Origin: Pseudooceanicola aestuarii
GTDB taxonomy: Bacteria; Pseudomonadota; Alphaproteobacteria; Rhodobacterales; Rhodobacteraceae
NCBI RefSeq assembly: GCF_010614805.1
Contig: NZ_JAAFZC010000001.1
Coordinates: forward strand, 2,702,522-2,766,521
Reading direction: 5' to 3'
DNA length: 64,000 nucleotides
Shown: in pieces, positions 1-64,000 of the stretch
How the letters are laid out: each line of letters opens with the position of its first letter
Numbering within the stretch: the first letter of the stretch is position 1
Notes under the pieces: model-generated
The model's database searches: none
Seen by the model: the letters and a program-made list of their open reading frames with translations, nothing else
What the model was told of the DNA's origin: nothing
Translations under genes and position numbers: made by a program

Positions 1-289
1 CCAGGTGCTGGGTGCCGAAGGCCAGCAGCGCAAAGGGCAGCACGTTGTTGATCACCCCCATCACCAGGAATGCGCCCCAGGTCCGCGTGTCGCGGGGCAC
101 CGGCAGCCGGGCGATCAGCACGAAGATCCACAGCGCCAGCATCGCCCAGAATGTCCGATGCAGGACCGAGGTCAGCGGCCCGACCTCGCGCAGCGCGATC
201 TTGATCGCCAGGAAGGAGCCGCCCCAGATCAGGCCCAGCAGTAGAAGCTGGCCCCAGGCGGCGCCGGAGATGGATTTTTGCGGTGTCAT
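1..289 (-). CDS. EamA/DMT-family transporter, partial (N-terminal part only)
   Basis: The ATG at 289-287 opens a frame that runs off the left edge of the window, giving 96 codons. The protein begins MTPQKSISGAAW and has a first hydrophobic helix with IWGGSFLAIK, the usual opening of EamA (drug/metabolite transporter) proteins. Helices near residues 42-60 and 75-90 follow. Family members are inner-membrane exporters of amino acids or small metabolites with ten helices; the substrate cannot be read from this fragment. It lies downstream of, and on the same strand as, a second EamA gene that ends at 437, with about 150 bases between them. The call rests on the start of the protein only. Confidence 0.7.
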   Translation of the reverse strand, partial: MTPQKSISGAAWGQLLLLGLIWGGSFLAIKIALREVGPLTSVLHRTFWAMLALWIFVLIARLPVPRDTRTWGAFLVMGVINNVLPFALLAFGTQHL

Positions 290-436
290 GCGGCGGAGAG
301 GATACCGGATCGCCGTGCGGCGCAACCCGGTTCCTGCGCCAAAGTGCGGCCGGGCGCGCGGATGAGAGAGGGGGGCGCGGACGGGGTCCCGGCCGCCCCC
401 TCCCGGCGGTCGCCCGGGCATCGGCCGGCACAGGCG

Positions 437-1324
437 CTAGCTGGGGCGCGTCTCGTACCGGATGTTGAGGTAATTGGCCGCAAAGATCACCGAGGCGCCA
501 AGCACCACCCAGATATCCAGCGGCTCCGCGTAAAAGCTCATCCCGACGATGGCGGCCAATGGCAGGCGCATGAAGTCCAGCGGCATGATCACCGCCGCCG
601 AGGCCAGAGACAGCGCCTGCGTCAGGCATAGATGCGCGGCCAGACCGCAGCAGCCGATCACCACCAGCCAGGGGGCCATTGCGGCGGTGGGCAGCGCGAT
701 GGACCCGTCGTACAGCGTGCAGACCAGCCCGAAAATTGTCTGAAGCACGGTCAGCCACAGAACGATGTTCAGCGTCGTCAGGGTCCGCGTCAGCTTCTTG
801 GTCATGATGCCGGTCAGGGCAAAGCACACGGCCCCCAGGGCAATGGCCAGCACGCCGATATTCACCGTCTCGATCCCCGGCCGGGTGACGATGAGGATGC
901 CCACGAAGCCCGCCAGCGTGGCCAGGATCCGGTTGCGGGTCATCGCCTCGCCCAGCAGCAGGGGCGACAGCACCAGAACCCAGATCGGGCCGGTGAATTC
1001 GATCGCGAAGACCTGCGCCAGCGGGATCACCGTGATGGCGAAGAACCAAAGATTCTGACCGATGAAATGCGCCCCGTTGCGCAAGACATGCAACCCCATC
1101 CGCGCCGTCGTCACCTGTCCCCAGCCGCCACGCCCGGTGATCAGCACGATCATCACAGCCAGCCCGACCAGGCTGCGATAGGTCATGATCTCGAACGTGT
1201 CATACTCCCCGGAAACGGCGCGCCCGGCGACGGCCATGCCAAGGAAACACACCACCGCCCCCATCATCCAGATGGCGGCGCGCAGCGTATCGCGGCGGGG
1301 GTCGGGTTGGGCAAGCGCGGTCAT
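437..1324 (-). CDS. EamA/DMT-family transporter
   Basis: A 295-residue integral membrane protein with about ten hydrophobic segments and the internally duplicated layout of EamA proteins. The first half contains FEIMTYRSLVGLAVM and the second half AAVIMPLDFMRLPLAAIVG, which occupy the equivalent TM3-4 positions. Members export small metabolites across the inner membrane; this branch resembles the RhaT/YdcZ-like DMT transporters found in many copies in Rhodobacterales, and the substrate is unknown. The start is taken at the ATG reading MTALAQPDPRRD (1324-1322). The frame stays open upstream from 1360, but those residues (MPFGGIRRRTGG) are polar and do not look like part of the family. It is one of three DMT exporters within the first 6.3 kb. 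Confidence 0.85.
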   Translation of the reverse strand: MTALAQPDPRRDTLRAAIWMMGAVVCFLGMAVAGRAVSGEYDTFEIMTYRSLVGLAVMIVLITGRGGWGQVTTARMGLHVLRNGAHFIGQNLWFFAITVIPLAQVFAIEFTGPIWVLVLSPLLLGEAMTRNRILATLAGFVGILIVTRPGIETVNIGVLAIALGAVCFALTGIMTKKLTRTLTTLNIVLWLTVLQTIFGLVCTLYDGSIALPTAAMAPWLVVIGCCGLAAHLCLTQALSLASAAVIMPLDFMRLPLAAIVGMSFYAEPLDIWVVLGASVIFAANYLNIRYETRPS

Positions 1325-1919
1325 GCCACCTGTCCTGCGCCGAATGCCACCAAAGGGCAAGCCGGTTCAGGCCCCGTTCGCGGCACGGGCGCAGTTGCAG
1401 GCGGTGCGCGGCGGAAGGGGGCCGGGGGGGCTGCCGTGCAATGGCCTACCCCCTCCCGCCGGGAGAAGAGAGGTCGGGCGCGTCGCATTTCGCCTTGGCG
1501 GTTTGGCGGTTGAAAAATGTGGGGGGGCGTCGCGCGGTGGTGTGTCTCCCTGCGTTGCGGCCCGGACAGGACGGTCTGGGGGCGGGGCGGATAGGTGTGC
1601 CTCAGATCCGCGCCGTGCGGGGTGTTCGCAGCCTGCCGGTCCGGGGCGCGCCCCGGCGCCACAGCGACCCGCACATCGCCGGTCTGACGGGCGCCCGTTC
1701 CGGTTTGGCCCTGTCGGGGGCAGCTTCGCCCGATGTTGTCCTGTCCGGGGCAACCTTGTCAGGCGCCACCTGTTCCCGGCGTCTCCCGCCATGTTGGCCT
1801 CCCCCGTGTTGGCCTCCCCCGGTGTCGCCTGCCGGCGAGACCCTTTGCTGAGTGCCGACCCATCCAGCAGCGCGCTTGTTCAACGGCGCGCCCGCCCTGC
1901 GATGCCCCTGGGATGCGGC
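1325..1919. other. Gene-free stretch
   Basis: About 595 GC-rich bases between two minus-strand membrane-protein genes. Several frames are open on both strands, as is usual at this GC content, but they are rich in Arg, Pro and Gly and resemble no family. The only structure seen is a 15-base perfect tandem pair, TGTTGGCCTCCCCCG, at 1792-1806 and 1807-1821. It presumably carries the promoter of the EamA gene; no clear promoter elements were recognised. Confidence 0.5.
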
Positions 1920-3167
1920 CTACATCAGCTCCGGCGTGCGTCCGACCCGCTTGGCCACGCGGGCCACCGTCAGGCCCTGCACGAGGATGGAGAAGATCAC
2001 CACGCAATAGGTCGCCGTCAGGATCAGCGGTTTCCACTCCCCTTCGGGCAGCGACAGGGCCAGCGCGACGGAGATCCCGCCCTTCAGCCCGCCCCAGGTC
2101 ATGATCTGGATCGTCCCCTGATCAAAGCTGCGGAACGGGCGCAGCAGCAGCACGGGCACCGACACCGCCGCCAGCCGCGCCACCAGCGCCAGGCCGATGG
2201 CCAGCACGCAGGCCAGCAGGTATTCGTCCTCGAAGGCCAGGGCAAAGACCTCGAAGCCGATCAGCAGGAACAGCACGGCATTCAGGATCTCGTCGATCAG
2301 CTTCCAGAAGGCATCGACATAACGCCGCGTCGCCTCGGACATGCCATGGCGGGCGCCGATATCCCCGATCAGAAGCCCCGCGCAGACCGCCATGATCGGG
2401 GCAGAGACATGCAACGCCACCGCCAGTTCATAGCCGCCAAAGGCCAGACCCAGGGTAATCAGCACCTCAAGGGAGGGATCGTCGATATGGCGCATCACCC
2501 GGAACACCAGCCAGCCCAGCACCAGCCCCAGGGCCGCGCCACCTCCGGCTTCCTGCACGAACAGGATCGCTGCATCGGCCAGACCGCTGCCATGGGCGTC
2601 GTCACCGGGAAAGGCCATGCCCAGCAGCACCAGGAACACGACGTAGCCGACGCCGTCGTTGAACAGACTCTCCCCCGCGATCTTGGTCTCCAGCGTCTTG
2701 GGCAGGTCGGCCTCCCGCAGGACGCCCAACACCGCCACCGGATCGGTGGGCGAGATCAGAGCCCCGAAGACCAGCGCCACCAGGATCGGCATTCCGCAGA
2801 TCGCCGCAAAGCCCAGGCCGAAGATCACCGTAGACAGCCCGACGCCGATGGTGGCCATCAGCAGCACCAGCCGCCATTGCCGGCGCAGGTCCGACAGCTT
2901 GACATGCAGTGCCCCGGCAAACAGCAGCAGGCCCAGCATCCCCTCCATCAGCGCCTCGGAGAAATCGATGCCGATGACGATCCCGCGCACCTGTGCCGCG
3001 ACCTCCAGCTCCGGCGCCACCAGGTCCAGCGCCAGCACGGCGAAGGACGACACCAGCGCCACCAGCAGGATCCCGATGGCCGAGGGCAGCTTGAGCGTGA
3101 AGTAATTCACCGCGCCAAAGGCACCGGCAAGGACAATCAGGAGAGAGGCGATCTGAAGCAGGGACAT
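1920..3167 (-). CDS. Na+(K+)/H+ antiporter, CPA1 (NhaP) family
   Basis: A 415-residue inner-membrane protein with about twelve helices that exchanges Na+ or K+ for protons. The diagnostic motifs are SPTDPVAVLGVL in the fifth helix region and GESLFNDGVGYV in the next. The Asn-Asp of the latter is the ion-binding pair of electroneutral CPA1 exchangers, whereas CPA2 exchangers have Asp-Asp. There is no C-terminal regulatory tail: the protein stops soon after the last helix, so it is a short NhaP type. The start is placed at MSLLQIASLL (ATG 3167-3165), with GGAG about ten bases upstream; the seven codons before it (to 3188) are not hydrophobic and are probably untranslated. It is monocistronic as far as can be seen. 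Confidence 0.9.
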   Translation of the reverse strand: MSLLQIASLLIVLAGAFGAVNYFTLKLPSAIGILLVALVSSFAVLALDLVAPELEVAAQVRGIVIGIDFSEALMEGMLGLLLFAGALHVKLSDLRRQWRLVLLMATIGVGLSTVIFGLGFAAICGMPILVALVFGALISPTDPVAVLGVLREADLPKTLETKIAGESLFNDGVGYVVFLVLLGMAFPGDDAHGSGLADAAILFVQEAGGGAALGLVLGWLVFRVMRHIDDPSLEVLITLGLAFGGYELAVALHVSAPIMAVCAGLLIGDIGARHGMSEATRRYVDAFWKLIDEILNAVLFLLIGFEVFALAFEDEYLLACVLAIGLALVARLAAVSVPVLLLRPFRSFDQGTIQIMTWGGLKGGISVALALSLPEGEWKPLILTATYCVVIFSILVQGLTVARVAKRVGRTPELM

Positions 3168-3868
3168 CGGGAGGCTCCGCATGGGCACAGGATGCCCCGC
3201 GATAGCACCTCGCCCCCTGTCACGCCATCACGGATCGGTTTGGGGGAGAGACAAGGGCGGGAAGGGGTGAGAGGTATCCTCGGCTCGCCGGGCCATCACG
3301 GATCGGTTTGGGGGTGCGGAAGAGCTGTGACGCCAAGGGACCGCGACGTTCAGGCGGGCGGTGCGACCGGGCGCGGAAATTCAGGGAAGGGCGAAGGGCG
3401 GCTTCGATCCGAAGACTTCGCCACGGCAAACCATGCCTGTCGGTATCTCGCTCGCGCGCCCGCCGCGCAACAATGAGCCGGCCCAAGGCTGGCGGGGCCC
3501 GGAGCGGGATCCGGGTCAAGAATGTCAGCGCGTCGTAAGGCTTCTTTCCCGCGATTGCCCTTTCCCCCGTTACGCAGGCCAGCCCTGGGGGGCGCCCGAT
3601 CAGGCCGGTGCGGACGGATCGGAACTGGCGGGTCTGGCGGGTAGGTGTCGGGCGATCCCGCCGCCCACCAGATGCGCTGGCACCACCAGGTGTTAGGTCG
3701 TGTGGAAGGGGCGTGACGGAATAATGGAGAGAGAGGAGCGGTCGGGCGATCCTGCCGCTTCTTGCCCTCCATCGCGCTACCTGCGTTCAAGGGTTGTCGA
3801 ACGTCGGGGAACGGGCGGGGATACTGGAGATGTGGTAGGGATCATACCGCACCTCCGGTGGCCGGACC
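3168..3868. other. Gene-free stretch with a direct repeat
   Basis: About 700 bases between the antiporter (reading left) and the end of the phosphatase-fold gene. Open frames on both strands give Arg/Pro-rich proteins without family resemblance, so I call no gene. The one clear structure is a 23-base direct repeat, listed separately. The right-hand part (3700-3868) is less GC-biased but also shows no gene. Confidence 0.5.
3224..3314. repeat. 23-bp direct repeat, two copies 68 bp apart
   Basis: The same 23 bases (core CACGGATCGGTTTGGGGG) occur at 3224-3246 and 3292-3314, directly upstream of the antiporter start. The copies are exact. They could be regulator sites for the antiporter or simply a small local duplication; nothing else supports either reading. 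Confidence 0.6.
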
Positions 3869-4609
3869 TCAAGGTGACTCTGCTATCCGGGACAGATCCA
3901 CCACCAGCGGCAGGTGGTCGGAGGCGATGCGCGCGGGGCGGGTGATGTGGGCGTGCACCGGGCCGGCGTGCAGGCCGGCGGCCTGGGCCTGACTGCTGAG
4001 CGCGAAGCGGTCCAGCGCGCCGACGGGGCGCGGCGCGGGGTAGCCGGGCGGGCAGGGCAGCAGATCAAAATCGCGCAGCTCTGCCGCCAGCGCCAGGGGG
4101 GCGCCCCAATGGTTGAAATCGCCCGCGATCAGCGTCGGGCGGATCGGGTGACGCTCCAGCTGGCGCCGGATCTCCGACACTTGGCGCAGCCGGTCGCGGG
4201 TCAGCAGCGACAGGTGGACGCCGACCACGCGCAAAGGCCCCAGCACGGTGTCCAGATCAGCCAGGATCGCGCCGCGCGGTTCGATCCCCGGCAGGGTCAG
4301 CGTGTCCAGCCCTTCGACCGCGATCCCCGGCCGCAGCAGCATCGCATTGCCATGCCAGCCCAGCGACACGCCCGGCCCGGCGCCATCGGGGGTGGCAAAG
4401 GGCAGGGCGTGCCATCCCTCCGCCTGCAAAAGGTCTGGCGGCAGGGCGGCAGGACGGGGGGGCAACCGCTTGTCGGCTTCTTGCAGGACCGCGATCTGGG
4501 CGCCGGTATCCTCCAGCACTTCCAGCGCGCGATGGGGGTTGCGCCGCAGGTCCAGCCCGACACATTTCTGCAAGTTGTAGGTTGCGATCCGCAGGCGGGG
4601 TGCTTTCAT
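3869..4609 (-). CDS. Endonuclease/exonuclease/phosphatase (EEP) family protein
   Basis: A 246-residue protein with the DNase I-like phosphoesterase fold. Motifs in order: RIATYNLQKC near residue 7 (the Asn of the first strand), AVLQEADKR near 40 (the metal-binding Glu), VVGVHLSLLTRDRL near 130, TLIAGDFNHW near 160 (Asp and Asn of the GDFN motif), and ASDHLPLVVDL near the C-terminus (the catalytic Asp-His pair). All key residues are present, so it should be an active Mg2+-dependent nuclease or phosphodiesterase; nucleic acid, phospholipid and inositol-phosphate substrates are all known in the superfamily. The start is at MKAPRLRIATYN (ATG 4609-4607). The open frame continues to 4858 but that extension is the antisense of the neighbouring gene. 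Confidence 0.88.
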   Translation of the reverse strand: MKAPRLRIATYNLQKCVGLDLRRNPHRALEVLEDTGAQIAVLQEADKRLPPRPAALPPDLLQAEGWHALPFATPDGAGPGVSLGWHGNAMLLRPGIAVEGLDTLTLPGIEPRGAILADLDTVLGPLRVVGVHLSLLTRDRLRQVSEIRRQLERHPIRPTLIAGDFNHWGAPLALAAELRDFDLLPCPPGYPAPRPVGALDRFALSSQAQAAGLHAGPVHAHITRPARIASDHLPLVVDLSRIAESP

Positions 4610-5303
4610 GGAGAGAGACCTCGCATGCTTGGGAAAGGTTGTCATCTTGTTCAGTGAACAGACCCTCGTCGCCCGCCTGATCTGGGCCGCGTTGCTGATA
4701 TCGGCGGCGGTTTCGCTGATCCTTGGCCGCTGGTCGCTGACCTTCGTGTCGCTTGCGACGCTGGGGCTGTCGGTGGCGCCGCTGTTCGTCGCGCGCTGGG
4801 TAGAGGTGCGTGTGCCGCCGTCCTTCATCGCGGCGATGGTGATCTTTGTCGGCGGCACGCTGTTTCTGGGCGAGGTATTCGATTTCTACGAACGGTTCTG
4901 GTGGTGGGACATCGCGATGCATGGTGGCTCTGCCGTGGGGTTCGGGCTGATCGGCTTTGTCCTGGTGTTCATGATGTTTCAGGGCGACCGTTACGCCGCG
5001 CCGCCCTGGGCGATCTCGCTGTTCGCGTTCTGCTTTGCCGTCGCCATCGGCGCCGCCTGGGAGGTCTTTGAATTCAGCATGGACCAGCTGCTGGGCACCA
5101 ATATGCAGAAATCCGGGCTGCTGGACACGATGGGCGACCTGATCGTCGACATGATCGGCGCCAGCCTGGGCGCGCTGACGGGGTTCGCCTATCTCAAGGG
5201 GCAGCAGCTGAGCGGGATGACCGGGCTGATCGCCGAATTCGTCAAACGCAACCCGCGGTTCTTCCGTCGTCACGGGACGGGCCGGAAAGCAAAGCGGAAA
5301 TAA
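4608..5303 (+). CDS. Integral membrane protein, possibly DUF2238/YjdF-like
   Basis: Up to 231 residues with about six hydrophobic helices, then a basic tail ending RRHGTGRKAKRK. Recognisable elements are WWWDIAMHGGSAVGFGLIGF, GAAWEVFEFSMDQ and DTMGDLIVDMIGASLGAL. The pattern of a WE-F-E helix followed by DTxxDLxxDxxGA resembles the YjdF (DUF2238) family, whose function is unknown; I hold that assignment loosely. The start is uncertain. The ATG at 4608 shares its bases with the start codon of the divergent gene (CATG at 4607-4610). A TTG at 4647, preceded by GGGAAAGG, would start just before the first helix and is a realistic alternative. Confidence 0.75.
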   Translation: MERDLACLGKVVILFSEQTLVARLIWAALLISAAVSLILGRWSLTFVSLATLGLSVAPLFVARWVEVRVPPSFIAAMVIFVGGTLFLGEVFDFYERFWWWDIAMHGGSAVGFGLIGFVLVFMMFQGDRYAAPPWAISLFAFCFAVAIGAAWEVFEFSMDQLLGTNMQKSGLLDTMGDLIVDMIGASLGALTGFAYLKGQQLSGMTGLIAEFVKRNPRFFRRHGTGRKAKRK

Positions 5304-5355
5304 CGACTTGACCTCCTGCGCGCGGCGGCGTCCACATGGCGCCGAGGGAGGAGAC

Positions 5356-6228
5356 ATGCGCAAGGACAGGATTGACCTGGCCGGGGCGGCCGGGCTTGTG
5401 CTGGTTTCGGTCATATTGGGCACCAACCAGATCGCGATCAAGCTGACGGGCAGTGGCATCGCGCCAGTCTACCAGGTGGCGCTACGCTCGGTCGGGGCCG
5501 TGCTGGTGCTGGCCGTCTGGATGGCCTGGCGGCGGGTGCCGTTCCGGGTGAACCGGCGGACCCTGGGGCCGGGGCTGGTGCTGGGCGTGTTTTTCGCGGT
5601 GGAATTCGTGGCGTTGTTCCTGGCGCTCGACCTGACCAGCGTGTCGCGTGCCTCCATCATCTTCTACTCCATGCCGGTGCATCTGAGCCTGGCCGCGAAT
5701 TTCCTTCTGCCCGGCGAAAGGCTGACCCGCCAGCGTGTGCTGGGTCTGGTGCTGGCGATGGCGGGAGTGGTCGTGGTCATGGCCGATCGCGGTGGCGGCG
5801 AGGCTTCGCTTCTGGGTGATGTGCTGGCGCTGGTGGGTGCGCTGGGCTGGGCCGGGATCGCGCTGCTGGTGCGGATCTCGCCATTACAGAAGGCCTACCC
5901 CGAAGAGCAGTTGATGTGGCAGATTCTGGTCTCCGCGCCGCTGCTGCTGATCGCGGCACCGCTGTTCGGGCCGATGCTGCGCGACATTGGCTGGATCCAT
6001 CTGCCGTTGATGGCGTTCCAGGTGCTGTTGGTGTCGACCTTCGTATTCCTGTTGTGGTTTCACCTGCTGCGGGTCTACCCGGCGTCGAACGTTGCCAGCT
6101 TCTCCTTTCTTGCGCCGGTGGTCTCCGTCACACTTGCCTGGTTGGCGCTGGGCGAGCCGATGCACCTGAGTGTGTTGGCCGCGCTGGCGCTGGTGGCGGC
6201 GGGGATATTCCTGATCAACCGGGGATAG
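5356..6228 (+). CDS. EamA/DMT-family transporter
   Basis: A 290-residue inner-membrane protein with ten hydrophobic segments in two EamA repeats. The first repeat contains ILGTNQIAIKL and PVYQVALRSVGAVLVLAVW; the second contains ALVGALGWAGIALLVR and a C-terminal LAWLALGEPMHLSVLAALAL, where the Gly-Glu-Pro before the last helices is characteristic. Members export small metabolites; the substrate is unknown. The start is the ATG at 5356, preceded by an excellent GGGAGGAG six bases upstream. Open codons back to 5308 are not needed. It follows the preceding membrane-protein gene by 52 bases on the same strand and may be co-transcribed with it. Confidence 0.88.
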   Translation: MRKDRIDLAGAAGLVLVSVILGTNQIAIKLTGSGIAPVYQVALRSVGAVLVLAVWMAWRRVPFRVNRRTLGPGLVLGVFFAVEFVALFLALDLTSVSRASIIFYSMPVHLSLAANFLLPGERLTRQRVLGLVLAMAGVVVVMADRGGGEASLLGDVLALVGALGWAGIALLVRISPLQKAYPEEQLMWQILVSAPLLLIAAPLFGPMLRDIGWIHLPLMAFQVLLVSTFVFLLWFHLLRVYPASNVASFSFLAPVVSVTLAWLALGEPMHLSVLAALALVAAGIFLINRG

Positions 6229-6683
6229 CGGGGCGGCGGAGGTTTCCGAACCGTCTGGCGGTTCTGGTCGGACGGGCGGATCAGACCCCTCGGGCGATTC
6301 CGCTCCGTCGGGTCATCCAGTCCCGACTGTAGTTTCAGGACGGACCGTAGGTTCTGATCGCACAGGCACGTCTGACACTTCGGTCAGGACAGACTGTCGG
6401 ACCATGCGTGGCCGCAGCGTCGGTAGGGTGTTCCGTACGGCGGCGTATGTCTGGGGCCGACTTCGGGCTGTACGGGCCTCAAAAGCCTTGTGTGAAGTTT
6501 TCGTAAATGTTGTGGTTGTCGGGGTGAAACAGCGCCCGGTCCGATTGACGCTTTAAGGATTTATGAAATAGGAAAATAGTGCCGGGCCGATCGGGAAGAC
6601 ATGACCCGGCCCGATCTTTCGGGGCGGTGCCCCAGCATACCAACCTGCATACCGAACCTGCGCGCGCAGATATTGGAGACATC
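6229..6683. other. Gene-free stretch upstream of the phosphonate operon
   Basis: About 455 bases without a supported gene. The section 6480-6580 is distinctly more AT-rich and is the likely promoter region of phnD. I looked for a Pho box (two CTGTCAT-like half sites eleven bases apart) and did not see a convincing one. An imperfect dyad (CGGGCCG ... CGGCCCG) spans roughly 6583-6617 in the presumed leader. Confidence 0.45.
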
Positions 6684-7640
6684 ATGACCTACCTGACCCA
6701 CGCCATTTCGGCGATCGCCCTGACCGCGGCCCTGGCCGTTCCCGCCAGCGCCGAATTCACGCTGAGCGACCGGTACACCGATGCCGATGGCGATCTGATC
6801 GCGGATATCCCCTCGGATGCGGCGGACCAGATCGACCCCTCCACGCTGATCTTCGCCTATACCCCGGTCGAGGATCCCGCCGTCTATGCCGAGGTCTGGT
6901 CCGAGTTCCTGGACCACATGGGCGAGAAGACCGGCAAGAAGGTGCAGTTCTTCCCCGTCCAGTCCAACGCCGCCCAGATCGAGGCGATGCGCGCCGGGCG
7001 TCTGCATGTCGCCGGGTTCAACACCGGCTCCAACCCGCTGGCCGTGGCCTGTGCCGGTCTGCGCCCCTTTGCCATGATGGCGGCCGAGGACGGCTCCTTC
7101 GGCTACGAGATGGAAATCATCACTTACCCCGGCTCCGGCATCGAGGCCGTGGAGGACATCAAGGGCAACCAGATGGCCTTTACCTCCGAGACGTCGAATT
7201 CAGGGTTCAAGGCCCCCTCCGCCATCCTCAAGGCGGATTTCGACATGGAAGCGGGCCGCGATTTCGAACCTGTCTTCTCGGGCAAGCATGACAATTCCAT
7301 CCTCGGCGTCGCCAACAAGGACTACCCGGCCGCCGCCATCGCCAATTCGGTCAAGGGCCGGATGCTGGAGCGTGAGGTCGTCACCGAGGACCAGCTTTCG
7401 GTGATCTACACCTCGCAGACCTTCCCGACGACGGGCTACGGCGTGGCGCATAACCTGACCCCCGAGTTGCAGGACAAGATCAAGGACGCGTTCTTCTCCT
7501 TCGATTGGGAAGGCACCGCGCTGGCCGAGGAATTCGGCAAGAGCGGCGAAGCCCAGTTCATCGAGATCGGGTTCAAGGACGATTGGGCCGTGATCCGCAA
7601 GATCGACGAGGCCAACGGCGTCTCCTACGATTGCCAATAA
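6684..7640 (+). CDS. phnD: Phosphonate ABC transporter, periplasmic binding protein
   Basis: A 318-residue exported protein of the PhnD (phosphate/phosphite/phosphonate-binding) family. The signal peptide runs MTYLTHAISAIALTAALAVPASA with cleavage likely before EFTLSD. Family landmarks follow: LIFAYTPVEDPAVYAEVW (the binding-pocket Tyr region), MRAGRLHVAGFNTGSNPLAVACAG, and TSETSNSGFKAPSAIL, the Ser/Thr-rich loop that holds the phosphonate oxyanion. The start is the ATG at 6684 with GGAG seven bases upstream; a longer open frame from 6579 is not needed and would bury the signal peptide. It is the first gene of phnD-phnC-phnE-phnE and is separated from phnC by a hairpin, which suggests that the binding protein is made in excess. 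Phosphite or phosphate cannot be excluded as ligand. Confidence 0.92.
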   Translation: MTYLTHAISAIALTAALAVPASAEFTLSDRYTDADGDLIADIPSDAADQIDPSTLIFAYTPVEDPAVYAEVWSEFLDHMGEKTGKKVQFFPVQSNAAQIEAMRAGRLHVAGFNTGSNPLAVACAGLRPFAMMAAEDGSFGYEMEIITYPGSGIEAVEDIKGNQMAFTSETSNSGFKAPSAILKADFDMEAGRDFEPVFSGKHDNSILGVANKDYPAAAIANSVKGRMLEREVVTEDQLSVIYTSQTFPTTGYGVAHNLTPELQDKIKDAFFSFDWEGTALAEEFGKSGEAQFIEIGFKDDWAVIRKIDEANGVSYDCQ

Positions 7641-7678
7641 GCCGGGCCCAGGCTCGGACAACAGGTCACAAGACCATG

Positions 7679-7703
7679 GACAGGCGGGAAAATCCCGCCT
7701 GTC
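7679..7703 (+). promoter_or_regulatory. Intercistronic stem-loop between phnD and phnC
   Basis: A perfect 11-base-pair stem (7679-7689 with 7693-7703, GACAGGCGGGA paired with TCCCGCCTGTC) with an AAA loop lies 38 bases after the phnD stop and 21 bases before phnC. There is no long T-run after it, so it is more likely to be a leaky terminator or a 3'-end stabiliser that raises phnD mRNA above phnCEE mRNA. Confidence 0.75.
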
Positions 7704-7724
7704 GCTTATCCGGAGAGAACGTGC

Positions 7725-8546
7725 ATGTTGAAGCTGATTGACCTGTCCAAGACATACAGGACAGGTGACGCGGCCCTGAGCGCCGTGTCGCTGGAGGTTC
7801 CCAAGGGCCAGGTCGTCGGCCTGATCGGACCGTCGGGCGCCGGAAAATCCACCCTGATCCGCTGTATCAACCGGCTGGTCGAACCCAGCAGCGGCGAAGT
7901 CCGCCTTGGCGATGTCGACCTGGTGAAGCTGGGCCGGGTGGAGTTGCGCCGGCAGCGGCGCAGGATCGGGATGATCTTCCAGGAATACGCCCTGGTCGAA
8001 CGGCTGACGGTGATGGAGAACGTCCTGTCCGGCCGCCTGGGCTACGTGCCGTTCTGGCGCAGCTGGCTGCGCCGCTTTGAACCCGCCGACATCCGGCGCG
8101 CCTACGAATTGCTGGACCGTGTCGGGCTGATGCAGCACGCCGACAAGCGCGCCGATGCATTGTCGGGCGGTCAACGCCAGCGGGTGGGCATCGCCCGCGC
8201 CCTGGCGCAGGATCCGGACCTGCTGCTGGTGGACGAACCCACCGCCAGCCTGGATCCCAAGACCAGCCGCCAGATCATGCGCCTGCTGACGGAGATCTGC
8301 GCCGAACGCGGGCTGCCCGCGATCGTCAACATCCACGACGTGCCGTTGGCCCAGCAATTCATGCAGCGCATCGTTGGCCTGCAATCCGGGGTCGTGGTTT
8401 TCGATGGCAGCCCCGCAAAGCTGACGGAAGACGCCCTGACCCGCATCTACGGGGCGGAGGATTGGGACGCCATGCGCCGCGGGGACGAGGAACAGGCAGA
8501 GGCGGAGCGCGACGCCGCGCAGGCGCTGGCCGGGGTCGGCGCATGA
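7725..8546 (+). CDS. phnC: Phosphonate ABC transporter, ATP-binding protein
   Basis: A 273-residue cytoplasmic ATPase that powers phosphonate import through the PhnE permeases. Walker A is GPSGAGKST (about residues 36-44), the signature is [15 protein letters not shown], and Walker B is [13 protein letters not shown]. The stretch [22 protein letters not shown] after the Q-loop is typical of PhnC rather than of other importers. The ATG at 7725 has GGAGAG eight bases upstream. Its stop overlaps the start of the first phnE by four bases (ATGA, 8543-8546), implying translational coupling. The C-terminal tail ([16 protein letters not shown]) is a short acidic extension. Confidence 0.93.
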
Positions 8547-9352
8547 CCACCGCCACCCGTTATCCCACGACCTGGCGGCGCCCGCCGCAGATCATCCAGG
8601 ACCGCCGCCTGCGGCTGGCCCTGCAACTGGGGGTGCTTGTCTACCTGGTGCTGGCCGGATCGACCATCGACGTCAACTGGACCCGCGTCGCCGAAGGGAT
8701 GGAACGCGGCCAGCGGTTCGTTCTGGGCTTTCTTCAGCCCGATTTCACCAGCCGCTGGAAGGACATCAGCCAGGGCCTGGTCGAAAGTCTGACGATGACG
8801 CTGACCTCTACCGTGGTAGGGGTGCTGATCGCGATCCCGGTGGGCATCGGCGCCTCGCGCAACATGGTGCCGCGCCCGATCTACCTGACCTGCCGCGCCA
8901 TCGTCGCTGTCAGCCGGTCTCTTCAGGAGGTCATCGTCGCGATTTTCCTGGTGGCGATGTTCGGCTTTGGCCCCTTTGCCGGGTTTCTGACCCTGACATT
9001 CGCCACCGTAGGCTTCATCGCCAAGCTGTTGGCCGACGATATCGAGGAGATCGACGAAACCCAGGCCGAGGCGATCCGCGCCACCGGCGCCTCCTGGGTG
9101 CAGCTGCTGAACTACGCGGTGCAGCCGCAGGTGATGCCGCGCCTGCTGGGCCTGTCGCTCTACCGGCTGGACATCAATTTCCGTGAAAGCGCGGTGATCG
9201 GCATTGTCGGCGCCGGCGGCATCGGCGCGACACTGAACACCGCCATCGACCGCTATGAATATGACAGTGCCGGGGCGATCCTGCTGATCGTCATCGCCAT
9301 CGTCATGGTGGCGGAATACGGCTCCGGCTATCTACGGAAGTTCCTGCAATGA
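8543..9352 (+). CDS. phnE: Phosphonate ABC transporter, permease 1
   Basis: A 269-residue membrane protein of the PhnE family with about six helices. The coupling-loop (EAA) region is [20 protein letters not shown] in spirit, seen here as [17 protein letters not shown] near residue 175. It is followed by [22 protein letters not shown], a hallmark of PhnE permeases. It starts at the ATG of an ATGA overlap with phnC and ends in another ATGA overlap with the second permease (9349-9352). Paired with the next gene it would form the heterodimeric channel for the PhnD ligand. Confidence 0.92.
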
Positions 9353-10161
9353 CCGATCTGACCACCTATCCCACGGCCTGGAGCCACCGCAGCGCGCGTC
9401 TGCGCCTGATGATCTGGACCGGATGGCTGGCGCTGGTGGCGCTGTTCGTCTGGTGCTGGCAGATCATGACGGAAAACACCATCTGGGCCTTTGTCTCGGA
9501 CGCGCCGCGTCAGGCCGCCGATATCGGCGGGCGCATGATGCCGCCCGAATGGGGCTACTTGCCGGAGCTGATGAAGCCGCTCTGGGACACGTTGAACATC
9601 GCCACGCTGGGCACTGTCGGCGGGGTGCTGATGGCGGTGCCCGTGGCGCTGCTGGCGGCGCGCAACACCACACCGTCGGTGACGTTCCTGCGGCCCGTGG
9701 CGCTGTTCATCATCGTGGCCTCGCGGTCGATCAACTCGCTGATCTGGGCGCTGCTGCTGGTGGCGATCATCGGACCGGGGCTGCTGGCCGGGATCGTGGC
9801 CATCGCGCTGCGGTCGATCGGGTTCGTCGGCAAGCTTCTGTACGAGGCGATCGAGGAGACGGACCCCCGCCAGATCGAGGCGGTGAGCGCCACAGGCGCC
9901 GGCCCGGCTCAGGTGCTGATCTATGGCGTGGTGCCGCAGATCATGCCGGCCTTCTGGGGGATTTCGGTCTTCCGCTGGGACATCAACATCCGTGAAAGCA
10001 CCATCCTGGGGCTGGTCGGCGCCGGGGGGCTGGGGTTGAAGCTGAATGCCTCCCTTGCCATTCTGGCCTGGGACCAGGTGGCGGTGATCCTGCTGCTGAT
10101 CCTGGGCACGGTAGTGGTCAGCGAATGGGTCGCGGCCAAGGTGCGCCACGGCATCATCTGA
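9349..10161 (+). CDS. phnE: Phosphonate ABC transporter, permease 2
   Basis: A 270-residue PhnE paralogue. The EAA-type loop reads EETDPRQIEAVSATGAGPAQ near residue 165 and is followed by FRWDINIRESTILGLVGAGG, matching the first permease. Two non-identical permeases after phnC are the common arrangement in alphaproteobacteria. It is the last gene of the unit: no phnF regulator, C-P lyase (phnG-M) or phosphonatase follows before the next gene on the opposite strand. Imported phosphonate must therefore be degraded by enzymes encoded elsewhere. Confidence 0.92.
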   Translation: MTDLTTYPTAWSHRSARLRLMIWTGWLALVALFVWCWQIMTENTIWAFVSDAPRQAADIGGRMMPPEWGYLPELMKPLWDTLNIATLGTVGGVLMAVPVALLAARNTTPSVTFLRPVALFIIVASRSINSLIWALLLVAIIGPGLLAGIVAIALRSIGFVGKLLYEAIEETDPRQIEAVSATGAGPAQVLIYGVVPQIMPAFWGISVFRWDINIRESTILGLVGAGGLGLKLNASLAILAWDQVAVILLLILGTVVVSEWVAAKVRHGII

Positions 10162-10615
10162 TCCGCGCGCGGGCCCGGTGACGGGCCCGCAGGCACCTCG
10201 GGGCCTCCCTGATGTCTTCCGATGGCCTCCCTGTATTGTCCCCGGCGAGGCGAGGGGGCGCTTATCCGGCATGCGGTCTTGCCGGGCGGTCGTGCGGGAG
10301 CCACGCCATCCGCCGCCCCGATCGCCGGGCTGGCCGATCGCCCCCGCGGCACCCTGCTTGCCCTTCACGACCCATGTCCCGCGCCGCCGATGTCTTGCAC
10401 TGCCTGCGACCTCTCCCTGTGGTTGTTCCCGCATTCGCCCGCTGGCATCCGACCCGGCCTCCGGCTTGAGGCGCGGCGCAAGGCCGAAGAGGACGATTGC
10501 CAGGGACCAACCGGCGGCGCCGTGACCCATCAGTGGGCCGGGACAAACCGCGCCCATCATGCGCTGACCGGGCCGCGCGCCCGCGACCACCGCACCGGTA
10601 GTCCCGGCACGACAA
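10162..10615. other. Gene-free stretch
   Basis: About 450 very GC-rich bases between the end of phnE (plus strand) and the terminator of the RTX gene (minus strand). Frames are open on both strands but give Arg/Pro/Gly-rich sequences with no family resemblance. I see no clear terminator for the phn operon and no RNA gene. Confidence 0.5.
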
Positions 10616-10652
10616 AAGCCCCCGTCCCGCCATGGCCAGGGGACGGGGGCTT
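10616..10652 (-). terminator. Rho-independent terminator of the RTX gene
   Basis: A perfect 13-base-pair stem (AAGCCCCCGTCCC at 10616-10628 with its complement at 10640-10652) has an 11-base loop. Read on the minus strand it is followed by TTTTGTCG, and it lies 14 bases beyond the stop codon of the RTX gene at 10666. Confidence 0.85.
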
Positions 10653-10665
10653 GCGTCCGGGTCGA

Positions 10666-13104
10666 TCAGAAGATGAACGCGTCCATGTCCAGATCGGAGA
10701 TCCCGACGGCCTTCAGGATCAGAATGTCGCCCTCCATGCCGCCGGCCAGATCGCCCATGTCGATGATCGTGGCCCAGCCCTGATCGTCGGCGACCTGCAT
10801 GACGCTGGCGTGGTCGGTGTTCAGCGCGGAGAAATCGATCAGGTCGGTGCCGGCCTCGAAGTCATGGACGAAATCCTTGCCGGAGCCTGCTGCGAAGACA
10901 AAGGTGTCTGCCGCGCCATCCGCCGACCAATTGCCACCCCAAAGCTGATCGTTGCCTGCGCCGCCTTCGATGATGTCCGCGCCGGTGCCGCCGACGATCT
11001 TGTCCACGCCTGCGCCGCCCGACAGCTGGTCATTGCCCGTGCCGCCGTCCAGGAAATCGTTGCCTTCGCCGCCAAGGATGGCGTCATCGCCGGCCTCGCC
11101 GCGCAGCTTGTCGTTGCCGGTGCCACCGTCGATCAGGTCGTTGCCGCTGCCGGCGGACACCAGGTCATTGCCCTGATCGCCGTACAGGCTGTCCGCGCCG
11201 GTGCCGCCGTTGATATCGTCGTCGCCCGCGTTGCCGTGGATCTCGTCATTGCCTTCGCCACCGCGCAGGGTGTCGTTGCCGCCCTCGACCTGGACCAGGG
11301 CGGGTTCGCGCAGCAGCACGGCGGCATCGGCGTCGATTTCGGCAAAGGGATCGGCCGAGCGGGGGTCGACGGCGCCGTCGTTGGACCCGGTGGCCGGGGC
11401 CTCGGACATGAATTCCGAATAGGCCTGACCGGTGGTCCAGTCGACGTTGACCTTGAAGATCGCGCCGCTGATGTCGGTGGCGCCGTTCAGGTCGTGGTCG
11501 CCCTTGTTCAGCCCGTAATAAAGGTTCCCCTCGCCGTCGAAGAAGACCGCGCCATAGGCACCGTTGGCCATGCCGCTTTCCATTTCCGCGCCATAGAGCG
11601 TGCCTGTGATCGCGACTTCGGTAAAGGTCGGCTGGCCGCCCTGGGCCACGGCGCTGACGTCGATCTTCACCACCTTGCCGGTACCGCCGTTGGAGCTGGG
11701 GGAGACCACCGCCAGGAACACGCCTTCGGCGGCGTTGTAGGCCAGGTCATAGGTGCGGTCCTGGAACATGGCGCTGTCGAAATGCAGGTGCTGGATGGCC
11801 GGGTTGCCGTCGGCGTCGCGATTGTCCACATCGACGATGCTGATGCGGTTCAACGCGGAATGGAAGGTCCAGAGGTTGCCGGCATCGTCGAAATCGCCGA
11901 CGTAATCGCCGTAGAAGCCGTCGCCGATGCGGTAGGTCGCGCCGGTGGCGTCGATGGCCACGATATCGGTGGTGGACACGGCATTGCCCAGGCTGTCGGT
12001 GCCGCCCGATTTCGCCACGCCGTAGATCAGGTCATCCTGCACGTTGAAGCCGGTGGCGTTGATCTTGAAGCCCGGCGCCTGGCCCACCGCCTCGTAGGTG
12101 CTGGCGGCGGTGTCGAAGACATGCAGGTGGCCGTCGATCACCTGGTAGAGCTTGGCCTGGCCGGCGGCGAAGGCCGCGACTTCCGCCGTTTCGCCGCCCA
12201 CGTCCAACGTACCGGCATAGGAGACGATCGGCCCGGAAAAATCGTAGGTGGCGTCAAAGCTTTCCTCCACCGTGCGGAAGCTGATTTCGCCAGCGTCACC
12301 GGTGCTTTGCACATCGACCTCGAAGGTCTGGTAGGCGCCGGAGAACGTTTGCACCGTCTCCACGACTTCGCCGTTCCAGATGACCTCGACAGTGGCAGAG
12401 GACTTGCCAGCGGACAGATTGGCCGCCAGGTCAAAGGAAATGGTGTAGGTTTCGCCCGCAACCGTTTGCGCGGATTGGGAAATCACTTCCTGGCCGAAAT
12501 CATCGGTGACGGTCCAGCCGCCCTGTTGCGCCAGCCCGTCAAAGGTGGTCGCCGTGCCGCCGTCGGCCAGCAGGTTGTCGCCCTTCAGGTCGCCGTAGAT
12601 CACGTCGTCGCCGGCGCCGCCGTTGACGATGTCGGCACCCTGACCGGCCTCGGCGTAGTCGTTGCCGGCCTCCAGGTTCAGGATGTCGTCGCCCGCGCCG
12701 CCGAAGGTCTGGTCGTTGCCGGAGCCCGCGTTCAGGATGTCGTCGCCGGCGCCTGCGAACAACTGGTCGTGACCGCCGTTGCCCAGCAGAACGTCGTTGC
12801 CCGCGCCGGTGATGATCAGGTCGTCGAAGGCGCGCATCGCGGCCACGTCGGAGGCCACGACCTTGGCCGCGTCATAAACCCAGCGGTCGCCGTCATAGCT
12901 CCATTCGTCGCCGACCATGTCGCCCGCGCCCAGGTCATTGCCCGCACCGGTGGAGATCGTGTCGTTGCCGATGTGGCCGTTTGCGAAATCGACGAGGTCC
13001 GAGGCCTCGACGATGACTTCGCCGTTTTCGTTGACATAGCCGTCCAGGATCAGGTCGTCGCCGGAGGTGCCGATGAATTCAAAGGTGCGGAAGATGCTGG
13101 TCAT
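10666..13104 (-). CDS. RTX-type calcium-binding, probably type I secreted protein
   Basis: An 812-residue acidic protein with two blocks of RTX nonapeptides (GGxGxDxxx): about residues 45-172 (for example GAGDDILNAGSGNDQTFG) and about 615-735 (GGEGNDFLDGGTGNDQLSG). Between them lie a beta-rich domain starting DNLLADGGTATTFDGLAQ (about 175-285), reminiscent of galactose-binding modules, and a region of about 300 residues with repeated short strands (LYQVIDGHLHVFDTAAS, DIVAIDATGATYRIGDG) that resembles DUF6923-like beta-propellers. The C-terminus ends DLDMDAFIF, a hydrophobic/acidic end like type I secretion signals, and there is no N-terminal signal peptide. No ABC exporter or HlyD gene is nearby. 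The start is the ATG at 13104, with AGGA about twelve bases upstream. It is likely a cell-surface or released Ca2+-binding protein; the target is unknown. Confidence 0.9.
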   Translation of the reverse strand: MTSIFRTFEFIGTSGDDLILDGYVNENGEVIVEASDLVDFANGHIGNDTISTGAGNDLGAGDMVGDEWSYDGDRWVYDAAKVVASDVAAMRAFDDLIITGAGNDVLLGNGGHDQLFAGAGDDILNAGSGNDQTFGGAGDDILNLEAGNDYAEAGQGADIVNGGAGDDVIYGDLKGDNLLADGGTATTFDGLAQQGGWTVTDDFGQEVISQSAQTVAGETYTISFDLAANLSAGKSSATVEVIWNGEVVETVQTFSGAYQTFEVDVQSTGDAGEISFRTVEESFDATYDFSGPIVSYAGTLDVGGETAEVAAFAAGQAKLYQVIDGHLHVFDTAASTYEAVGQAPGFKINATGFNVQDDLIYGVAKSGGTDSLGNAVSTTDIVAIDATGATYRIGDGFYGDYVGDFDDAGNLWTFHSALNRISIVDVDNRDADGNPAIQHLHFDSAMFQDRTYDLAYNAAEGVFLAVVSPSSNGGTGKVVKIDVSAVAQGGQPTFTEVAITGTLYGAEMESGMANGAYGAVFFDGEGNLYYGLNKGDHDLNGATDISGAIFKVNVDWTTGQAYSEFMSEAPATGSNDGAVDPRSADPFAEIDADAAVLLREPALVQVEGGNDTLRGGEGNDEIHGNAGDDDINGGTGADSLYGDQGNDLVSAGSGNDLIDGGTGNDKLRGEAGDDAILGGEGNDFLDGGTGNDQLSGGAGVDKIVGGTGADIIEGGAGNDQLWGGNWSADGAADTFVFAAGSGKDFVHDFEAGTDLIDFSALNTDHASVMQVADDQGWATIIDMGDLAGGMEGDILILKAVGISDLDMDAFIF

Positions 13105-13646
13105 GATGAAATCCTAACTTTCTGTCGGGGGCCGGGGGGAGCGGTCTGCCATGGTGTCCGGCGCTGAATGCGTTTCTGGAAACGTTATTGCAGACCCGGA
13201 ATTGCATTTCCCGCGCACATGCGGCGACTGGCCTAATCCAAAGGGATAGGTCGGGTCATATCGGGAGGGGCCACCCCACCTGAAACGGGTGGGGTGGCCC
13301 TCCTTGCGTCGGGATTTCGCCATGTTTTCGACATGTTGTGCCATTGGCGCGGCAGCGTCGGGCCGGTGCAGGCTGTCGGCGGGCACGGGGTGAATCGCGC
13401 GCCGCTGCGTGGATCGGGGCGCGCCGCCGCAGGCGGTCCCGCAACTGCGCGTCCTGCCGCCCGCAGGCTGGCCCGCCACGCAGAAGGTCATGCGGCAAAA
13501 AGACACCGTGCCACGCAAAAACGCCGCGCGGGCCGATGGGGCACGCGCGGCGCGATGGCGGCCACAGGGCCGCGAAGGGGGGGGCGCAAAGATGCGGGGG
13601 GGCCGCGGGGGGTGGCCCGCGCGGCGCCCGGTCCCCGCCGGGGCCG
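13105..13646. other. Gene-free stretch containing a strong hairpin
   Basis: About 540 bases between the RTX start and the aldehyde dehydrogenase stop, both on the minus strand. The part next to the RTX gene (13105-13215) is less GC-rich and probably holds its promoter. A 13-base-pair hairpin at 13268-13300 is listed separately. No supported open reading frame. Confidence 0.5.
13268..13300. terminator. Strong hairpin, possible terminator
   Basis: GGGCCACCCCACC (13268-13280) pairs perfectly with 13288-13300 around a 7-base loop, and the outer flanks (GGAG/CTCC) can extend the stem with one bulge. Neither side has a T-run. It could end transcripts that come from the aldehyde dehydrogenase gene, or belong to an unannotated small RNA. 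Confidence 0.4.
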
Positions 13647-15032
13647 TCAGGCCGCTCGGGAGGTCAGGTAGACGGCCTTGGCATTGACGAATTCATGCAT
13701 CCCGAACCCGCCGTGTTCGCGGCCATAGCCGGAATTCTTCACCCCGCCAAAGGGCATGTTGGGATCGGCGGCGCCAAAGGAGTTGATGCGCACCATGCCG
13801 GTGTCGAAATGGGTGCGGGCCAGCGCCAGGGCGCGTTCCTCGTCCCTGGAGAAGATGCCGCCGCCCAGCCCGTAGCGGCTGTCATTGGCGATGCGCATCG
13901 CATCCGCATCGTCGCGGGCCCGGATCACCGCGGCCACGGGGCCGAAGATCTCGTCGTCATAGGCGGGCATGCCCGGTTTCACATCGCCCAGCACCGTGGC
14001 CGGATAGAAGGCGCCGGACCCCTCGGGTACCTGGCCGCCGCACAGGATCGTGGCACCGGCCTTCACGCTCTGCTCCACCTGGTCACGTACCGTTTCGAAC
14101 TGGTCCTGCGAGCTGAGCGGCCCCAGCTCTGTCCGGTCATCGGTGGGATCGCCCATGCGGATCCGGGCCATCTGCGCTGCAAAGGCATCGACGAAACGGT
14201 CATAAACCTTCTCGGTGACGATGAACCGCTTGGCGTTCACGCAGGTTTCCCCGTTGTTGTACAGCCGCCCGATGACGGAGGTTTTCACCGCCAGCTCGAT
14301 ATCTGCATCCTCCAGCACCAGGTAGGCATCGTTCGAACCCAGCTCCAGCACCGATTTCTTCAGCGCGGCGGCTGCCTGCTGGCCGATATGCTGTCCGGCC
14401 GTGTCCGACCCGGTCATGGTCACGCCGCGCACCTTGTCATGGGCGATGATCCTGTCCGATGTCTCGTGGTCGATCACCACGACCTGGAACAGTTCCTCCG
14501 GCAGGCCCGCCTCGATGCACAGCTCCCGCAGGCGCAGGCCGCTGCCGGTGCAGATGGAGGCATGTTTCAGCACACAGCCATTGCCCGCCATCAGCGCGGC
14601 TGCCAGAACGCGCACGGGTTGGTATAGCGGGAAATTCCACGGCTGCACCGAATAGATCACCCCGATCGGCTGATAGGTGACGACGCCGCGCCGGCCATCG
14701 CCATGCACACGGTCCTCGTCGCCCAGGATGCGGGGGCCATTGTCGGCGGTATAGTCGAAGATCTGGGCGCAGATCTCCACCTCCTGCTTGCCGCCCGAGA
14801 TCAGCTTGCCGGTTTCACGGGTCATCAGCGCGGCCAGCTCGTCAGCGTTGTCGCGCAGCTTGGCGGCGATGCTGCGCAGCACAGGGGCGCGTTCCTCATG
14901 GGTGATCTCGCGCCAGGAGAGAAAGGCGCTGTGGCTTGCTTCGACCGCGGCAAAGGCCTCCTCGGCGCTCTGGACGTCATAGGATTGCAGCGTCTCGCCG
15001 GTGGCCGGGTTGCGGGTGGTGATCTGGGTCAT
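13647..15032 (-). CDS. NAD(P)-dependent succinate-semialdehyde dehydrogenase-type aldehyde dehydrogenase
   Basis: A 461-residue aldehyde dehydrogenase whose length and sequence match the short Sad/YneI branch. Landmarks: ITTRNPATGETL at the start, YSVQPWNFPLYQPVR (the proline-tryptophan-Asn cofactor loop), VTMTGSDTAGQHIG, LELGSNDAYLVLEDAD with the general-base Glu, NNGETCVNAKRFIV with the catalytic Cys, and EIFGPVAAVIRA. The expected reaction is oxidation of succinate semialdehyde, or a similar small semialdehyde, to the acid. The start is at MTQITTRNP (ATG 15032), preceded by AAAGGAG; the open frame continues to 15269 in low-complexity sequence. It lies 263 bases downstream of an ABC-transporter ATPase on the same strand and could share its regulation. 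Confidence 0.9.
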   Translation of the reverse strand: MTQITTRNPATGETLQSYDVQSAEEAFAAVEASHSAFLSWREITHEERAPVLRSIAAKLRDNADELAALMTRETGKLISGGKQEVEICAQIFDYTADNGPRILGDEDRVHGDGRRGVVTYQPIGVIYSVQPWNFPLYQPVRVLAAALMAGNGCVLKHASICTGSGLRLRELCIEAGLPEELFQVVVIDHETSDRIIAHDKVRGVTMTGSDTAGQHIGQQAAAALKKSVLELGSNDAYLVLEDADIELAVKTSVIGRLYNNGETCVNAKRFIVTEKVYDRFVDAFAAQMARIRMGDPTDDRTELGPLSSQDQFETVRDQVEQSVKAGATILCGGQVPEGSGAFYPATVLGDVKPGMPAYDDEIFGPVAAVIRARDDADAMRIANDSRYGLGGGIFSRDEERALALARTHFDTGMVRINSFGAADPNMPFGGVKNSGYGREHGGFGMHEFVNAKAVYLTSRAA

Positions 15033-15295
15033 TCCGTACTCCTTTTCTCTTGGGCAGGGAACGGTGGGACGCGGGGCGAAGTTCCACGGCGTGCGGGCAC
15101 GAAAGCGTGACGGGGACGGGGTTTCCCTGGCGGCAGCGCGGGGGCCGGGGGCATGGACGAGGGCACGGCCCGGACGTGCCGCGTGGCGCGCTCTCGCTCC
15201 GCCCTTGGTGTGGGGCGGGGCGCTGCGTTGGCGCGCAGGACAGAGGGCGGCAGCACCCGCCCCCCCCAACCACCCCGGCGCGGAGGGGCCGGAGA

Positions 15296-16372
15296 TCAGG
15301 CGGGGGCGAGGCTGCGGGCCGGCAGGCCGCCGCCCAGCGGATCGGCAAAGGCCCAGGGGTCGCGGAGGGTCAGGCCCAGGGTTTCCCCCGGGCGGGCACG
15401 CTGCGGGGACAGGGCGATCAGGGTTTCGCCTTCGGCCTCCAGAGACAGGCGGAACCGCCCGCCCAGGTAGGTGCAGCCGCTGACGCGGGCACGCAACGGG
15501 GCGCTGTCGGACAGGGTGATCGCCTCAGGGCGCAGGCTGACATGCGTGGGATCGGCGGTGCGGCTGCGGGCCGTCACCTCCTGGCCCAGCACCGACAGGT
15601 GGATGCGGCCCGGCCCGGCAGGCCCCAGACCCCGGGCGGAGACCACGGCACCGTCACCGACGAAACCGGCGACAAAGCAATCCGCCGGCTCCCCGTAGAG
15701 CGTCTCGGGCGCGGCGAACTGGCGGATGCGCCCGGCCTCCATGACCGCGACCCGATCGGCGAGGGCAAGGGCCTCCCCCTGATCATGGGTGACATAGACC
15801 ATGGTCGCGCCGGTGCGGCGGTGGAACATGGAAAAGACCTCCTGCATCGTGCCGCGCAGGGCGAGATCGAGGTTGGCCAGCGGCTCGTCCAGCAACACGG
15901 CGCGTGGTTCGAACACCAGGCATCGCGCCAGGGCAACCCGCTGGCGTTGCCCGCCCGACAGCTGCGCCGGCATCCGGTCGGCCAGCGCGCCCAGCCCGGT
16001 CAGGGTCAGTGCCTCCTCCACGCGGCGGGCGCGTTCGGCGCGGGGCAGGCCACGCACCTCCAGCGGGTAGGCGACATTGCCGTGCACCGATTTGTGCGGC
16101 CACAATGCATAGGACTGAAAGACGATGCCGATGCCGCGATCCTCCGGCGCGACGAAGGTGCCCGGCCCGGCGACGATATCGCCGCCCAGCCGGATTTCGC
16201 CCCCGGTGGGGATCTCGAACCCGGCGGCCAGACGCAGCAACGTGGTCTTGCCGCAGCCCGAAGGGCCCAGCAGGGCGACGAATTCACCGGCGCCGATGCG
16301 CATGTCGATCCCGTCCAGCGCGGGGGCGCCGTCGAACCGCTTGGTCAGGTTGGAAAAGCTCAGCTCTGCCAC
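15296..16372 (-). CDS. ABC transporter ATP-binding protein, Fe3+/2-aminoethylphosphonate/polyamine type
   Basis: A 358-residue ATPase with Walker A GPSGCGKTT (about 38-46), signature [14 protein letters not shown], Walker B AVLLDEPLANLD, H-loop YVTHDQGEALALAD, and a C-terminal TOBE-type region after residue 240. The phrase FQSYALWPHKSVHGNVAYPL is typical of the FbpC/PotA-like group. The start is a GTG at 16372 (VAELSFSNLTKRF). It overlaps the end of the permease gene by 13 bases, so translation is probably coupled. The frame is open upstream only because it is antisense-like to the permease gene. Confidence 0.9.
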   Translation of the reverse strand: MAELSFSNLTKRFDGAPALDGIDMRIGAGEFVALLGPSGCGKTTLLRLAAGFEIPTGGEIRLGGDIVAGPGTFVAPEDRGIGIVFQSYALWPHKSVHGNVAYPLEVRGLPRAERARRVEEALTLTGLGALADRMPAQLSGGQRQRVALARCLVFEPRAVLLDEPLANLDLALRGTMQEVFSMFHRRTGATMVYVTHDQGEALALADRVAVMEAGRIRQFAAPETLYGEPADCFVAGFVGDGAVVSARGLGPAGPGRIHLSVLGQEVTARSRTADPTHVSLRPEAITLSDSAPLRARVSGCTYLGGRFRLSLEAEGETLIALSPQRARPGETLGLTLRDPWAFADPLGGGLPARSLAPA

Positions 16373-18066
16373 GGGATGACTCCTTTGGGGAAGCGTCGCG
16401 CGCCGGCCTGCACCAGGCCCATCAGCGCCACGATCAACAGCACGATGGACATCGCCAGCGCCGAGGCCATGACCGTTTCGCCGCTGTCTTCGAGGTTGTA
16501 GATCACGACGCCCAGCGTTTCGGTCCCCGAAGACCACAGCAGCGCCGAGACGGTCAATTCATTTACCGCTGTCAGGAACACAAGGATCGCCCCGGCGGCG
16601 GCCGAGGGCGCCGCCAGCGGCAGGACGATGGTGCGCAGGCGACGGCCAAGTCGGGCGCCCGTGCTGGCGGCGGCCTCTTCCATCGCGGGGTCCAGCTGGG
16701 CGATGGCGGATTGGATCGGCCGGAGCATCACAACCAGAAACCGCGCCAGATAGGCCAGCAGGATGATCCACAGCGTGCCATAAAGCGTCAGGTCGGTGAA
16801 CGGCAGGTTCATGAAGGCCAGGATGCAGGCGATCGACAGGACCACGCCGGGCAGCGCGTAGGGCAGGTCGACAAGGGTATCCAACAGGCGGCTGGCGCGG
16901 CTGGGGCGGCGCTGCATCAGCCAGGCAAGGGGGAGACAGAGAGCCATCAGGATTGCCGCCGCCGCAGTCGCCAGCAGCAGCGAATTGCCATAGGCGCGGC
17001 GGGTGACGGGCTGCACCAGCAGCGCCTCGCGCCAACTGTCCAATGTCGCGCTGGCCCAGGTCAACGGCACTCCATAGGCCGGGATCAGAGAGGTCGCCAA
17101 CAACGCCAGCAACGGCAGCGCCAATATGGCCGCGATGAAGGACCATAGCGCGATTTCCACCGGCCCGCGCGCCCGGCCCAACGACAGGGCCAGCGGTACG
17201 CCTGACAGACCGGCCAGCCCATGGCCCTGCCGTTTCAGCACGGCGCGCGCCACCAGCACGCCCACGATGGCCACCGTGCCGATCAGCAGCGACAGTACCG
17301 CGACCTCCGGCAGGACAGAGGGGCCCATGCCGACCAGCCGCTGATAGATCAGCGTCGGCAACGTGGAATACCGCGCCGGAATGCCCAGCATCGCGGGGAT
17401 GCCGAAATTGCCCAGGGCGGTGACAAAGGCCATCGCCCCACCGGCCAGCAATGCGGGCATCGACAGCGGCAACACGATCTGCGCCCAGACCCGAAGGGCA
17501 CCGGCGCCGGACATGCGGGCGGCCTCCACCAGGTCGGCGGGGATCATGCGCAGCCCGGCCCGCAGGGTCAGAAACACGAGAGAGGCATGTTGAATGCCCA
17601 GCAGAAGGATGATCCCGCCGGGCGAGTAGAGCGGCTGCGGACTGCCCAGCGGCGGCGCCAACCCCAGCATCTTGAGCAGGACAGAGGAGGGGCCGGTGAC
17701 CTGCATCCATGCCAGCGCGGTGATCTGCGGCGGGATCATCATCGGCACCATCAGGCAGAAAACCAGCGCCGCCTTGCCCCGGATATCGGTCAGCGCGACG
17801 AGAAACGCAAAAAGCCCGCCAATCGCGATCGACAGGATCGTGCCGCCACCGGCGGTAATCAGCGAATGGGCCAATGCGGTGCGGGTGCTGTCGCGGCCCA
17901 GCACCTCCGTCAGATGGGCGCCGGTCAGCCCGCTGCCAAGGCCGATCCCTTCCAGCAGCAGGCGCAGGACCGGGCCCAGGGCAATCAGCCCCACGGGCAG
18001 CAGAAGCAGTGGCAGCAGCCGGTCACGGGACCGGCTGCCACCCGTGTTCGTCGCGCCGGCGGTCAT
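16360..18066 (-). CDS. ABC transporter permease, fused double-domain (FbpB/PhnU2-like)
   Basis: A 568-residue membrane protein made of two fused permease domains with about twelve helices. The first EAA loop is LVEAARMSGAGALRVWAQIV (about residue 195) and the second LDPAMEEAAASTGARLGRRL (about residue 475). Such fused permeases occur in Fe3+ importers (FbpB/AfuB) and in one type of 2-aminoethylphosphonate importer; sequence reading alone does not separate the two. It starts with the ATG of an ATGA overlap with the binding-protein gene (18063-18066) and ends inside the start of the ATPase gene. Confidence 0.9.
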   Translation of the reverse strand: MTAGATNTGGSRSRDRLLPLLLLPVGLIALGPVLRLLLEGIGLGSGLTGAHLTEVLGRDSTRTALAHSLITAGGGTILSIAIGGLFAFLVALTDIRGKAALVFCLMVPMMIPPQITALAWMQVTGPSSVLLKMLGLAPPLGSPQPLYSPGGIILLLGIQHASLVFLTLRAGLRMIPADLVEAARMSGAGALRVWAQIVLPLSMPALLAGGAMAFVTALGNFGIPAMLGIPARYSTLPTLIYQRLVGMGPSVLPEVAVLSLLIGTVAIVGVLVARAVLKRQGHGLAGLSGVPLALSLGRARGPVEIALWSFIAAILALPLLALLATSLIPAYGVPLTWASATLDSWREALLVQPVTRRAYGNSLLLATAAAAILMALCLPLAWLMQRRPSRASRLLDTLVDLPYALPGVVLSIACILAFMNLPFTDLTLYGTLWIILLAYLARFLVVMLRPIQSAIAQLDPAMEEAAASTGARLGRRLRTIVLPLAAPSAAAGAILVFLTAVNELTVSALLWSSGTETLGVVIYNLEDSGETVMASALAMSIVLLIVALMGLVQAGARRFPKGVIPWQS

Positions 18067-19034
18067 TTGACGCCGAAGACTTCCGCGAATTTCTCCTTGT
18101 TGGCGTCGGCATTGGCCAGTGCCGACGCCGGATCGAAGGCCATCAGAGTGATCTCCTCGCGGCTGGGGAAGCCCTCGGGGCTGGCGACGCCGTTGCGGGC
18201 GGGGATATAACCCATCTCGGTCACCAGCTGTTGGCCCTCTTCGCCCAGCAGGAAGTCAACGAATTTCTGCGCCGCCTCCATCTGGTCTGTGCCGGCCATG
18301 ATCGCGACCGGTTCGGTCACGTAGGAGACGCCCTCTGCCGGGAAGACGAATTCGACGGGGGAGCCGTCGGCCTTGGCGCGCAGGGCCAGGAAATCGACCA
18401 GAACACCATAGGGTTTCTCGCCCGCCGCGACGGCCTTGAACGTGCCGCCATTGCCGCCCTCGGCACGAGCCTCGTTGGCGGCCAGCGCCTCGTACCAGGG
18501 CCAACCCAATCCGTCGGTTTCGGTCAGCGTCGCCAGGTGGATCAGTGCCGCGCCGGAATAGAGCGGCGAGGGCATTGCAACCAGCCCGGCCATCTCGGGC
18601 TTGGCCAGATCGGCCCAGGAGGTGGGGGCCATCTCGGCGCCGGTATTGTAGACGATGCCGGTCGTGATCAGCTTGGTCGAGTGGTAGAACCCTTCGGCGC
18701 TGTAGAGCGCGGGGTCATAGGCCTGGGCCTCGGAGGATTGGTAGGCGGCCAGTTCGCCGGCCTGTGCCAGACCTTCCAGCGTCACGGTGTCGGCGATCAG
18801 CAGCACGTCGGCCTGGGCGGAACCGGCGGCCATTTCGGCGGTCAGCCGGGCCATCAGCTTGGTCGTGCCATCGCGCACCCAATCGACCTCGATGTCGGGA
18901 TGGGCGGCCATGAAGGCATCGACGGTTTTTTGCGCATCGGCATTGGGCTGCGAGGTGTAGAGGGTCAACGTCTCGGCGGCGGCAAGGCCGGGCAGGGCGA
19001 GGGTCAGGGCAGCGGCGAGAAGGGAACGGGTCAT
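18063..19034 (-). CDS. ABC transporter periplasmic binding protein (family 1, Fe3+/phosphonate type)
   Basis: A 323-residue exported protein. The signal peptide MTRSLLAAALTLALPGLAAA is followed by ETLTLYTSQPNADAQKTV, the standard first strand of FbpA-like binding proteins. Further landmarks are VDWVRDGTTKLMARLTAEMA and YNTGAEMAPTSWADLAKPEM. The adjacent C-terminal Tyr pair that binds iron in classical FbpA is not obvious, so iron is not assured; 2-aminoethylphosphonate, a polyamine or another small ligand is possible. It is the first structural gene of the transporter, 65 bases downstream of a LysR gene on the same strand. Unlike the other ABC operons in this window it has no hairpin after it, but overlaps the permease by four bases. 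Confidence 0.88.
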   Translation of the reverse strand: MTRSLLAAALTLALPGLAAAETLTLYTSQPNADAQKTVDAFMAAHPDIEVDWVRDGTTKLMARLTAEMAAGSAQADVLLIADTVTLEGLAQAGELAAYQSSEAQAYDPALYSAEGFYHSTKLITTGIVYNTGAEMAPTSWADLAKPEMAGLVAMPSPLYSGAALIHLATLTETDGLGWPWYEALAANEARAEGGNGGTFKAVAAGEKPYGVLVDFLALRAKADGSPVEFVFPAEGVSYVTEPVAIMAGTDQMEAAQKFVDFLLGEEGQQLVTEMGYIPARNGVASPEGFPSREEITLMAFDPASALANADANKEKFAEVFGVK

Positions 19035-19099
19035 GGCGTCTCCGATCGGGTTGGGTTGCAGGGGCAGGCCGCGCGGTGGCGACAGGCACGGGGCCTGCC

Positions 19100-20041
19100 C
19101 TATCGGGTCTGCGTGACAGTTTGGTGATTGTCTGGATCCTCAAGCCAGGCTGGCGCCCGGCCGATACGATCCAGCAGGAAATCCATGAATACCCGGACCT
19201 TGGCCGACAGCACGTTGGCCTTGGGATAGACCAGCCACAGCACAGACCGATCCGCCAGCGTCCAGCCCGGCAATACCCGCACCAGCCGCCCCTCCGCCAG
19301 CTCGCGATGTACGGACCACAGCGAGTTGATGGAGATCCCGGCCCCGGCCAATGTGGTGATCTTCTGGCTCATCCCGTCGTCCAGAATCATCCGCCCGCGC
19401 GGTCCGCGCGGATCGAAGAGCGCGCGCGCGCCCTCAGGGCCTGCCAGCGCGCGCGGCGCCTGATCGCGGAAGGCCAGCAGGGCATGGCGGTCCAGCTCCG
19501 CCGGGGTCCGGGGGGTACCGTGCCGGGCCAGGTAATCGGGCGCAGCGCACAGGATGCGGCTGTCCTCGGCCAGCTTGCGGCACTTGAGGTTGGTATCTTC
19601 CAGCATGGAATTGCGCAGCGCCAGGTCAAAACTGCCCTCGATCAGGTCATAGCGCACGTCGGACAGCCGCAGGTCCAGCGTCACCTCGGGGTGGCTGGCC
19701 AGGAAATCCGGCAGGATCGGCGCGATGTATTGCTGGGCAAAGGTGCTGGGCGCGGTAAAGCGCAGGGTGCCGGTGGCGGCCAGCCGGCCCTGGCCCAGGG
19801 CGGCCAGCGCCGCGTCCTCCTGGGCCAGCATTTCGCGGGCAAAGGGCAGGAATTCGGCCCCCTCCAGCGACAGCGCCACCTTGCGGGTGGAGCGGTGCAG
19901 CAGGTCTGCGCCCAGGGCGTGTTCCAGCTTGGCCAGCCGGGCGCTGGCGGCGGCGGGCGCCATGCCAAGCGCGCGGCCCGCGGCGCTGATGTTCAGCTTT
20001 TCCGCCGCAAGGACAAAGAGGCGCAGGTTGTCGGTATCCAT
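19100..20041 (-). CDS. LysR-family transcriptional regulator
   Basis: A 313-residue regulator with an N-terminal winged helix (MDTDNLRLFVLAAEKLNIS ... AAASARLAKLEHALGADLLHR, residues 1-60) and a C-terminal effector domain containing TLRFTAPSTFAQQYIAPILP. The sub-type resembles CrgA/DsdC-like LysR proteins that act on oxidoreductase or transport genes. The start is the ATG at 20041 (MDTDNLR). The frame is open to 20509 but the upstream codons cross a terminator-like hairpin. It is transcribed toward, and 65 bases ahead of, the ABC-transporter operon, so that operon is its probable target, presumably with its own expression. Confidence 0.9.
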   Translation of the reverse strand: MDTDNLRLFVLAAEKLNISAAGRALGMAPAAASARLAKLEHALGADLLHRSTRKVALSLEGAEFLPFAREMLAQEDAALAALGQGRLAATGTLRFTAPSTFAQQYIAPILPDFLASHPEVTLDLRLSDVRYDLIEGSFDLALRNSMLEDTNLKCRKLAEDSRILCAAPDYLARHGTPRTPAELDRHALLAFRDQAPRALAGPEGARALFDPRGPRGRMILDDGMSQKITTLAGAGISINSLWSVHRELAEGRLVRVLPGWTLADRSVLWLVYPKANVLSAKVRVFMDFLLDRIGRAPAWLEDPDNHQTVTQTR

Positions 20042-20357
20042 GGTCCGTCCCGAGGGGGAAATGACCCCTTGGATCGACGATTTCCGCTCGGGGATCAAGC
20101 GGCGCGTGCCGGGGTCGGTGGAAAAGACGGGGGCCAGAAGGCACAGGCATGGGTGCAGGCGACGCGGGCTCGGTGCGCGGGGCGGGCGGCGCAAACACGC
20201 GCGACGATGGGCGGGTCGGCAAAGGTTTTGCCCTGTCGCGGGAAGCCCCTGGGCAAGAAAAACCGGGCCGCAGGGATGTCCTGCGGCCCGGTCGGTTCGG
20301 GCGGGCCCGGTCGGCGCGGGCCTTGCCCTATGGCTGCGGCGCGGGCGCTTGGCGGGA
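20042..20357. other. Intergenic region: LysR promoter and RND-pump terminator
   Basis: 316 bases between the RND pump stop and the LysR start, both on the minus strand. The right part carries a strong terminator (listed separately); the left part, about 20042-20250, should hold the promoter of the regulator. No open frame with family resemblance. Confidence 0.5.
20257..20292 (-). terminator. Rho-independent terminator of the marR-MFP-RND operon
   Basis: A perfect 13-base-pair stem (ACCGGGCCGCAGG at 20262-20274 with 20280-20292) has a short loop. Read on the minus strand it is followed by TTTTTCTTG, and it lies 65 bases after the RND stop codon. Confidence 0.88.
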
Positions 20358-23300
20358 TCACCCCGCCGGGGCCGCCTTGGCCTGTTGGGCGCGCCGTTCC
20401 TCGCGGGCGAAGAACAGGTAGTAGAACACCGGCGCGGCCACCAGCGTGAGGATGGAGGCAAAGGCCAGCCCCCCCATGATGGTGATCGCCATCGACAGGA
20501 AGAACGCATCGCTCAGCAGTGGCGCCATCCCGAGGATCGTGGTCACCGCCGCCAGCATCACCGGACGCAGACGGGAGGTCGAGGCCTGGATGATGGCGCG
20601 GCGCAGGGGCACGCCTTCGGCGCGGACCAGGTCGATTTCCTCGACCAGGACGATGCCGTTCTTGATCAGCATCCCCGACAGCGACAGCAGTCCCAGCAAC
20701 GCGGTAAAGGTGAAGGGCGTATCGGTGCCCAGCAGGCCGACCACCACGCCATTGACCGACATCGGGACCAGCAGCCAGATGATCAGCGGCTGGCGCAGCG
20801 CGTTGAACAGCAGGACCGAGATCAGCACCATGATCAGCACCGAGATCGGGATCTGCGCGCCCAGGGCCTCCTGCGCCATGCGGGAGCTTTCGTATTCGCC
20901 GCCCCATTCCATGTCGTAGCCCACGGGCAGCTCCACCGCCTCAACCGCGGCCTGGATCTCTGCCTGGACCTGCGCCGCGGTCATGTCGGCGGGGATATCG
21001 GCCTCCAGCGTGAGGGTCGGTACCCGGTTGCGGCGATGCACCAGCGTGTTCTGAGGTTCGAACTCCAGCCCGTCCAGAAGCTGTTCCAGCGGCATGGCAG
21101 CCCCGGTGATGGAGGAAAACACCACCTGGTCCAGCAGCCCCAGGTTACTGTCCGGCGGCATCCTGGTGATGATCGGGATCTGGCGATCGCCTTCCCGGTA
21201 GACGCCGCTGGTGATGCCGTCGGTGGCCAGGCGCAGGGTCTGGGCGACCTCCTCCCGGCTGATGCCCGCGGTCTGGGCGCGTTCGGTGGCATAAAGCGGC
21301 TTGAGCACCAGCTCCTGCTCGCGCCAGTCGGTGCGCATGTCGCGCAGGTTGTCCGAGGCGCCTTCCATCACGTCGCGCATCTGCACCGACAGCTGGCGCA
21401 GCACGGTGGGATCCTGGCCCGACAGGCGCAGCTGGATCGGCGCGCCGCCGCCCGGACCGAAAACCAGCCGCTTGGTGCGGAACTCGGCCTCCGGGAACTG
21501 GCTGCGGCCGAATTCCTCCAGCGCGTTGCGCAGCGGCGGGATCTGGTCCAGCCGCTCGGTCTGGATGATCAGGTGCCCGTAGGAGGGGTTCGCCTTCTCA
21601 GCCTCGTAGGTCAGCATGAAACGCGACGCGCCTTCGCCGACGAATGCGGCGACGGATTGCACCTCCTCGCGCTTGGCCAGCCAATCCTCCATCTTGCGCA
21701 GATCGTCCGACGTGGTGTGGATGTCGGTGCCCTGCGGAAGCTTGTAGTGGACGAAGAACATCGGCGTGTTGCTGTCGGGGAAGAACGATTGCTTCATCAG
21801 GCCGAAACCCGCGAAACAGACCACCGTGATCCCCACCAGCGCGACCACCACCAGCCAGCGCAGGCGCAGCGACCAGTCCAGCACACGACCATAGACCCGG
21901 AACATCCAGCCACCATAGGCGTCGCCGTCATCGGCGCTGCCCTGGCGGAAGAAGTAATGCCCCAGCAGCGGCGTGACGGTGAGCGCCAGCACCCAGGACA
22001 GCAGCAGAGAGATCCCGATCACCGCGAACAGCGAGAACAGGAATTCCCCGGTCGCATCCGGCGACAGGCCGATCCCGGCAAAGGCCATGATGCCGATCAC
22101 CGTGGCCCCCAGCAGCGGGATCTGCGCCTTGCCGGCGGCGTCATCAGCCGCCGACAGGCTGTCCTTGCCGCGCCGCATGGAGATCTGCATCCCCTCGGCC
22201 ACGACGATGGCATTGTCCACCAGCATCCCCATGGCGATGATCAGCGCGCCAAGGGAGATCCGCTCCATCTCGATGGAAAAGAGCGCCATGAAGAACAGCG
22301 TGCCGACCACGGTCAGCAGCAAGGTCGCCCCCACCACGACCGAGGCCCGCCAGCCCATGAACAGGGCCAGCACGACCACGACAATGGCGACGGACATGGC
22401 CAGGTTCACCAGGAAGGCGCTGGAGGCCTCGTCGACCACCTCGTGCTGCTGGTAGATCGGGTGCAGTGTGACGCCCTCGGGGATGTTGTTGTCGATCTCG
22501 CCCAGCCGCGCCTCCGCGCGGTGCCCGACATCGACGATGTTTTCCGTCGACAGCCCGGCCACTCCGATGGAGAACGCATCCTGCCCGTTGAACCGCATCA
22601 GCAGGCCGGGATCCGCGATACGGTCCCGATGCACACGGGCCATGTCGAAGAGGTTGATCACTTCCCCCGAGGACCCGATGGACAGGGAGGCGATGGCCTC
22701 CACGCTGTCGGACCCTTCGGGGGCCTGGATAATGGTTTCGCGCCCGTCACGGGTGATGGAACCGGCATCGACCACGGAATTGGCATTGGCCAGCGCGCTT
22801 GAAATCGTTTGCGGCGGCATGTTCTGGTTGATCGCCTGGGCCATGTCCGGTTCGACAAAGATCGCCTCTTCCGGCAGGCCCTTGACCTCGACATCGGCGA
22901 CGCCGTCCACGGTCAGCAACTCGCGCCGCAGGTAGGTGGCCAGCCGGTGTTTCTCCGCATCCGAGAACCCGTCAGCGGTGACGGCGTAATAGATGCCGAA
23001 AACATCGCCGAAACTGTCGTTCACATAGGGTTCGGACACCCCGTCGGGCAGGGCGCGCGCGGCGTCGGAGACGCGGTTGCGCAGCTTGGTCCAGATCGGC
23101 GGCAATTCGTCGCCGCCGAAGGTGGAATAGACCTCTACCGTGATCAGCGACGACCCCGGCTGGTTGACAGAGGTGATCTTGTCGACCTCGCCCATCTTCT
23201 GGATGGCCGATTCCAGTGGTTCGGACACCTCGGTCGCGACCTGTTCGGCGCTGGCGCCGGGATATTGCGTGGAAATCACCACCTGCTTGATGGTGAAGGA

Positions 23301-23414
23301 CGGATCTTCAAGACGGCCCAGGGTGGCAAAGCCCCAGATCCCGCCCAGCAGGCAGCTCAGAATGATCAGCCATGTGATCAACGGCTTGCCGATGGAAAAA
23401 CGTGCGATGTTCAT
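20358..23414 (-). CDS. RND-family efflux pump, inner-membrane transporter
   Basis: A 1018-residue RND transporter of normal length with twelve helices: one N-terminal (residues 12-30), a group at about 335-540 and a C-terminal group at about 850-1005. Two large periplasmic loops lie between them. The proton-relay region reads AMGMLVDNAIVVAEGM: Asp400 is kept, but the neighbouring residue that is Asp in AcrB is Asn401. The Lys of the partner helix is present in GMLIKNGIVLVEEID. The start is at MNIARFSIGKP (ATG 23414), ten bases after the membrane-fusion-protein stop. No outer-membrane channel gene accompanies it, so a TolC-like protein encoded elsewhere is needed. Substrates are unknown. Confidence 0.92.
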   Translation of the reverse strand: MNIARFSIGKPLITWLIILSCLLGGIWGFATLGRLEDPSFTIKQVVISTQYPGASAEQVATEVSEPLESAIQKMGEVDKITSVNQPGSSLITVEVYSTFGGDELPPIWTKLRNRVSDAARALPDGVSEPYVNDSFGDVFGIYYAVTADGFSDAEKHRLATYLRRELLTVDGVADVEVKGLPEEAIFVEPDMAQAINQNMPPQTISSALANANSVVDAGSITRDGRETIIQAPEGSDSVEAIASLSIGSSGEVINLFDMARVHRDRIADPGLLMRFNGQDAFSIGVAGLSTENIVDVGHRAEARLGEIDNNIPEGVTLHPIYQQHEVVDEASSAFLVNLAMSVAIVVVVLALFMGWRASVVVGATLLLTVVGTLFFMALFSIEMERISLGALIIAMGMLVDNAIVVAEGMQISMRRGKDSLSAADDAAGKAQIPLLGATVIGIMAFAGIGLSPDATGEFLFSLFAVIGISLLLSWVLALTVTPLLGHYFFRQGSADDGDAYGGWMFRVYGRVLDWSLRLRWLVVVALVGITVVCFAGFGLMKQSFFPDSNTPMFFVHYKLPQGTDIHTTSDDLRKMEDWLAKREEVQSVAAFVGEGASRFMLTYEAEKANPSYGHLIIQTERLDQIPPLRNALEEFGRSQFPEAEFRTKRLVFGPGGGAPIQLRLSGQDPTVLRQLSVQMRDVMEGASDNLRDMRTDWREQELVLKPLYATERAQTAGISREEVAQTLRLATDGITSGVYREGDRQIPIITRMPPDSNLGLLDQVVFSSITGAAMPLEQLLDGLEFEPQNTLVHRRNRVPTLTLEADIPADMTAAQVQAEIQAAVEAVELPVGYDMEWGGEYESSRMAQEALGAQIPISVLIMVLISVLLFNALRQPLIIWLLVPMSVNGVVVGLLGTDTPFTFTALLGLLSLSGMLIKNGIVLVEEIDLVRAEGVPLRRAIIQASTSRLRPVMLAAVTTILGMAPLLSDAFFLSMAITIMGGLAFASILTLVAAPVFYYLFFAREERRAQQAKAAPAG

Positions 23415-23424
23415 GGAAGGGGCC

Positions 23425-24492
23425 TCAGTTTCCGAAACCGGCAAAGCGGCGGACGGCCTGGCCGTCTTCCAGTGCGGCGCCGCCGGCGGCGACGATCTCG
23501 GTGCCGCGGGTCAGGCCCTCGGTCACCAGCAGGCTGCCATCGGGGGCGGGCGCGACCTTGACGCTGCGCTTGGTCAGGGTGCCTTCCTCGCCGTCGCCGG
23601 GGGTGAATTCCATCACCGCCGTGGTGCCGTCGGGTTCGATGAAGACGGCGGGTTTGGGCACGCGGATGGCGTTTTCATGCGGCGCGTCCAGCGCCACGGT
23701 GACGGTGGCAGAGGCGCCGGGCAGGATCTCCACATCTTCCGGCGGGTCCATGGCCAGGGTCACGCGGAACGATTGCCCGACGCGCGTCGTTTCGGCGTTG
23801 AATTCGCGCATCTCCAGGGGAAAGACCTCGTTGAAGAAGGGGAACCGCGCCTCGATGTTCAGGTCGGCCTTTTCCTGGGTGCTGCTGCGCAGAAGCAGAA
23901 CCTCGGGGATGTCGACCTCGATCCGGATTTCAGACATGTCATGCAGCCGCACCACCGGGGTGCCGGCGCTGATTGTGGTAAAGTTCGCCACCTCCCGCGC
24001 GGCGACCAGCGCGTCGAACGGGGCCGACAGGGTGGCGTGTTTCAGGGCATATTCAGCGTTGCGCACCGCGACTTCGGCCAGTTGCAACTGGGTCGTGGCG
24101 TCATCGACGCTGACCTGGCTGGTGGTCCGCCCCTCCAGCCGTTTGAGCCGGTCCAGCGTCCGCTGCGCCTGGTCGCGTTGCAGCGTCGCCTGATCCAGCG
24201 AAAGCTGGAAGGTCTCAAGATCCAGCTGGGCGACCAGGTCGCCCTCCGACAGGGTGGCGCCCTCGATCACCGGAAAGCGCACCAGCTGGCCGCCGACCTG
24301 AAAGGCCAGGTCAACGGTCTGGCGGGCCACCACCTGGCCGAAGAACTGCCGCGACACCTTGTCGGCGCTGCTGTCGGCTACCAACGTCTTGACCGGTTTC
24401 AGCGGCGTCTGGGTCCAGCCGGGCAAGGGGCTGGCCATCAGCGGCACCAGAGCGGTCACGGCGGCCAGCGCCAGTTTTCTGTTCATTCGCAT
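23425..24492 (-). CDS. RND efflux membrane fusion (periplasmic adaptor) protein
   Basis: A 355-residue HlyD/AcrA-like adaptor. The N-terminal hydrophobic signal MNRKLALAAVTALVPLMA is followed by a beta-barrel/lipoyl half (RQTVDLAFQVGGQLVRFPV), a coiled-coil hairpin (about 95-150, DQATLQRDQAQRTLDRLKRL), the second lipoyl half (ATLSAPFDALVAARE), and the C-terminal membrane-proximal part. It bridges the RND pump to an outer-membrane channel. The start is taken at 24492 (MRMNRK), seven bases after AGGAG. A second ATG at 24486 forms an ATGA overlap with the marR stop and is possible. Confidence 0.9.
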   Translation of the reverse strand: MRMNRKLALAAVTALVPLMASPLPGWTQTPLKPVKTLVADSSADKVSRQFFGQVVARQTVDLAFQVGGQLVRFPVIEGATLSEGDLVAQLDLETFQLSLDQATLQRDQAQRTLDRLKRLEGRTTSQVSVDDATTQLQLAEVAVRNAEYALKHATLSAPFDALVAAREVANFTTISAGTPVVRLHDMSEIRIEVDIPEVLLLRSSTQEKADLNIEARFPFFNEVFPLEMREFNAETTRVGQSFRVTLAMDPPEDVEILPGASATVTVALDAPHENAIRVPKPAVFIEPDGTTAVMEFTPGDGEEGTLTKRSVKVAPAPDGSLLVTEGLTRGTEIVAAGGAALEDGQAVRRFAGFGN

Positions 24493-24974
24493 TTCTTTGC
24501 TCCTTCGGGCAGGCCGCTGGCCTTGATATTGCGGGCGACCTTGCGCATCAGCGCCGCGATTGTTTCCGTTTCCTTGGCCGACAGCCCGGCGACCTCTTGA
24601 AAGATCCGGCAGGCCGAGGTCATCAGCGCGCAACGTACCTCGTGGCCTTCCCGGGTCAGGTCCAGGCGCCAGGCCCGGCGGTCGTCGGGATCACGGACGC
24701 GTGCGACCAGCCCCTTGCTCTGCAGGGTGTCGGCCAGCGCGGTGACCGCCGAGGGCAGCATCTGCATGTCCGTCGCCAGCTGCCCCATGCGGTGCTGTGT
24801 GCCCAGGAAAAACAGCATCATGCGCTCGTTCTTGGTCAGGGGGGGCTGCACCTCGATGGCTTCGACCCGTTCTTCCGTCTTCCAGAACGTCAGGAAGATG
24901 CCCATCAGGGCATACAGCTCGGCAGGGAGGCCATCGGGCAGGTCAGCCACGAAGTTGGTGGGGGCAGTCGCCAT
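24483..24974 (-). CDS. MarR-family transcriptional regulator
   Basis: A 163-residue winged-helix repressor type. The DNA-binding part contains LTKNERMMLFFLGTQHRMGQLATDMQMLPSAVTALADTLQSKG, shown here only as its key pieces: the recognition helix with PSAVTALADTL and the wing VRDPDDRRAWRLDLTREG. The latter is the conserved DxRxxxLxLT wing of MarR. It is the first gene of a three-gene unit with the adaptor and RND pump and overlaps the adaptor gene. It therefore most likely autoregulates the pump in response to a small aromatic or otherwise toxic ligand. Confidence 0.9.
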   Translation of the reverse strand: MATAPTNFVADLPDGLPAELYALMGIFLTFWKTEERVEAIEVQPPLTKNERMMLFFLGTQHRMGQLATDMQMLPSAVTALADTLQSKGLVARVRDPDDRRAWRLDLTREGHEVRCALMTSACRIFQEVAGLSAKETETIAALMRKVARNIKASGLPEGAKKCE

Positions 24975-25361
24975 GTCGGTTTCCGGTCTCCGGATCGGGG
25001 GGGAAATGGCGATATACTTCGGAAACTGAAATATTCAATGCATGAAACTGATTATTCCACGAATTCTGCCGCAGTGCAGCGTTCAAAAGCGCACACCTAT
25101 CTTGCCGCCTGTGCACAGAACCGGTGGAAAACCTGAAAATCAAGCAAGGGGAAGGGTGGAATGGCCGATCCTGGCCCCGCGCCGTGGCCCTGCGACGTGA
25201 CCCTGCGCGACAGCCCCGACAGGGGGGCTGAGTGCCCCGGCCGGATGCCGCCCGTTGCCCGGCGGCCGGGCCCCGGGGTCGCCCGGCCGCTCAGAGTGTC
25301 CGGCGGCACGATCGCGCTGTCCGCCGCGCTGGCTCAGGTGCCGTCTGGCGGCGGGGGCGGG
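24975..25361. other. Intergenic region with marR promoter and possible aldolase terminator
   Basis: 387 bases. The left third (25010-25090) is strikingly AT-rich for this DNA and is the likely promoter and operator of the marR operon. The right two thirds are very GC-rich and contain the hairpin at 25262-25290. Short open frames here, such as one across 24943-25143, have no family resemblance. Confidence 0.5.
25262..25290 (-). terminator. Possible terminator of the mtnK-mtnA-regulator-aldolase operon
   Basis: A perfect 10-base-pair GC stem (GCGGCCGGGC at 25262-25271 with 25281-25290) has a 9-base loop and lies about 70 bases past the aldolase stop. No T-run follows, so the role is uncertain. 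Confidence 0.35.
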
Positions 25362-26021
25362 CTACTTTCGCGGACCGTAGCCGGCAAAGGCGGTGACGAC
25401 CTCCGCCACCTGCGCGTCGGTCAGGATCACCGGCGCGCCGCCGGTCTGCGACAGCAGGAAGACGCGGGCGAGGTTCTCCAGTTCTTCCATCCGCCACAGG
25501 GCGCGCGCGATGCTTTCGCCGACGACGGTGGCGCCATGCCCGGCCATCAGGCAGCCGTGGCGGTCGGCCATGGCGGTGGCGACATATGCGGCCAGCTCGG
25601 AACTGCCGAACAGCGCATAAGGGGCCAGCGGGACATCCCCGCCGCCAAAGGCCGCCACCATGTAATGGCAGGCCGGAATGGCACGGTTCTGCATCGCCAC
25701 GGCGGTGGCATGGGCGGGGTGGGCATGGACCGTGACATGCATGTCGGGCCGCGCGGCCATCACCGATTGGTGGAACCGCCATTCGGAGGAGGGAGTCAGA
25801 TCGCCCTGCGGTTGCGCCGCGCCCTCGGTCGGCAAACGCACGATCATGTCGGGGGTCATCACGTCATAGGGCACGCCGGAGGGGGTGATCAACAGGCTGT
25901 CGGCCACCCGGACGGAGATGTTCCCCGAGGTGCCCTGATTGATGCCGCGCGCGTTCATCCAGCGACAGGCGTCGATGATCTCTTGGCGGGTGGCGGTGGT
26001 ATCGGCATAGGCGGTGGTCAC
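25362..26021 (-). CDS. Class II aldolase/adducin-family sugar-phosphate aldolase
   Basis: A 219-residue zinc aldolase of the fuculose-phosphate type. Visible active-site elements: GINQGTSGNISVR (phosphate-binding loop, residues 26-38), Glu80 in PSSEWRFH (catalytic acid/base position), His99 and His101 in VHAHPAH and His162 in MAGHG (the three zinc ligands). Beside mtnK and mtnA it is most simply the Ald2-type enzyme of the DHAP shunt. That enzyme cleaves 5-methylthioribulose-1-phosphate or 5-deoxyribulose-1-phosphate to DHAP and (methylthio)acetaldehyde. The start is a GTG at 26021 in a GTGA overlap with the regulator gene. It is the last gene of the minus-strand operon. MtnB dehydratase belongs to the same fold and is the main alternative. 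Confidence 0.87.
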   Translation of the reverse strand: MTTAYADTTATRQEIIDACRWMNARGINQGTSGNISVRVADSLLITPSGVPYDVMTPDMIVRLPTEGAAQPQGDLTPSSEWRFHQSVMAARPDMHVTVHAHPAHATAVAMQNRAIPACHYMVAAFGGGDVPLAPYALFGSSELAAYVATAMADRHGCLMAGHGATVVGESIARALWRMEELENLARVFLLSQTGGAPVILTDAQVAEVVTAFAGYGPRK

Positions 26022-27007
26022 GCGGGATCATCCAGAAGTTGGGCAGCGATATCGGAGCTGGTGGCAAGGTGGGTGGCATAGCCGCCGCGCAGGGCGGCGC
26101 GGGTGGCGGCGACGCGATCGGCTCCGGCGGCCACCAGAAGGGCGGTGGACTTCGCCGCCATCTGGTCCAGCGTGACGCCGATCAGGCGATCCTCGTTGCC
26201 CGAGACCATGGGCTGCCCCTGCGCGTCGATCAGCCGCCCGCAGATCACGCCGGTGGCGCCGCGTGCGCGCAACGGTGCCAGGCCCGCGGCATCCAGCAGG
26301 CCGGTGCGCACGATATGGCTGTCATCAGTGCAGGTGCCGGCGGCAAAGACGACCTTGTTGCATTCGGCCACGGCGCGCAGCTGTTCGGCGACCACCGGTT
26401 CGGCTTTCAATCGGGTGCAGAGGTCGCGATCCGACAGCAGCAGCGGCACATGCAGGTTGATGCACAGCGCGCTGAAGCGCAGCGCCAGCGTGGCCGAACA
26501 GGCCTCGGCGGCGAAGCCGAGGGAGGCGGGGCGGGAGCCCAGCAATTGCACCACGGTCAGGTCATCGACAGCGACCTGCGGCGCGGCCTCCGCCAGGTTG
26601 TAGATCGTCTCGCCCCAGGCGACGCCCAGCCGGTCGCCGGGTTCCAGCAGTTCGGGCAACCAGTCGGCGGCGGCGCGGGTGACGCGTGTGACGGCGCGAT
26701 CGGGATCGCCTGCGGGCACCACCAGCGCGTCGTCGAGATCAAAGGCGGCCTTCAGGCGGTTGGCCAGCGCGCTGGTTCGAAAGATCGCGGTATCCAGCGA
26801 AATCCGAACGTAGTGGCGGCGCCGCGCCTCGGCCAGATAATTCACCACCGAGGCGCGGCTGACCCCCAGCCGCTGCGCGATGTCGTTCTGGTTGAGCCCT
26901 TCGTGATAATAGCACCAGGCGGCTTCGACGATGGCCTCGTCCTGCCGCGCGGCGCGGCCGTCCGGGTCCGAGACCGGACGCCCGCGCGAGGTGGACATCG
27001 GGCTCAC
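26018..27007 (-). CDS. SorC/DeoR-type sugar-binding transcriptional regulator
   Basis: A 329-residue regulator of the SorC family: a short N-terminal helix-turn-helix (about residues 22-62, YYHEGLNQNDIAQRLGVSR) and a large C-terminal phospho-sugar-binding domain of NagB/RpiA-like fold (VAWGETIYNLAEA, VICGRLIDAQGQPM). Such proteins sense a phosphorylated sugar made by the pathway, here presumably the MtnK or MtnA product. The start could be a GTG at 27007 (GGAG seven bases upstream, overlapping the mtnA stop region) or the ATG at 26998 (MSTSRGRPV); the former has the better ribosome site. It lies inside the mtnK-mtnA-aldolase operon. The palindrome between the divergent units (29429-29443) is the obvious candidate operator. 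Confidence 0.88.
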   Translation of the reverse strand: MSPMSTSRGRPVSDPDGRAARQDEAIVEAAWCYYHEGLNQNDIAQRLGVSRASVVNYLAEARRRHYVRISLDTAIFRTSALANRLKAAFDLDDALVVPAGDPDRAVTRVTRAAADWLPELLEPGDRLGVAWGETIYNLAEAAPQVAVDDLTVVQLLGSRPASLGFAAEACSATLALRFSALCINLHVPLLLSDRDLCTRLKAEPVVAEQLRAVAECNKVVFAAGTCTDDSHIVRTGLLDAAGLAPLRARGATGVICGRLIDAQGQPMVSGNEDRLIGVTLDQMAAKSTALLVAAGADRVAATRAALRGGYATHLATSSDIAAQLLDDPA

Positions 27008-27011
27008 CCGA

Positions 27012-28117
<1,106 letters not shown>

Positions 28118-28121
<4 letters not shown>

Positions 28122-29377
28122 AGCACGTCCTTTCCGTTATGCTGGCGCGCCAGGTCCGTCAGGGCGCGCGGGCTGTCGATCTTGGCCGCGTTCAGGATCA
28201 GATCGCGCCCCATCATCAGGTTGCGCGCCTCCAGCGGGGCGCGAATGGCGGGGTCGGCGATCTCTTCGAAATCGGCGTTATGCGCGAGAGAAAGGCAGCG
28301 GCGGTGCATCTCGATCCCGCAGATGGACACCGCATCCTGCCAGATCTCGGCCAGCAGTTCGGTGCGCGCGGCGGCCGAGCTGTGGCCCTGATCCTCGAAC
28401 AGGGCAGCGGGGTAGAGCATCCCTGTCCGCTCGTTGTCCCACAGGCGGGTGAATTCGGCCTCATAGGCAGCAAAGGTGCCCTCGATCACCTCAAGCAGCC
28501 AATCCTGATAGGCGGCCAGATCATCGCCGCGATGGCCCGGCTGGCTGAAATAGGCCATCAGGTAATTCGCCGTCAGCATCCCGATGTCAAAGCCCAGCGG
28601 GCCGTATTGCGCGAATTCGGGGTCGATGACGCGCACGTCATCCTCGGTCGCCATGACAGAGCCGCTGTGCAGGTCGCCATGGAGCAGCGTTTCGGTATTG
28701 GCGGAGAATTTCAGCAGCATCCGCTGCGCCCGCGCCTTCAGCGCCGGATCGTCGCGCAGGATCTTGATCACCGGGTCAAGACCGGGGGTGTGGTTGTTCA
28801 GCTCTGCCTCGAAATAGGGATCGGTGAAGACCAGCCCCTCGGTGATGGCGGGGATTTCCACATTGCCGGAGAAGAGGCCCACATCGGCCTTCTTGTCCGC
28901 GCTTTTCATCGACAGTTCCGACCCGCGAAAGCCGGTGCGGGCGCAGAACAGGCCCAGCCGTTCGGCCAGCCCGTCGACGCGTTCGCCGGCGATCAGCTTC
29001 TGGCGCAGGATGCGATGCGGGGACAGGAATTCCATCACCACCAGCGCCTGCGTCTCGTCGAAATGCCAGACCTCGGGTACGGCGCCGGGATCGCGCGCGG
29101 CCTCCCGCGTCAGGGCGTGGTATTCGTAGAAGGCGCGGTACAGCGGCAGCGGCCAGCTGTCGCCCACCAGCCGCACGTAGGGCAGGGCCTGTTTGACGAT
29201 GGCAGCGCCCTGCGGCCCCTTGACGATGAACACAAGGTTCAGATTGCCGTCGCCGACCTCCTGCACGTCCCATTGCGTGGGATCGGGACCGACCTTTCCG
29301 GCCAGCAGGTCGATCCCCGCGAGCCGCGCGCCCAGCGTTTCGGCCGTCAGCGGTTCATACGCATCCTTGGCTGTCAT
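28118..29377 (-). CDS. mtnK: S-methyl-5-thioribose kinase
   Basis: A 419-residue kinase with a choline-kinase/APH fold that phosphorylates 5-methylthioribose at C1 using ATP. The MtnK pattern is clear: [15 protein letters not shown] (residues 40-54, nucleotide loop), [17 protein letters not shown] with the ATP-binding Lys62, [12 protein letters not shown] with the catalytic Asp235, and [17 protein letters not shown] (residues 250-266, metal-binding DxE). The ATG at 29377 has GGAGGAG ten bases upstream. It is the first gene of the minus-strand operon, 145 bases from the divergent transporter. It may also accept 5-deoxyribose, as MtnK homologues of the DHAP shunt do. Confidence 0.94.
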
Positions 29378-29428
29378 GCGACGATTCTCCTCCGGTTTTT
29401 CGCGAACATTCCATCACGTTCTACAATA

Positions 29429-29443
29429 GTCAATCCAATTGAC
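29429..29443. promoter_or_regulatory. Candidate operator in the divergent promoter region
   Basis: GTCAATCCAATTGAC is a perfect six-base inverted repeat with a 3-base spacer. It sits in the AT-rich centre of the 145-base region between mtnK (minus) and the transporter ATPase (plus). It is placed so that one bound regulator could control both operons. The SorC-type regulator is the likely ligand; this is inference from position. Confidence 0.5.
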
Positions 29444-29522
29444 AAACGACAGTCGGGGCGGAATATAGGGCGTCGCAGCCCCTGTTTCGGGCCGCGATAC
29501 CTGGAGGGGGCCCGGAGGGGGA

Positions 29523-31043
29523 ATGACGGATACAGCCTGTAAAATCAGGGATCTGAAGAAATCGTTCGGCCAGAATCATGTTCTGCGCGGAATCGATCTG
29601 GACCTGCACCCGGGAGAGGTGACCGTCCTGATGGGGGCCAATGGCGCGGGCAAGTCCACGCTGGTCAAGGTGCTGTGCGGCTATCACGGCCGCGACGCCG
29701 GCACGATCGAGCTGGGCGGCCAGCCCTATGAGCCCGTGGATGCCGCCGATGCCATCGGCAAGGGCGTCGTGACGGTGCACCAGAACATCAACGACGGCGT
29801 GATCCCCGATCTGGACGTGGCGACCAACCTGACCCTGGACCGTCTGACAGGGTCGGGTGCACGGCTGTTCGTGCGTGACCGCGCCTTGCGCCGGGAGGCC
29901 ACCCGCGTGGCCGAGGGCATGGGCCTGACCATGGATGTGCGCACCCGCGTTGCCGATCTGGACGTGGCGGATCGCCAGATGATCGCCATCGCCCGCGCCA
30001 TGGCCCGCGCCCCGCGCATCCTGATCCTGGACGAGCCGACCTCCTCCCTTTCCGCGACGGAGGCGGAGCGGCTGTTCCAGCTGATTGACCGTCTGCGGGA
30101 GCAGGGGGTCGCGATCCTCTACATTTCGCACCGCATGTCCGATATCCGCCGCGTGGCGGACCGGATCGTGTGCATGCGCGACGGCGCGATCTCCGGCCTG
30201 TTTTCCGAGGCGCCGCTGGATTACGAAGGCGCGGTCTCGGCCATGCTGGGCCACCGGATGACCGATGTGGACATCGATCCGCAGCCCGGCACAACCCCGG
30301 TGTTGGAGTTGACGGGGCTGAAGCTGAAGGTCGACAGCGCGGCCATCGATCTGACCGCCCGCGATGGCGAGGTTGTGGCGATCACCGGGCTGCTGGGCAG
30401 CGGCAAGACGCGGCTGGCGGAGATCCTCTTTGGCCTGGCGCAGCCGGTGGCGGGCACCATGCAGATCGACGGAGCCGCCTATGCCCCCGGATCCGCGCGC
30501 GAGGCGGTGGGACGGGGCGTCTTCATGTCGCCCAAGGATCGCGGCTCCAACGCGGTGATCCCTGATTTCGACATTGCCGACAACATGACGCTGCCGTTTC
30601 TGGGCGCGTTCAGCCGTCTGTCCTTTCTGACCCCGCGTCGGCAGGCGCGCGTCACGGACGAGATGATCGCCCGCATCGGCATCGTCTGCCAGGGCGGCAC
30701 CGACAGCATCCTGACCCTGTCTGGGGGCAACCAGCAGAAGGTGATGATCGGTCGCTGGCTGATCGAGCCGGCACGGGTGCTGTTGCTGGACGAGCCGTTC
30801 CAGGGCGTGGACATCGGCGCACGCCGCGACATCGGCCGCCATATCCGCAACTCGGCCAAGGGCCGGGCCACGATCGTCTTCGTCGCCGAAATCGACGAGG
30901 CGCTGGAAATCGCCGACCGCATCATCGTGCTGAACGAAGGCGCGATCGCCGGAGAACATATCAATCAGAACATCGACCTTGCCGCGCTGGTCTCCCAGGT
31001 TTCGGGACCGGCGGGGCAGAGCGTCGGGGCAGAGGGACGATAA
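29523..31043 (+). CDS. Ribose-type (CUT2) sugar ABC transporter, double ATPase
   Basis: A 506-residue protein with two ATPase domains, as in RbsA. Domain 1 has Walker A GANGAGKST (about residues 40-48), a weak signature DVADRQMIAIARAMA and Walker B ILILDEPTSSLSA. Domain 2 has the reduced Walker A TGLLGSGKTRLAE, the signature LSGGNQQKVMIGRWL and VLLLDEPFQGVD. The asymmetry is normal for the family. The ATG at 29523 follows a purine-rich GGAGGGGGAATG. The stop overlaps the permease start (TAATG, 31041-31045). It is the first gene of the plus-strand operon of importer, mutarotase, transketolase pair and RuBisCO-like protein; the substrate is inferred to be 5-methylthioribose or a related pentose. 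Confidence 0.93.
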   Translation: MTDTACKIRDLKKSFGQNHVLRGIDLDLHPGEVTVLMGANGAGKSTLVKVLCGYHGRDAGTIELGGQPYEPVDAADAIGKGVVTVHQNINDGVIPDLDVATNLTLDRLTGSGARLFVRDRALRREATRVAEGMGLTMDVRTRVADLDVADRQMIAIARAMARAPRILILDEPTSSLSATEAERLFQLIDRLREQGVAILYISHRMSDIRRVADRIVCMRDGAISGLFSEAPLDYEGAVSAMLGHRMTDVDIDPQPGTTPVLELTGLKLKVDSAAIDLTARDGEVVAITGLLGSGKTRLAEILFGLAQPVAGTMQIDGAAYAPGSAREAVGRGVFMSPKDRGSNAVIPDFDIADNMTLPFLGAFSRLSFLTPRRQARVTDEMIARIGIVCQGGTDSILTLSGGNQQKVMIGRWLIEPARVLLLDEPFQGVDIGARRDIGRHIRNSAKGRATIVFVAEIDEALEIADRIIVLNEGAIAGEHINQNIDLAALVSQVSGPAGQSVGAEGR

Positions 31044-32056
31044 TGGGCAACGAACGGCTGCTGAATTTCGCCATCAAGTATGGCTTCCTGATCCTGTTGG
31101 CGGCGCTTGTCGTCTACTTCAGCCTGAACAGCAATGGCTTTGCCTCGCCACGCTCGGCGGTGTTCATCCTGCAATCCGTGGCGATCACCGGGATCCTGGC
31201 GCTTGGCGTGACCTGCACGCTGGTGGTGGACGGGTTCGACCTGTCCATCGGCGCGGTCGCGACCTCGGCCTTGATGCTGTCGGCCTATGTCATGGTGGTG
31301 CTGGAAATGTCGGCGGGCATGGCGATCCTGCTGTGCCTTCTGATGGGCGCGGCCGTGGGGCTGGTCAACGGGCTGTTGATCGTGAAGTTCCGGGTGCCCG
31401 ACCTGCTGGCGACGCTGGGGATGATGTTCCTGCTGATCGGCCTGCAACGGATCCCGACGCAGGGCAATTCCATCGCCACCGGCATGTCGCTGCCCGACGG
31501 ATCCAACGCCGAGGGCACGTTCTCGCCCGCGTTCCTGTGGCTGGGCCGGCACCGGATGGATTTCTTCCTGGAGAACCTGCTGCCCGTTCCGGTGGTGATC
31601 TTCCTGCTGATCGCCCTGGGCGTCTGGCTGTTCCTGGGGTTCACGCGGCAGGGGCGGCTGATGTATGCCATCGGCTCGAACGAGCGGGCGGCGGGCCTCG
31701 TGGGGGCGCCGGTCAACCGCTACAAGGTCATGGCCTACATGATCTCGGGGGTCATGGCCTCCATCGGGGGGATGCTGCTGGCCGCACGGCTGGGCCGGGG
31801 CGATATCGCCTCGGGGACCAACCTGCTGCTGGACAGCGTGGCCGCCGCGCTGATCGGCTTTGCCGTGCTGGGCGCTGCGCGGCCCAATGCCTTCGGCACC
31901 GCGACGGGCGCGCTGTTCGTGGGGATCCTGTTGCAGGGTCTGACGATGATGAACGCGCCCTATTACACGCAGGATTTCGTGAAGGGGGCGGTGCTGGTCA
32001 TCGCGCTTGTCTTCACGTTCTACCTGTCCTCGCGCCGTGGCGCGACGGGCAAGTGA
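31043..32056 (+). CDS. Ribose-type (CUT2) sugar ABC transporter, permease
   Basis: A 337-residue inner-membrane protein with eight to ten helices and the RbsC pattern. GVTCTLVVDGFDLSIGAVA (residues 55-73) corresponds to the conserved GGIDLSVG segment, and AIGSNERAAGLVGAPVNRYKV is the cytoplasmic coupling loop. The central loop with IPTQGNSIATGMSLPDGSNAEG is long. The gene begins in a one-base overlap with the ATPase stop. It forms the channel together with the double ATPase and the binding protein that follows 28 bases later. Confidence 0.93.
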   Translation: MGNERLLNFAIKYGFLILLAALVVYFSLNSNGFASPRSAVFILQSVAITGILALGVTCTLVVDGFDLSIGAVATSALMLSAYVMVVLEMSAGMAILLCLLMGAAVGLVNGLLIVKFRVPDLLATLGMMFLLIGLQRIPTQGNSIATGMSLPDGSNAEGTFSPAFLWLGRHRMDFFLENLLPVPVVIFLLIALGVWLFLGFTRQGRLMYAIGSNERAAGLVGAPVNRYKVMAYMISGVMASIGGMLLAARLGRGDIASGTNLLLDSVAAALIGFAVLGAARPNAFGTATGALFVGILLQGLTMMNAPYYTQDFVKGAVLVIALVFTFYLSSRRGATGK

Positions 32057-32084
32057 TCTCAGGGGAACCAAGGGAGGACCCAAC

Positions 32085-33125
32085 ATGTTCAGACGCAACT
32101 TTCTGAAATTCACCGGCGCTGCCGCCATCGCGCTGTCGGCCGTTCCGGTCGCGGCTGCGGACATGCCCGCGCCGTTCGACAATGCGGGCGAGGTGAAGAT
32201 CGCGCTGGTGCGCTATCTCTCCACCGGCGATTTCTTCCAATCCTACCTGTCTGGCGTGGAACAGCAGGCCGCCGCCATCGGCGTGGATCTGCGGGTGCTG
32301 GACAGCCGCCAGGATGCCGCGCTTCAGGCCGATATGGTCGATCAGGCCATCGCCCTGGGCGTGGACGGGATCATTATCCAGCACGGGCTGACCGAATCCA
32401 TGAAGCCGGCCGCACAGCGCGCGGTGGATGCGGGCATCAAGGTCGTGGCCTTTGACGTCGATGTCGAAAACGACGCCATCCCCCAGGTGGAGCAATCCGA
32501 CTACCTGCTGGCCAAGCTGGCGCTGGACCAGGCGATCGAGGATCATGGCAACGGCTTTACCGCCGGCTATGTCTACGTCCCCGGCATCGCGCCACTGGAC
32601 CGTCGTGACGTCGCCTGGAAAGAGGTGAAGGAAGCCAACCCCGACATCACCGAAGCCGCGCAATTCGGCACGCTGGACAACCCGATCGCCAATTCGGTCG
32701 CCAACCAGGCGCGGTCCGTCCTTCAGGCCAATCCGATGATCAACGTCATGTTCGCGCCGTTCGACGAATTCGCCAAGGGCGTCAAGATTGCCGTGGACGA
32801 GGCCGGGCTGACCCAGGACATCGACATCTATTCCGCCGATGTCTCCACTGCCGACATCTCGGCCATGCGGGAGCCGGACAGCGCCTGGGTGGCCACCGTT
32901 GCCACCAACCCCTCCGTGGTGGGCGAAGTCTCCGTCCGGGCGCTGGCGCTGATGCTGGCGGGTGAAATGCCGGGCGAAAGCATCGTCGTGCCGCCGACGC
33001 TGATCACCCAGGATTTCCTGAACGAGAACGACGTCAAGAACATGGAAGAGCTGGGCGCCAAGATGCCGCAGTTCCAACATGCCGACGTCGCCATGGCCGA
33101 GTGGATGCCGCTTCCGGCACGCTAA
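32085..33125 (+). CDS. Ribose-type sugar ABC transporter, periplasmic binding protein
   Basis: A 346-residue exported protein of the periplasmic-binding-protein-like I fold. A signal peptide with a Tat-like RRNFLKFTG start (MFRRNFLKFTGAAAIALSAV) is cleaved near VAAADMP. The body has VKIALVRYLSTGDFFQSYLSGVEQ, LDSRQDAALQADMVDQAIALGVDGIIIQ and the second-lobe strand INVMFAPFDEFAKGVKIAVDE, all as in RbsB-like proteins. The ATG at 32085 has AGGGAGGA eight bases upstream. An open frame from 32007 overlaps the permease gene and is not used. The bound sugar is not known; the locus argues for a 5-substituted ribose. Confidence 0.92.
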   Translation: MFRRNFLKFTGAAAIALSAVPVAAADMPAPFDNAGEVKIALVRYLSTGDFFQSYLSGVEQQAAAIGVDLRVLDSRQDAALQADMVDQAIALGVDGIIIQHGLTESMKPAAQRAVDAGIKVVAFDVDVENDAIPQVEQSDYLLAKLALDQAIEDHGNGFTAGYVYVPGIAPLDRRDVAWKEVKEANPDITEAAQFGTLDNPIANSVANQARSVLQANPMINVMFAPFDEFAKGVKIAVDEAGLTQDIDIYSADVSTADISAMREPDSAWVATVATNPSVVGEVSVRALALMLAGEMPGESIVVPPTLITQDFLNENDVKNMEELGAKMPQFQHADVAMAEWMPLPAR

Positions 33126-33133
33126 GCTTCACG

Positions 33134-33159
33134 GGTCCGTCCCCACGCGGGGGCGGGCC
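33134..33159 (+). promoter_or_regulatory. Intercistronic stem-loop after the binding-protein gene
   Basis: An 11-base-pair stem (33134-33144 with 33149-33159, two G-T pairs) closed by ACGC lies 8 bases after the binding-protein stop. There is no T-run. Like the hairpins after phnD and the peptide-binding-protein gene, it may favour high binding-protein mRNA. Confidence 0.6.
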
Positions 33160-33183
33160 GCTTCTGACAGGAGACGCGACACA

Positions 33184-33627
33184 ATGCTGAACGGTATCGA
33201 CGGACGGATCACCCCGACCCTTCTGCATTGTCTCGCCCGGATGGGGCATGGCGACGATCTGGTCATCGCCGATGCCAATTTTGCCGCCGACAGCACCGCG
33301 CGCCATTGCGTGGTGGACCGCCCCATCCCGCTGGCCGGGCTTGATGCGGTGCAGGCCATCGACGTCATCACCGGCCTGCTGCCCCTCGACGGGTTCGGCG
33401 ATTTCGCCGCGCTGCGGATGGAAATCGACGGCGACGCGCAGGAGATGGGCGAGGTTCACCACCAGGCCTGGGCGGTCCTGCGCCCCCGCCTGCCCGAGGG
33501 CGGACAGCTGACCAATTGCCCCCGCCCCCGGTTCTACGATCACGCGAAAACCGCCTTTGCCGTGGTGCAGACGGCGGAAACCCGGCCCTTTGGCTGCTTC
33601 ATCCTGAAAAAGGGGGTCGTCTTCTGA
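33184..33627 (+). CDS. RbsD/FucU-family sugar mutarotase
   Basis: A 147-residue protein matching the FucU branch over its whole length. It begins MLNGIDGRITPTLLHCLARMGHGDDLVIADANFAADS, shown here by its key residues: His in MGHGDDLVIADANF (catalytic His and Asp), YDHAKTAFAVVQTAE with the active-site Tyr, and the C-terminal FGCFILKKGVVF. It would interconvert anomers of the imported sugar so that the kinase receives the right form; FucU acts on fucose, RbsD on ribose pyranose/furanose. The ATG at 33184 has AGGAGA eight bases upstream. It lies between the transporter and the transketolase genes on the same strand. Confidence 0.92.
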   Translation: MLNGIDGRITPTLLHCLARMGHGDDLVIADANFAADSTARHCVVDRPIPLAGLDAVQAIDVITGLLPLDGFGDFAALRMEIDGDAQEMGEVHHQAWAVLRPRLPEGGQLTNCPRPRFYDHAKTAFAVVQTAETRPFGCFILKKGVVF

Positions 33628-33721
33628 TCCCCTGAACCTGCCCGGCGGCGTGCCGCGCGGGCCCGGACCAACGGCAATCCCCCGCGCCCCGACTGGCGGC
33701 GGGAAACAACGGAGTGTTGCG

Positions 33722-34648
33722 ATGCGCAATGACAAGACGACGGAGGACGTGGCGCTCGGTATTCGGCGGCGCGTGTTCGAACACGCGATGCGGAACAACG
33801 GCGGCTATCTCAGCCAGGCCTGTTCGGCGGCTGAACAGCTGGCCTGGCTGTATCACGAGGAGCTGAAGCTGGGCGCGCCCACGCTGCCCGCCGTGCCCAA
33901 ACCGTTCGAGGGTGTGCCCTCGGCCGATAATCCCGATTACCACACCGGCGCGGGCTACAACGGCCCCTTCGCCCCGGAGTTCGACAGGCTGTTCATCGCG
34001 CCCGCGCATTACGCGCTGGTCGCCTATGCCACGCTGATCGAAACCGGGCGCATGGCACCCGAGGGGCTGGAGATGTTCAACAAGGACGGCTCCAGCGTCG
34101 AGATGATCGGCGCGGAACATTCGCCGGGCATGGAGGTGCACAACGGCACCCTGGGCATCGGCCTGTCTACCGGCGCGGGCCTGGCCTATGGCCGCAAGCG
34201 GCGCGGCGAACCGGGGCGCACCTGGGTCTTCATGTCCGACGGCGAGGTCCAGGAGGGTCAGACCTGGGAGGCCGTGCAGGCCTGTGCGCATCACGGGATC
34301 GACAACCTGTATGCCATCATGGACGTCAACGATCAGCAATGTGACGGCGCCATGGATTCGGTGATGGAAGTCGGCGACATCCGCACCAAGTTCGAGAATT
34401 TCGGCGCCCGCTGCGTCGAGGTTGACGGCCATGACCTGTCCGCCATCCGCGATGCGGCCAAGGAAACGCATGAAGGCCGGCCACTGATCATCCTGGCGCG
34501 CACCTCGCCCTTCCACACGATGTCGATCCTGGAGGAGCGGTTCCCCCGGCTGCATTACGTGCGCTTCAAGTCCGAGGACGAGCGCGCGCGCTTCAACACC
34601 TCCATCGCCGCCGATCTTGGCGTCGATCCCATCGACTACGCCCATTGA
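33722..34648 (+). CDS. Transketolase-like protein, N-terminal (ThDP-binding) subunit
   Basis: A 308-residue split-transketolase alpha subunit. The thiamine-diphosphate motif is SDGEVQEGQTWEA (residues 172-184) through ND at 203-204. EHSPGMEVHNGTLGIGLSTGAGLAYG (133-157) and the GHDLSAIRDA segment are also typical. Against ordinary transketolases the substrate-side motif SKGH is replaced by APAH (residues 93-96). The segment before it (AVPKPFEGVPSADNPDYHTGAGYNG region) is unusual, so the substrate is probably not xylulose-5-phosphate itself. The ATG at 33722 has CGGAG upstream; the frame is open to 33650. The C-terminal subunit follows after 12 bases. Split transketolases of this kind serve sugar catabolism, for example apulose-4-phosphate transketolase AptAB. 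Confidence 0.88.
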   Translation: MRNDKTTEDVALGIRRRVFEHAMRNNGGYLSQACSAAEQLAWLYHEELKLGAPTLPAVPKPFEGVPSADNPDYHTGAGYNGPFAPEFDRLFIAPAHYALVAYATLIETGRMAPEGLEMFNKDGSSVEMIGAEHSPGMEVHNGTLGIGLSTGAGLAYGRKRRGEPGRTWVFMSDGEVQEGQTWEAVQACAHHGIDNLYAIMDVNDQQCDGAMDSVMEVGDIRTKFENFGARCVEVDGHDLSAIRDAAKETHEGRPLIILARTSPFHTMSILEERFPRLHYVRFKSEDERARFNTSIAADLGVDPIDYAH

Positions 34649-34660
34649 GGAGCCCGCGAC

Positions 34661-35665
34661 ATGGTTGAAATGGTTTCCCGCCCCTATGCCTCGGCCTTCG
34701 AGAAATTCGCCGCCGGCAATCCCGACATCCTGTGCCTGTCGGCCGATCTGACCTCCTCCTGCGAGATCGACGGTTTCCGCGACCGGCATCCGGATCAGTT
34801 CATCTCCATGGGGATGGCCGAACAGAACATGATGAGCTTTGCCGGGGGGCTGGGTCTGGCCGGGTTCCGGCCCTTCATCCACACTTTCGGCGTGTTCATG
34901 TATCGCCGGCCCTACGATCAGCTGATGGCCTCGGTCGCCTATCCACGGCGCAAGGTACGGCTGATGGGCTTCCTGCCCGGCATCACCACCCCCGGCGGCA
35001 TGACGCACCAGTCGATCGAGGATATCTCGGTCATGCGGTCGATCCCCAACATGTCCATCCTGGAAACCGGCGACGCGACCGAGGTGGAAAGCATCTGCGA
35101 AGCCGCCGACAGCATTGACGGTCCGGTCTGGTGCCGTGTGCTGCGCGGGTCCGTGCCGCGCCTGTTCGACACGCCGATCAAGGTGGGGGAGATGCGGGTG
35201 CTGTCCGAAGGGGACGACATCCTGGTCGTGACCTCGGGCATCACCACGGAGGAGGCGATGCGCGCCCGGTCCGCCCTGTCCAAGGCCGGCCTGTCCATCC
35301 GGCACATCCATCTGCACACGATCAAGCCCTTCGATCACAAGCAGCTGCTGGACCACATCGGTTCGGTCAGGGGCGGTGTCGTGACGCTGGAAAACCACGT
35401 GACCGAAGGCGGCATCGGTTCGCTGGTGGCCGAGACGATGGCCGATGCGGGCGTGGGCAAACGTCTGGTCCGGCTGGGGCTGAAGGACACCTATGCCCAC
35501 GGCGGATCGCGCCCCTATCTGATGCGCTATTACGGGCTGGACGCACTGGCGCTGGTGCGTGGGATCGAGGATCTGATGGGGCAGGATTTCGGCATCTCCG
35601 AAGATGATCTGGACGCCGCCCGGGTCGAGGATGTGCATTCCCTGGTGAAGGCCGAGGCCCTGTGA
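34661..35665 (+). CDS. Transketolase-like protein, C-terminal (pyrimidine-binding) subunit
   Basis: A 334-residue beta subunit with the transketolase pyrimidine and C-terminal domains. It has the catalytic Glu in MGMAEQNMMSFAGGLGLAG (residues 47-65), GGMTHQSIEDISVMRSIPNM (the conserved GPTHQ..ED segment) and VVTLENHVTEGGIGSLVAE near 245. With the preceding subunit it forms a two-chain ThDP enzyme cleaving a ketose phosphate at C2-C3. The ATG at 34661 follows TTGAGGAG. Its stop codon lies next to the start of the RuBisCO-like gene, so the two are translated in series. Confidence 0.9.
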   Translation: MVEMVSRPYASAFEKFAAGNPDILCLSADLTSSCEIDGFRDRHPDQFISMGMAEQNMMSFAGGLGLAGFRPFIHTFGVFMYRRPYDQLMASVAYPRRKVRLMGFLPGITTPGGMTHQSIEDISVMRSIPNMSILETGDATEVESICEAADSIDGPVWCRVLRGSVPRLFDTPIKVGEMRVLSEGDDILVVTSGITTEEAMRARSALSKAGLSIRHIHLHTIKPFDHKQLLDHIGSVRGGVVTLENHVTEGGIGSLVAETMADAGVGKRLVRLGLKDTYAHGGSRPYLMRYYGLDALALVRGIEDLMGQDFGISEDDLDAARVEDVHSLVKAEAL

Positions 35666-35676
35666 TGGAGGCGTCG

Positions 35677-36801
35677 ATGGATCGCTTTTCCGTCACCTAC
35701 CGGATCGTGGCGGATGACATGGCGGATGCGGAAAGCCGCGCCGCCAACATCGCGCTGGAAGACACGGTGGAAATCCCCCGCGACGTGGTGCCCAGCGGCT
35801 ATGTCGAGGATGTGGTGCTGGGCCGGGTGGAGGAGGTCGTGCAGCAGGACGATCACGTCTTTCGCGCGCGCGTGGCCTATCACATCGACGCGGTGGGCCG
35901 GGAATTGCCGCAATTCCTGAACGTGGTGCTGGGCAATGCCTCCATCCTTGCCGGGGTGAAGGCGCTGTCGATCACCCCCAATGCCGATGTGCTGGATCGC
36001 TTTCCCGGTGCGCAATTCGGCGTCGCGGGGCTGCGCCGCCTGACCGGGCGGGACAGCGGCGGCTACGTCTGCCCGGTGATCAAGCCGCAGGGCTCCAGCG
36101 CAGAGACGCTGGCGCGGCTGTGTTACCTGACCGCGCGGGCGGGGGCCGACATCGTCAAGGAGGATCACGGCCTGGCCAACCAGGATGCCGCGCCCTTTGC
36201 CGAACGAGTCCGGCAATGTGCCGAGGCGGTGAACCGTGCCAATGCCGAACGCGCCGATGCAGGAGAGGCGACAAGATCGCTCTATTTCGCGAACCTTGGT
36301 GGCCATGGCGATCAGGTGCGCGAGATGGCCCTGCATGCGCAGGAGGCGGGCGCCCATGGCGTGCTGCTGATCCCCGGTCTTTACGGCTTCGATGCGATGA
36401 ACCGGCTGGCGCGGGATCCCGATTTCACCCTGCCGATCATGGCCCATCCCAGCCATCTGGGCCCCTATGTGCTTTCGCCTGATCACGGCTATGCGCATGG
36501 GATGCTGTTCGGCACCCTGATGCGGCTGGCGGGGGCGGATATCTCGGTCTTTCCGAACCATGGCGGGCGCTTCGGGTTCTCCCTCGCACAATGCGAGGAG
36601 ATCGTGCAGGCCTGCCGTGGTCCGGGACCGGGGGCGGCGATCCTGCCCAGCCCCGGCGGCGGGATGAGCCTGGACCGGCTGCCCGACATGATGCGTCTCT
36701 ACGGTGAGGATTGCGTTTATCTTCTGGGCGGAAGCCTGCTGCGCTACGGTGACCGGATCGGCGATGCCATCCGGGAAATGCGAAGCGCGCTGGACGGCTG
36801 A
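35677..36801 (+). CDS. RuBisCO-like protein (form IV RuBisCO large-subunit family)
   Basis: A 374-residue member of the RuBisCO large-subunit superfamily. Order of motifs: FSVTYRI (2-10), VIKPQGSSAETLARL with Lys136 (RuBisCO Lys175 position), DIVKEDHGLANQDAAPF with Lys161 (carbamate Lys201 position), Asp163 kept and His164 where RuBisCO has Glu204, then IMAHPSHLG, FPNHGGRFGFS and PSPGGGMSLDRLPDM. The changes exclude CO2 fixation and fit a form IV isomerase or enolase. The best characterised relative in a methylthioadenosine context is the Rhodospirillum rubrum 5-methylthioribulose-1-phosphate isomerase. Apionate-pathway relatives (OiaX/OiaT) are the alternative. The start is taken at 35677 (GGAGG five bases upstream); an ATG at 35665 overlapping the previous stop is possible. 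It is the last gene of the operon. Confidence 0.9.
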   Translation: MDRFSVTYRIVADDMADAESRAANIALEDTVEIPRDVVPSGYVEDVVLGRVEEVVQQDDHVFRARVAYHIDAVGRELPQFLNVVLGNASILAGVKALSITPNADVLDRFPGAQFGVAGLRRLTGRDSGGYVCPVIKPQGSSAETLARLCYLTARAGADIVKEDHGLANQDAAPFAERVRQCAEAVNRANAERADAGEATRSLYFANLGGHGDQVREMALHAQEAGAHGVLLIPGLYGFDAMNRLARDPDFTLPIMAHPSHLGPYVLSPDHGYAHGMLFGTLMRLAGADISVFPNHGGRFGFSLAQCEEIVQACRGPGPGAAILPSPGGGMSLDRLPDMMRLYGEDCVYLLGGSLLRYGDRIGDAIREMRSALDG

Positions 36802-37188
36802 CGCCTGATGCCTTGACCGCAGGGGAGAGGGCCTCTGCGGTTGGGAGCCCCCCCGGCGCGGCGGTCGGCCGTGGCGGGGGGCATTTGAGGTTTTCCCGGC
36901 GCGGCGCAGGCCGCAGGTCAGGGCCTCCTGCTTTCGGGCTTTGCGCGCTCCTTGCGGCAGGGCTGCCTGTCGATCCCCGGTTCCCATGCCGATGCCCGTC
37001 CTGTCCGCCGGTGCCCATCCGCCGGCCTAGTCAGCGCTCCTTCGTTCTCGGTATGCCGGTTCGCTTCGGACATGCCCGGCAGGTCCGCGAAACATTACCC
37101 CCGATACAGCTCCGCATGGACAGCAGAACGGGCGCGGCCTGTCTGGACGCGCCCGCTGTCATGTCGTCCTGAAATGATCGCTCCGGGG
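36802..37188. other. Gene-free stretch between convergent operons
   Basis: 387 bases between the RuBisCO-like gene (plus) and the DUF1684 gene (minus). A 7-base-pair dyad (ACCGCAG at 36816-36822 with 36835-36841) and a stronger 8-base-pair hairpin at 37129-37155 are the only structures seen; both could end convergent transcripts. No gene. Confidence 0.5.
37129..37155. terminator. Hairpin between convergent operons, possible bidirectional terminator
   Basis: CGGGCGCG at 37129-37136 pairs with CGCGCCCG at 37148-37155 around an 11-base loop, 33 bases past the DUF1684 stop. On the minus strand it is followed by TTCTGCTG, a weak T-tract. Confidence 0.4.
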
Positions 37189-37977
37189 TCAGCCCAGCCG
37201 CCGCTCTCCGGCCTCGATCCGCAGGGGGAACAGGTTCTCCCGCGGGGGCAGGGGGCAGACGGCATGTCTGGTGAAGGCGCAAGGCGGGTTCACCGCCCGG
37301 TTGAAATCGATCACGACGCTGTCTGCCGTCACGTCCTCGCCGAAGATGAACCGCGAATGCGCATAGGTGTCGTCCATCGAGGTCAGATCGCGGATCACGA
37401 ATTGCGGGCGATCGGCACTGCCATAAGTGGGCAACAGCTGCATCTCGTGCCCGCCCACCGTCAGCGTGGCGCTGTGGGTCACCGGCACCTTGGTGGGAAT
37501 GCCGATCATCGTGTCTACCGTCAGGCTGATCGGCGCGGGAAGGGGCGCCCACCGCGCGGTGAGGCGCAGTTCCGGGTTCAACGGGAAGAAGGGGATCGGC
37601 CCACGTTGTGCCGGGGCCTCTGATCCGGTGTCGCGGATGCGCAGTGACCGCAGGTCGTTCAGCGCCGTGATCTCCAGCAGGAAGCGGTCGGCGGACCAGC
37701 TGAACCCGCCGGTGGCGCGGTCCAGCTCCTGCACGGTGCCGTCGGCGGCGGTGAACCGGGCGGTCTCCAGCCCGGTCAGGTCCAGCCGGCCCAGCAGGGC
37801 GGGGCCCTCCGCCAGCCGCGCGTCGCAATCCGCACCGTTGCCGATGGTCAGGGTCTGGCCCGGCGCGATCCACCAGCGGCCCTGAAGGTTCAGCCAGCCG
37901 TCCGGGGCCGTCAGCTTGGCCATGCGGGTGGCGCGCCAGGCGTCGTGGGCGGTCTGGAAATCGGGGGAAACGCTCAT
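37189..37977 (-). CDS. DUF1684 family protein
   Basis: A 262-residue protein of the DUF1684 family, without signal peptide or membrane helix. The family signature is at the C-terminus: VVIDFNRAVNPPCAFTRHAV followed by CPLPPRENLFPLRIEAGERRL. The N-terminal WRATRMAKLTAPDGWLNLQG (about residues 13-32) also matches. The fold is predicted to be beta-rich; the biochemical role is not known. The start is at MSVSPDFQTAH (ATG 37977). It follows the last ATPase of a peptide-type ABC transporter by only 7 bases, so it is the fifth cytoplasmic product of that operon and may act on, or sense, the imported compound. Confidence 0.88.
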   Translation of the reverse strand: MSVSPDFQTAHDAWRATRMAKLTAPDGWLNLQGRWWIAPGQTLTIGNGADCDARLAEGPALLGRLDLTGLETARFTAADGTVQELDRATGGFSWSADRFLLEITALNDLRSLRIRDTGSEAPAQRGPIPFFPLNPELRLTARWAPLPAPISLTVDTMIGIPTKVPVTHSATLTVGGHEMQLLPTYGSADRPQFVIRDLTSMDDTYAHSRFIFGEDVTADSVVIDFNRAVNPPCAFTRHAVCPLPPRENLFPLRIEAGERRLG

Positions 37978-37984
37978 GGAAACC

Positions 37985-38743
37985 TCATGTGGATTGAGCC
38001 GCCGGAAGGCGGGGAATGCTGGAGAGCAGCGATCGGGTATAGGCGTGCTGCGGGTCGCGCAGGATCTGCGCGGTCGGCCCTGCCTCGACGATGCGGCCCC
38101 GGTCCAGAACGACCATCCGGTCGCACAGGGCGGCGACGACGCCCATGTCGTGGGAGACAAAGACCATGGTCATGTCGCTGGCGATGCGGTCGAACAGGTT
38201 CACCACGCGCACGCGGGTGGACAGGTCCAGCGCGCTGACCGCCTCGTCCGCCAGCAGCAGGTCGGGCCGGGCGACGATGGCGCGCGCAATGGCGATCCGC
38301 TGGCGCTGCCCGCCGGAGAACTGGTGCGGATAGCGATGCAGGCTGTCGGCCTCCATGCCCACGGCGGTGATCGCCTCGGCCGCCATCTGGTGGTGATCTC
38401 CGTCGATCTTCAGCGAGCGCAGCGGTTCAGTCACGATCCGCAGAATGCGATGCGCGGGGTTGAGAGAGGAATAGGGGTCCTGGAACACCGCCTGCACCCG
38501 CCGGCGATAATCACGCATGAAACGCCGGTCGCGCGCGGCCAACGGCTGGCCGTCGAACAGGATCTCGCCCTTCTGGGGGCTGTCCAGCCCCAGCATCAGG
38601 CGCAGCAGGGTGGATTTGCCCGATCCGCTTTCGCCGATCAGCCCGACATTGGCGCCCCGCGGCACATCAAAGGTGATGTCGTCCAGCACCGGTCGCGGCC
38701 CACCGTAGGAGAAACCGACATTGCGAAGCGACATCATGGTCAT
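37985..38743 (-). CDS. Peptide/nickel-type ABC transporter, ATP-binding protein (DppF-like)
   Basis: A 252-residue ATPase with Walker [10 protein letters not shown] (about 35-43), VFQDPYSSLNPAHRI at the Q-loop, signature FSGGQRQRIAIARAI and Walker B LLLADEAVSALDLSTR. The QDPYSSLNP phrase is specific to the oligopeptide/nickel family. It is shorter than most DppF proteins (about 320 residues) and ends soon after the conserved DPQHAYTRSLLSSIP, so it lacks the zinc-cluster tail. It overlaps the upstream DppD-like gene by four bases. The product works with the sister ATPase in one importer. Confidence 0.92.
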   Translation of the reverse strand: MTMMSLRNVGFSYGGPRPVLDDITFDVPRGANVGLIGESGSGKSTLLRLMLGLDSPQKGEILFDGQPLAARDRRFMRDYRRRVQAVFQDPYSSLNPAHRILRIVTEPLRSLKIDGDHHQMAAEAITAVGMEADSLHRYPHQFSGGQRQRIAIARAIVARPDLLLADEAVSALDLSTRVRVVNLFDRIASDMTMVFVSHDMGVVAALCDRMVVLDRGRIVEAGPTAQILRDPQHAYTRSLLSSIPRLPAAQST

Positions 38744-39552
38744 TCCCCTCCCTCCAGCGCGGTGTCAAAGCGGCGCGCTGCGGTCAGCAGCTCCCGCGTG
38801 TAGGGCTGTTGCGGGGCGGTCAGCACCTGATGGGCCGGACCTTCCTCCACTGCGCGGCCATGGCGCAGCACCAGCACCCGTTCGGCCACCTGACCCACCA
38901 CGGCCAGATCGTGGGAGATGAACAGAAGCGCCAGCCCCAGCTCGGCCACCAGCTGGTTGATCAGGGCCACGATCTCCGCCTGGGTGGTGACGTCCAGCGC
39001 GGTCGTCGGCTCGTCTGCGATCAGCAGTTTGGGGCGGCAGGCCAGGGCCATGGCGATGGCCACGCGCTGGCGCTGCCCGCCCGAAACCTGGTGCGGGTAG
39101 GCCGCGACCAGCCTGTCGGGATCGGGCAGGCGCACCTGTTCCATCAGCGCCCGCACCCCGGCCCGCACCGCCGACCGCCCGGCATCGGCCCCCTCGCGCC
39201 GCAGGCGGCGGCGCAGGGGCGCGGCGATCTGGCGGCCCAGCGGCATCAGCGGGTCCAGCGCGGTCAGCGGCTCCTGAAAGACGGTGGCGACGGCGGCGCC
39301 GCGCAGGCGGTTCCTCTGCCGCTCTGACGCGGTCAGGATCGGGGTGCCGTCCAGAGTGATCGCCCCTGTGGCGCGGATCGCACCGGGCAGCAGCCCCGTC
39401 ACCGCCAGAGAGGTCAGAGATTTGCCCGAGCCGCTTTCCCCGATCAGGCCAAAGCGTTCGCCGGGCGCGATGGAGAGGGACAGATCGTGCACCAGCACCT
39501 TGTTGGCGGTGGCCAGGGTCAGCCCGTCGATGGTCAGCAGATCGGCCATCAT
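38740..39552 (-). CDS. Peptide/nickel-type ABC transporter, ATP-binding protein (DppD-like)
   Basis: A 270-residue ATPase with Walker [14 protein letters not shown] (note KSL, as is normal for DppD), [16 protein letters not shown] at the Q-loop, signature [15 protein letters not shown] and Walker [17 protein letters not shown]. The C-terminus has [16 protein letters not shown], the conserved family end. It begins in an ATGA overlap with the permease gene (39549-39552); a second ATG directly follows. It is the partner of the DppF-like ATPase. Confidence 0.92.
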
Positions 39553-40409
39553 GCCCCCCTTTGCGTCGGATCGAAGCGGTCGCGCAGGCTGTCGGCCATC
39601 AGGTTGACCCCGATCACCAGCGCAAACAGCGCCAGCCCCGGCAGCAGCGCGCCCCAGGGCGCGGTGTAGACGGTGCCCTGCGCCTCCTGCAACATGCGCC
39701 CCCAGGAGGCATTGGGCGGCGGCGCCCCCAGCCCGAGGTAGGAGAGCGAGGCCTCCGCCATCACGGCAAGGCCGAATTGCAGCGCCAGATTCACCGCCAG
39801 GAAGGGGGCGATATTGGGCAGCACGTGCCAGAAGACGATGGCCCCCCAGCCCGTGCCCGAGACCCGCGCGGCGGTGATGTAATCCTGGCCCAGCACACGT
39901 TTCGTCAGGATCCGCGTCACCCGGCCCACGATGGGCGACAGCCCGATCCCCAGGGCCAGGATGGCGGTGGAAAGGCTGGCCTCTTCCCGGGCGGCGACAA
40001 CCAGCATGGCGATCAGCAGCGTGGGAAAGGCGATCAGGATATCGAACAGCGCGGCCAGCGCATCATCGACAAAGCGCGTGGCAAAAGCCGCAAGCAGGCC
40101 GGTGACGATGCCGATGGTGCCGCCGATGGCCACCGCGCCGCAGCCCACGACCAGCGCGATCCGCGCCCCGATCATCAGCTGGGTGAACAGATCCCGGCCC
40201 AGCCGGTCGGTGCCCGCCCAATGGCTGGCGCTTGGCGGTTCCAGCCGGCTGCCGGCCATGTCGGACAGCGCATAGGGCGTCCAGAAGAACGACAGCAGCC
40301 CCGCCAGGACGATCACGCCGACCAGGATCCGGCCCAGCCAATGCACCGGCTTGCCGCGCGGACGGCGCGGGGCAGAAGCGGGCGGGGAGGTGTCGCTCGG
40401 GGTGCTCAT
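39549..40409 (-). CDS. Peptide-type ABC transporter, permease (DppC-like)
   Basis: A 286-residue membrane protein with about six helices. The N-terminal region carries the family phrase SHWAGTDRLGRDLFTQLMIGAR (here in key form HWAGTDRLGRDLF, about 63-75). The coupling loop is YITAARVSGTGWGAIVFWHV near 175 and the C-terminal part has MAEASLSYLGLGAPPPNASWG, the standard DppC signature. It overlaps both neighbours by four bases. Confidence 0.93.
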   Translation of the reverse strand: MSTPSDTSPPASAPRRPRGKPVHWLGRILVGVIVLAGLLSFFWTPYALSDMAGSRLEPPSASHWAGTDRLGRDLFTQLMIGARIALVVGCGAVAIGGTIGIVTGLLAAFATRFVDDALAALFDILIAFPTLLIAMLVVAAREEASLSTAILALGIGLSPIVGRVTRILTKRVLGQDYITAARVSGTGWGAIVFWHVLPNIAPFLAVNLALQFGLAVMAEASLSYLGLGAPPPNASWGRMLQEAQGTVYTAPWGALLPGLALFALVIGVNLMADSLRDRFDPTQRGA

Positions 40410-41359
40410 CGCTTGCCCTCCCGCAGGCGTGGGTCCAGCAGCCGTTGCAGGATGTCGGACAGGAAACCGGTCAGCAGCACCAGCAGGGTCGTCACGATCA
40501 GCACCCCCTGAATATTCGGATAATCCCGCTGCTGGATGCCCAGCAACAGCATCGACCCCATGCCGGGAAGGGAAAACACCTGCTCCACCACAACGGCGCC
40601 CAGGAAGGTGGTCGACAGCTCGATCGCGAAGACCGACACCACCGGCACCGCCGCGTTGCGGATACCGTGGCGCAGCAGCGCGGCGGTGTGGCTTTCGCCC
40701 AGGGCACGCGCGGTGCGCAGGAAATCGGATTTCAGAACCTCCAGCATCGCCGCCCGGACATAACGCATCAACGAGGCGGCCATGATGATGGCGATGGTCA
40801 GCACCGGCAGAACCATGCTTTCCAGCGCGCGGGCCGGATCGGCATAGCCGCGCAGGGGAAACCCGCCCGAGGGCAGCCAGCGCAGGGTCAGTGCGAATTG
40901 ATAGACCAGCAGGATGCCCAGCCAGAAGACCGGCACCGCGATCCCCACCTGCGAGACCACCGACAGCAGCAGCCCCAGCCAGCCATCGGCGCGCACGGCG
41001 GCCAGGATGCCCAGCGGAATGGCGATCATCAGCGCCAGCACGAAGGCCGCCAGCGCCAGGGGCAGGGTGACGCCCAGCCGGCGCCCGATCTCGTCGATCA
41101 CCGGCGCGCGGGACACAAAGGACTGGCCCAGGTCGAACCGCGCCAGATCGCCCAGGTAGCTGACGAACTGCACACCCAGCGGCTGGTCGGATCCCAGTTG
41201 CGCCTGTGCCGCCGCGATCTGTTCAGGCGTGGCGCCGACACCCACCAGCGCCGCCGCCGGATCCCCCGGCAACAGGCGCAGCAGCACGAACAGCACAACG
41301 GCCGCGATGAACAAAGACAGCGCCAGGATGACCAGACGCCGCAGGAGATAACCCAGCAT
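40406..41359 (-). CDS. Peptide-type ABC transporter, permease (DppB-like)
   Basis: A 317-residue membrane protein with six helices. MLGYLLRRLVILALSLFIAA at the start, LLRLLPGDPAAALVG after the first helix, the coupling loop LKSDFLRTARALGESHTAAL near 210, and VVEQVFSLPGMGSMLLLGIQ near 265 are all DppB features. It lies 62 bases downstream of the binding-protein gene, across a stem-loop, and overlaps the DppC-like gene by four bases. Confidence 0.93.
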   Translation of the reverse strand: MLGYLLRRLVILALSLFIAAVVLFVLLRLLPGDPAAALVGVGATPEQIAAAQAQLGSDQPLGVQFVSYLGDLARFDLGQSFVSRAPVIDEIGRRLGVTLPLALAAFVLALMIAIPLGILAAVRADGWLGLLLSVVSQVGIAVPVFWLGILLVYQFALTLRWLPSGGFPLRGYADPARALESMVLPVLTIAIIMAASLMRYVRAAMLEVLKSDFLRTARALGESHTAALLRHGIRNAAVPVVSVFAIELSTTFLGAVVVEQVFSLPGMGSMLLLGIQQRDYPNIQGVLIVTTLLVLLTGFLSDILQRLLDPRLREGKR

Positions 41360-41382
41360 GATGGAAATGCCCCGTCCTGGTG

Positions 41383-41412
41383 CGCGCGGCCAACCCTGTG
41401 GGTGGCCGCGCG
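41383..41412 (-). promoter_or_regulatory. Intercistronic stem-loop after the peptide-binding-protein gene
   Basis: A perfect 10-base-pair stem (CGCGCGGCCA at 41383-41392 with 41403-41412) has a 10-base loop and sits 10 bases after the binding-protein stop and 24 bases before the permease start. There is no T-run. It is probably a partial terminator or mRNA stabiliser. Confidence 0.6.
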
Positions 41413-41421
41413 GTCAGCCGA

Positions 41422-42939
41422 TCAATCGGCTTTCTTGATGTCCGCGACGAAGAACTGGGAGTTCAGCCCGTTCAGCGGGTAGCCCGAGACGTTGGAAGTG
41501 GACACAACGATCTGCGGATAAAGATACAGCCACATGCTGGCCGCGTCCTCGGCAATGATGCGGTTGGCCTGGGCCAGCATCTCGGTCTGTTCCTCCATGG
41601 AGGACACATTCTCCGAATCCGCGATCAGGCGCGTGACTTCCGCGTTATCATAGCCCCAGTAGAAATCGGGGTTGCCGTAGAAGACGATATCGCGGTGGTT
41701 GACGTGCTCTTGCAGCGTCGCCTCGAAATCCTGGGCCTTGTAGATCTTGGTGTACCATTCGTTGGCGGTGATGATGTTGATCTTCACCTCCACGCCGACC
41801 TTGGCCAGTTCGTTCTGCACGAATTGCGCAACCACGGGATGCGGGTCGTAATCGGGCGTGTCCAGCGTAAAGGAGAAGCCGTCGGCATAGCCCGCATCGG
41901 CCAGCATGGTCTTGGCGCTTTCGGGGTCGTAGGCGTTCACCTCGGTCAGGTCGATGTACCAGGGATCGGTGGGCGGCACGAAAGAGCCGATGAGCGTGCC
42001 GTAATCCCCCCAGATGGCGTTCAACAGTTTCTCGTTGTCCACCGCCCGCGCCAGGGCGGAGCGGACCATGGGATCGTTGAACGGTTCGATCCGGTCGTTG
42101 TAGGCCATCAGCTCCTTGGTGGTGGAGGCGCCTTCGGAAACGGTGAAATCGGGATTGTCGGCGAACTGGCCCAGGGCGTCCGGGCTTTGGATCGAGGTAA
42201 TGATATCCACCGCGCCGGTCAGCAGCGCGTTGTTCTGCGCCGTGGCATCGGTGAAATACTGGAACATCACGCCGCCGTTGCTGGGGGCGGGGCCCCAGTA
42301 GCCTTCGAACGGGACCATTGCCAGCGCGGAGCCGCGACGCCATTCCTGAAGCACATAGGGGCCGGTGCCGTCTTCGGAGGCGCTGATATCCGTGGCCGCA
42401 TCGTTGACGATCCAGACGTAGGATAGGTTGTAGGGCAGCGAGATGGAGGGCGATTTCAGCGTGATCACCACGGTCCGGTCGTCCGGCGTCTCGATCGCGT
42501 CGATCACCGCCAGCGTCCGCTTGCGCGAGCTGGCGGAATTCTCGGCCGTTACCCGCTCGATCGAGGATTTGACATCGGCGGCGGTCAGCGGATCGCCGGA
42601 ATGGAAGGTCACGCCGTCCTTCAGGGTGAAGGTATAGGTCAGACCATCCTCGGAGATGGTGTAATCTTCAACCAGGCGGGGTTCGACATCACCGGCGTCG
42701 GTCAGGACGAAAAGCCCCTCGTAGACATTGCCGTTGAACGCCTCGTTGATGCCCTGGCCCGCGCCGGCGGTGTTGTCCAGGTTCTGCGGCTCGTAGAGAG
42801 AGCCGATGTTCACCACCGCTTCGGGGTTGAAATCCTGGGCAAATCCGGCCGCGGCCGACAGCGCGAGGACAGATGTGGCGGCAAGGGTGACAGCGGACCT
42901 GCGGGAGGCGCCGCGCAGCGGGGAAGCAATGGGTGTCAT
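41422..42939 (-). CDS. Peptide-type ABC transporter, periplasmic binding protein
   Basis: A 505-residue exported protein of family 5 (DppA/OppA-like). The signal peptide spans about 35 residues (ATSVLALSAAAGFAQ before DFNPEAV). The body has VEDYTISEDGLTYTFTLKDGVTFHSGDPLTAADVK, represented by GLTYTFTLKDGVTFHSG at about 110, the classic family 5 stretch. SALARAVDNEKLLNAIWGDYG and AKTMLADAGYADGFSFTLDT follow. The start is MTPIASPL (ATG 42939); the open frame to 42999 adds nothing typical. It is the first gene of the operon. The ligand may be a peptide, an opine or another amino compound. Confidence 0.92.
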   Translation of the reverse strand: MTPIASPLRGASRRSAVTLAATSVLALSAAAGFAQDFNPEAVVNIGSLYEPQNLDNTAGAGQGINEAFNGNVYEGLFVLTDAGDVEPRLVEDYTISEDGLTYTFTLKDGVTFHSGDPLTAADVKSSIERVTAENSASSRKRTLAVIDAIETPDDRTVVITLKSPSISLPYNLSYVWIVNDAATDISASEDGTGPYVLQEWRRGSALAMVPFEGYWGPAPSNGGVMFQYFTDATAQNNALLTGAVDIITSIQSPDALGQFADNPDFTVSEGASTTKELMAYNDRIEPFNDPMVRSALARAVDNEKLLNAIWGDYGTLIGSFVPPTDPWYIDLTEVNAYDPESAKTMLADAGYADGFSFTLDTPDYDPHPVVAQFVQNELAKVGVEVKINIITANEWYTKIYKAQDFEATLQEHVNHRDIVFYGNPDFYWGYDNAEVTRLIADSENVSSMEEQTEMLAQANRIIAEDAASMWLYLYPQIVVSTSNVSGYPLNGLNSQFFVADIKKAD

Positions 42940-43169
42940 CGGAAAATCCCTGTTCGGTTTCTTGGACTGCACCGCACCCGCGCACCCGCGCAGGCACACG
43001 GCCCTCGGGCCCGGTTCGCGCCGGCCAATACGGCGGGGCAGGGAACCCGAGGATCAGGTGCGACGCAAGGTTAGTCTCATGTCGGCCGCGCCTGCACAAG
43101 ATCAAACCGGGTACGCGGCATGTCGGTCATCCTCAGGATCGCCGGCTGGCCATGGGATGGGGCGGCAGC

Positions 43170-45317
43170 CTAATTGTCGTAATACCGGTTGCCATATTGC
43201 GAATAGGCGCCATAGCGGCCGCCATAGCCGTAACGCTTCATGCCCTTGGCGTCGATCTGCGCCAGCACGGTGCCCGCGACCCGCAAGTTGACGGAACTCA
43301 GCGCGCGCAGCCCGTCAGTGACCTGGTTGCGACTGGTCCGGTCCCATGCGACGGAATAGATGATCGCATCGACATGCTGGCCGATGACCCGGGCATCAGG
43401 CACCACCAGGACGGGCGGGGTGTCGATGATGATGTAGTCGTAATGCTTCCGCAGGAACTCAAGGAACTCGCGGAACCTGTCGGAGGCAAAGAGATCGGCG
43501 GCGTTCACATTCGACTTCTGCCCCAGCAGGACATCGGCGCCCAGCTCATCGGATCGCTGGATGGCGTCGCGGAAATCCACATCACCGCTGAGCACGGAAA
43601 TGAAACCGGCTGTGGCCTCGGTGGTGAAATATTCGTTCAAGGTACGGCGGCGCACGTCCCCTTCGAAAAGCAGGACTTTCTTGCCCAGACCCGAAAGGTT
43701 CTGCGCCAGGCTGACCGCCTGTGTCGTCTTGCCCTCACCCGGGACGGAGGACGTTGACATGATGACCTGCGGCGGATTGTCGAGATCCGACAGCAGGATG
43801 GACGTTCGCAGGTTGCGCACCGCCTCCGCTGCGGCGGAGGTCGGCTTGGTCCGCAGGTAGTTGATCAGGTTGCGCCGGGCCTTCAGCGCGATCTTGGGCA
43901 CCTGGCCCAGCACGGGGTAGCCGGTTGCGGCCTCCAGCTCGTCCGTGCTGCGGAAGCCCCGGCGCGTCATCTCGTACAGCAGTACGATCCCGGCACCGAT
44001 CATCAGTCCGAGAACCCCGGACATGGCAAGGACCCTGCCGGTGCGCGGCGCAACCTTCCGGCCATTGACGGATTCCGACAGAACCCGCGCATCGGCGCCC
44101 TGGATGCCCTGCTGAACGGTGGTTTCCTTCAGCCGGGTCAGGAAGGTCTCGTAGAGGACCGTGGTGGCCTGAAGATCCCGCTCCAGCTGCTGCAACTCGG
44201 TCAGCTTGTCGGATTGACGGGCGAAATCCTCTTGCAGGCGGTCGACGGCACCGGCCAACGCCTCGGCCTGGCTGCTGGCGCGTTGCAGGTCGATTTCGGC
44301 GCGGTCGACGATCTGGTCGTAGCGTTGCAGGAAGGCGGAGCCTTCGGTCAGCACGGCGTCACCCTGGGCGCGTTCGGCGATGCGGCGCAGCCCGATATCA
44401 TCGGCGGCCTCCAGCATCGCCTCCAGATCATTGGCCGCGCGGGCAGAGCGCAGGCTGTCCAGCCGCGCTTCGCTTCGGGCGCGTTCGGCCACCTGGTTGG
44501 ACGCCCGTTGCCGCGCTTCGCTCAGCTGTAGGTTGCGAGCGGTCAGACCCGAGGGATCGACGAATTCCGACGAGCCGCGCATCTGGCTGATCGCCTCTTC
44601 CTTGTCCTTCAGCTCCTGTTCCAGCTGGACGACCCGATCGGAGAGCCAACTGGCCGCCTGTTCGGTCTTGCGGAATTTCACGTCGACCTGATCTTCGATA
44701 TAGAGTTCCGCCAAGGTGTTGGCGATCAACACCGATTTCTGCGGCGACCAACTTTCGACCCGGATGGTGAAAACATAGGTGTTGCGCTGGACGCTGGGCG
44801 TCACGGCCTGTCGAACCCTGGCCACGGTATTGTTGAAGATATTCAGTTCGCTCGGCGCATCTTCCGAAGTGACCGGCACTCCCACAAGGCGTTTGGTGGC
44901 AGCGATGATCTTACCCAAAGAGATCGCCGGCTCTGGCCGCAGCGAAGGATTGAATTCCGGATCCATGGTCAGGTCCAGCGCGCGCACCAGCTTGGCGATC
45001 AGGCCACGGGAGGTGATCACCTCCAGCTCCGTGTTCATGCTTTCCGTCTCGGCGGAGACGCCGGAGACGACGCTTTGCAGATCCACGATCTGATCGCCCC
45101 GGGCTTCCAGCATCAATGTGGTGGAGGTGGCGTATTTCGGCACTGCCAGAACGACCGCATAAGTTGCGCCAACTGTCAGAGCGGCCAGCATCGCCAAGAG
45201 GATAAGAAGCTTGCCGCGCCACAACGTCCGGACGATTTCCAGAAGATCGATCTCGTCATCTTCGATACGTTCGTGGGCGCCACCCATGCCGGGCCGGACA
45301 TCATCTTTCACGCGCAT
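43170..45317 (-). CDS. Polysaccharide co-polymerase with BY-kinase domain (Wzc/ExoP-like)
   Basis: A 715-residue inner-membrane protein of exopolysaccharide export. The N-terminal Wzz domain includes DEIDLLEIVRTLWRGKLLIL and a first helix (about 36-58). A long periplasmic coiled coil covers about 215-400, and the second helix lies near 425-445. The cytoplasmic tyrosine kinase has Walker A SVPGEGKTTQAVSLA, Walker A' VLLFEGDVRRRTLN (Glu where Asp is usual) and Walker B YIIIDTPPVLVV. The tail KRYGYGGRYGAYSQYGNRYY has seven tyrosines in its last 22 residues for autophosphorylation. The start is the ATG at 45317; a GTG at 45323 is possible. It lies 85 bases downstream of a sugar-transferase gene. 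Together they would start and length-control a surface polysaccharide. Confidence 0.92.
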   Translation of the reverse strand: MRVKDDVRPGMGGAHERIEDDEIDLLEIVRTLWRGKLLILLAMLAALTVGATYAVVLAVPKYATSTTLMLEARGDQIVDLQSVVSGVSAETESMNTELEVITSRGLIAKLVRALDLTMDPEFNPSLRPEPAISLGKIIAATKRLVGVPVTSEDAPSELNIFNNTVARVRQAVTPSVQRNTYVFTIRVESWSPQKSVLIANTLAELYIEDQVDVKFRKTEQAASWLSDRVVQLEQELKDKEEAISQMRGSSEFVDPSGLTARNLQLSEARQRASNQVAERARSEARLDSLRSARAANDLEAMLEAADDIGLRRIAERAQGDAVLTEGSAFLQRYDQIVDRAEIDLQRASSQAEALAGAVDRLQEDFARQSDKLTELQQLERDLQATTVLYETFLTRLKETTVQQGIQGADARVLSESVNGRKVAPRTGRVLAMSGVLGLMIGAGIVLLYEMTRRGFRSTDELEAATGYPVLGQVPKIALKARRNLINYLRTKPTSAAAEAVRNLRTSILLSDLDNPPQVIMSTSSVPGEGKTTQAVSLAQNLSGLGKKVLLFEGDVRRRTLNEYFTTEATAGFISVLSGDVDFRDAIQRSDELGADVLLGQKSNVNAADLFASDRFREFLEFLRKHYDYIIIDTPPVLVVPDARVIGQHVDAIIYSVAWDRTSRNQVTDGLRALSSVNLRVAGTVLAQIDAKGMKRYGYGGRYGAYSQYGNRYYDN

Positions 45318-45402
45318 GACCACCGTACTTGTCTGTTCACGATCTGGGACATTTCACACTGGACCGATCAAGGCAAGTCGCGGATCCGAACTGGCCGAAA
45401 GG

Positions 45403-46095
45403 TCACTTTCCGCGACCCATCACAACCGTGACGCAAGTGCGCCACAGGATCCACATCTCCATCCGGGAACCGGAGTTACGGATGTAGAACACATCCGCCG
45501 CAACCTTGCGACGGGTTGCCGCGATGCCCTGTACGTAGCCGACTTCGGTCTGGGCCAGACCGGTGATGCCGGGAACCGCATCATGGCGGCGCCGGTAGCC
45601 GGGGATCTTGTCGAGGTAGACCATAGCGTGATCATAGCTGTCCGGGCGTGGCCCGATAAAGGACATCTGCCCTATCAGAATGTTGATGATCTGCGGCAGT
45701 TCATCCAGCCGGGTCTTGCGAAGCAGGCTGCCCAGCCGGGTGATCCGGTCGACCTCAAGCGGATCATCGGCGCTGCGCCGGATCTCGGCGACATCGGTCA
45801 TGGTGCGAAACTTGTAGATCACGAAGGGCTCGCAACGATGGCCCATGCGGATCTGAAGAAAGAGTAGCCTTCCGGGATTGAACATCGGGTTGAGGGCCAG
45901 AAGGCAAAGCGACACCAGAGCCAGCAGAGGCAGAAGCAGCAGCGACAGCGCAATATCCGCCGCGCGTTTCACTACGCCCGGACGGGCCGCCACGGCAGGC
46001 ACAGGCGCGCGGGCCAGCCGGGGCAAGGCATCCTTGGCGCAAGTCTGTTCCGCCGCCCGCGCCTCGGACCGCCAGCGCGTACTGATTTGGGTCAT
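45403..46095 (-). CDS. Lipid-carrier sugar transferase (WcaJ/ExoY-like)
   Basis: A 230-residue initiating glycosyl-1-phosphate transferase. One hydrophobic hairpin (residues 46-68, ADIALSLLLLPLLALVSLCL) is followed by the catalytic region: KFRTM (about 94-98), TRLGSLLRKTRLDELPQIIN with the key Arg and Asp-Glu, and GQMSFIGPRPDSYDH near 143. RRHDAVPGITGLAQTEVGYV follows, and no N-terminal CoA-binding-like domain is present. It transfers a sugar phosphate to undecaprenyl phosphate to start a repeat unit. The ATG at 46095 lies 59 bases from the first of two AAAGTAT motifs. Only the BY-kinase gene accompanies it; glycosyltransferases, flippase and polymerase must lie elsewhere. Confidence 0.92.
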   Translation of the reverse strand: MTQISTRWRSEARAAEQTCAKDALPRLARAPVPAVAARPGVVKRAADIALSLLLLPLLALVSLCLLALNPMFNPGRLLFLQIRMGHRCEPFVIYKFRTMTDVAEIRRSADDPLEVDRITRLGSLLRKTRLDELPQIINILIGQMSFIGPRPDSYDHAMVYLDKIPGYRRRHDAVPGITGLAQTEVGYVQGIAATRRKVAADVFYIRNSGSRMEMWILWRTCVTVVMGRGK

Positions 46096-46154
46096 ACCGG
46101 ATATCCCCGAGCATCTGTGTCATGACCATGTCGACTGGCAGCGTGACGACACTT

Positions 46155-46193
46155 AAAGTATTCCTAGGAGAGAGCGCTTTGTGAGTAAAGTAT
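46155..46193 (+). promoter_or_regulatory. Pair of AAAGTAT motifs upstream of the sugar-transferase gene
   Basis: AAAGTAT occurs at 46155-46161 (context TTAAAGTATTCC) and 46187-46193 (context GTAAAGTATGAA), with 32 bases, about three helical turns, between the two starts. The same heptamer stands upstream of three other surface-related genes in this window, which suggests a shared regulator site. Confidence 0.4.
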
Positions 46194-46582
46194 GAAAATC
46201 GGTTGCAATCCCCATGTTTCAGATGCGTCATTACCGGTGGGTTTGGCAACGGCACAGTCCTGAATTAGGCGATATCTTGCCAATGTGACCTCCGGGGCGC
46301 CCAAGATTGCGGCGGGCCGGGAATTTGGAGCACAGTAGTGGGAAATTGCAAAACTCTCGCGACCCGGTCATCGAAATGTCACATTCACGATTTCCTGGAA
46401 AACACGCTGGTGACGCTGGTGTTTTCAACTGTTCGGTCGGTCTCTCCAGGTCGGGCCACGAAAGATCACGGACAGCCGTACCGTGATCCATTCATATTGG
46501 CCGGCCCATTTTCGGAGAATGTGTTTCGATACATTCGGAAATTCATTCCTCCGATGGGTAGACCGATTTTCGGAAATGATAT

Positions 46583-46619
46583 GTGGCGGAATCTGGAAAG
46601 GAATTCCAGATTCCGCCAC
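46583..46619. repeat. Perfect 16-bp inverted repeat with 5-base loop
   Basis: GTGGCGGAATCTGGAA at 46583-46598 is exactly complementary to 46604-46619 around AGGAA. There is no T-run on either strand. It stands 80-120 bases beyond the oxidoreductase stop and may be a transcription-end structure or a dispersed repeat element. Confidence 0.7.
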
Positions 46620-46663
46620 CGGACTCTTCTGCGCAATTGGAGCTACTTTGCCATATGGCTTCG

Positions 46664-46689
46664 CCCCCGGCGGTCTTATGCGCCGGGGG
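46664..46689 (-). terminator. Hairpin just after the oxidoreductase gene
   Basis: CCCCCGGCG (46664-46672) pairs with CGCCGGGGG (46681-46689) around an 8-base loop, 11 bases after the stop codon at 46701. GC-rich and without a T-run; a likely but imperfect terminator. Confidence 0.45.
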
Positions 46690-46700
46690 GAGAGCGCCGC

Positions 46701-47681
46701 TCAGGGGCGCAACATGATCTTGCCGCTGCGACCGGGGGTCAGGGCGGAGGTGAGCGCCTGGGTTACGTCGGACAGAGGGAATGTGCCGCCGTCTGTCAGC
46801 TCCATCTCGCCGGTGGCGACCAGCGTTACCAGTTCGGTCAGCAGGCGCTTGCGGTCCTCGGCGGCCATGTCGGCGGACACGCGAGACCCCCAGAACCCCT
46901 TGACCGAGATATGCTTCATGATCAGGTCGCCGGAGGACAAGGTCATCGGGGCGCCCGTTGCGGTGCCGAAGACGACCAGTTCGCCGTCGCGGCCCAGCAG
47001 GCTGACCAGGTCACCGGAGATCGCGCCGCCGACAGAATCGATGGCGGAGGTGGCGCCAGCCTCACCCAGAATGGCGCGCGCGGCGTCCAGCCAATCAGGC
47101 TCCGAGGTGGAAAGGACATTGTCCATGCCCAGCCCTTCCAGCTCCGCCACCGCATCAGGGCGCCGCACCAGGTTCAACAGGTTGATTCCGCGGGATTTGG
47201 CGAGAATTGCCATGATTTTCCCCACAGCTCCGTTGGCCGCGGTCTGAATGATCCAGTCGCCTTTGCGCGCCTGCAACGTTTCCAGCAGCGAGATCGCGCT
47301 GAAGGGCATGGCAATCAGCTGGGCGCCGGCCACGTCTGAGATCGCATCGGGCAGCGGCAGGAGGCCGTCGGCAGGGGCGGTGAAGAACTCCGCCCAGGTG
47401 CCGTGCACACCGGCGACGGAAACGCGTTTGCCAACCAGGGTGGCGTCGGCTGCGGGGCCCACGGCCTCGACGATGCCCAGGGCCTCGGACCCGGCGATGG
47501 CACCGGGCAGGGGCGGTTTGTAGCCGTAATTGCCGCGAATTGTCCAAAGATCATGATTGTGGATCGGTGACAGCACCATGCGCACCAGCGCCTCGTTCGG
47601 GCCGGGGGTCGGGCGATCTGTGTCGCGCAGGGTCAGAACATCGGTTGGTTCGCCGAATTTGTCGTGCAGGGCGGATTTCAT
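46701..47681 (-). CDS. Zinc-independent MDR-family oxidoreductase (quinone/enoyl reductase-like)
   Basis: A 326-residue medium-chain dehydrogenase/reductase. The N-terminal catalytic part has SPIHNHDLWTIRGNYGYKPP and GAIAGSEALGIVEAVGPAAD; the Asn/His-Asp-Leu pattern and the lack of the Cys-His zinc ligands place it with quinone oxidoreductases and trans-2-enoyl-CoA reductases. The Rossmann part carries IIQTAANGAVGKIMAILAKS (nucleotide loop, about 144-163). Expected activity is NADPH-dependent reduction of an activated double bond or quinone. The gene follows a TetR regulator on the same strand after 91 bases, which suggests induction by the electrophile it reduces. Confidence 0.88.
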   Translation of the reverse strand: MKSALHDKFGEPTDVLTLRDTDRPTPGPNEALVRMVLSPIHNHDLWTIRGNYGYKPPLPGAIAGSEALGIVEAVGPAADATLVGKRVSVAGVHGTWAEFFTAPADGLLPLPDAISDVAGAQLIAMPFSAISLLETLQARKGDWIIQTAANGAVGKIMAILAKSRGINLLNLVRRPDAVAELEGLGMDNVLSTSEPDWLDAARAILGEAGATSAIDSVGGAISGDLVSLLGRDGELVVFGTATGAPMTLSSGDLIMKHISVKGFWGSRVSADMAAEDRKRLLTELVTLVATGEMELTDGGTFPLSDVTQALTSALTPGRSGKIMLRP

Positions 47682-47772
47682 GATTTGTTTCCTTTTTCAT
47701 GTGAGAATCGGTGCCGCAACGATGACAAGGAGAGTGCTTCGTCACGACATCATGGTCAGGGCGATTGGCGGA

Positions 47773-48360
47773 TCAGGGGCAAAACGTTTGCCGCGTCTCC
47801 TTCAGGGCGTTGTGCAGCGCCTGGTCGTTCCGTGCCAGTTTCGACAGGATCGCAGCCCCCAGCCACCGGGCGTACAGCATCTGGGCGGCGGTCTCGGGAT
47901 CGTCCACCTGACGGAGGGAGCCGTCATCGGCCCCTTCGCGCAGAAGGGCTGCGATACGATGAACCAACTGGCCGACGCCGTCGTCAAGGATGCGGCGCAT
48001 CCCGTCAGAGAGGTCCGCGACCTCGGCGCCCAGCTTGACCACCAGGCATTGGCTGGCGATGCCTCCGTCCTCGGCCGTGATCCAGGCGGACCAGAACCGC
48101 AGAAGCCGATCCCCGGCACTCTCCGGGCTGTCGGCGAGGGCATCGAAACGTTCGAGGTAGTCAGCGACATAATCGCTGAGCATAGCCAGGCCGAAAGCCT
48201 CCTTGGAGGTGAAGTAATAGTAGAAGGAGCCCTTGGGCACGCCGCTTTCGGACAGGATCCGGGACAGGCCCAGGCTGCCGAACCCGTGGGTAATCACCAG
48301 GGATCGCCCTGCGGACAGGATGCGGCGGCGGGTGAGATCTGATTTGGCCGGTTCGTTCAT
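47773..48360 (-). CDS. TetR-family transcriptional regulator (NemR/AcuR-like)
   Basis: A 195-residue TetR repressor. The DNA-binding domain is residues 8-55, with ILSESGVPKGSFYYYFTSKEAFG as the helix-turn-helix. The ligand domain contains GIASQCLVVKLGAEVADLSDGMR, a Cys-containing segment like that of NemR (electrophile sensing) and AcuR (acrylate). The ATG is at 48360. A palindrome TAGAC-N5-GTCTA lies 22 bases upstream of the start, where a repressor would block its own transcription, and with it the downstream oxidoreductase. Response to reactive carbonyls or acrylate is inference from the subfamily. Confidence 0.9.
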   Translation of the reverse strand: MNEPAKSDLTRRRILSAGRSLVITHGFGSLGLSRILSESGVPKGSFYYYFTSKEAFGLAMLSDYVADYLERFDALADSPESAGDRLLRFWSAWITAEDGGIASQCLVVKLGAEVADLSDGMRRILDDGVGQLVHRIAALLREGADDGSLRQVDDPETAAQMLYARWLGAAILSKLARNDQALHNALKETRQTFCP

Positions 48361-48843
48361 GTAGCTGGAGGTAGGTACCTTTAGACCGATCGTCTAGGTT
48401 TCGCGCCTCAGACAGCGCGCACGGCCGGCGCGGGATCTGTGCGCAGGCGCGCGAAGATGGGAAAAGATCTTGGTGCGCGCTTCCCTGACGCGGGATGGCG
48501 CCGTGGTGAGGTGCGATCAGGCAGGTGGCGGGAACGGAGAGAGAGGAGGCCGAGGCGCGGGACGAAGGACCGGGAGGCACGGCCGGGACGATGCACCCGG
48601 AGGGAGGGGGGAGGAATAGCCGCGACGGCGGGTTGTGACTGCCGGCTTGAGCGCGGCCGTCGCGTTATCTTGCCGCAACATCAATGCGCATGATCCGTTG
48701 CCGGCCCAGCCCGGTCAGGCCCGACCCAGTATTGCAGCAGGGGCAGGGGGCAGGCCCGGCGGCGGATGAAACGCAAAGCAGATGAAACGAATGGAAAGAA
48801 GGGATGGGCCCGAGGCTCGGCCACCAACAGGGGCGGTTGGCCG
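48361..48843. other. Gene-free stretch upstream of the TetR gene
   Basis: About 480 bases, GC-rich. Apart from the operator at 48382-48396, I see no gene, RNA or clear terminator for the kinase gene that ends at 48844. Confidence 0.5.
48382..48396. promoter_or_regulatory. TetR operator (NemR-box-like palindrome)
   Basis: TAGACCGATCGTCTA is a five-base inverted repeat with a 5-base spacer, flanked by ACCT (48377-48380) and AGGT (48396-48399) that extend the symmetry. TAGAC...GTCTA half sites are those recognised by NemR-type repressors. Confidence 0.65.
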
Positions 48844-51276
48844 CTATTCGGGGTCGGGGAAGAATTCGCTGGTGATCTTCTTCAATTGCACAAAGGACAG
48901 CGGCTTCTCCACGGCGTAATTCGCCCCCGCACGCTCTAGCTGCAAGCATTCGGTCCCCATGGCGGAGGCGGTGACGCCCACGATGGGCACCTCGCCATCG
49001 GCCGCCCGGATGCGGGTGATGAGCTCCGAGCCCAGCAGGCCGGGTAAAAGCTGGTCGACCAGGATCAGATCGGGCGGGTCGGCGCGCCAGGCCTCCAGGG
49101 CCTCCGTCCCGGAGGTGGCCCAGACCGTCTTGCCCACCAGACGGTTCAGCCGCGTGGCGGTGATTTCGCCGACGATCTGGTTGTCTTCCACCAGCAGGAT
49201 CGTGCGGTCGGGATAGGGTTTCGAATGTCCGTCCATCGGGTCCTCCTGCGGGTAGGTGCGGTATTTTTCCGCCTGTGCCAGCTGCGCCGGGTGAGTGGCG
49301 ACAAAGGTGCAGCCGCCGCCTTGCTCGGACGGGGCGCTGGCGGTTTTCAATACCACGTCGCCGCCCATCATGCGCAAGGCCTTGCGCGCGGTGAACAGGC
49401 CCAGGCCCGGCTGTTCGGTGCCCCGGCCGGTGCCCAGCGTGTCGAAAGGCGCGAACAGCCCCGGCGCGCGGTCGGCGGGGATGCCGGTGCCATTGTCGCG
49501 CAGCTCCCATGTGACGCTACAGGCGGTGCCGCTGCTGCGGGTGAGAAAGGCGCTCAGCACCACTTCGGTGGCCTTGGAATGCACGATCGCATTGTGCAGC
49601 AGCTTCGACAACGCGACATAGGCCCGCGCGTAGTCGGAGCGGATCAGCGTGTCGGTGCGCGGCGACAGGGACAGGCGCAGGGTGATGCCGTTGGCGCGGG
49701 CGGCGGCGCGGAATGTGTCGTCCAGGTGCAGGGCCAGTTCGCGCAGGGTGAAATCGGGTTGGCCGCCCTGCATCTCCTGCGGACCACCTTGCAGGCGCAG
49801 ATCGTCGAGGATCGACAGGATGCGGCGCAGGCTTTGCCCGAAGGTGTCGGCGACGTCGGACCAGGGGGTGCCGTCCTCAAGCTCTTCGGCCAGCATGTCG
49901 AGGACGGAGGCAGGCGTGCGCAATTCATGCGACGCGACGGACAGAAGGCGTTCCTCGCGCAGCAGGGTGCCGGTCAGCAGGGTTTCCAAACGGTCCGCGC
50001 GGGACTTCTGCACGGCGAGTTCCGCGATCTGTTGCAGGCCGATCCAGGCGCCCTGGCTGCTCCGCTCAAGGATGATCAGCCGGTGCGGGGTGGCGGGCGC
50101 ATCCTGCGCCCCCGACAGCAGGCCGCCGCGCAAGGGCAGCTCCAGCGGCGCGTCTGGAGCAGGATCGGCGGCGTCGCCGTGCAGCCGATCCAGCAGGTCA
50201 AGCAATTGCGCCGATGGCGTCTCGGCGAAAAGCTGGGCAAAGCTGACCTGCCGTCCGCCGGCGGGCAGGCAGACCCGTCGCTGGGCCACGTCGACATGGA
50301 CCAGCCGTCCGCCGGTCAGCGCGGCGCCGTCGGACCCGGTGTCCAAATCGTCCAGCCGGTCGCGCAGGTGGGCAAGGCGCGCTGCGTCACGGTAGATATC
50401 GGCCCCGGTGCGGGCCTGATCCTCCAGCAGGATCAACACGATAGCAATGCCGGCCAGCAAGAGCGTCGGGCCGGGGGGCAGGACCGGGACCGCCCCGGCC
50501 AGAGCTGGCGACAGCCCCGCGATCCCCGCCAGCGCGGTGGCGGCGGGCCAGGCGCCACGCAGCCCCAGGCCCAGCAGGATCAGCCCTCCGGCAAGCGGCA
50601 ACAACAGTGCACCCGGAAAATTCGGCCACCCGCCCGAAAGGAGCGTGACCGCCAGGATCGCCAGCACTGCGATCGCCAGCAGCCATCCGGGCCGGGGCAG
50701 GGTGGCCGTCTGGGCGCGCAATCCCAATCTCAGCAACAATTGGGCCAATCCGATCAGCACCACCGCCCGCGCCACACCGCCCGGCGATCCCGGCAACGGC
50801 GCGTCGATCCAGCGGGCGAGGGTCAGCAGAACCGCCAGCTGGGCCGCCATCTCCGCCGCCGGTGCCAGGCCCGACACCGGACGCCGCGCCCGGCCGGGGA
50901 GAGAGGCGGCGATCGTCCGCGCGCCCTCTGCCGCCAGCGCAAGGGTCAGCGCCGCCAGGGGCATCAGCGGCAGGGGGCTTTGCAATCCCGCGCCCAGCAG
51001 CGCCGCCGTTCCGGCCGCGCCCGCAATCAGGATCTGCACCAGGCGCGGCAGCCGTGACCAGAGGCCGCCGCGCCAGCCCAACGACAGCCCGGCGGCAAGG
51101 ATCAGCGTCAGGGCCGGGGCCTCTGCGGGAATGAGAGGCAGCGCCCGGCCAGCGCCGAACCAGCCGCCCGCCGCACAGAACCACAGCAGGCAGATCGCCG
51201 AGGCAACGCTGCGGGCGGGCACGGCTGACCCCGGCGATCCGGGGCCTGTCCGCTGGGGGGCGCCAATGCGGTCCAT
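48844..51276 (-). CDS. Membrane-bound hybrid histidine kinase with C-terminal receiver
   Basis: An 810-residue sensor. About ten hydrophobic segments span residues 25-285 with almost no periplasmic loops. A linker leads to the HisKA motif LLSVASHELRTPASVLD (phospho-acceptor His450), then the ATPase domain (KLLHNAIVHSKATEV N-box, DNGTGIPADRAPGLFAPFDT, GLGLFTARKALRMMGG). A receiver domain covers about 685-805 (TILLVEDNQIVGEI, Asp741 in LILVDQLLPG, Lys in VEKPLS). The polytopic sensor suggests it reads a membrane or lipid-borne signal. The ATG lies one base after the tadC stop, so the kinase is made with the Tad pilus proteins, an uncommon arrangement. Its output partner is not obvious. Confidence 0.9.
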   Translation of the reverse strand: MDRIGAPQRTGPGSPGSAVPARSVASAICLLWFCAAGGWFGAGRALPLIPAEAPALTLILAAGLSLGWRGGLWSRLPRLVQILIAGAAGTAALLGAGLQSPLPLMPLAALTLALAAEGARTIAASLPGRARRPVSGLAPAAEMAAQLAVLLTLARWIDAPLPGSPGGVARAVVLIGLAQLLLRLGLRAQTATLPRPGWLLAIAVLAILAVTLLSGGWPNFPGALLLPLAGGLILLGLGLRGAWPAATALAGIAGLSPALAGAVPVLPPGPTLLLAGIAIVLILLEDQARTGADIYRDAARLAHLRDRLDDLDTGSDGAALTGGRLVHVDVAQRRVCLPAGGRQVSFAQLFAETPSAQLLDLLDRLHGDAADPAPDAPLELPLRGGLLSGAQDAPATPHRLIILERSSQGAWIGLQQIAELAVQKSRADRLETLLTGTLLREERLLSVASHELRTPASVLDMLAEELEDGTPWSDVADTFGQSLRRILSILDDLRLQGGPQEMQGGQPDFTLRELALHLDDTFRAAARANGITLRLSLSPRTDTLIRSDYARAYVALSKLLHNAIVHSKATEVVLSAFLTRSSGTACSVTWELRDNGTGIPADRAPGLFAPFDTLGTGRGTEQPGLGLFTARKALRMMGGDVVLKTASAPSEQGGGCTFVATHPAQLAQAEKYRTYPQEDPMDGHSKPYPDRTILLVEDNQIVGEITATRLNRLVGKTVWATSGTEALEAWRADPPDLILVDQLLPGLLGSELITRIRAADGEVPIVGVTASAMGTECLQLERAGANYAVEKPLSFVQLKKITSEFFPDPE

Positions 51277-51277
51277 G

Positions 51278-52189
51278 TCAGAAAGAATTCAGGATGCGAT
51301 ACATCGCCGGTGTCAGCAGCAACAGGAGCAGCGGCGGCACGGTCAGCACCATGGTGCCCAGCGTCATCTTGGTGGGCAGCATGTTGGCCTGTTCCTCCAC
51401 CCGGCGATACCGGCGATCGCGTTGATCGGCGGAATAGACGCGGAACGTCTCGGCCACCGGGGTGCCCATGGCAGAGGCTTGCAGCACCACGGCGGCAAAG
51501 GATTTCAGATCGGCATTGTCGGTGGACCAGGCCAGCCGGTCGAAGGCGGCGCGCCGATCTTCGCCGGCTTTCAGCGCCTCGGCGGTGGCGGCGAAACGTT
51601 CGGCCAGGTCCGGGTGAATGCCATGCATCGCGCGCGCTACCCGCACCAGCGCCTGATCCAGCGATTGCCCGGCCTCCACGCAGACCAGCATCAGGTCCAG
51701 CGCATCGGGCAGGGCGCGGGCGATCCGGTCGATGTAACGGTCGGCGGCATTGCGCACCAGAATCGACGGCAGAATGAAGCCGATCACCGCCACCAGCAGA
51801 ATCACCACCCCCTGGCGCGTCGGTGACAGGCGCAGCTGTACCCAGTCCAGCGTCATCACCACGGCGCAGATCAGGGCCAGGAGCAGGGCCAGCACCAGCT
51901 TGGCCAGGGCCAGATAGAACAGGGCGTTGGGCCCGTCCAGCCCGGCCTGCATCAGCATCTTGCGTTGTGCCGCGCGGGCCTCTTCGGAGCGCGATTGCAT
52001 CAGCCCGCCCACCAGGTCGCGCCAGCGCGACGGCCCCGGCGTTGCATGGCGCAGACCGGCCTGCCGGGCGACTACCGGCCCGGCCAGGATCCGGCGCAAG
52101 GCCAGCCACAGCCCCACCATCAGGCAGGCCATGCCGATGGCGGTGGTCAATGACAGGAGGGCGGGCATGGTGCTGTCCAGGGGCGACAT
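51278..52189 (-). CDS. tadC: Tad pilus assembly protein TadC (type II secretion F domain)
   Basis: A 303-residue inner-membrane protein. An N-terminal helix (11-33) and a helix pair at about 90-140 precede the T2SSF domain: ARALPDALDLMLVCVEAGQSLDQALVRVAR (key part LMLVCVEAGQSLDQAL, about 165-180) and RRYRRVEEQANMLPTKMTLG near 265. It pairs with TadB as the platform for Flp pilus assembly. The start is the ATG at 52189. It lies 10 bases downstream of tadB and one base before the hybrid kinase. Confidence 0.93.
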   Translation of the reverse strand: MSPLDSTMPALLSLTTAIGMACLMVGLWLALRRILAGPVVARQAGLRHATPGPSRWRDLVGGLMQSRSEEARAAQRKMLMQAGLDGPNALFYLALAKLVLALLLALICAVVMTLDWVQLRLSPTRQGVVILLVAVIGFILPSILVRNAADRYIDRIARALPDALDLMLVCVEAGQSLDQALVRVARAMHGIHPDLAERFAATAEALKAGEDRRAAFDRLAWSTDNADLKSFAAVVLQASAMGTPVAETFRVYSADQRDRRYRRVEEQANMLPTKMTLGTMVLTVPPLLLLLLTPAMYRILNSF

Positions 52190-52199
52190 GGCGACGATC

Positions 52200-53246
52200 T
52201 CAGTGTTTCAGGCGGACGAGGCGGCGCATGAACACCAGGTTGGCGAGCAATAGCGCGCCGACCAACGTGATCATGGGCAGAAAAATCGGGGTGCCGTAAA
52301 CCTCATCGAAATAATTGGGGTTCAACATCAGCAGGCAGAGGCCGGCGAGACCGGGAAAGACCGACAGGAAATTGCCGGACCACTTGGCCTCGGACGTGAT
52401 GGCGCTGACCTTGCGATCCAGCTGCTGGCGGCTGCGGCAGATTCGGGACAGCCGCTCGATCACCTGGGCGAGGTTGCCGCCGCTGTTGTTCTGGATGGCC
52501 ACGGCGGTGGCGAGAAACAGAAGATCATGGTTGGCGCAGCGCGCGGCCAGGTCATGCAGGGCGGTCACGACGTCCTGACCATAGCTGATCGCATGGGCCG
52601 TCTCGCCGAACTCGCGGGAGATGGGGCCATCCCCGGCTTCCGCGACCATGGCCAGGGCCTTGTTGATGGGCGATCCGACGCGAAGGGCGCGCACGATGCT
52701 TTCCAGCGCATCGGGCACGTCCTCCGCGATGGTGGTCAGTTCACGCTGGCGCCGGACATGGTGCAGGATGCGAAAGATCGCCAGTCCCAGCCCGGCCCCG
52801 GCCAGGGCCGTCACCCCGACCGGCAGGTCGATAACCACGGCGAGGGTCACGGCGATCGCCGTCCCCCCGCACAGCAGAAGGAGCGCATCACGACGTTTCA
52901 GCAGTCGCGGCACCTCCCGGAGGTCCTGCCACCGGACCAGGCCCGTGCCGCCGTTCAATTGGCTGAGAAACCGCAGGGCCGGGCGCCGGTGCCGCAGGCC
53001 GCCACCCGCCGCGCGGGCCGTGGCGGCGCTGCCGGGCCCTTCGCGGGGGGGAGGGATGGGCGTGCTATCCGCCGTGGTCCGCCCGGCCTTGCTGGTCTGT
53101 GGCCGGGGCAGGCCGGCCGCGGCATAACGTTCCAGGATGCGCCGCCGCCGATCTGCCGCGCCCTGCCGCAGGTGCAGGACCAGCGCATAGACCATGCAGC
53201 CCGCGCCCAGGCACATCAACAGCGGCAGGGCGGCCAGCGGGCCCAT
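52200..53246 (-). CDS. tadB: Tad pilus assembly protein TadB (type II secretion F domain)
   Basis: A 348-residue inner-membrane platform protein. One helix at 5-26 is followed by a long, Pro/Arg-rich linker (35-110), a helix pair (120-160), and then the T2SSF domain with DVPDALESIVRALRVGSPIN and ATAVAIQNNSGGNLAQVIERL. FRILHHVRRQRELTTIAED before it is also typical. The ATG at 53246 directly follows the tadA stop codon. With TadC it anchors the ATPase TadA. Confidence 0.93.
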   Translation of the reverse strand: MGPLAALPLLMCLGAGCMVYALVLHLRQGAADRRRRILERYAAAGLPRPQTSKAGRTTADSTPIPPPREGPGSAATARAAGGGLRHRRPALRFLSQLNGGTGLVRWQDLREVPRLLKRRDALLLLCGGTAIAVTLAVVIDLPVGVTALAGAGLGLAIFRILHHVRRQRELTTIAEDVPDALESIVRALRVGSPINKALAMVAEAGDGPISREFGETAHAISYGQDVVTALHDLAARCANHDLLFLATAVAIQNNSGGNLAQVIERLSRICRSRQQLDRKVSAITSEAKWSGNFLSVFPGLAGLCLLMLNPNYFDEVYGTPIFLPMITLVGALLLANLVFMRRLVRLKH

Positions 53247-54704
53247 TCAGACCGGCCCCCCATAGATATCGGCGGGCAATTCGCTGCCCCAGCGGCGGAA
53301 CCGGTCGGAATAATGCGACCGCACGCCACTGGGTGCGAATTGCCCCTCTACCCGGCCATCGGGGTCGACGCCCTGGTGTTCGAAGGCAAACAGCTCCTGC
53401 ATGGAGATGATATCGCCTTCGCAGCCGGTGACCTCGGTAATGGAGACCAGCCGCCGCGTGCCGTCCTGCAATCGGCTGACCTGCACGATCAGGTTGACGG
53501 CGGAGGCGATCTGCCGCCGCAGTGCCGGCAGCGGAATGTCGATCCCGGCCAGCGCCACCATGTTCTCCAGCCGGCTGGCGGCATCGCGGGCAGAGTTGGA
53601 GTGAACGGTGGTCATCGACCCGTCGTGCCCGGTGTTCATCGCCTGCAACATGTCGATCACCTCGTCGCCACGGGTCTCCCCGACAATGATCCGGTCGGGG
53701 CGCATCCGCAGCGCGTTGCGCAGGCAGTCGCGCTGCGTGACCTCGCCCTTGCCCTCGATATTGGGCGGGCGGCTTTCCATGCGGCCGACGTGGTCCTGTT
53801 GCAGCTGCAATTCCGCCGTATCCTCGACCGTCAGGATGCGCTCGCGCGGGCTGATATGGGCGGACAGGGCGTTCAGCAGGGTCGTTTTCCCCGAGCCGGT
53901 GCCGCCGGAAATCACGATGTTCAAGCGGCAGGCCACCGCCGCCCGCAGGTAGCGCGCCATGTTGTCCGACAGCGCGCCAAAGGCCACCAGCTGGTCCAGG
54001 GTCAGGCTGTCGCGGCGGAACTTTCGGATCGACACCAGCGTGCCGTCCACCGCCACCGGTGCGATCATGGCGTTGATGCGCGAGCCGTCTGGCAGGCGCG
54101 CATCGACATAGGGGTTCATCTCGTCGACCCGCCGCCCGACAAGCGAGACGATCTTGCTCAGGATGCGGCGCAGATGGGCCTCGTCGGTGAACTGGATGTC
54201 GGTCTTGCGCAGCACGCCGTCCTTCTCGACATAGATCTTTTCGGGGCCGTTGATCAGGATGTCGGAGATCGTGTCGTCCTTGATCAACAGATCCAGCGGC
54301 CCAAAGCCCATGACCTCGTAGTAGAGATGGTCGACGATCTCGTCCCGGTCGCTGCGCGACAGGACGATGGATTGGCTGGGCGCGATTTCCTTGACGATAT
54401 CGGCGATTTCCTGGCGGATATCGGCCTCGGAGGCGTTTTGCAGCGCTGACAGGTTGAGCGTGCGCAACAAGGTTTCGTGCACCTCGCGCCGAACCTGGGT
54501 CAGCGTCTCCCGGCGCCGGGCGTTGCCCGCGTTGGCGGGTGGCTCCGCCGGGGCGGAGGGGGCTGCCTGCGCGGGGGCGGCGCCGGCCGGTGCCGCCTGA
54601 GGGGGCGGCCCCGCATTCTCTGCGCGCGCGGGCGGGGCAGCGGCGTCATGCGGCGCGGGCTGACCTGTCAGCTGGGCGCGGGACTGGCGGAACTTGTCAA
54701 ACAT
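53247..54704 (-). CDS. tadA: Tad pilus assembly ATPase TadA (CpaF)
   Basis: A 485-residue secretion ATPase of the PilT/VirB11 superfamily. The N-terminal 65 residues are a Pro/Ala-rich disordered extension. Then come the CpaF N-domain ([20 protein letters not shown], about 131-150), Walker [12 protein letters not shown] (265-275), the Asp box [11 protein letters not shown], Walker [15 protein letters not shown] and the His box [12 protein letters not shown]. All catalytic elements are intact. It powers Flp pilus extension and possibly retraction. Its start overlaps the tadZ stop by eight bases. Confidence 0.95.
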
Positions 54705-55989
54705 GGGCGGGTTGTGCCGTGCTGCGGCGCGCGGCGTCGATCAGTTGGCGCAGGTCGCGCGACAGCGGGTTGCGCGGGGCCTGGCGGGTCACCGGTGCGC
54801 CCAGATCGCCGCAGCGGGCGACCTCGGCTCCGCCGTCGGACAGGACCAGCGACAGCGTTGTGCCCAGACCAGTCTCGAACACCTCGCGGCGGTCTTGCCA
54901 ATCCGTGTCACGCTCGCGGGGGGCGCGATTCAGGATGTAATGCACCGGTGGGCCGGTCACGCCGCTCTCGGCCAGAAGCTGGCGCAGGGCCCTGGCGTTG
55001 CGCGCCGCGCTGATTTGCAGGGTGGCGACGGCCAGGACCGCCTCAGCCGTGCTGAAAACCTCGCCGGTCCAGTCGGTTACCGTGTGCGGCATGTCGACGA
55101 TCACATGGGTCGCGGCGGTGCGGGCCAGCCGCAGCAAGTGCCGCATCTCCGGCCCCGACAAGGCGTCGGGAGGCAGGATCTGGTCCGGCGCGGGCAGTAC
55201 GATCAGGTTCGGACCGCACGGGGTCAGGCATTGTTCGAAACATTCGTCATCCAGCGCGCCCGGATTCAGGTAGGCATCGGTGACGCGGTGGTTTTCCGCC
55301 AGGTCGAGATAGGCCGCGACGGTGCCGAATTGGGGGTTGGCGTCGATCAGGCAGGTGGTTTCGTGCGGGCGGGCCTCGGCCAGTTGAACCGCCAGGTTGA
55401 CGGCCAGCGTCGTGGCGCCGACCCCGCCCGAAAGTCCCTGCACCGCGATCAGGCTGTCGGGGCGGGCCAGCACATCGGCCAGGCGTGCGCCCTGCGGCGC
55501 GGCGGCGGGGGCGGGCGCACGTCCGGGTTTCAGCCGCGAGACCAGCGCCCGGATCGGCGCGGCGCGGCGCCGGGTGCGGTCCGGATCGGCGCGGTCACCG
55601 CCGGTGGCCGGCGCGTCGGCCGGTGCCTGCGCCGCCATCACCAGCGCCGGCAACCCGGCCAGCGCCTGGGGGGGGAGAACCTTGCAGCCGGGGGGCAGGG
55701 ACAACGCGCCGGCGGTGACCGGATCGGCCAGCAGCACCAGCAGGCGGGCACGGGCGGCCAGGCGGGTCAGCGTGTCCTCGGCCTCGGGGCGCATCTGCGC
55801 GTCGGTGGGGGCCAGCGCGGCAAGGGCCAGGTCGTATTCGGGCAGGTCCGCGCCCGTGGGCTGATCGTCCCCGATCCCGATATCCTCGCGGCGGTGCGGG
55901 GGCAGCAGGGCCAGGGCCTCCGCCAGAAGCAGCGTTGTTTCGACCCCGTCGGCCAGGGTGCAGACCCGCAGCGCCGGGTCGGTCAGCAT
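54697..55989 (-). CDS. tadZ: Tad pilus localisation protein TadZ (CpaE, MinD-like)
   Basis: A 430-residue protein with an N-terminal receiver-like domain (about 1-130, lacking the acidic triad) and a C-terminal MinD/ParA-type ATPase. The deviant Walker A is GLSGGVGATTLAVNLA, with Ala where Lys is usual, as in many CpaE proteins; TCLIDANPQFGTVAAYLDL and THVIVDMPHTVTDW follow. It places the Tad machine at the pole. The start MLTDPALRVC (ATG 55989) overlaps the cpaB stop by seven bases, and the stop overlaps the tadA start. No secretin gene (cpaC/rcpA) lies between cpaB and this gene, as it does in most Tad loci. Confidence 0.92.
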   Translation of the reverse strand: MLTDPALRVCTLADGVETTLLLAEALALLPPHRREDIGIGDDQPTGADLPEYDLALAALAPTDAQMRPEAEDTLTRLAARARLLVLLADPVTAGALSLPPGCKVLPPQALAGLPALVMAAQAPADAPATGGDRADPDRTRRRAAPIRALVSRLKPGRAPAPAAAPQGARLADVLARPDSLIAVQGLSGGVGATTLAVNLAVQLAEARPHETTCLIDANPQFGTVAAYLDLAENHRVTDAYLNPGALDDECFEQCLTPCGPNLIVLPAPDQILPPDALSGPEMRHLLRLARTAATHVIVDMPHTVTDWTGEVFSTAEAVLAVATLQISAARNARALRQLLAESGVTGPPVHYILNRAPRERDTDWQDRREVFETGLGTTLSLVLSDGGAEVARCGDLGAPVTRQAPRNPLSRDLRQLIDAARRSTAQPAHV

Positions 55990-57023
55990 GGCACTTCCAC
56001 GGTGGACTTCCGGTCCGACCGCACGACGGTCAGCTGGCAGGTGCCGGAAATCGGCCGGGCCGGCAAGGCTTGAAGGAATTCGCGCAGGGTGTCGGTGCCC
56101 TCGCGCCCTTCCAGCTGGGGGGCGTCGGGGCTGTCGGAGCGCAGGTCGGGAGCAAGGTCGGGCGCGGCCACGTCTGCGCGCCGGAGCGAGGGCGGCGAGG
56201 GCAGGCCCAGCGGTGCCTCCGCCGGTGCGGTCCGGGTGGTCACACGCTGCCATTGGCGCGGCGCCTGGAGATGAGGCATCGCGTCGATCTGTGTGCGGGT
56301 GGCCTGAATCGTCGGGGCGTTCAGGTCCAGCGGCTGGTTGGACGGCGCGATGAAGATGTCGCCCTCCTGCTGCGCGGCGACCAGCCGGGCCATGGTTTCC
56401 GACGGGGCGGTCACGACCAGCGCCACGGGCTGAGCCGTGGCGCTGCCCGCGCCGTCCACGGGATCGGGGGCCTCGCCTGACCTCTCCGGCCGGGACAGCC
56501 CGGCGACGCGGATCGCGGTTGCGATCACGCGGGTCTCCGCCGCCTCCTGCGGGCCCCGCCAGAACACGTCGATCCGGTCGCCCGGGGTCAGCGACGGCGC
56601 GAAATCGGCCAGGTTATGCGGGGCGAGAGCCAGCGCGCTTTGGCCGAAGGGGACCATCACCTCGCCCCAGTTGCGATCCGCCGCGATACTGAGGTCAGAG
56701 GCCAGCAGGAACGCCCCGGCGGTCAGCGCACGGGTGGCGCGGGGCGCGGTGCCGTCCAGCAGATCCAGATTGCGGATGACGCTGGCGGGCAGGTATTCGG
56801 CGGCGATCGTTTCCATCCGGAAAAGATCCGGGGTCAGGGGCGCGCCCGGGGCCACATCAGCCACCAGCACGGGCACATCAGGGGCCTGGCCATAGGCGTC
56901 CAGCCGGGTCTGGGCCTGTTGCAACCGCCCGTTCATATTGGACAAAAGCGCATAGGTCCCTGCGCCCGACAGCGCGGTCAATACCAGGCCGGTGGCCAGA
57001 AAAGTGATCACATTGCGGCGCAT
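55983..57023 (-). CDS. cpaB: Flp pilus assembly protein CpaB/RcpC
   Basis: A 346-residue protein with an N-terminal membrane helix (residues 5-27), an SAF domain (VPVLVADVAPGAPLTPDLFR, about 50-69, and RALTAGAFLLASDLS), and the RcpC domain with LTPGDRIDVFWRGP near 145. The C-terminal half is longer and richer in Pro and Ala than usual, ending in a region with two Cys residues (ISGTCQLTV ... STVEVPC). CpaB contacts the secretin in the periplasm, which makes the lack of a neighbouring secretin gene notable. The ATG is at 57023, 76 bases after the pilin stop. Confidence 0.9.
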   Translation of the reverse strand: MRRNVITFLATGLVLTALSGAGTYALLSNMNGRLQQAQTRLDAYGQAPDVPVLVADVAPGAPLTPDLFRMETIAAEYLPASVIRNLDLLDGTAPRATRALTAGAFLLASDLSIAADRNWGEVMVPFGQSALALAPHNLADFAPSLTPGDRIDVFWRGPQEAAETRVIATAIRVAGLSRPERSGEAPDPVDGAGSATAQPVALVVTAPSETMARLVAAQQEGDIFIAPSNQPLDLNAPTIQATRTQIDAMPHLQAPRQWQRVTTRTAPAEAPLGLPSPPSLRRADVAAPDLAPDLRSDSPDAPQLEGREGTDTLREFLQALPARPISGTCQLTVVRSDRKSTVEVPC

Positions 57024-57099
57024 GGCACCTCTCTCAGCTGGCCGGGCACGACATCGTGCGGGTGATCCGTCAGGGGGGGACAGCGGGCCTTGCTGTGTC

Positions 57100-57330
57100 T
57101 CAGCTCAAATCGTCCGCGGCGGAAGTTGCCGCCCTGGAAATCAGCTCCCGGACAGCATCAATAAGACTGCCCTCACCGTCCTCCAGCAGAATGGCCCCGA
57201 CGGTTGTCGCCAGAATTACAACTGCGGACGTCAATACGACCCATTCCACTGTCACCACGCCGTCTTCCCGGCGACAAAAATTTACTAGTCTTTTGATAGA
57301 CGAGCTAATCTTATGATTGCAACTACTCAT
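57100..57330 (-). CDS. Flp-type (type IVb) prepilin
   Basis: A 76-residue pilin precursor. The leader ends CRREDG and is followed by VVTVEWVVLTSAVVILATTV: a Gly, then Glu at +5 followed by an aromatic residue (Trp in place of Tyr), then one hydrophobic helix. This is the G/xxxxE-aromatic pattern cut by TadV-type prepilin peptidases. The mature C-terminus is acidic and ends AADDLS. The start is placed at the ATG at 57330 (MSSCNHKISSSIKRL), without a good ribosome site; a longer open frame to 57402 exists. The coding region is less GC-rich than its neighbours. It heads the Tad operon; no prepilin peptidase gene is in the window. Confidence 0.82.
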   Translation of the reverse strand: MSSCNHKISSSIKRLVNFCRREDGVVTVEWVVLTSAVVILATTVGAILLEDGEGSLIDAVRELISRAATSAADDLS

Positions 57331-57464
57331 ATGGTATAGGTCGAAATCGACGCAAAATCCTTGACGACAGATAGAGGGGCAAGAAAGAATCAGGGAGAAC
57401 ACCCGCCCTTCATGGCCCGATCCGCTGACACCGGGGAGAGAGACCCGGTGCCGGAGGGATCAGA

Positions 57465-57510
57465 AAAATGGTGCCGCGAGCGATATTAGGGTGAACGCGC
57501 TCGCGGCACC
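57465..57510 (-). terminator. Rho-independent terminator of the receiver-like gene
   Basis: GGTGCCGCGAGCG at 57470-57482 pairs perfectly with 57498-57510 (13 base pairs, 15-base loop). Read on the minus strand the stem is followed by ATTTTTCTG, and it begins 4 bases after the stop codon at 57515. It isolates the receiver-like gene from the downstream pilin operon. Confidence 0.88.
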
Positions 57511-57514
57511 TCAG

Positions 57515-58105
57515 TTAGACGCGTGATGCCCTTGGGACAGCAACACCACGTGCCTCACAGTAATGAGCGTTATTGTCCAAGGCGGCCCTGAACGCTTGTT
57601 CAAGACGTGCCCGATTGCAGGGGGACTTAAGAGTGGCGTCACACGCCATCATACGCTCAGCAGTAAAGTCATCGCCGCCGACATCACTTGAAATCATGAT
57701 GATCGGCAAACCGGGTGCGGCCCGGCGCAGGTAGAGTGCGATGTCGATCGTGGCTTCGAGATCGCCGTAGAATTCCGCGTCGATGATGACCAGGTCACAG
57801 GCATCCGCATGCCGTTCGATCCAGTCCAACGGGGGTTCGGCATCCGTCAGCGCCACGAGATTGCCGCCCAGGCGCGCCACGCATTCACGGTAACGGGCCA
57901 GTTCGGTGTCGGCAGGCCCGCAGTACAGGGCGAGCCCGTTCCGAAAGATGCGATCCTGCGCGAGTTCGGCCGCCAAGGCGTCGACCCGCGCGATTTCCGC
58001 ATCTTGCAGAGGGGGGAAAGCTGGGGTTGCCGAAGCGGGGACCCCAGGGGCCGGCGTCATGACCTTTGCGGAATTCAGGCCGAAGCTCCGTTCGAAAATG
58101 GACAT
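57515..58105 (-). CDS. Stand-alone receiver-like protein
   Basis: A 196-residue protein whose second half (about 55-180) resembles a response-regulator receiver domain. There is Asp109 in LVIIDAEFYGD at the phosphorylation position, Ser in IIMISSDVGG at the Thr position, and Lys160 in DATLKSPC. The first acidic pair after strand 1 (here LALYCGPADTE) is not conserved, so phosphorylation may be lost or altered. The N-terminal 50 residues are unrelated and probably flexible. No output domain is present. The ATG at 58105 lies 65 bases from an AAAGTAT motif, and a strong terminator follows. It may be a decoy or partner for the two hybrid kinases nearby; that is inference. Confidence 0.75.
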   Translation of the reverse strand: MSIFERSFGLNSAKVMTPAPGVPASATPAFPPLQDAEIARVDALAAELAQDRIFRNGLALYCGPADTELARYRECVARLGGNLVALTDAEPPLDWIERHADACDLVIIDAEFYGDLEATIDIALYLRRAAPGLPIIMISSDVGGDDFTAERMMACDATLKSPCNRARLEQAFRAALDNNAHYCEARGVAVPRASRV

Positions 58106-58168
58106 TTCGTTTCCTTCACACTCGGGCCGCCACGCCGGATGGCCGCTTCTGTGAGATATTGATACATC

Positions 58169-58180
58169 CCAAAGTATGGG
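58169..58180 (+). promoter_or_regulatory. AAAGTAT motif upstream of the receiver-like gene
   Basis: CCCAAAGTATGGG is a four-base dyad around AAGTA (AAAGTAT at 58171-58177), 66 bases upstream of the receiver-like gene. It is the most symmetrical of the five copies seen in this window. Confidence 0.4.
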
Positions 58181-58411
58181 TGGTCAATATAAAGATTCCA
58201 GCGGTTTTCGTGGAGTGAGGGCTCCGTGCGGAACCCTCAGGGAGCAATCACAAAATTACTCTGTATAACAATGCTTTATGACCATTCGTTCTGCATGATT
58301 TGCGACCTGTACTGCCCTCTGGGCTAGGAGGTTTCGGCAAATTCCTGCGCCATTTCGGTGGCTCCGTTGACAGGTTCAGGCTGATTCTCTATCCGATGAC
58401 TTGCTATATAT

Positions 58412-58424
58412 CCTAAAGTATGGG
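58412..58424 (+). promoter_or_regulatory. AAAGTAT motif upstream of the small membrane protein gene
   Basis: CCTAAAGTATGGG (AAAGTAT at 58415-58421) lies 43 bases before the start codon at 58465, near the expected -35 to -10 region. It is almost identical to the copy at 58169. Confidence 0.4.
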
Positions 58425-58464
58425 CTATGCCTGCATGCCGCGCCGGTGTTGAAAGGAGGCGGAG

Positions 58465-58653
58465 ATGACGCTTGCGATCTGCCTGGCTGGTCTGCTGGGC
58501 CTGATCCTCTGGGGGTTTCTGCTGGCCGTCAGCCTGCCGCTGCATATCGCCGCCCTTGCCAGTGCGGCGGCGATTTGCGGTCTGCTGCTGCTGGCTGGGG
58601 TGTTGCACCTGCGCCGTCGTCGGCGCAACGCGCGCAGGATCCGGCGTCTTTGA
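58465..58653 (+). CDS. Small membrane protein, 62 residues
   Basis: A short gene with an excellent ribosome site (AAAGGAGG six bases before the ATG). The protein has two hydrophobic helices (about residues 3-23 and 28-48, GLLGLILWGFLLAVSL and LASAAAICGLLLLAGVL) and a strongly basic tail (RRRRRNARRIRRL). I do not recognise a family. It is convergent with the NarL-type regulator gene, and its promoter has the AAAGTAT motif shared with the polysaccharide and adhesin genes. A role as a membrane-bound accessory of the surface programme is only a guess. The Shine-Dalgarno sequence, the helices and the abrupt basic end make it a real gene in my view. Confidence 0.72.
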   Translation: MTLAICLAGLLGLILWGFLLAVSLPLHIAALASAAAICGLLLLAGVLHLRRRRRNARRIRRL

Positions 58654-58716
58654 TCCGGGGGCGGCCCGCCTGCCCATCAAAGGCGCACGGGCTGTGCGGC
58701 GGTCACCCGGCAGGGG

Positions 58717-59358
58717 TCAGGCGATACCCAGATCCTTGGCCGTGACCACGGCCTGGGTGCGGTTCTTCACGCCCAGCTTGGTGCAGATGGCGCGCACATG
58801 CATCTTGATCGTCGGTTCCGCGAGGCTGAGAGCGGAGGCGATGTCACGATTGGAATGCCCTTCCGCCAAATAGCCCAGAACTTCCATTTCCTTGACCGAC
58901 AGGGTGGTATCGTTCTGCGGTTTCTCGTCGGCCCGGCGGAAGGTCAGTTCGCGCGGGATGTATTGATCGCCCGCCGCCATGAAACGGATGGCGTTGGCCA
59001 GCGTCCGCAAGGGCGTCGTTTTCAGCACGATGCCGGAGGCCCCGGCCTCCACGATTTCCTCGACGATGCGCAGGGGCGGATTGCCGGTGAAAATGGCGAC
59101 GGGCTTGCCCTTGTTGGCGGCCATCATCTTGGGCAGGCCGGTCATGCCGTTCATTCCGGGCATGTTGAGATCAAGCAGAACCAAGTCAAACCCGCCGGCC
59201 AACGCGACCTCGTCCAGCGCCTCGCCCAGTGTCTTGGCGGTCGTTACCTCCATATCCGGCTGGCCGGACAGGTGCATGTCGATCATCTCGAGAAGCATCT
59301 CGTGATCATCCGCGACAAGGACGCGCAGGGAGTTCAGGGAAGGGGCGGCGTTGGTCAT
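58717..59358 (-). CDS. NarL/FixJ-family response regulator (receiver + LuxR HTH)
   Basis: A 213-residue transcription regulator. The receiver domain has VADDHEMLL (acidic pair, residues 16-18), Asp63 in LVLLDLNMPG, Thr in AIFTGNPP and Lys in GIVLKTTPL, all intact. The C-terminal LuxR-type helix-turn-helix (about 148-208) contains LSVKEMEVLGYLAEGHSNRDIASALSL, seen as EMEVLGYLAEGHSNRDIA, and EPTIKMHVRAICTKLGVKNR. It stands 219 bases downstream of, and on the same strand as, a hybrid histidine kinase, the probable phosphate donor. It is the only DNA-binding protein among the surface genes and therefore the first candidate to bind the AAAGTAT motif. Confidence 0.92.
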   Translation of the reverse strand: MTNAAPSLNSLRVLVADDHEMLLEMIDMHLSGQPDMEVTTAKTLGEALDEVALAGGFDLVLLDLNMPGMNGMTGLPKMMAANKGKPVAIFTGNPPLRIVEEIVEAGASGIVLKTTPLRTLANAIRFMAAGDQYIPRELTFRRADEKPQNDTTLSVKEMEVLGYLAEGHSNRDIASALSLAEPTIKMHVRAICTKLGVKNRTQAVVTAKDLGIA

Positions 59359-59577
59359 TCGATGTCCCGTTATTCTTCTGGCATTTTACATGCAGCCCAA
59401 ATGCTGGTTGTTGATCTGGATCAATGCTGAACGGAGGCAAACAAATAAGGTTCCCCGTTTGGCGACCCTTCGCGAATCCGGGCGGAAACAGGAGACGTCC
59501 TGCCGCGCCCGGGCCTTTGACGGGATGGAGGGTCCGACGCTAATTGGCGTCCGGCCCGCCCCGCGGAACCACGGTTG

Positions 59578-61407
59578 TTACTCTTGTATACCGGCATTCT
59601 CGCCACCTAGGGCACAATTTCTAGTGGTTGTGACGGCATCTCGCAATATTTTTAGGGATATTCTTACCGCATCGCTGTTTTCCGGACACACTTTCGTGAT
59701 CGCTTGCAGCCGCCGAAACCCTTGTTCGATTTGTGTCAGGCCGGTCATCCCCGCCGATCCCAGGGCTGCGTGCAGATCCGCCCGGCCCTCGGGCGTCAGG
59801 CCGGCCTGCTCGATTCGGCCAACCAGCGATTCGGCCTCCTCCAATGCGCCGGTGACATAGCGCCGGGTCATATCGGCGCCCATTTCTTCGTGCAGGTGGC
59901 GATGGGCCTCGCCCAGGGGGGCGGCCGGGCGCGGTGCAGGGACCGGGGGGGTGGCCAGAAGCCCCGCAAGGCGGCGCCGCAATTCCGCCGGGGGCATCGG
60001 TTTGCGCAGCAATTCGGTGATGCCCACGGCACGGCAGGCCGCATCCCAATCACCGCTGGTATTCGCACTGAGCCCGACCAGCCGCGGCGTTGCGGCGCGG
60101 TCCTGCGGGGCGGGCAGGTGACTGACCAGGCTGATCCCGTCCAGATCGGGCAGGTTCATGTCGATCAGCGCGATATCATGGTCAGAGCCGCGCAGCGCCG
60201 CCAGCCCGGCGCGCCCGGTGGCCGCCAGATCGACCCGCGCGCCTGCCGTCGTCAGGGTGCTGCGCAGCAAGGCTCCGACGGTGGCGTTGTCCTCGATGAT
60301 CAGGATGCGGCGCCCGGCCAGCAGGTCGGGGGCGGTGTCCTCGGGACGGGGCAGGGTGTGGGGATCGTCGGGCAGGGTCTGCGGCAAGGGCAGGATGAAA
60401 CTGGCGGTGAAGGTCGTGCCGCCGCCGGGCGTGTCGCGAAAGCTCAGCTCTCCTTCCATCGCGGTGACCGCCTCGCGGACCACGAAAGTGCCGATGCCGG
60501 TGCCCTTCGCGGCCGCGCCGTCCTCGGACCCGGTGTCGAACAGATTGAGGAAGCGCGCCCGATCGCCCGCGTCGATGCCGGCGCCATTGTCCTGCACCTC
60601 CAGGGTAAACCGCCGACGCTCGCCGGGCAGGGGCGCGCCGTGCAGAGAGATGCGGATATCGCCGTTATGGGTGAACTTGATGGCATTTCCCAACAGGTTC
60701 AGAAGGATGGGATTGACCAGCCGGGTCTGGCCGATGACCTGGGTGGGCCGCACCTCGCCCTGGTAATGCAGGCGGTTGCCATTGGCGGCGGCCAGCGGGC
60801 GCAGGCGTTCGGTCGTGTCGCGAAAGATCTGGTCCGGCGCCAGCAAGGTGGCCTGCTGGTGGGCCTCGCCATGATCCATCCGGGCCAGTTGCAGGCATTG
60901 ATCCACCTGTTCCAGCGCGATCCGCGCGGCGCGCAGGATGGTGTCGCGCAGCGCCGGGGCCTCTGTCGTCGGAGCGGTGGCCAGCAGGTCGCTGGCCGCC
61001 ATGATGCCCTGCAACTCGGTCTTCAGGTCGTGGGCGATGGTGGCAAAAAGGTTGACGCGGTTGACGCGCTCAGCGCGCGGTTCCAGCAGGTAGAGCGTTT
61101 TGCCCCCGGTGGTGTCCAGGCGCGACAGATGGGCGGCCAGCCGCTGGTCTGCCATGTGCAGAGTCAGGCGCAGGGCTTCGGGCGCGTCGGGGCAGGCGGC
61201 GCGCAGCTCGGACCAGGGTCGGTCGGCGGCGATTTTCGTGGCTCTGGGCAGCAGGTCCAGCCCCGGCGCAGATCCGGTCAGGGCCATGCCGGTCTCGTCC
61301 AGAACCAGGACGGGATCGCCCCGCCGACTGAGCAGCCGGGTCAAAAGCGTCATGCGCGTGGCGCTGCGGGGGCCGCCGGTGTCGGGGTCGCTGTCGTGTC
61401 GTGCCAT
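59578..61407 (-). CDS. Hybrid histidine kinase (HisKA-HATPase-receiver-HPt)
   Basis: A 609-residue soluble kinase without membrane helices. A short PAS-like N-terminal part (about 20-110) is followed by HisKA with LFATIAHDLKTELQGIM (His126), the ATPase domain (NLLGNAIKFTHNGD N-box, DNGAGIDAGDR, GTGIGTFVVREAV), and a receiver (ILIIEDNATVGALLRS, Asp416 in ALIDMNLPDLDG, Lys in LLRKPMPP). A C-terminal region resembles an HPt domain: LHAALGSAGMTGLTQIEQGF with His546 at the phosphotransfer position, although the usual Lys of HxLKG is missing. Such a kinase can phosphorylate a separate regulator; the NarL-type gene just downstream fits. It is divergent from the giant adhesin gene. Confidence 0.9.
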   Translation of the reverse strand: MARHDSDPDTGGPRSATRMTLLTRLLSRRGDPVLVLDETGMALTGSAPGLDLLPRATKIAADRPWSELRAACPDAPEALRLTLHMADQRLAAHLSRLDTTGGKTLYLLEPRAERVNRVNLFATIAHDLKTELQGIMAASDLLATAPTTEAPALRDTILRAARIALEQVDQCLQLARMDHGEAHQQATLLAPDQIFRDTTERLRPLAAANGNRLHYQGEVRPTQVIGQTRLVNPILLNLLGNAIKFTHNGDIRISLHGAPLPGERRRFTLEVQDNGAGIDAGDRARFLNLFDTGSEDGAAAKGTGIGTFVVREAVTAMEGELSFRDTPGGGTTFTASFILPLPQTLPDDPHTLPRPEDTAPDLLAGRRILIIEDNATVGALLRSTLTTAGARVDLAATGRAGLAALRGSDHDIALIDMNLPDLDGISLVSHLPAPQDRAATPRLVGLSANTSGDWDAACRAVGITELLRKPMPPAELRRRLAGLLATPPVPAPRPAAPLGEAHRHLHEEMGADMTRRYVTGALEEAESLVGRIEQAGLTPEGRADLHAALGSAGMTGLTQIEQGFRRLQAITKVCPENSDAVRISLKILRDAVTTTRNCALGGENAGIQE

Positions 61408-61878
61408 CTGGCGGGCTCGCTTTCCTGTTCCATTCTCTGTGCGCCCGACCGGTCAGGCGGTGCGGCATTCGGCAGCAGGGCTATCATCTAAGGCCGCCCA
61501 GCGGGAGGTCCATCCGAATCACCGTCCTTTGATAGCAGTCCGGACCCGGCTTGCGGTGCTGTTCAGCCGTTTCTGCCCAGAGGTGAAATTTCGGAACTCG
61601 TGAACAATCCCCGAGCGATGCGGTGAATGTTGCCTGATCGACGACAGGTATAACAATCACTGCACACCTCTTTCTTTTCAAAAACAACAGCTTGCAAGAA
61701 AGATTTCGATTTTTCACCGGTCTTGCGCCGGCGCAATTGACTTGATTCACGTAAGATACTTGAATATCGAAAGTATGTATCGAATGTAGATTATGCCCCG
61801 CTGAAAGTTTTCCCGCTGCGCGACGCGACGGGGCCGCGACCGGAAGCGAGCAGGAACACTTGTTGGAGGACAGCACAA
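61408..61878. other. Divergent promoter region between the hybrid kinase and the adhesin
   Basis: About 470 bases, markedly AT-rich from 61600 to 61800. It holds one AAAGTAT motif at 61770-61776 and a good ribosome site (TTGGAGGA) for the adhesin. A minus-strand open frame at 61484-61876 has no family resemblance and crosses the promoter region; not called. Confidence 0.5.
61768..61779 (+). promoter_or_regulatory. AAAGTAT motif upstream of the adhesin gene
   Basis: TCGAAAGTATGTATCGA (AAAGTAT at 61770-61776) lies 102 bases before the adhesin start. The flanking TCGA...TCGA adds a partial dyad. Same heptamer as at 46155, 46187, 58171 and 58415. Confidence 0.35.
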
Positions 61879-64000
61879 ATGAGCGTTACGGAAATCATTG
61901 CCGAGGAACCCTCGGTCTTTCGGATCGAGGCCATGCAGGACGACGTTCTGCAATATGTGAAGCAAGGCGATAACCTTGTCGTGCGACTGAAGAACGGGGA
62001 TGAATACCGCATCACCGATTTCTTCGTCACCGGGCCCGAGGGGGAGGTAAGTTCTCTGGTTCTGGCCGATGGCGGCCCTAGCGGTGTGACCGGGCAGACA
62101 TCGATGGCGGGAACCGTCGCGGGTGAAGAGGCTGCCTTTGCCGTAGACGATGAGATGCTGGGCATTCTGGGTGTCGGCGGCGCCGGTGCCGTTGCGGCTG
62201 CCCTGGGTGGCGGCGGTTCGGATGACGACCCGACCGATCCCACGGACCCGACCGATCCCACGGACCCGACCGACCCCACGGATCCGACCGATCCTACGGA
62301 TCCGACTGATCCGACGGACCCGACCGACCCCACGGATCCGACCGATCCCACGGACCCGACCGACCCAACTGACCCGACCGATCCCACGGATCCGACCGAC
62401 CCCACGGATCCGACCGATCCCACGGACCCGACCGACCCCACGGATCCGACCGATCCTACGGACCCGACTGATCCGACGGACCCGACCGACCCCACGGATC
62501 CGACTGATCCGACGGACCCGACCGATCCCACGGATCCGACCGATCCTACTGACCCGACTGATCCGACGGACCCGACCGACCCCACGGACCCGACCGATCC
62601 TACGGACCCGACCGATCCCACGGATCCGACCGATCCCACGGATCCGACCGATCCCACGGACCCGACCGATCCCACGGACCCGACGGACCCGACCGATCCC
62701 ACGGACCCGACCGATCCTACGGACCCGACCGACCCTACTGACCCGACCGATCCCACGGATCCGACCGATCCGACGGACCCGACCGACCCCACGGATCCGA
62801 CCGATCCCACGGACCCGACGGACCCGACCGATCCCACGGACCCGACCGATCCTACGGACCCGACCGACCCTACTGACCCGACCGATCCCACGGATCCGAC
62901 CGATCCCACGGATCCAACCGATCCCACGGATCCGACCACTCCTTCGGAGCCCGAAGACTCCAGCCTGACCAACGAGACCCTGAACGGGGCCGAAGGCGCA
63001 GGTGGCACGGCCGAAAGCGGTGCCGGGGCAGCGCTCGACAGCCTGAATGACGGCGATATCGGGGGTGCGGTCGATGATCTGCTGGCGACTGTCGACGGCA
63101 TTCTGAACGGCGAGGGCGGTCTGCTCGACGGTGTCGAAACCGGGGTGGAAGAGCTTCTGGACGGTGTCAGCACCGGCATCGAGGATTTCACCGAATCCGC
63201 CGGAAATGGCGAGGTTCTGACCGGGACCGGCCAGCTGCTGGGCGGTGTCGTGGATGGTGCGCTGGTCAGCGACGGCGCGAATGCCGACGGCCTGGCGGGC
63301 CAGCTTGACGGTGGCCTGTCCACCGGGGGCGCCTCTCTGGCCGAAGGGCTTGAGGACGGGTTTGCCGCTCTGGAACAGGGTGATCTGGGCGGTGCCCTGG
63401 ATGACCTTCTGGGCGGCGCGACCGACGCGGTCCTGGGCAGTGGTGCCATCGTCGAAGGTGCGTTGGACGGGGTCGACGACCTGCTGGAAGGTGCGCTGGA
63501 CGGTGTTGACGGCGCGCTCGATGAGCTGGGCCAGGGCGATGTCCTGGGCGCTGTGGAAGATCTGGTTGACGGGGCGCTCGAAGGATTGCTGGGCGTCGAA
63601 GGTACCAGCAGTGTCGACGGCGAAAACGCCCTGCTCGGCGGTTTGCTCGGCGGTGATGGCGGCCTGCTCTCCGGTCTGCTTGGTGACGACGGTCTGCTGG
63701 GCGGCGTCCTCGGTGGCGAGGATGGCCTGCTGGGCGGCGTGACTGGCGACGACGGCCTTCTCGGTGGTCTGCTTGGTGACGACGGTCTGCTGGGCGGTGT
63801 TCTCGGGGGCGAGGACGGCCTGCTGGGCGGCGTGACTGGCGACGACGGCCTTCTCGGTGGTCTGACCGGTGACGACGGTCTGCTGGGCGGCGTCCTCGGG
63901 GGCGAGGATGGCCTGCTGGGCGGCGTGACTGGCGACGACGGCCTTCTCGGTGGTCTGCTTGGTGACGACGGTCTGCTGGGCGGTGTTCTCGGGGGCGAGG
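61879..64000 (+). CDS. Giant repetitive surface adhesin with BapA-like N-terminus, partial
   Basis: The first 707 codons of a gene that runs off the right edge. The ATG at 61879 follows TTGGAGGA by eight bases. Residues 1-60 (SVFRIEAMQDDVLQYVKQGD, LVVRLKNGDEYRITDFFVTG) resemble the prefix domain of BapA-type biofilm adhesins. A Gly/Ala-rich hydrophobic segment follows (about 92-113, GILGVGGAGAVAAALGGGGS). Then come about 78 Pro-Thr-Asp triplets (118-352), a 240-residue region of Asp/Gly/Leu-rich imperfect repeats (GALDDLLGG, GAVEDLVDGALEGLLG), and from about residue 599 an exact 31-residue repeat. There is no Sec signal, as expected for type I secretion. It presumably promotes adhesion or aggregation. 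The adjacent kinase and regulator genes probably control it. Confidence 0.85.
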   Translation, partial: MSVTEIIAEEPSVFRIEAMQDDVLQYVKQGDNLVVRLKNGDEYRITDFFVTGPEGEVSSLVLADGGPSGVTGQTSMAGTVAGEEAAFAVDDEMLGILGVGGAGAVAAALGGGGSDDDPTDPTDPTDPTDPTDPTDPTDPTDPTDPTDPTDPTDPTDPTDPTDPTDPTDPTDPTDPTDPTDPTDPTDPTDPTDPTDPTDPTDPTDPTDPTDPTDPTDPTDPTDPTDPTDPTDPTDPTDPTDPTDPTDPTDPTDPTDPTDPTDPTDPTDPTDPTDPTDPTDPTDPTDPTDPTDPTDPTDPTDPTDPTDPTDPTDPTDPTDPTDPTDPTDPTDPTDPTDPTDPTDPTDPTDPTDPTTPSEPEDSSLTNETLNGAEGAGGTAESGAGAALDSLNDGDIGGAVDDLLATVDGILNGEGGLLDGVETGVEELLDGVSTGIEDFTESAGNGEVLTGTGQLLGGVVDGALVSDGANADGLAGQLDGGLSTGGASLAEGLEDGFAALEQGDLGGALDDLLGGATDAVLGSGAIVEGALDGVDDLLEGALDGVDGALDELGQGDVLGAVEDLVDGALEGLLGVEGTSSVDGENALLGGLLGGDGGLLSGLLGDDGLLGGVLGGEDGLLGGVTGDDGLLGGLLGDDGLLGGVLGGEDGLLGGVTGDDGLLGGLTGDDGLLGGVLGGEDGLLGGVTGDDGLLGGLLGDDGLLGGVLGGE
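62230..62934 (+). repeat. Tandem 9-bp repeat encoding about 78 Pro-Thr-Asp triplets
   Basis: 705 bases in which the codons for Pro, Thr and Asp repeat without a break in frame. Synonymous changes (CCG/CCC, ACC/ACG/ACT/ACA, GAT/GAC) give a partial 18-base higher-order unit (CCGACCGATCCCACGGAT). No unit is lost or frame-shifted. The reverse strand is also open (Gly-Ser-Val repeats), an artefact of the repeat. Confidence 0.95.
63673..64000 (+). repeat. 93-bp tandem repeat (31 residues), at least 3.5 copies
   Basis: Units begin at 63673, 63766, 63859 and 63952 and are nearly identical; the last is cut by the window edge. Each encodes a 31-residue unit built from three GDDGLLGG-like motifs (GLLGDDGLLGGVLGG, EDGLLGGVT, GDDGLLG). 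The near identity at DNA level points to recent expansion. Confidence 0.92.

Follow-up and report, generated by a model that had tools for sequence, protein, structure and literature searches.

This locus raises the question of why genes of 5-methylthioribose salvage stand beside a RuBisCO-like protein (RLP) and a split transketolase, and which sugar chemistry such a set would carry out. We analysed a 64,000-nt stretch of Pseudooceanicola aestuarii (GCF_010614805.1, NZ_JAAFZC010000001.1, positions 2,702,522-2,766,521, forward strand), referred to here as the window, in which eleven genes at 25362..36801 form two divergent operons with an operator-like palindrome between them. We propose, with a probability of roughly 0.65, that these genes constitute a salvage or catabolic unit for free 5-substituted riboses, which would be processed successively by MtnK, MtnA, the RLP and the two transketolase chains TKN and TKC. 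Each gene that a preliminary description of this DNA had listed for the two operons was found in the sequence by NCBIfam and Pfam profiles, and the arrangement around one palindrome was seen as described.

The four genes of the minus-strand operon overlap or are separated by gaps of 4 bp. They code for proteins of the 5-methylthioribose kinase type (MtnK, 28118..29377; TIGR01767, 454 bits, cut-off 275) and the 5-methylthioribose-1-phosphate isomerase type (MtnA, 27012..28121; TIGR00512, 434 bits, cut-off 279), a SorC/DeoR-type sugar-binding transcriptional regulator (26018..27007; PF04198, 176 bits), which scores 176 bits with the DeoR repressor model against a cut-off of 420, and, as the last gene, an Ald2/FucA-like class II aldolase (25362..26021; PF00596, 185 bits). 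The trio of the DHAP shunt, MtnK, MtnA and class II aldolase, is present together at the locus, as judged from the same profiles. The aldolase passed none of the 25 NCBIfam cut-offs listed, its best match being L-fuculose-phosphate aldolase below the cut-off, and relatives with 66-76% identity occur in two near loci, G152 and G259. Its assignment as MtnB was rejected (68 bits, cut-off 137). The palindrome CAATAGTCAATCCAATTGACAAACG lies between the operons at 29424..29448 and contains the core GTCAA-N5-TTGAC at 29429-29443. Sites with up to one mismatch to this core occur twice in the window (0.91 expected), the intergenic one alone being exact. Among 19 related loci listed, 11 have GTCAA-N5/6-TTGAC as the first- or second-ranking palindrome of the orthologous intergenic region.

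The plus-strand operon starts with a ribose/AI-2-type ABC importer, consisting of an ATPase (29523..31043) that matches many sugar-importer ATPase models with none of the 25 listed over its cut-off, a permease (31043..32056; ribose permease model 154 bits, cut-off 398) and a periplasmic sugar-binding protein (32085..33125; PF13407, 116 bits); no equivalog cut-off for this kind of importer was reached among the models listed. It continues with a FucU/RbsD-family mutarotase (33184..33627; PF05025, 103 bits), which scores 64 bits with the L-fucose mutarotase equivalog model, short of the 141 required, the TKN chain carrying the ThDP (PP) domain (33722..34648; PF00456, 63 bits; nearest solved structure 6yak), the TKC chain carrying the Pyr and C-terminal domains (34661..35665; PF02779 and PF02780; nearest solved structure 6yaj) and the RLP (35677..36801; PF00016, 54 bits vs. 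30.1), which is the sole PF00016 match in the host genome. The gaps between TKN and TKC and between TKC and RLP are 12 and 11 bp. Probable starts were set by eye for the sugar-binding protein (32085), FucU (33184), TKN (33722) and RLP (35677), the open frames of the latter two beginning at 33650 and 35662.

The proposed pathway would start from 5-methylthioribose (X = SCH3), 5-deoxyribose (X = H) or both, and the sequence does not fix which. The importer would take up the sugar, and FucU would interconvert its anomers for the anomeric kinase, a step backed by a published 5-deoxyribose cluster that likewise holds a fucose-mutarotase homologue (PMC6079011). From their family assignments, MtnK would then form the 1-phosphate and MtnA the 5-X-ribulose-1-phosphate. 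MTA phosphorylase and MTA nucleosidase, both noted as absent beforehand, do not reach their cut-offs in the host genome, with one partial match of 74.5 bits (cut-off 275) for the former and 26 bits (cut-off 73.8) for the latter.

The next step is predicted to be a 1,3-isomerisation by the RLP, which would move the carbonyl to give 1-X-xylulose-5-phosphate, identical to 1-deoxyxylulose-5-phosphate (DXP) when X = H. This role is proposed because of the clade and the residues that the protein has in common with 5-methylthioribulose-1-phosphate isomerases. In our tree, 52 ingroup RLPs (40 transketolase-linked and 12 cupin-linked, including 3qfw) stood apart from four outgroup rows with support of 98/94, separating this clade from the YkrW enolases, and the cupin-linked RLPs were placed beside the alphaproteobacterial transketolase-linked ones with support of 87/85, the bootstrap of this tree not having settled. 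Transketolase-linked and cupin-linked RLPs carry the same residue in 51 of the 52 columns conserved in both sets, and many of these columns differ from two YkrW-type chains. The RLPs of R. rubrum and R. palustris (RLP1) are reported to yield 1-methylthioxylulose-5-phosphate (PMC5893883), and we predict the same 5-methylthioribulose-1-phosphate 1,3-isomerase function here, as the preliminary description had done. Identification as an MtnW enolase was rejected because the NCBIfam cut-offs were missed (124 vs. 514 and 179 vs. 409 bits), as was identification as the apionate RLP OiaX (50.8 bits, cut-off 700). Several RLP or RuBisCO-like matches were found in some Chromatiaceae genomes.

A two-chain apulose-4-phosphate transketolase is known, and one could suppose that the locus is of the apiose/apionate type, its RLP and transketolase working on branched sugars; such a specificity was named beforehand as speaking against the salvage reading. 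We regard it as barely plausible, given the distance of the RLP from the OiaX cut-off, the scores of MtnK and MtnA above their own cut-offs and the agreement of the conserved RLP columns with those of cupin-linked RLPs, although other RLP groups do work in apiose pathways (PMC6302742).

The idea that a transketolase takes the place of the R. rubrum cupin was borne out by the gene neighbourhoods: among 53 loci retrieved by the RLP, 33 contained the transketolase, 15 a cupin, none both and five neither. A cupin similar to the reference was found in none of 103 loci with transketolase and RLP, nor among the genes of the Pseudooceanicola locus. In R. palustris, the cupin gene RPA2170 is numbered beside rlp1 (RPA2169), and the cupin releases methanethiol for O-acetylhomoserine (OAH) sulfhydrylase (PMC5893883).

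The association of the genes extends far beyond Pseudooceanicola, as TKN-TKC-RLP was found in many phyla, ranging over Alphaproteobacteria, purple sulphur bacteria, Chloroflexota, Bacillota and Actinomycetota to one Lokiarchaeota MAG. RLP and transketolase genes lie on one strand in all 103 loci, and in 97 of them TKC is followed by the RLP within 300 bp, the remaining six showing gaps of 411-876 bp (L139, L149, L156, L161, L163, L168). Of the 103 loci, 54 encode MtnA and 38 encode MtnK; in one MAG (L077), an MtnA-TKN fusion of 656 aa precedes TKC and RLP, and TKN and TKC form single-chain ORFs in L113, L134 and L168. MtnA was present elsewhere in all 20 genomes tested among those with the transketolase but no local mtnA, a test that covered 20 of 53 such named loci and that control genomes also passed in 8 of 14 cases. 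No RLP was found genome-wide for three loci with the transketolase (L117, L140, L181). Among 394 genomes of the host's family, MtnK occurred in 22 of 26 with the RLP vs. 29 of 368 without it (Fisher p 2.8e-18); it was absent from the other four RLP-bearing genomes, and in G203, G365 and G1109 MtnK was absent genome-wide and MtnA absent from the loci. The survey of co-occurrence that had been suggested thus revealed an association of RLP and transketolase with mtnK and mtnA, and chance adjacency of the two operons is contradicted by this enrichment and by the recurrence of TKN-TKC-RLP across phyla. The pairing of RLP and two-part transketolase, common to many distant microbes, seems to represent an undescribed salvage route, and we found no description of such a route in the open-access literature.

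For the transketolase, we aligned 103 family members and used E. coli numbering. The ThDP positions D155 and N185 are kept in 102 of 103 (one gap), and the catalytic E411 as well as H473 in all; the donor residue H66 is kept in 88 and replaced by Q in 14. The canonical residues H26, H100, H461 and D469 are replaced by Y, M/L (M in 88, L in 14), F and G (103/103), respectively. E. coli DXS has F at the H100 position and keeps H26 and D469. Because the residue at H100 is hydrophobic as in DXS, a donor lacking the C1-hydroxyl appears probable, in line with the non-canonical donor envisaged before. A hydrophobic residue in place of H100 is known to make transketolase accept donors of the 1-deoxy type; the transketolase variants H100F and H100L are reported to show raised pyruvate use (PMC7661550). 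Thiamine enzymes are promiscuous, which counts against the proposed pathway. In canonical enzymes, H26, H461 and D469 stand at sites that bind substrate hydroxyls or phosphate, and their changes weaken the case for a phosphorylated xylulose substrate.

These residues bear on three other explanations. A supply of DXP for isoprenoids, made by the RLP from 5-deoxyribose with the transketolase as a DXS-like synthase, would fit the hydrophobic H100 position, the rank of DXS as second-best NCBIfam model for TKC (160 bits, below the cut-off of 466) and a survey in which 172 of 181 candidate Dxs-less species lacked a named replacement (PMC10663253). We consider it highly improbable, because a separate dxs gene is present in the host genome (789 bits against a cut-off of 466), the D469 position is D in E. 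coli DXS and G throughout the family, and regulator and importer suggest catabolism. It is likewise improbable that the locus handles ordinary ribose or nucleosides (X = OH), with ribose-1-phosphate converted to ribulose-1-phosphate by the MtnA-type enzyme, to xylulose-5-phosphate by the RLP and then by a dedicated transketolase into the pentose phosphate pathway: M/L for H100 in 102 of 103 members, Y for H26 and G for D469 would be odd for a xylulose-5-phosphate donor, and MtnK and MtnA exceed methylthioribose equivalog cut-offs. The ribose-type importer agrees with such a role, as does a nucleoside-fed variant in Ponticoccus, whose phosphorylase is of the ordinary purine-nucleoside type (305 bits, cut-off 218), so that unmodified ribose is possible there; assignment of this enzyme as MTA or methylthioinosine phosphorylase was rejected (58 and 53 bits, far under cut-off). 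A Vibrio variant has FGGY kinases and neither MtnK nor MtnA in the stretch read. Finally, the transketolase fold predicted from sequence and the frequent presence of aldolase or aldolase/SDR genes nearby would suit a true transferase, handing X-CH2-CO to an aldose or aldose phosphate and leaving the 1-substituted ketose to be broken by another enzyme, perhaps an aldolase/SDR. This appears rather unlikely, since the changes at H26, H461 and D469 relative to E. coli TktA would fit a lost polyol acceptor and since no reference-like aldolase was seen in 13 MtnA-bearing loci for which 3 kb or more could be read on each side.

In the pathway that we prefer, TKN/TKC is instead predicted to cut the C2-C3 bond, which would yield glyceraldehyde-3-phosphate and X-CH2-C(OH)=ThDP. 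The latter would most likely be protonated and released as X-CH2-CHO (acetaldehyde or methylthioacetaldehyde) for further conversion by aldehyde dehydrogenases. An aldehyde product is suggested by four Anaerolineae loci. One of them (L146) has BMC, EutN/CcmL and CcmP-like shell genes and an aldehyde dehydrogenase gene upstream of TKN-TKC-RLP, its product being near the acetylating acetaldehyde dehydrogenases (TIGR02518, 564 bits, cut-off 620), and L109, L112 and L115 carry the same set by similarity; the aldehyde could also have another source beyond the stretch read. For X = SCH3, a serious alternative is the elimination of methanethiol, leaving 2-acetyl-ThDP and thence acetate, acetyl phosphate or acetyl-CoA. 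Comparable eliminations are the loss of sulphite in sulfoacetaldehyde acetyltransferase and of water in phosphoketolase. In that case, both transketolase and cupin would serve to free methanethiol for O-acylhomoserine sulfhydrylase, which agrees with their same position beside the same RLP type and with the reported cupin product (PMC5893883). A link to sulphur is also seen in an Alicyclobacillus operon for a Cys/Met PLP enzyme, MtnK, MtnA, TKN, TKC and RLP, and the L131 operon, with corrinoid methyltransferases, also speaks for methanethiol release. However, the PLP enzyme, of the methionine gamma-lyase/OAH sulfhydrylase family, passed none of the 25 listed NCBIfam cut-offs and may be a methionine gamma-lyase, and the aldehyde dehydrogenase of the microcompartment loci would be superfluous, and we therefore rate methanethiol release as a minority possibility.

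The aldolase of the minus-strand operon would be a parallel exit from the MtnA product via the DHAP shunt, and since this exit already exists, the RLP/transketolase branch may look redundant in the host's family, where 29 genomes have MtnK without RLP. Aldolase genes occur in 25 of the 54 MtnA-bearing loci with transketolase and RLP and, after extension, in 10 of 12 more; the parallel aldolase is found in alphaproteobacteria and is missing from loci of other lineages in the stretch read. Clostridium ljungdahlii, for example, has the module without an adjoining aldolase. The two routes might be independent and share one importer and regulator, with the aldolase serving 5-deoxyribose and RLP/transketolase 5-methylthioribose, or the reverse. 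We give this considerable weight, somewhat short of even odds: R. palustris operates its Ald2 and RLP1 routes in parallel (PMC5893883) and the Pseudooceanicola locus carries both, but the role of the transketolase is left unexplained, and the aldolase-free loci suggest that RLP and transketolase are complete by themselves.

Tentatively, and at just under an even chance, RLP and split transketolase may form a third RLP branch, perhaps the most widespread one, for salvaging SAM by-products, in which a thiamine-dependent 1-X-xylulose-5-phosphate lyase would turn the carbon of 5-methylthioribose or 5-deoxyribose into glyceraldehyde-3-phosphate and acetaldehyde or an acetyl unit (plus methanethiol if X = SCH3), inside a microcompartment in Anaerolineae, the R. 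rubrum cupin shunt being a later local substitute. If the proposed pathway is right, it would provide roles for an entire group of RLPs and for an unassigned transketolase family across many bacteria, purple sulphur bacteria among them. It would also explain how such organisms dispose of 5-methylthioribose and 5-deoxyribose by a route that needs neither oxygen nor the cupin, and it predicts that a thiamine enzyme carries out a new reaction on DXP-like sugars. The role of the A. vinosum RLP has been termed unclear (PMC11267869). With so few genes, the module lends itself to direct assay.

Among known systems, the MTA-isoprenoid shunt of R. rubrum and R. palustris (RLP1 and cupin methylsulfurylase) shares the MtnA product, the RLP clade and the conserved residues. 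It ends in DXP and methanethiol, whereas the Pseudooceanicola locus has a split thiamine enzyme at the place of the cupin, entry by import and MtnK, and glyceraldehyde-3-phosphate and a two-carbon unit as expected products. The DHAP shunt (MtnK/MtnP-MtnA-Ald2) of Bacillus thuringiensis and E. coli ATCC 25922 resembles the locus in MtnK, MtnA, the class II aldolase operon, regulator and importer, but the cluster descriptions consulted contain no RLP or transketolase genes; the aldolase is one of two exits here, and RLP/transketolase occur without it in other lineages in the stretch read. Transketolase steps on 5-deoxyribose-derived sugars are reported for 5-deoxyadenosine salvage, leading to 7-deoxysedoheptulose in Synechococcus and suggested for M. 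jannaschii; in Synechococcus, a promiscuous transketolase uses 5-deoxyribose as its acceptor (PMC8102628), whereas the Pseudooceanicola enzyme is a dedicated, altered one linked to an RLP. The split transketolase of Carboxydothermus hydrogenoformans (6yak/6yaj) likewise has two chains, ThDP motifs, H473 (103/103 in the RLP-linked family) and H66 (88/103), but H26, H100 and D469 are changed in the RLP-linked family, and the H461 column is T in Carboxydothermus and F in that family. DXS is similar in the hydrophobic residue at H100 (F in E. coli, M/L here) and differs in keeping D469 and H26, which are G and Y here. Finally, the SPU-type microcompartments, in which a DeoC aldolase forms acetaldehyde and glyceraldehyde-3-phosphate (PMC8217296), share the acetylating-type aldehyde dehydrogenase, the CcmP-like shell protein and the Anaerolineae hosts with our four loci, which differ in containing TKN-TKC-RLP in the stretch read, the main text of that paper mentioning neither transketolase nor RuBisCO-like protein.

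The genes for MtnK, MtnA, a SorC-type regulator and a class II aldolase follow each other in this order on the minus strand from position 29377, overlapping or spaced by at most 4 bp, and those for an ABC ATPase, a permease, a binding protein, FucU, the two transketolase chains (TKN, with the ThDP domain, and TKC, with the Pyr and C-terminal domains) and the RuBisCO-like protein (RLP) run on the plus strand from position 29523. A palindrome with the core GTCAA-N5-TTGAC lies between them at 29429-29443, which bears out the two divergent operons around one palindrome of the preliminary description in gene order, strands and position. Both MtnK and MtnA exceeded the curated equivalog cut-offs, and a PF00016 search of the whole genome found the RLP of the window as the sole protein. 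GTCAA-N5/6-TTGAC ranked within the top two palindromes in 11 of 19 orthologous intergenic regions, out of 20 chosen; of the others, one (L030) contained a wider-spaced palindrome, two provided no sequence and five showed none, and in the window itself the ranking script placed two G+C-rich palindromes above the GTCAA core. The mtnK/ABC intergenic regions of loci L031-L052, L092 and L095 contain an operator-like CAAATGTCAA-N5/6-TTGACATTTG common to several loci of Rhodobacteraceae and Rhizobiales. The main promoter of the DHAP shunt of E. coli is described as overlain by CAAAT-N9-ATTTG (PMC12632272), which loosely resembles the palindrome of the window. Downstream and on the opposite strand (37985-42999, minus), putative genes of a peptide-type ABC importer were recognised from translations judged by eye.

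Isomerisation by RLPs, the MtnK/MtnA reactions and the DHAP shunt are already known. For an RLP paired with this transketolase, no description appeared in the titles and opening abstract lines of the open-access papers listed, in keeping with the earlier remark that the route was not a recognised one. Judged from sequence, the module is best placed as an RLP-based salvage of 5-substituted ribose with a new partner of predicted catalysis.

An adjacency of the two operons by chance had been named as an alternative, together with a genome survey for co-occurrence. Among 394 genomes of the family Rhodobacteraceae, RLP was present in 26, MtnK in 51 and both in 22 (Fisher odds ratio 64, p 2.8e-18, uncorrected for kinship), assuming that both searches covered the identical genome set, as the handles agree. 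MtnK, MtnA, importer and SorC genes were repeatedly found in varying order in 20-kb stretches around RLPs. A genome scan with a TKC alignment confirmed 570 stretches, and in 70 of the best 80 of these an RLP shared the stretch with TKC, that of L105 being incomplete where its contig ends. The contigs of L104 and L135 terminate shortly after TKC, and for the remaining eight of the best 80, an RLP of this type was encoded elsewhere in the genome in five and not in three. TKC and RLP were co-stranded in all 103 loci holding both, and the RLP began no more than 300 bp from TKC in 97 of them; this set counts apparently one contig twice (L076 and L160), and L033 and L049 are near-copies with several genes 95-99% alike. 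Chance adjacency was rejected by the RLP-MtnK co-occurrence and the recurrence of TKC-RLP loci, and the survey thus revealed a non-random linkage. Where mtnA was missing locally (53 named loci), MtnA exceeded its cut-off genome-wide in 20 of 20 tested genomes, compared to 8 of 14 controls. In L077 (7152-9119, minus), MtnA and TKN are fused in frame to one 656-aa open frame, and TKN and TKC form a single polypeptide of 647-667 aa in L113, L134 and L168. The RLP match of genome G156 contains one in-frame stop.

Sequence comparisons gave strong matches to solved relatives; the closest solved chain to the RLP of the window is 3qfw, which we infer to be R. palustris RLP1. In trees, the transketolase-linked RLPs and those linked to a cupin (the R. 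rubrum-type methylsulfurylase partner), 3qfw among the latter, clustered together and were separate from both the YkrW-type chains and the remaining RLPs. The same residue was present in 51 of the 52 columns conserved in both sets, i.e., in at least 93% of 92 transketolase-linked and at least 85% of 17 cupin-linked rows. R. palustris RLP1 is reported to convert 5-methylthioribulose-1-P to 1-methylthioxylulose-5-P and 1-methylthioribulose-5-P at 3:1, in common with its R. rubrum counterpart, and 1-methylthioxylulose-5-P accumulates when the cupin is lost (PMC5893883). Because of the shared clade, the conserved residues and the activity of R. palustris RLP1, the same type of isomerisation, from 5-methylthioribulose-1-P to 1-methylthioxylulose-5-P, is predicted for the transketolase-linked RLPs, including that of the window. 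The alternative of a specificity for apiose- or apionate-type sugars was checked with the apionate RLP model, and the scores for both this and an MtnW enolase identity were far from the cut-offs.

A ThDP enzyme in place of the R. rubrum cupin had been suggested beforehand, and the 53 loci retrieved by RLP itself (all matches outside the window's own, plus 6 plasmid records taken from the 60 that matched the RLP) agree with this: 33 contained TKC, 15 the cupin, none both and five neither. Two of these five are short or cut contigs (L032, L084), and the RLPs of the remaining three (L091, L094, L101) group with other RLPs in the tree. In L093, from another class, an RLP 45% identical to that of the window has a cupin alongside. 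Cupin-linked RLPs were nested within the range of transketolase-linked ones (87/85), and the tree tentatively favours a transketolase-linked ancestral state with a derived cupin state; a topology with all transketolase-linked RLPs on one side was not rejected (AU p 0.373).

We compared 103 transketolase sequences of this family using E. coli TktA numbering. H26 is replaced by Y in 102 (one gap), H100 by either M (88 sequences) or L (14 sequences; one gap), and H461 by F and D469 by G in all 103, and H473, E411 and R520 are retained throughout. H66 is conserved in 88 sequences and exchanged for Q in 14, and R358 is conserved in 76 and exchanged for K in 24. The alignment column adjoining H100 has a one-residue gap; E. 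coli DXS aligned likewise shows F at H100, matching the literature. H66, H100, G114 and H473 are described as donor-binding residues, H100 being Phe in DXS, and the transketolase variants H100F and H100L as more active with pyruvate (PMC7661550). The donor of TKN/TKC would be an RLP-supplied 1-deoxy- or 1-methylthio-xylulose-5-phosphate, which lacks the C1 hydroxyl. A supply of 1-deoxyxylulose-5-phosphate (DXP) for isoprenoids was discarded for the genome of the window, which has its own dxs. The same transketolase signature occurs next to a class II aldolase, with no adjoining RLP, in L132, L140 and L181; an RLP is encoded elsewhere in the genome of L132, and none was found genome-wide for L140 and L181. 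These transketolase-aldolase pairs perhaps represent a sister pathway.

An aldolase or aldolase/SDR resembling the references was present in 25 of 54 MtnA-bearing loci with transketolase and RLP. Twelve alphaproteobacterial loci first scored as aldolase-free were extended, revealing an aldolase in 10, two of them with the window-type enzyme. No reference-like aldolase was found within the stretches of 13 MtnA-bearing loci for which 3 kb or more of flanking sequence was covered on each side (L033, L049, L077, L108, L114, L116, L118, L124, L125, L137, L138, L153, L162). Because of these two outcomes, the aldolase is, as far as gene neighbourhoods indicate, a regular companion in the family Rhodobacteraceae and often not beside the module elsewhere.

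Four entry variants were distinguished. A sugar importer with MtnK and MtnA is present in the window, plasmids of Rhizobiaceae and Devosiaceae, Clostridium ljungdahlii and C. drakei. In Ponticoccus alexandrii, genes for a BMP-family importer, a phosphorylase (PNP), an amidohydrolase, MtnA and a molybdopterin enzyme precede TKN-TKC-RLP. The amidohydrolase matched models for deaminases of 5'-deoxyadenosine and of MTA/SAH without reaching the cut-offs, and the phosphorylase scored above the cut-off for ordinary purine-nucleoside phosphorylase and far under those for MTA and methylthioinosine. Because of these scores, the predicted functions show entry as a nucleoside and do not imply its 5'-modification. 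TKN-TKC-RLP stand alone in the stretches of Chromatiaceae and of the Rhodobacteraceae genomes G365 and G1109, the latter two with no MtnK genome-wide. Finally, a Vibrio nigripulchritudo plasmid (L053) carries a divergent TKN-TKC-RLP set alongside an SDR and FGGY kinases, with both MtnK and MtnA missing from the stretch. Of all terminal branches in the RLP tree, that of the L053 RLP is the longest.

As for the two-carbon unit, methanethiol may be released, to which a Cys/Met PLP enzyme in an Alicyclobacillus operon would correspond. Clustering of neighbours yielded mostly families without clear meaning, a microcompartment set excepted, and the gene 3' of RLP gave no lead (an extracellular solute-binding protein family in L103 and L109, the two Chloroflexi/Anaerolineae loci scanned, and a pentapeptide-repeat protein in Heliophilum). 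In L131 (3273-12123), genes for MtaA/CmuA-type corrinoid methyltransferases, a corrinoid protein and an AcsV-like activator lie immediately 5' of TKN-TKC-RLP. The microcompartment set consists of four Anaerolineae MAGs (L109, L112, L115, L146), in which TKN-TKC-RLP are preceded by an aldehyde dehydrogenase gene together with shell genes of the EutN/CcmL, BMC and CcmP-like types (about 4700-13300 of each); families were scanned in L146 and assigned to the others by similarity. The L146 enzyme best resembles acetylating acetaldehyde dehydrogenase, with a score below the cut-off of that family. Divergently oriented MtnK-like and importer genes are present in three of the four, the L115 stretch stopping short of MtnK, and these loci possibly represent an undescribed microcompartment type. 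SPU microcompartments are described as using DeoC to produce acetaldehyde and glyceraldehyde-3-phosphate (PMC8217296). Because the microcompartment loci carry an aldehyde dehydrogenase and the expected products match those of the SPU type, the comparison favours a release of the two-carbon unit as an aldehyde: RLP and transketolase would yield the same two products as SPU microcompartments, but from DXP.
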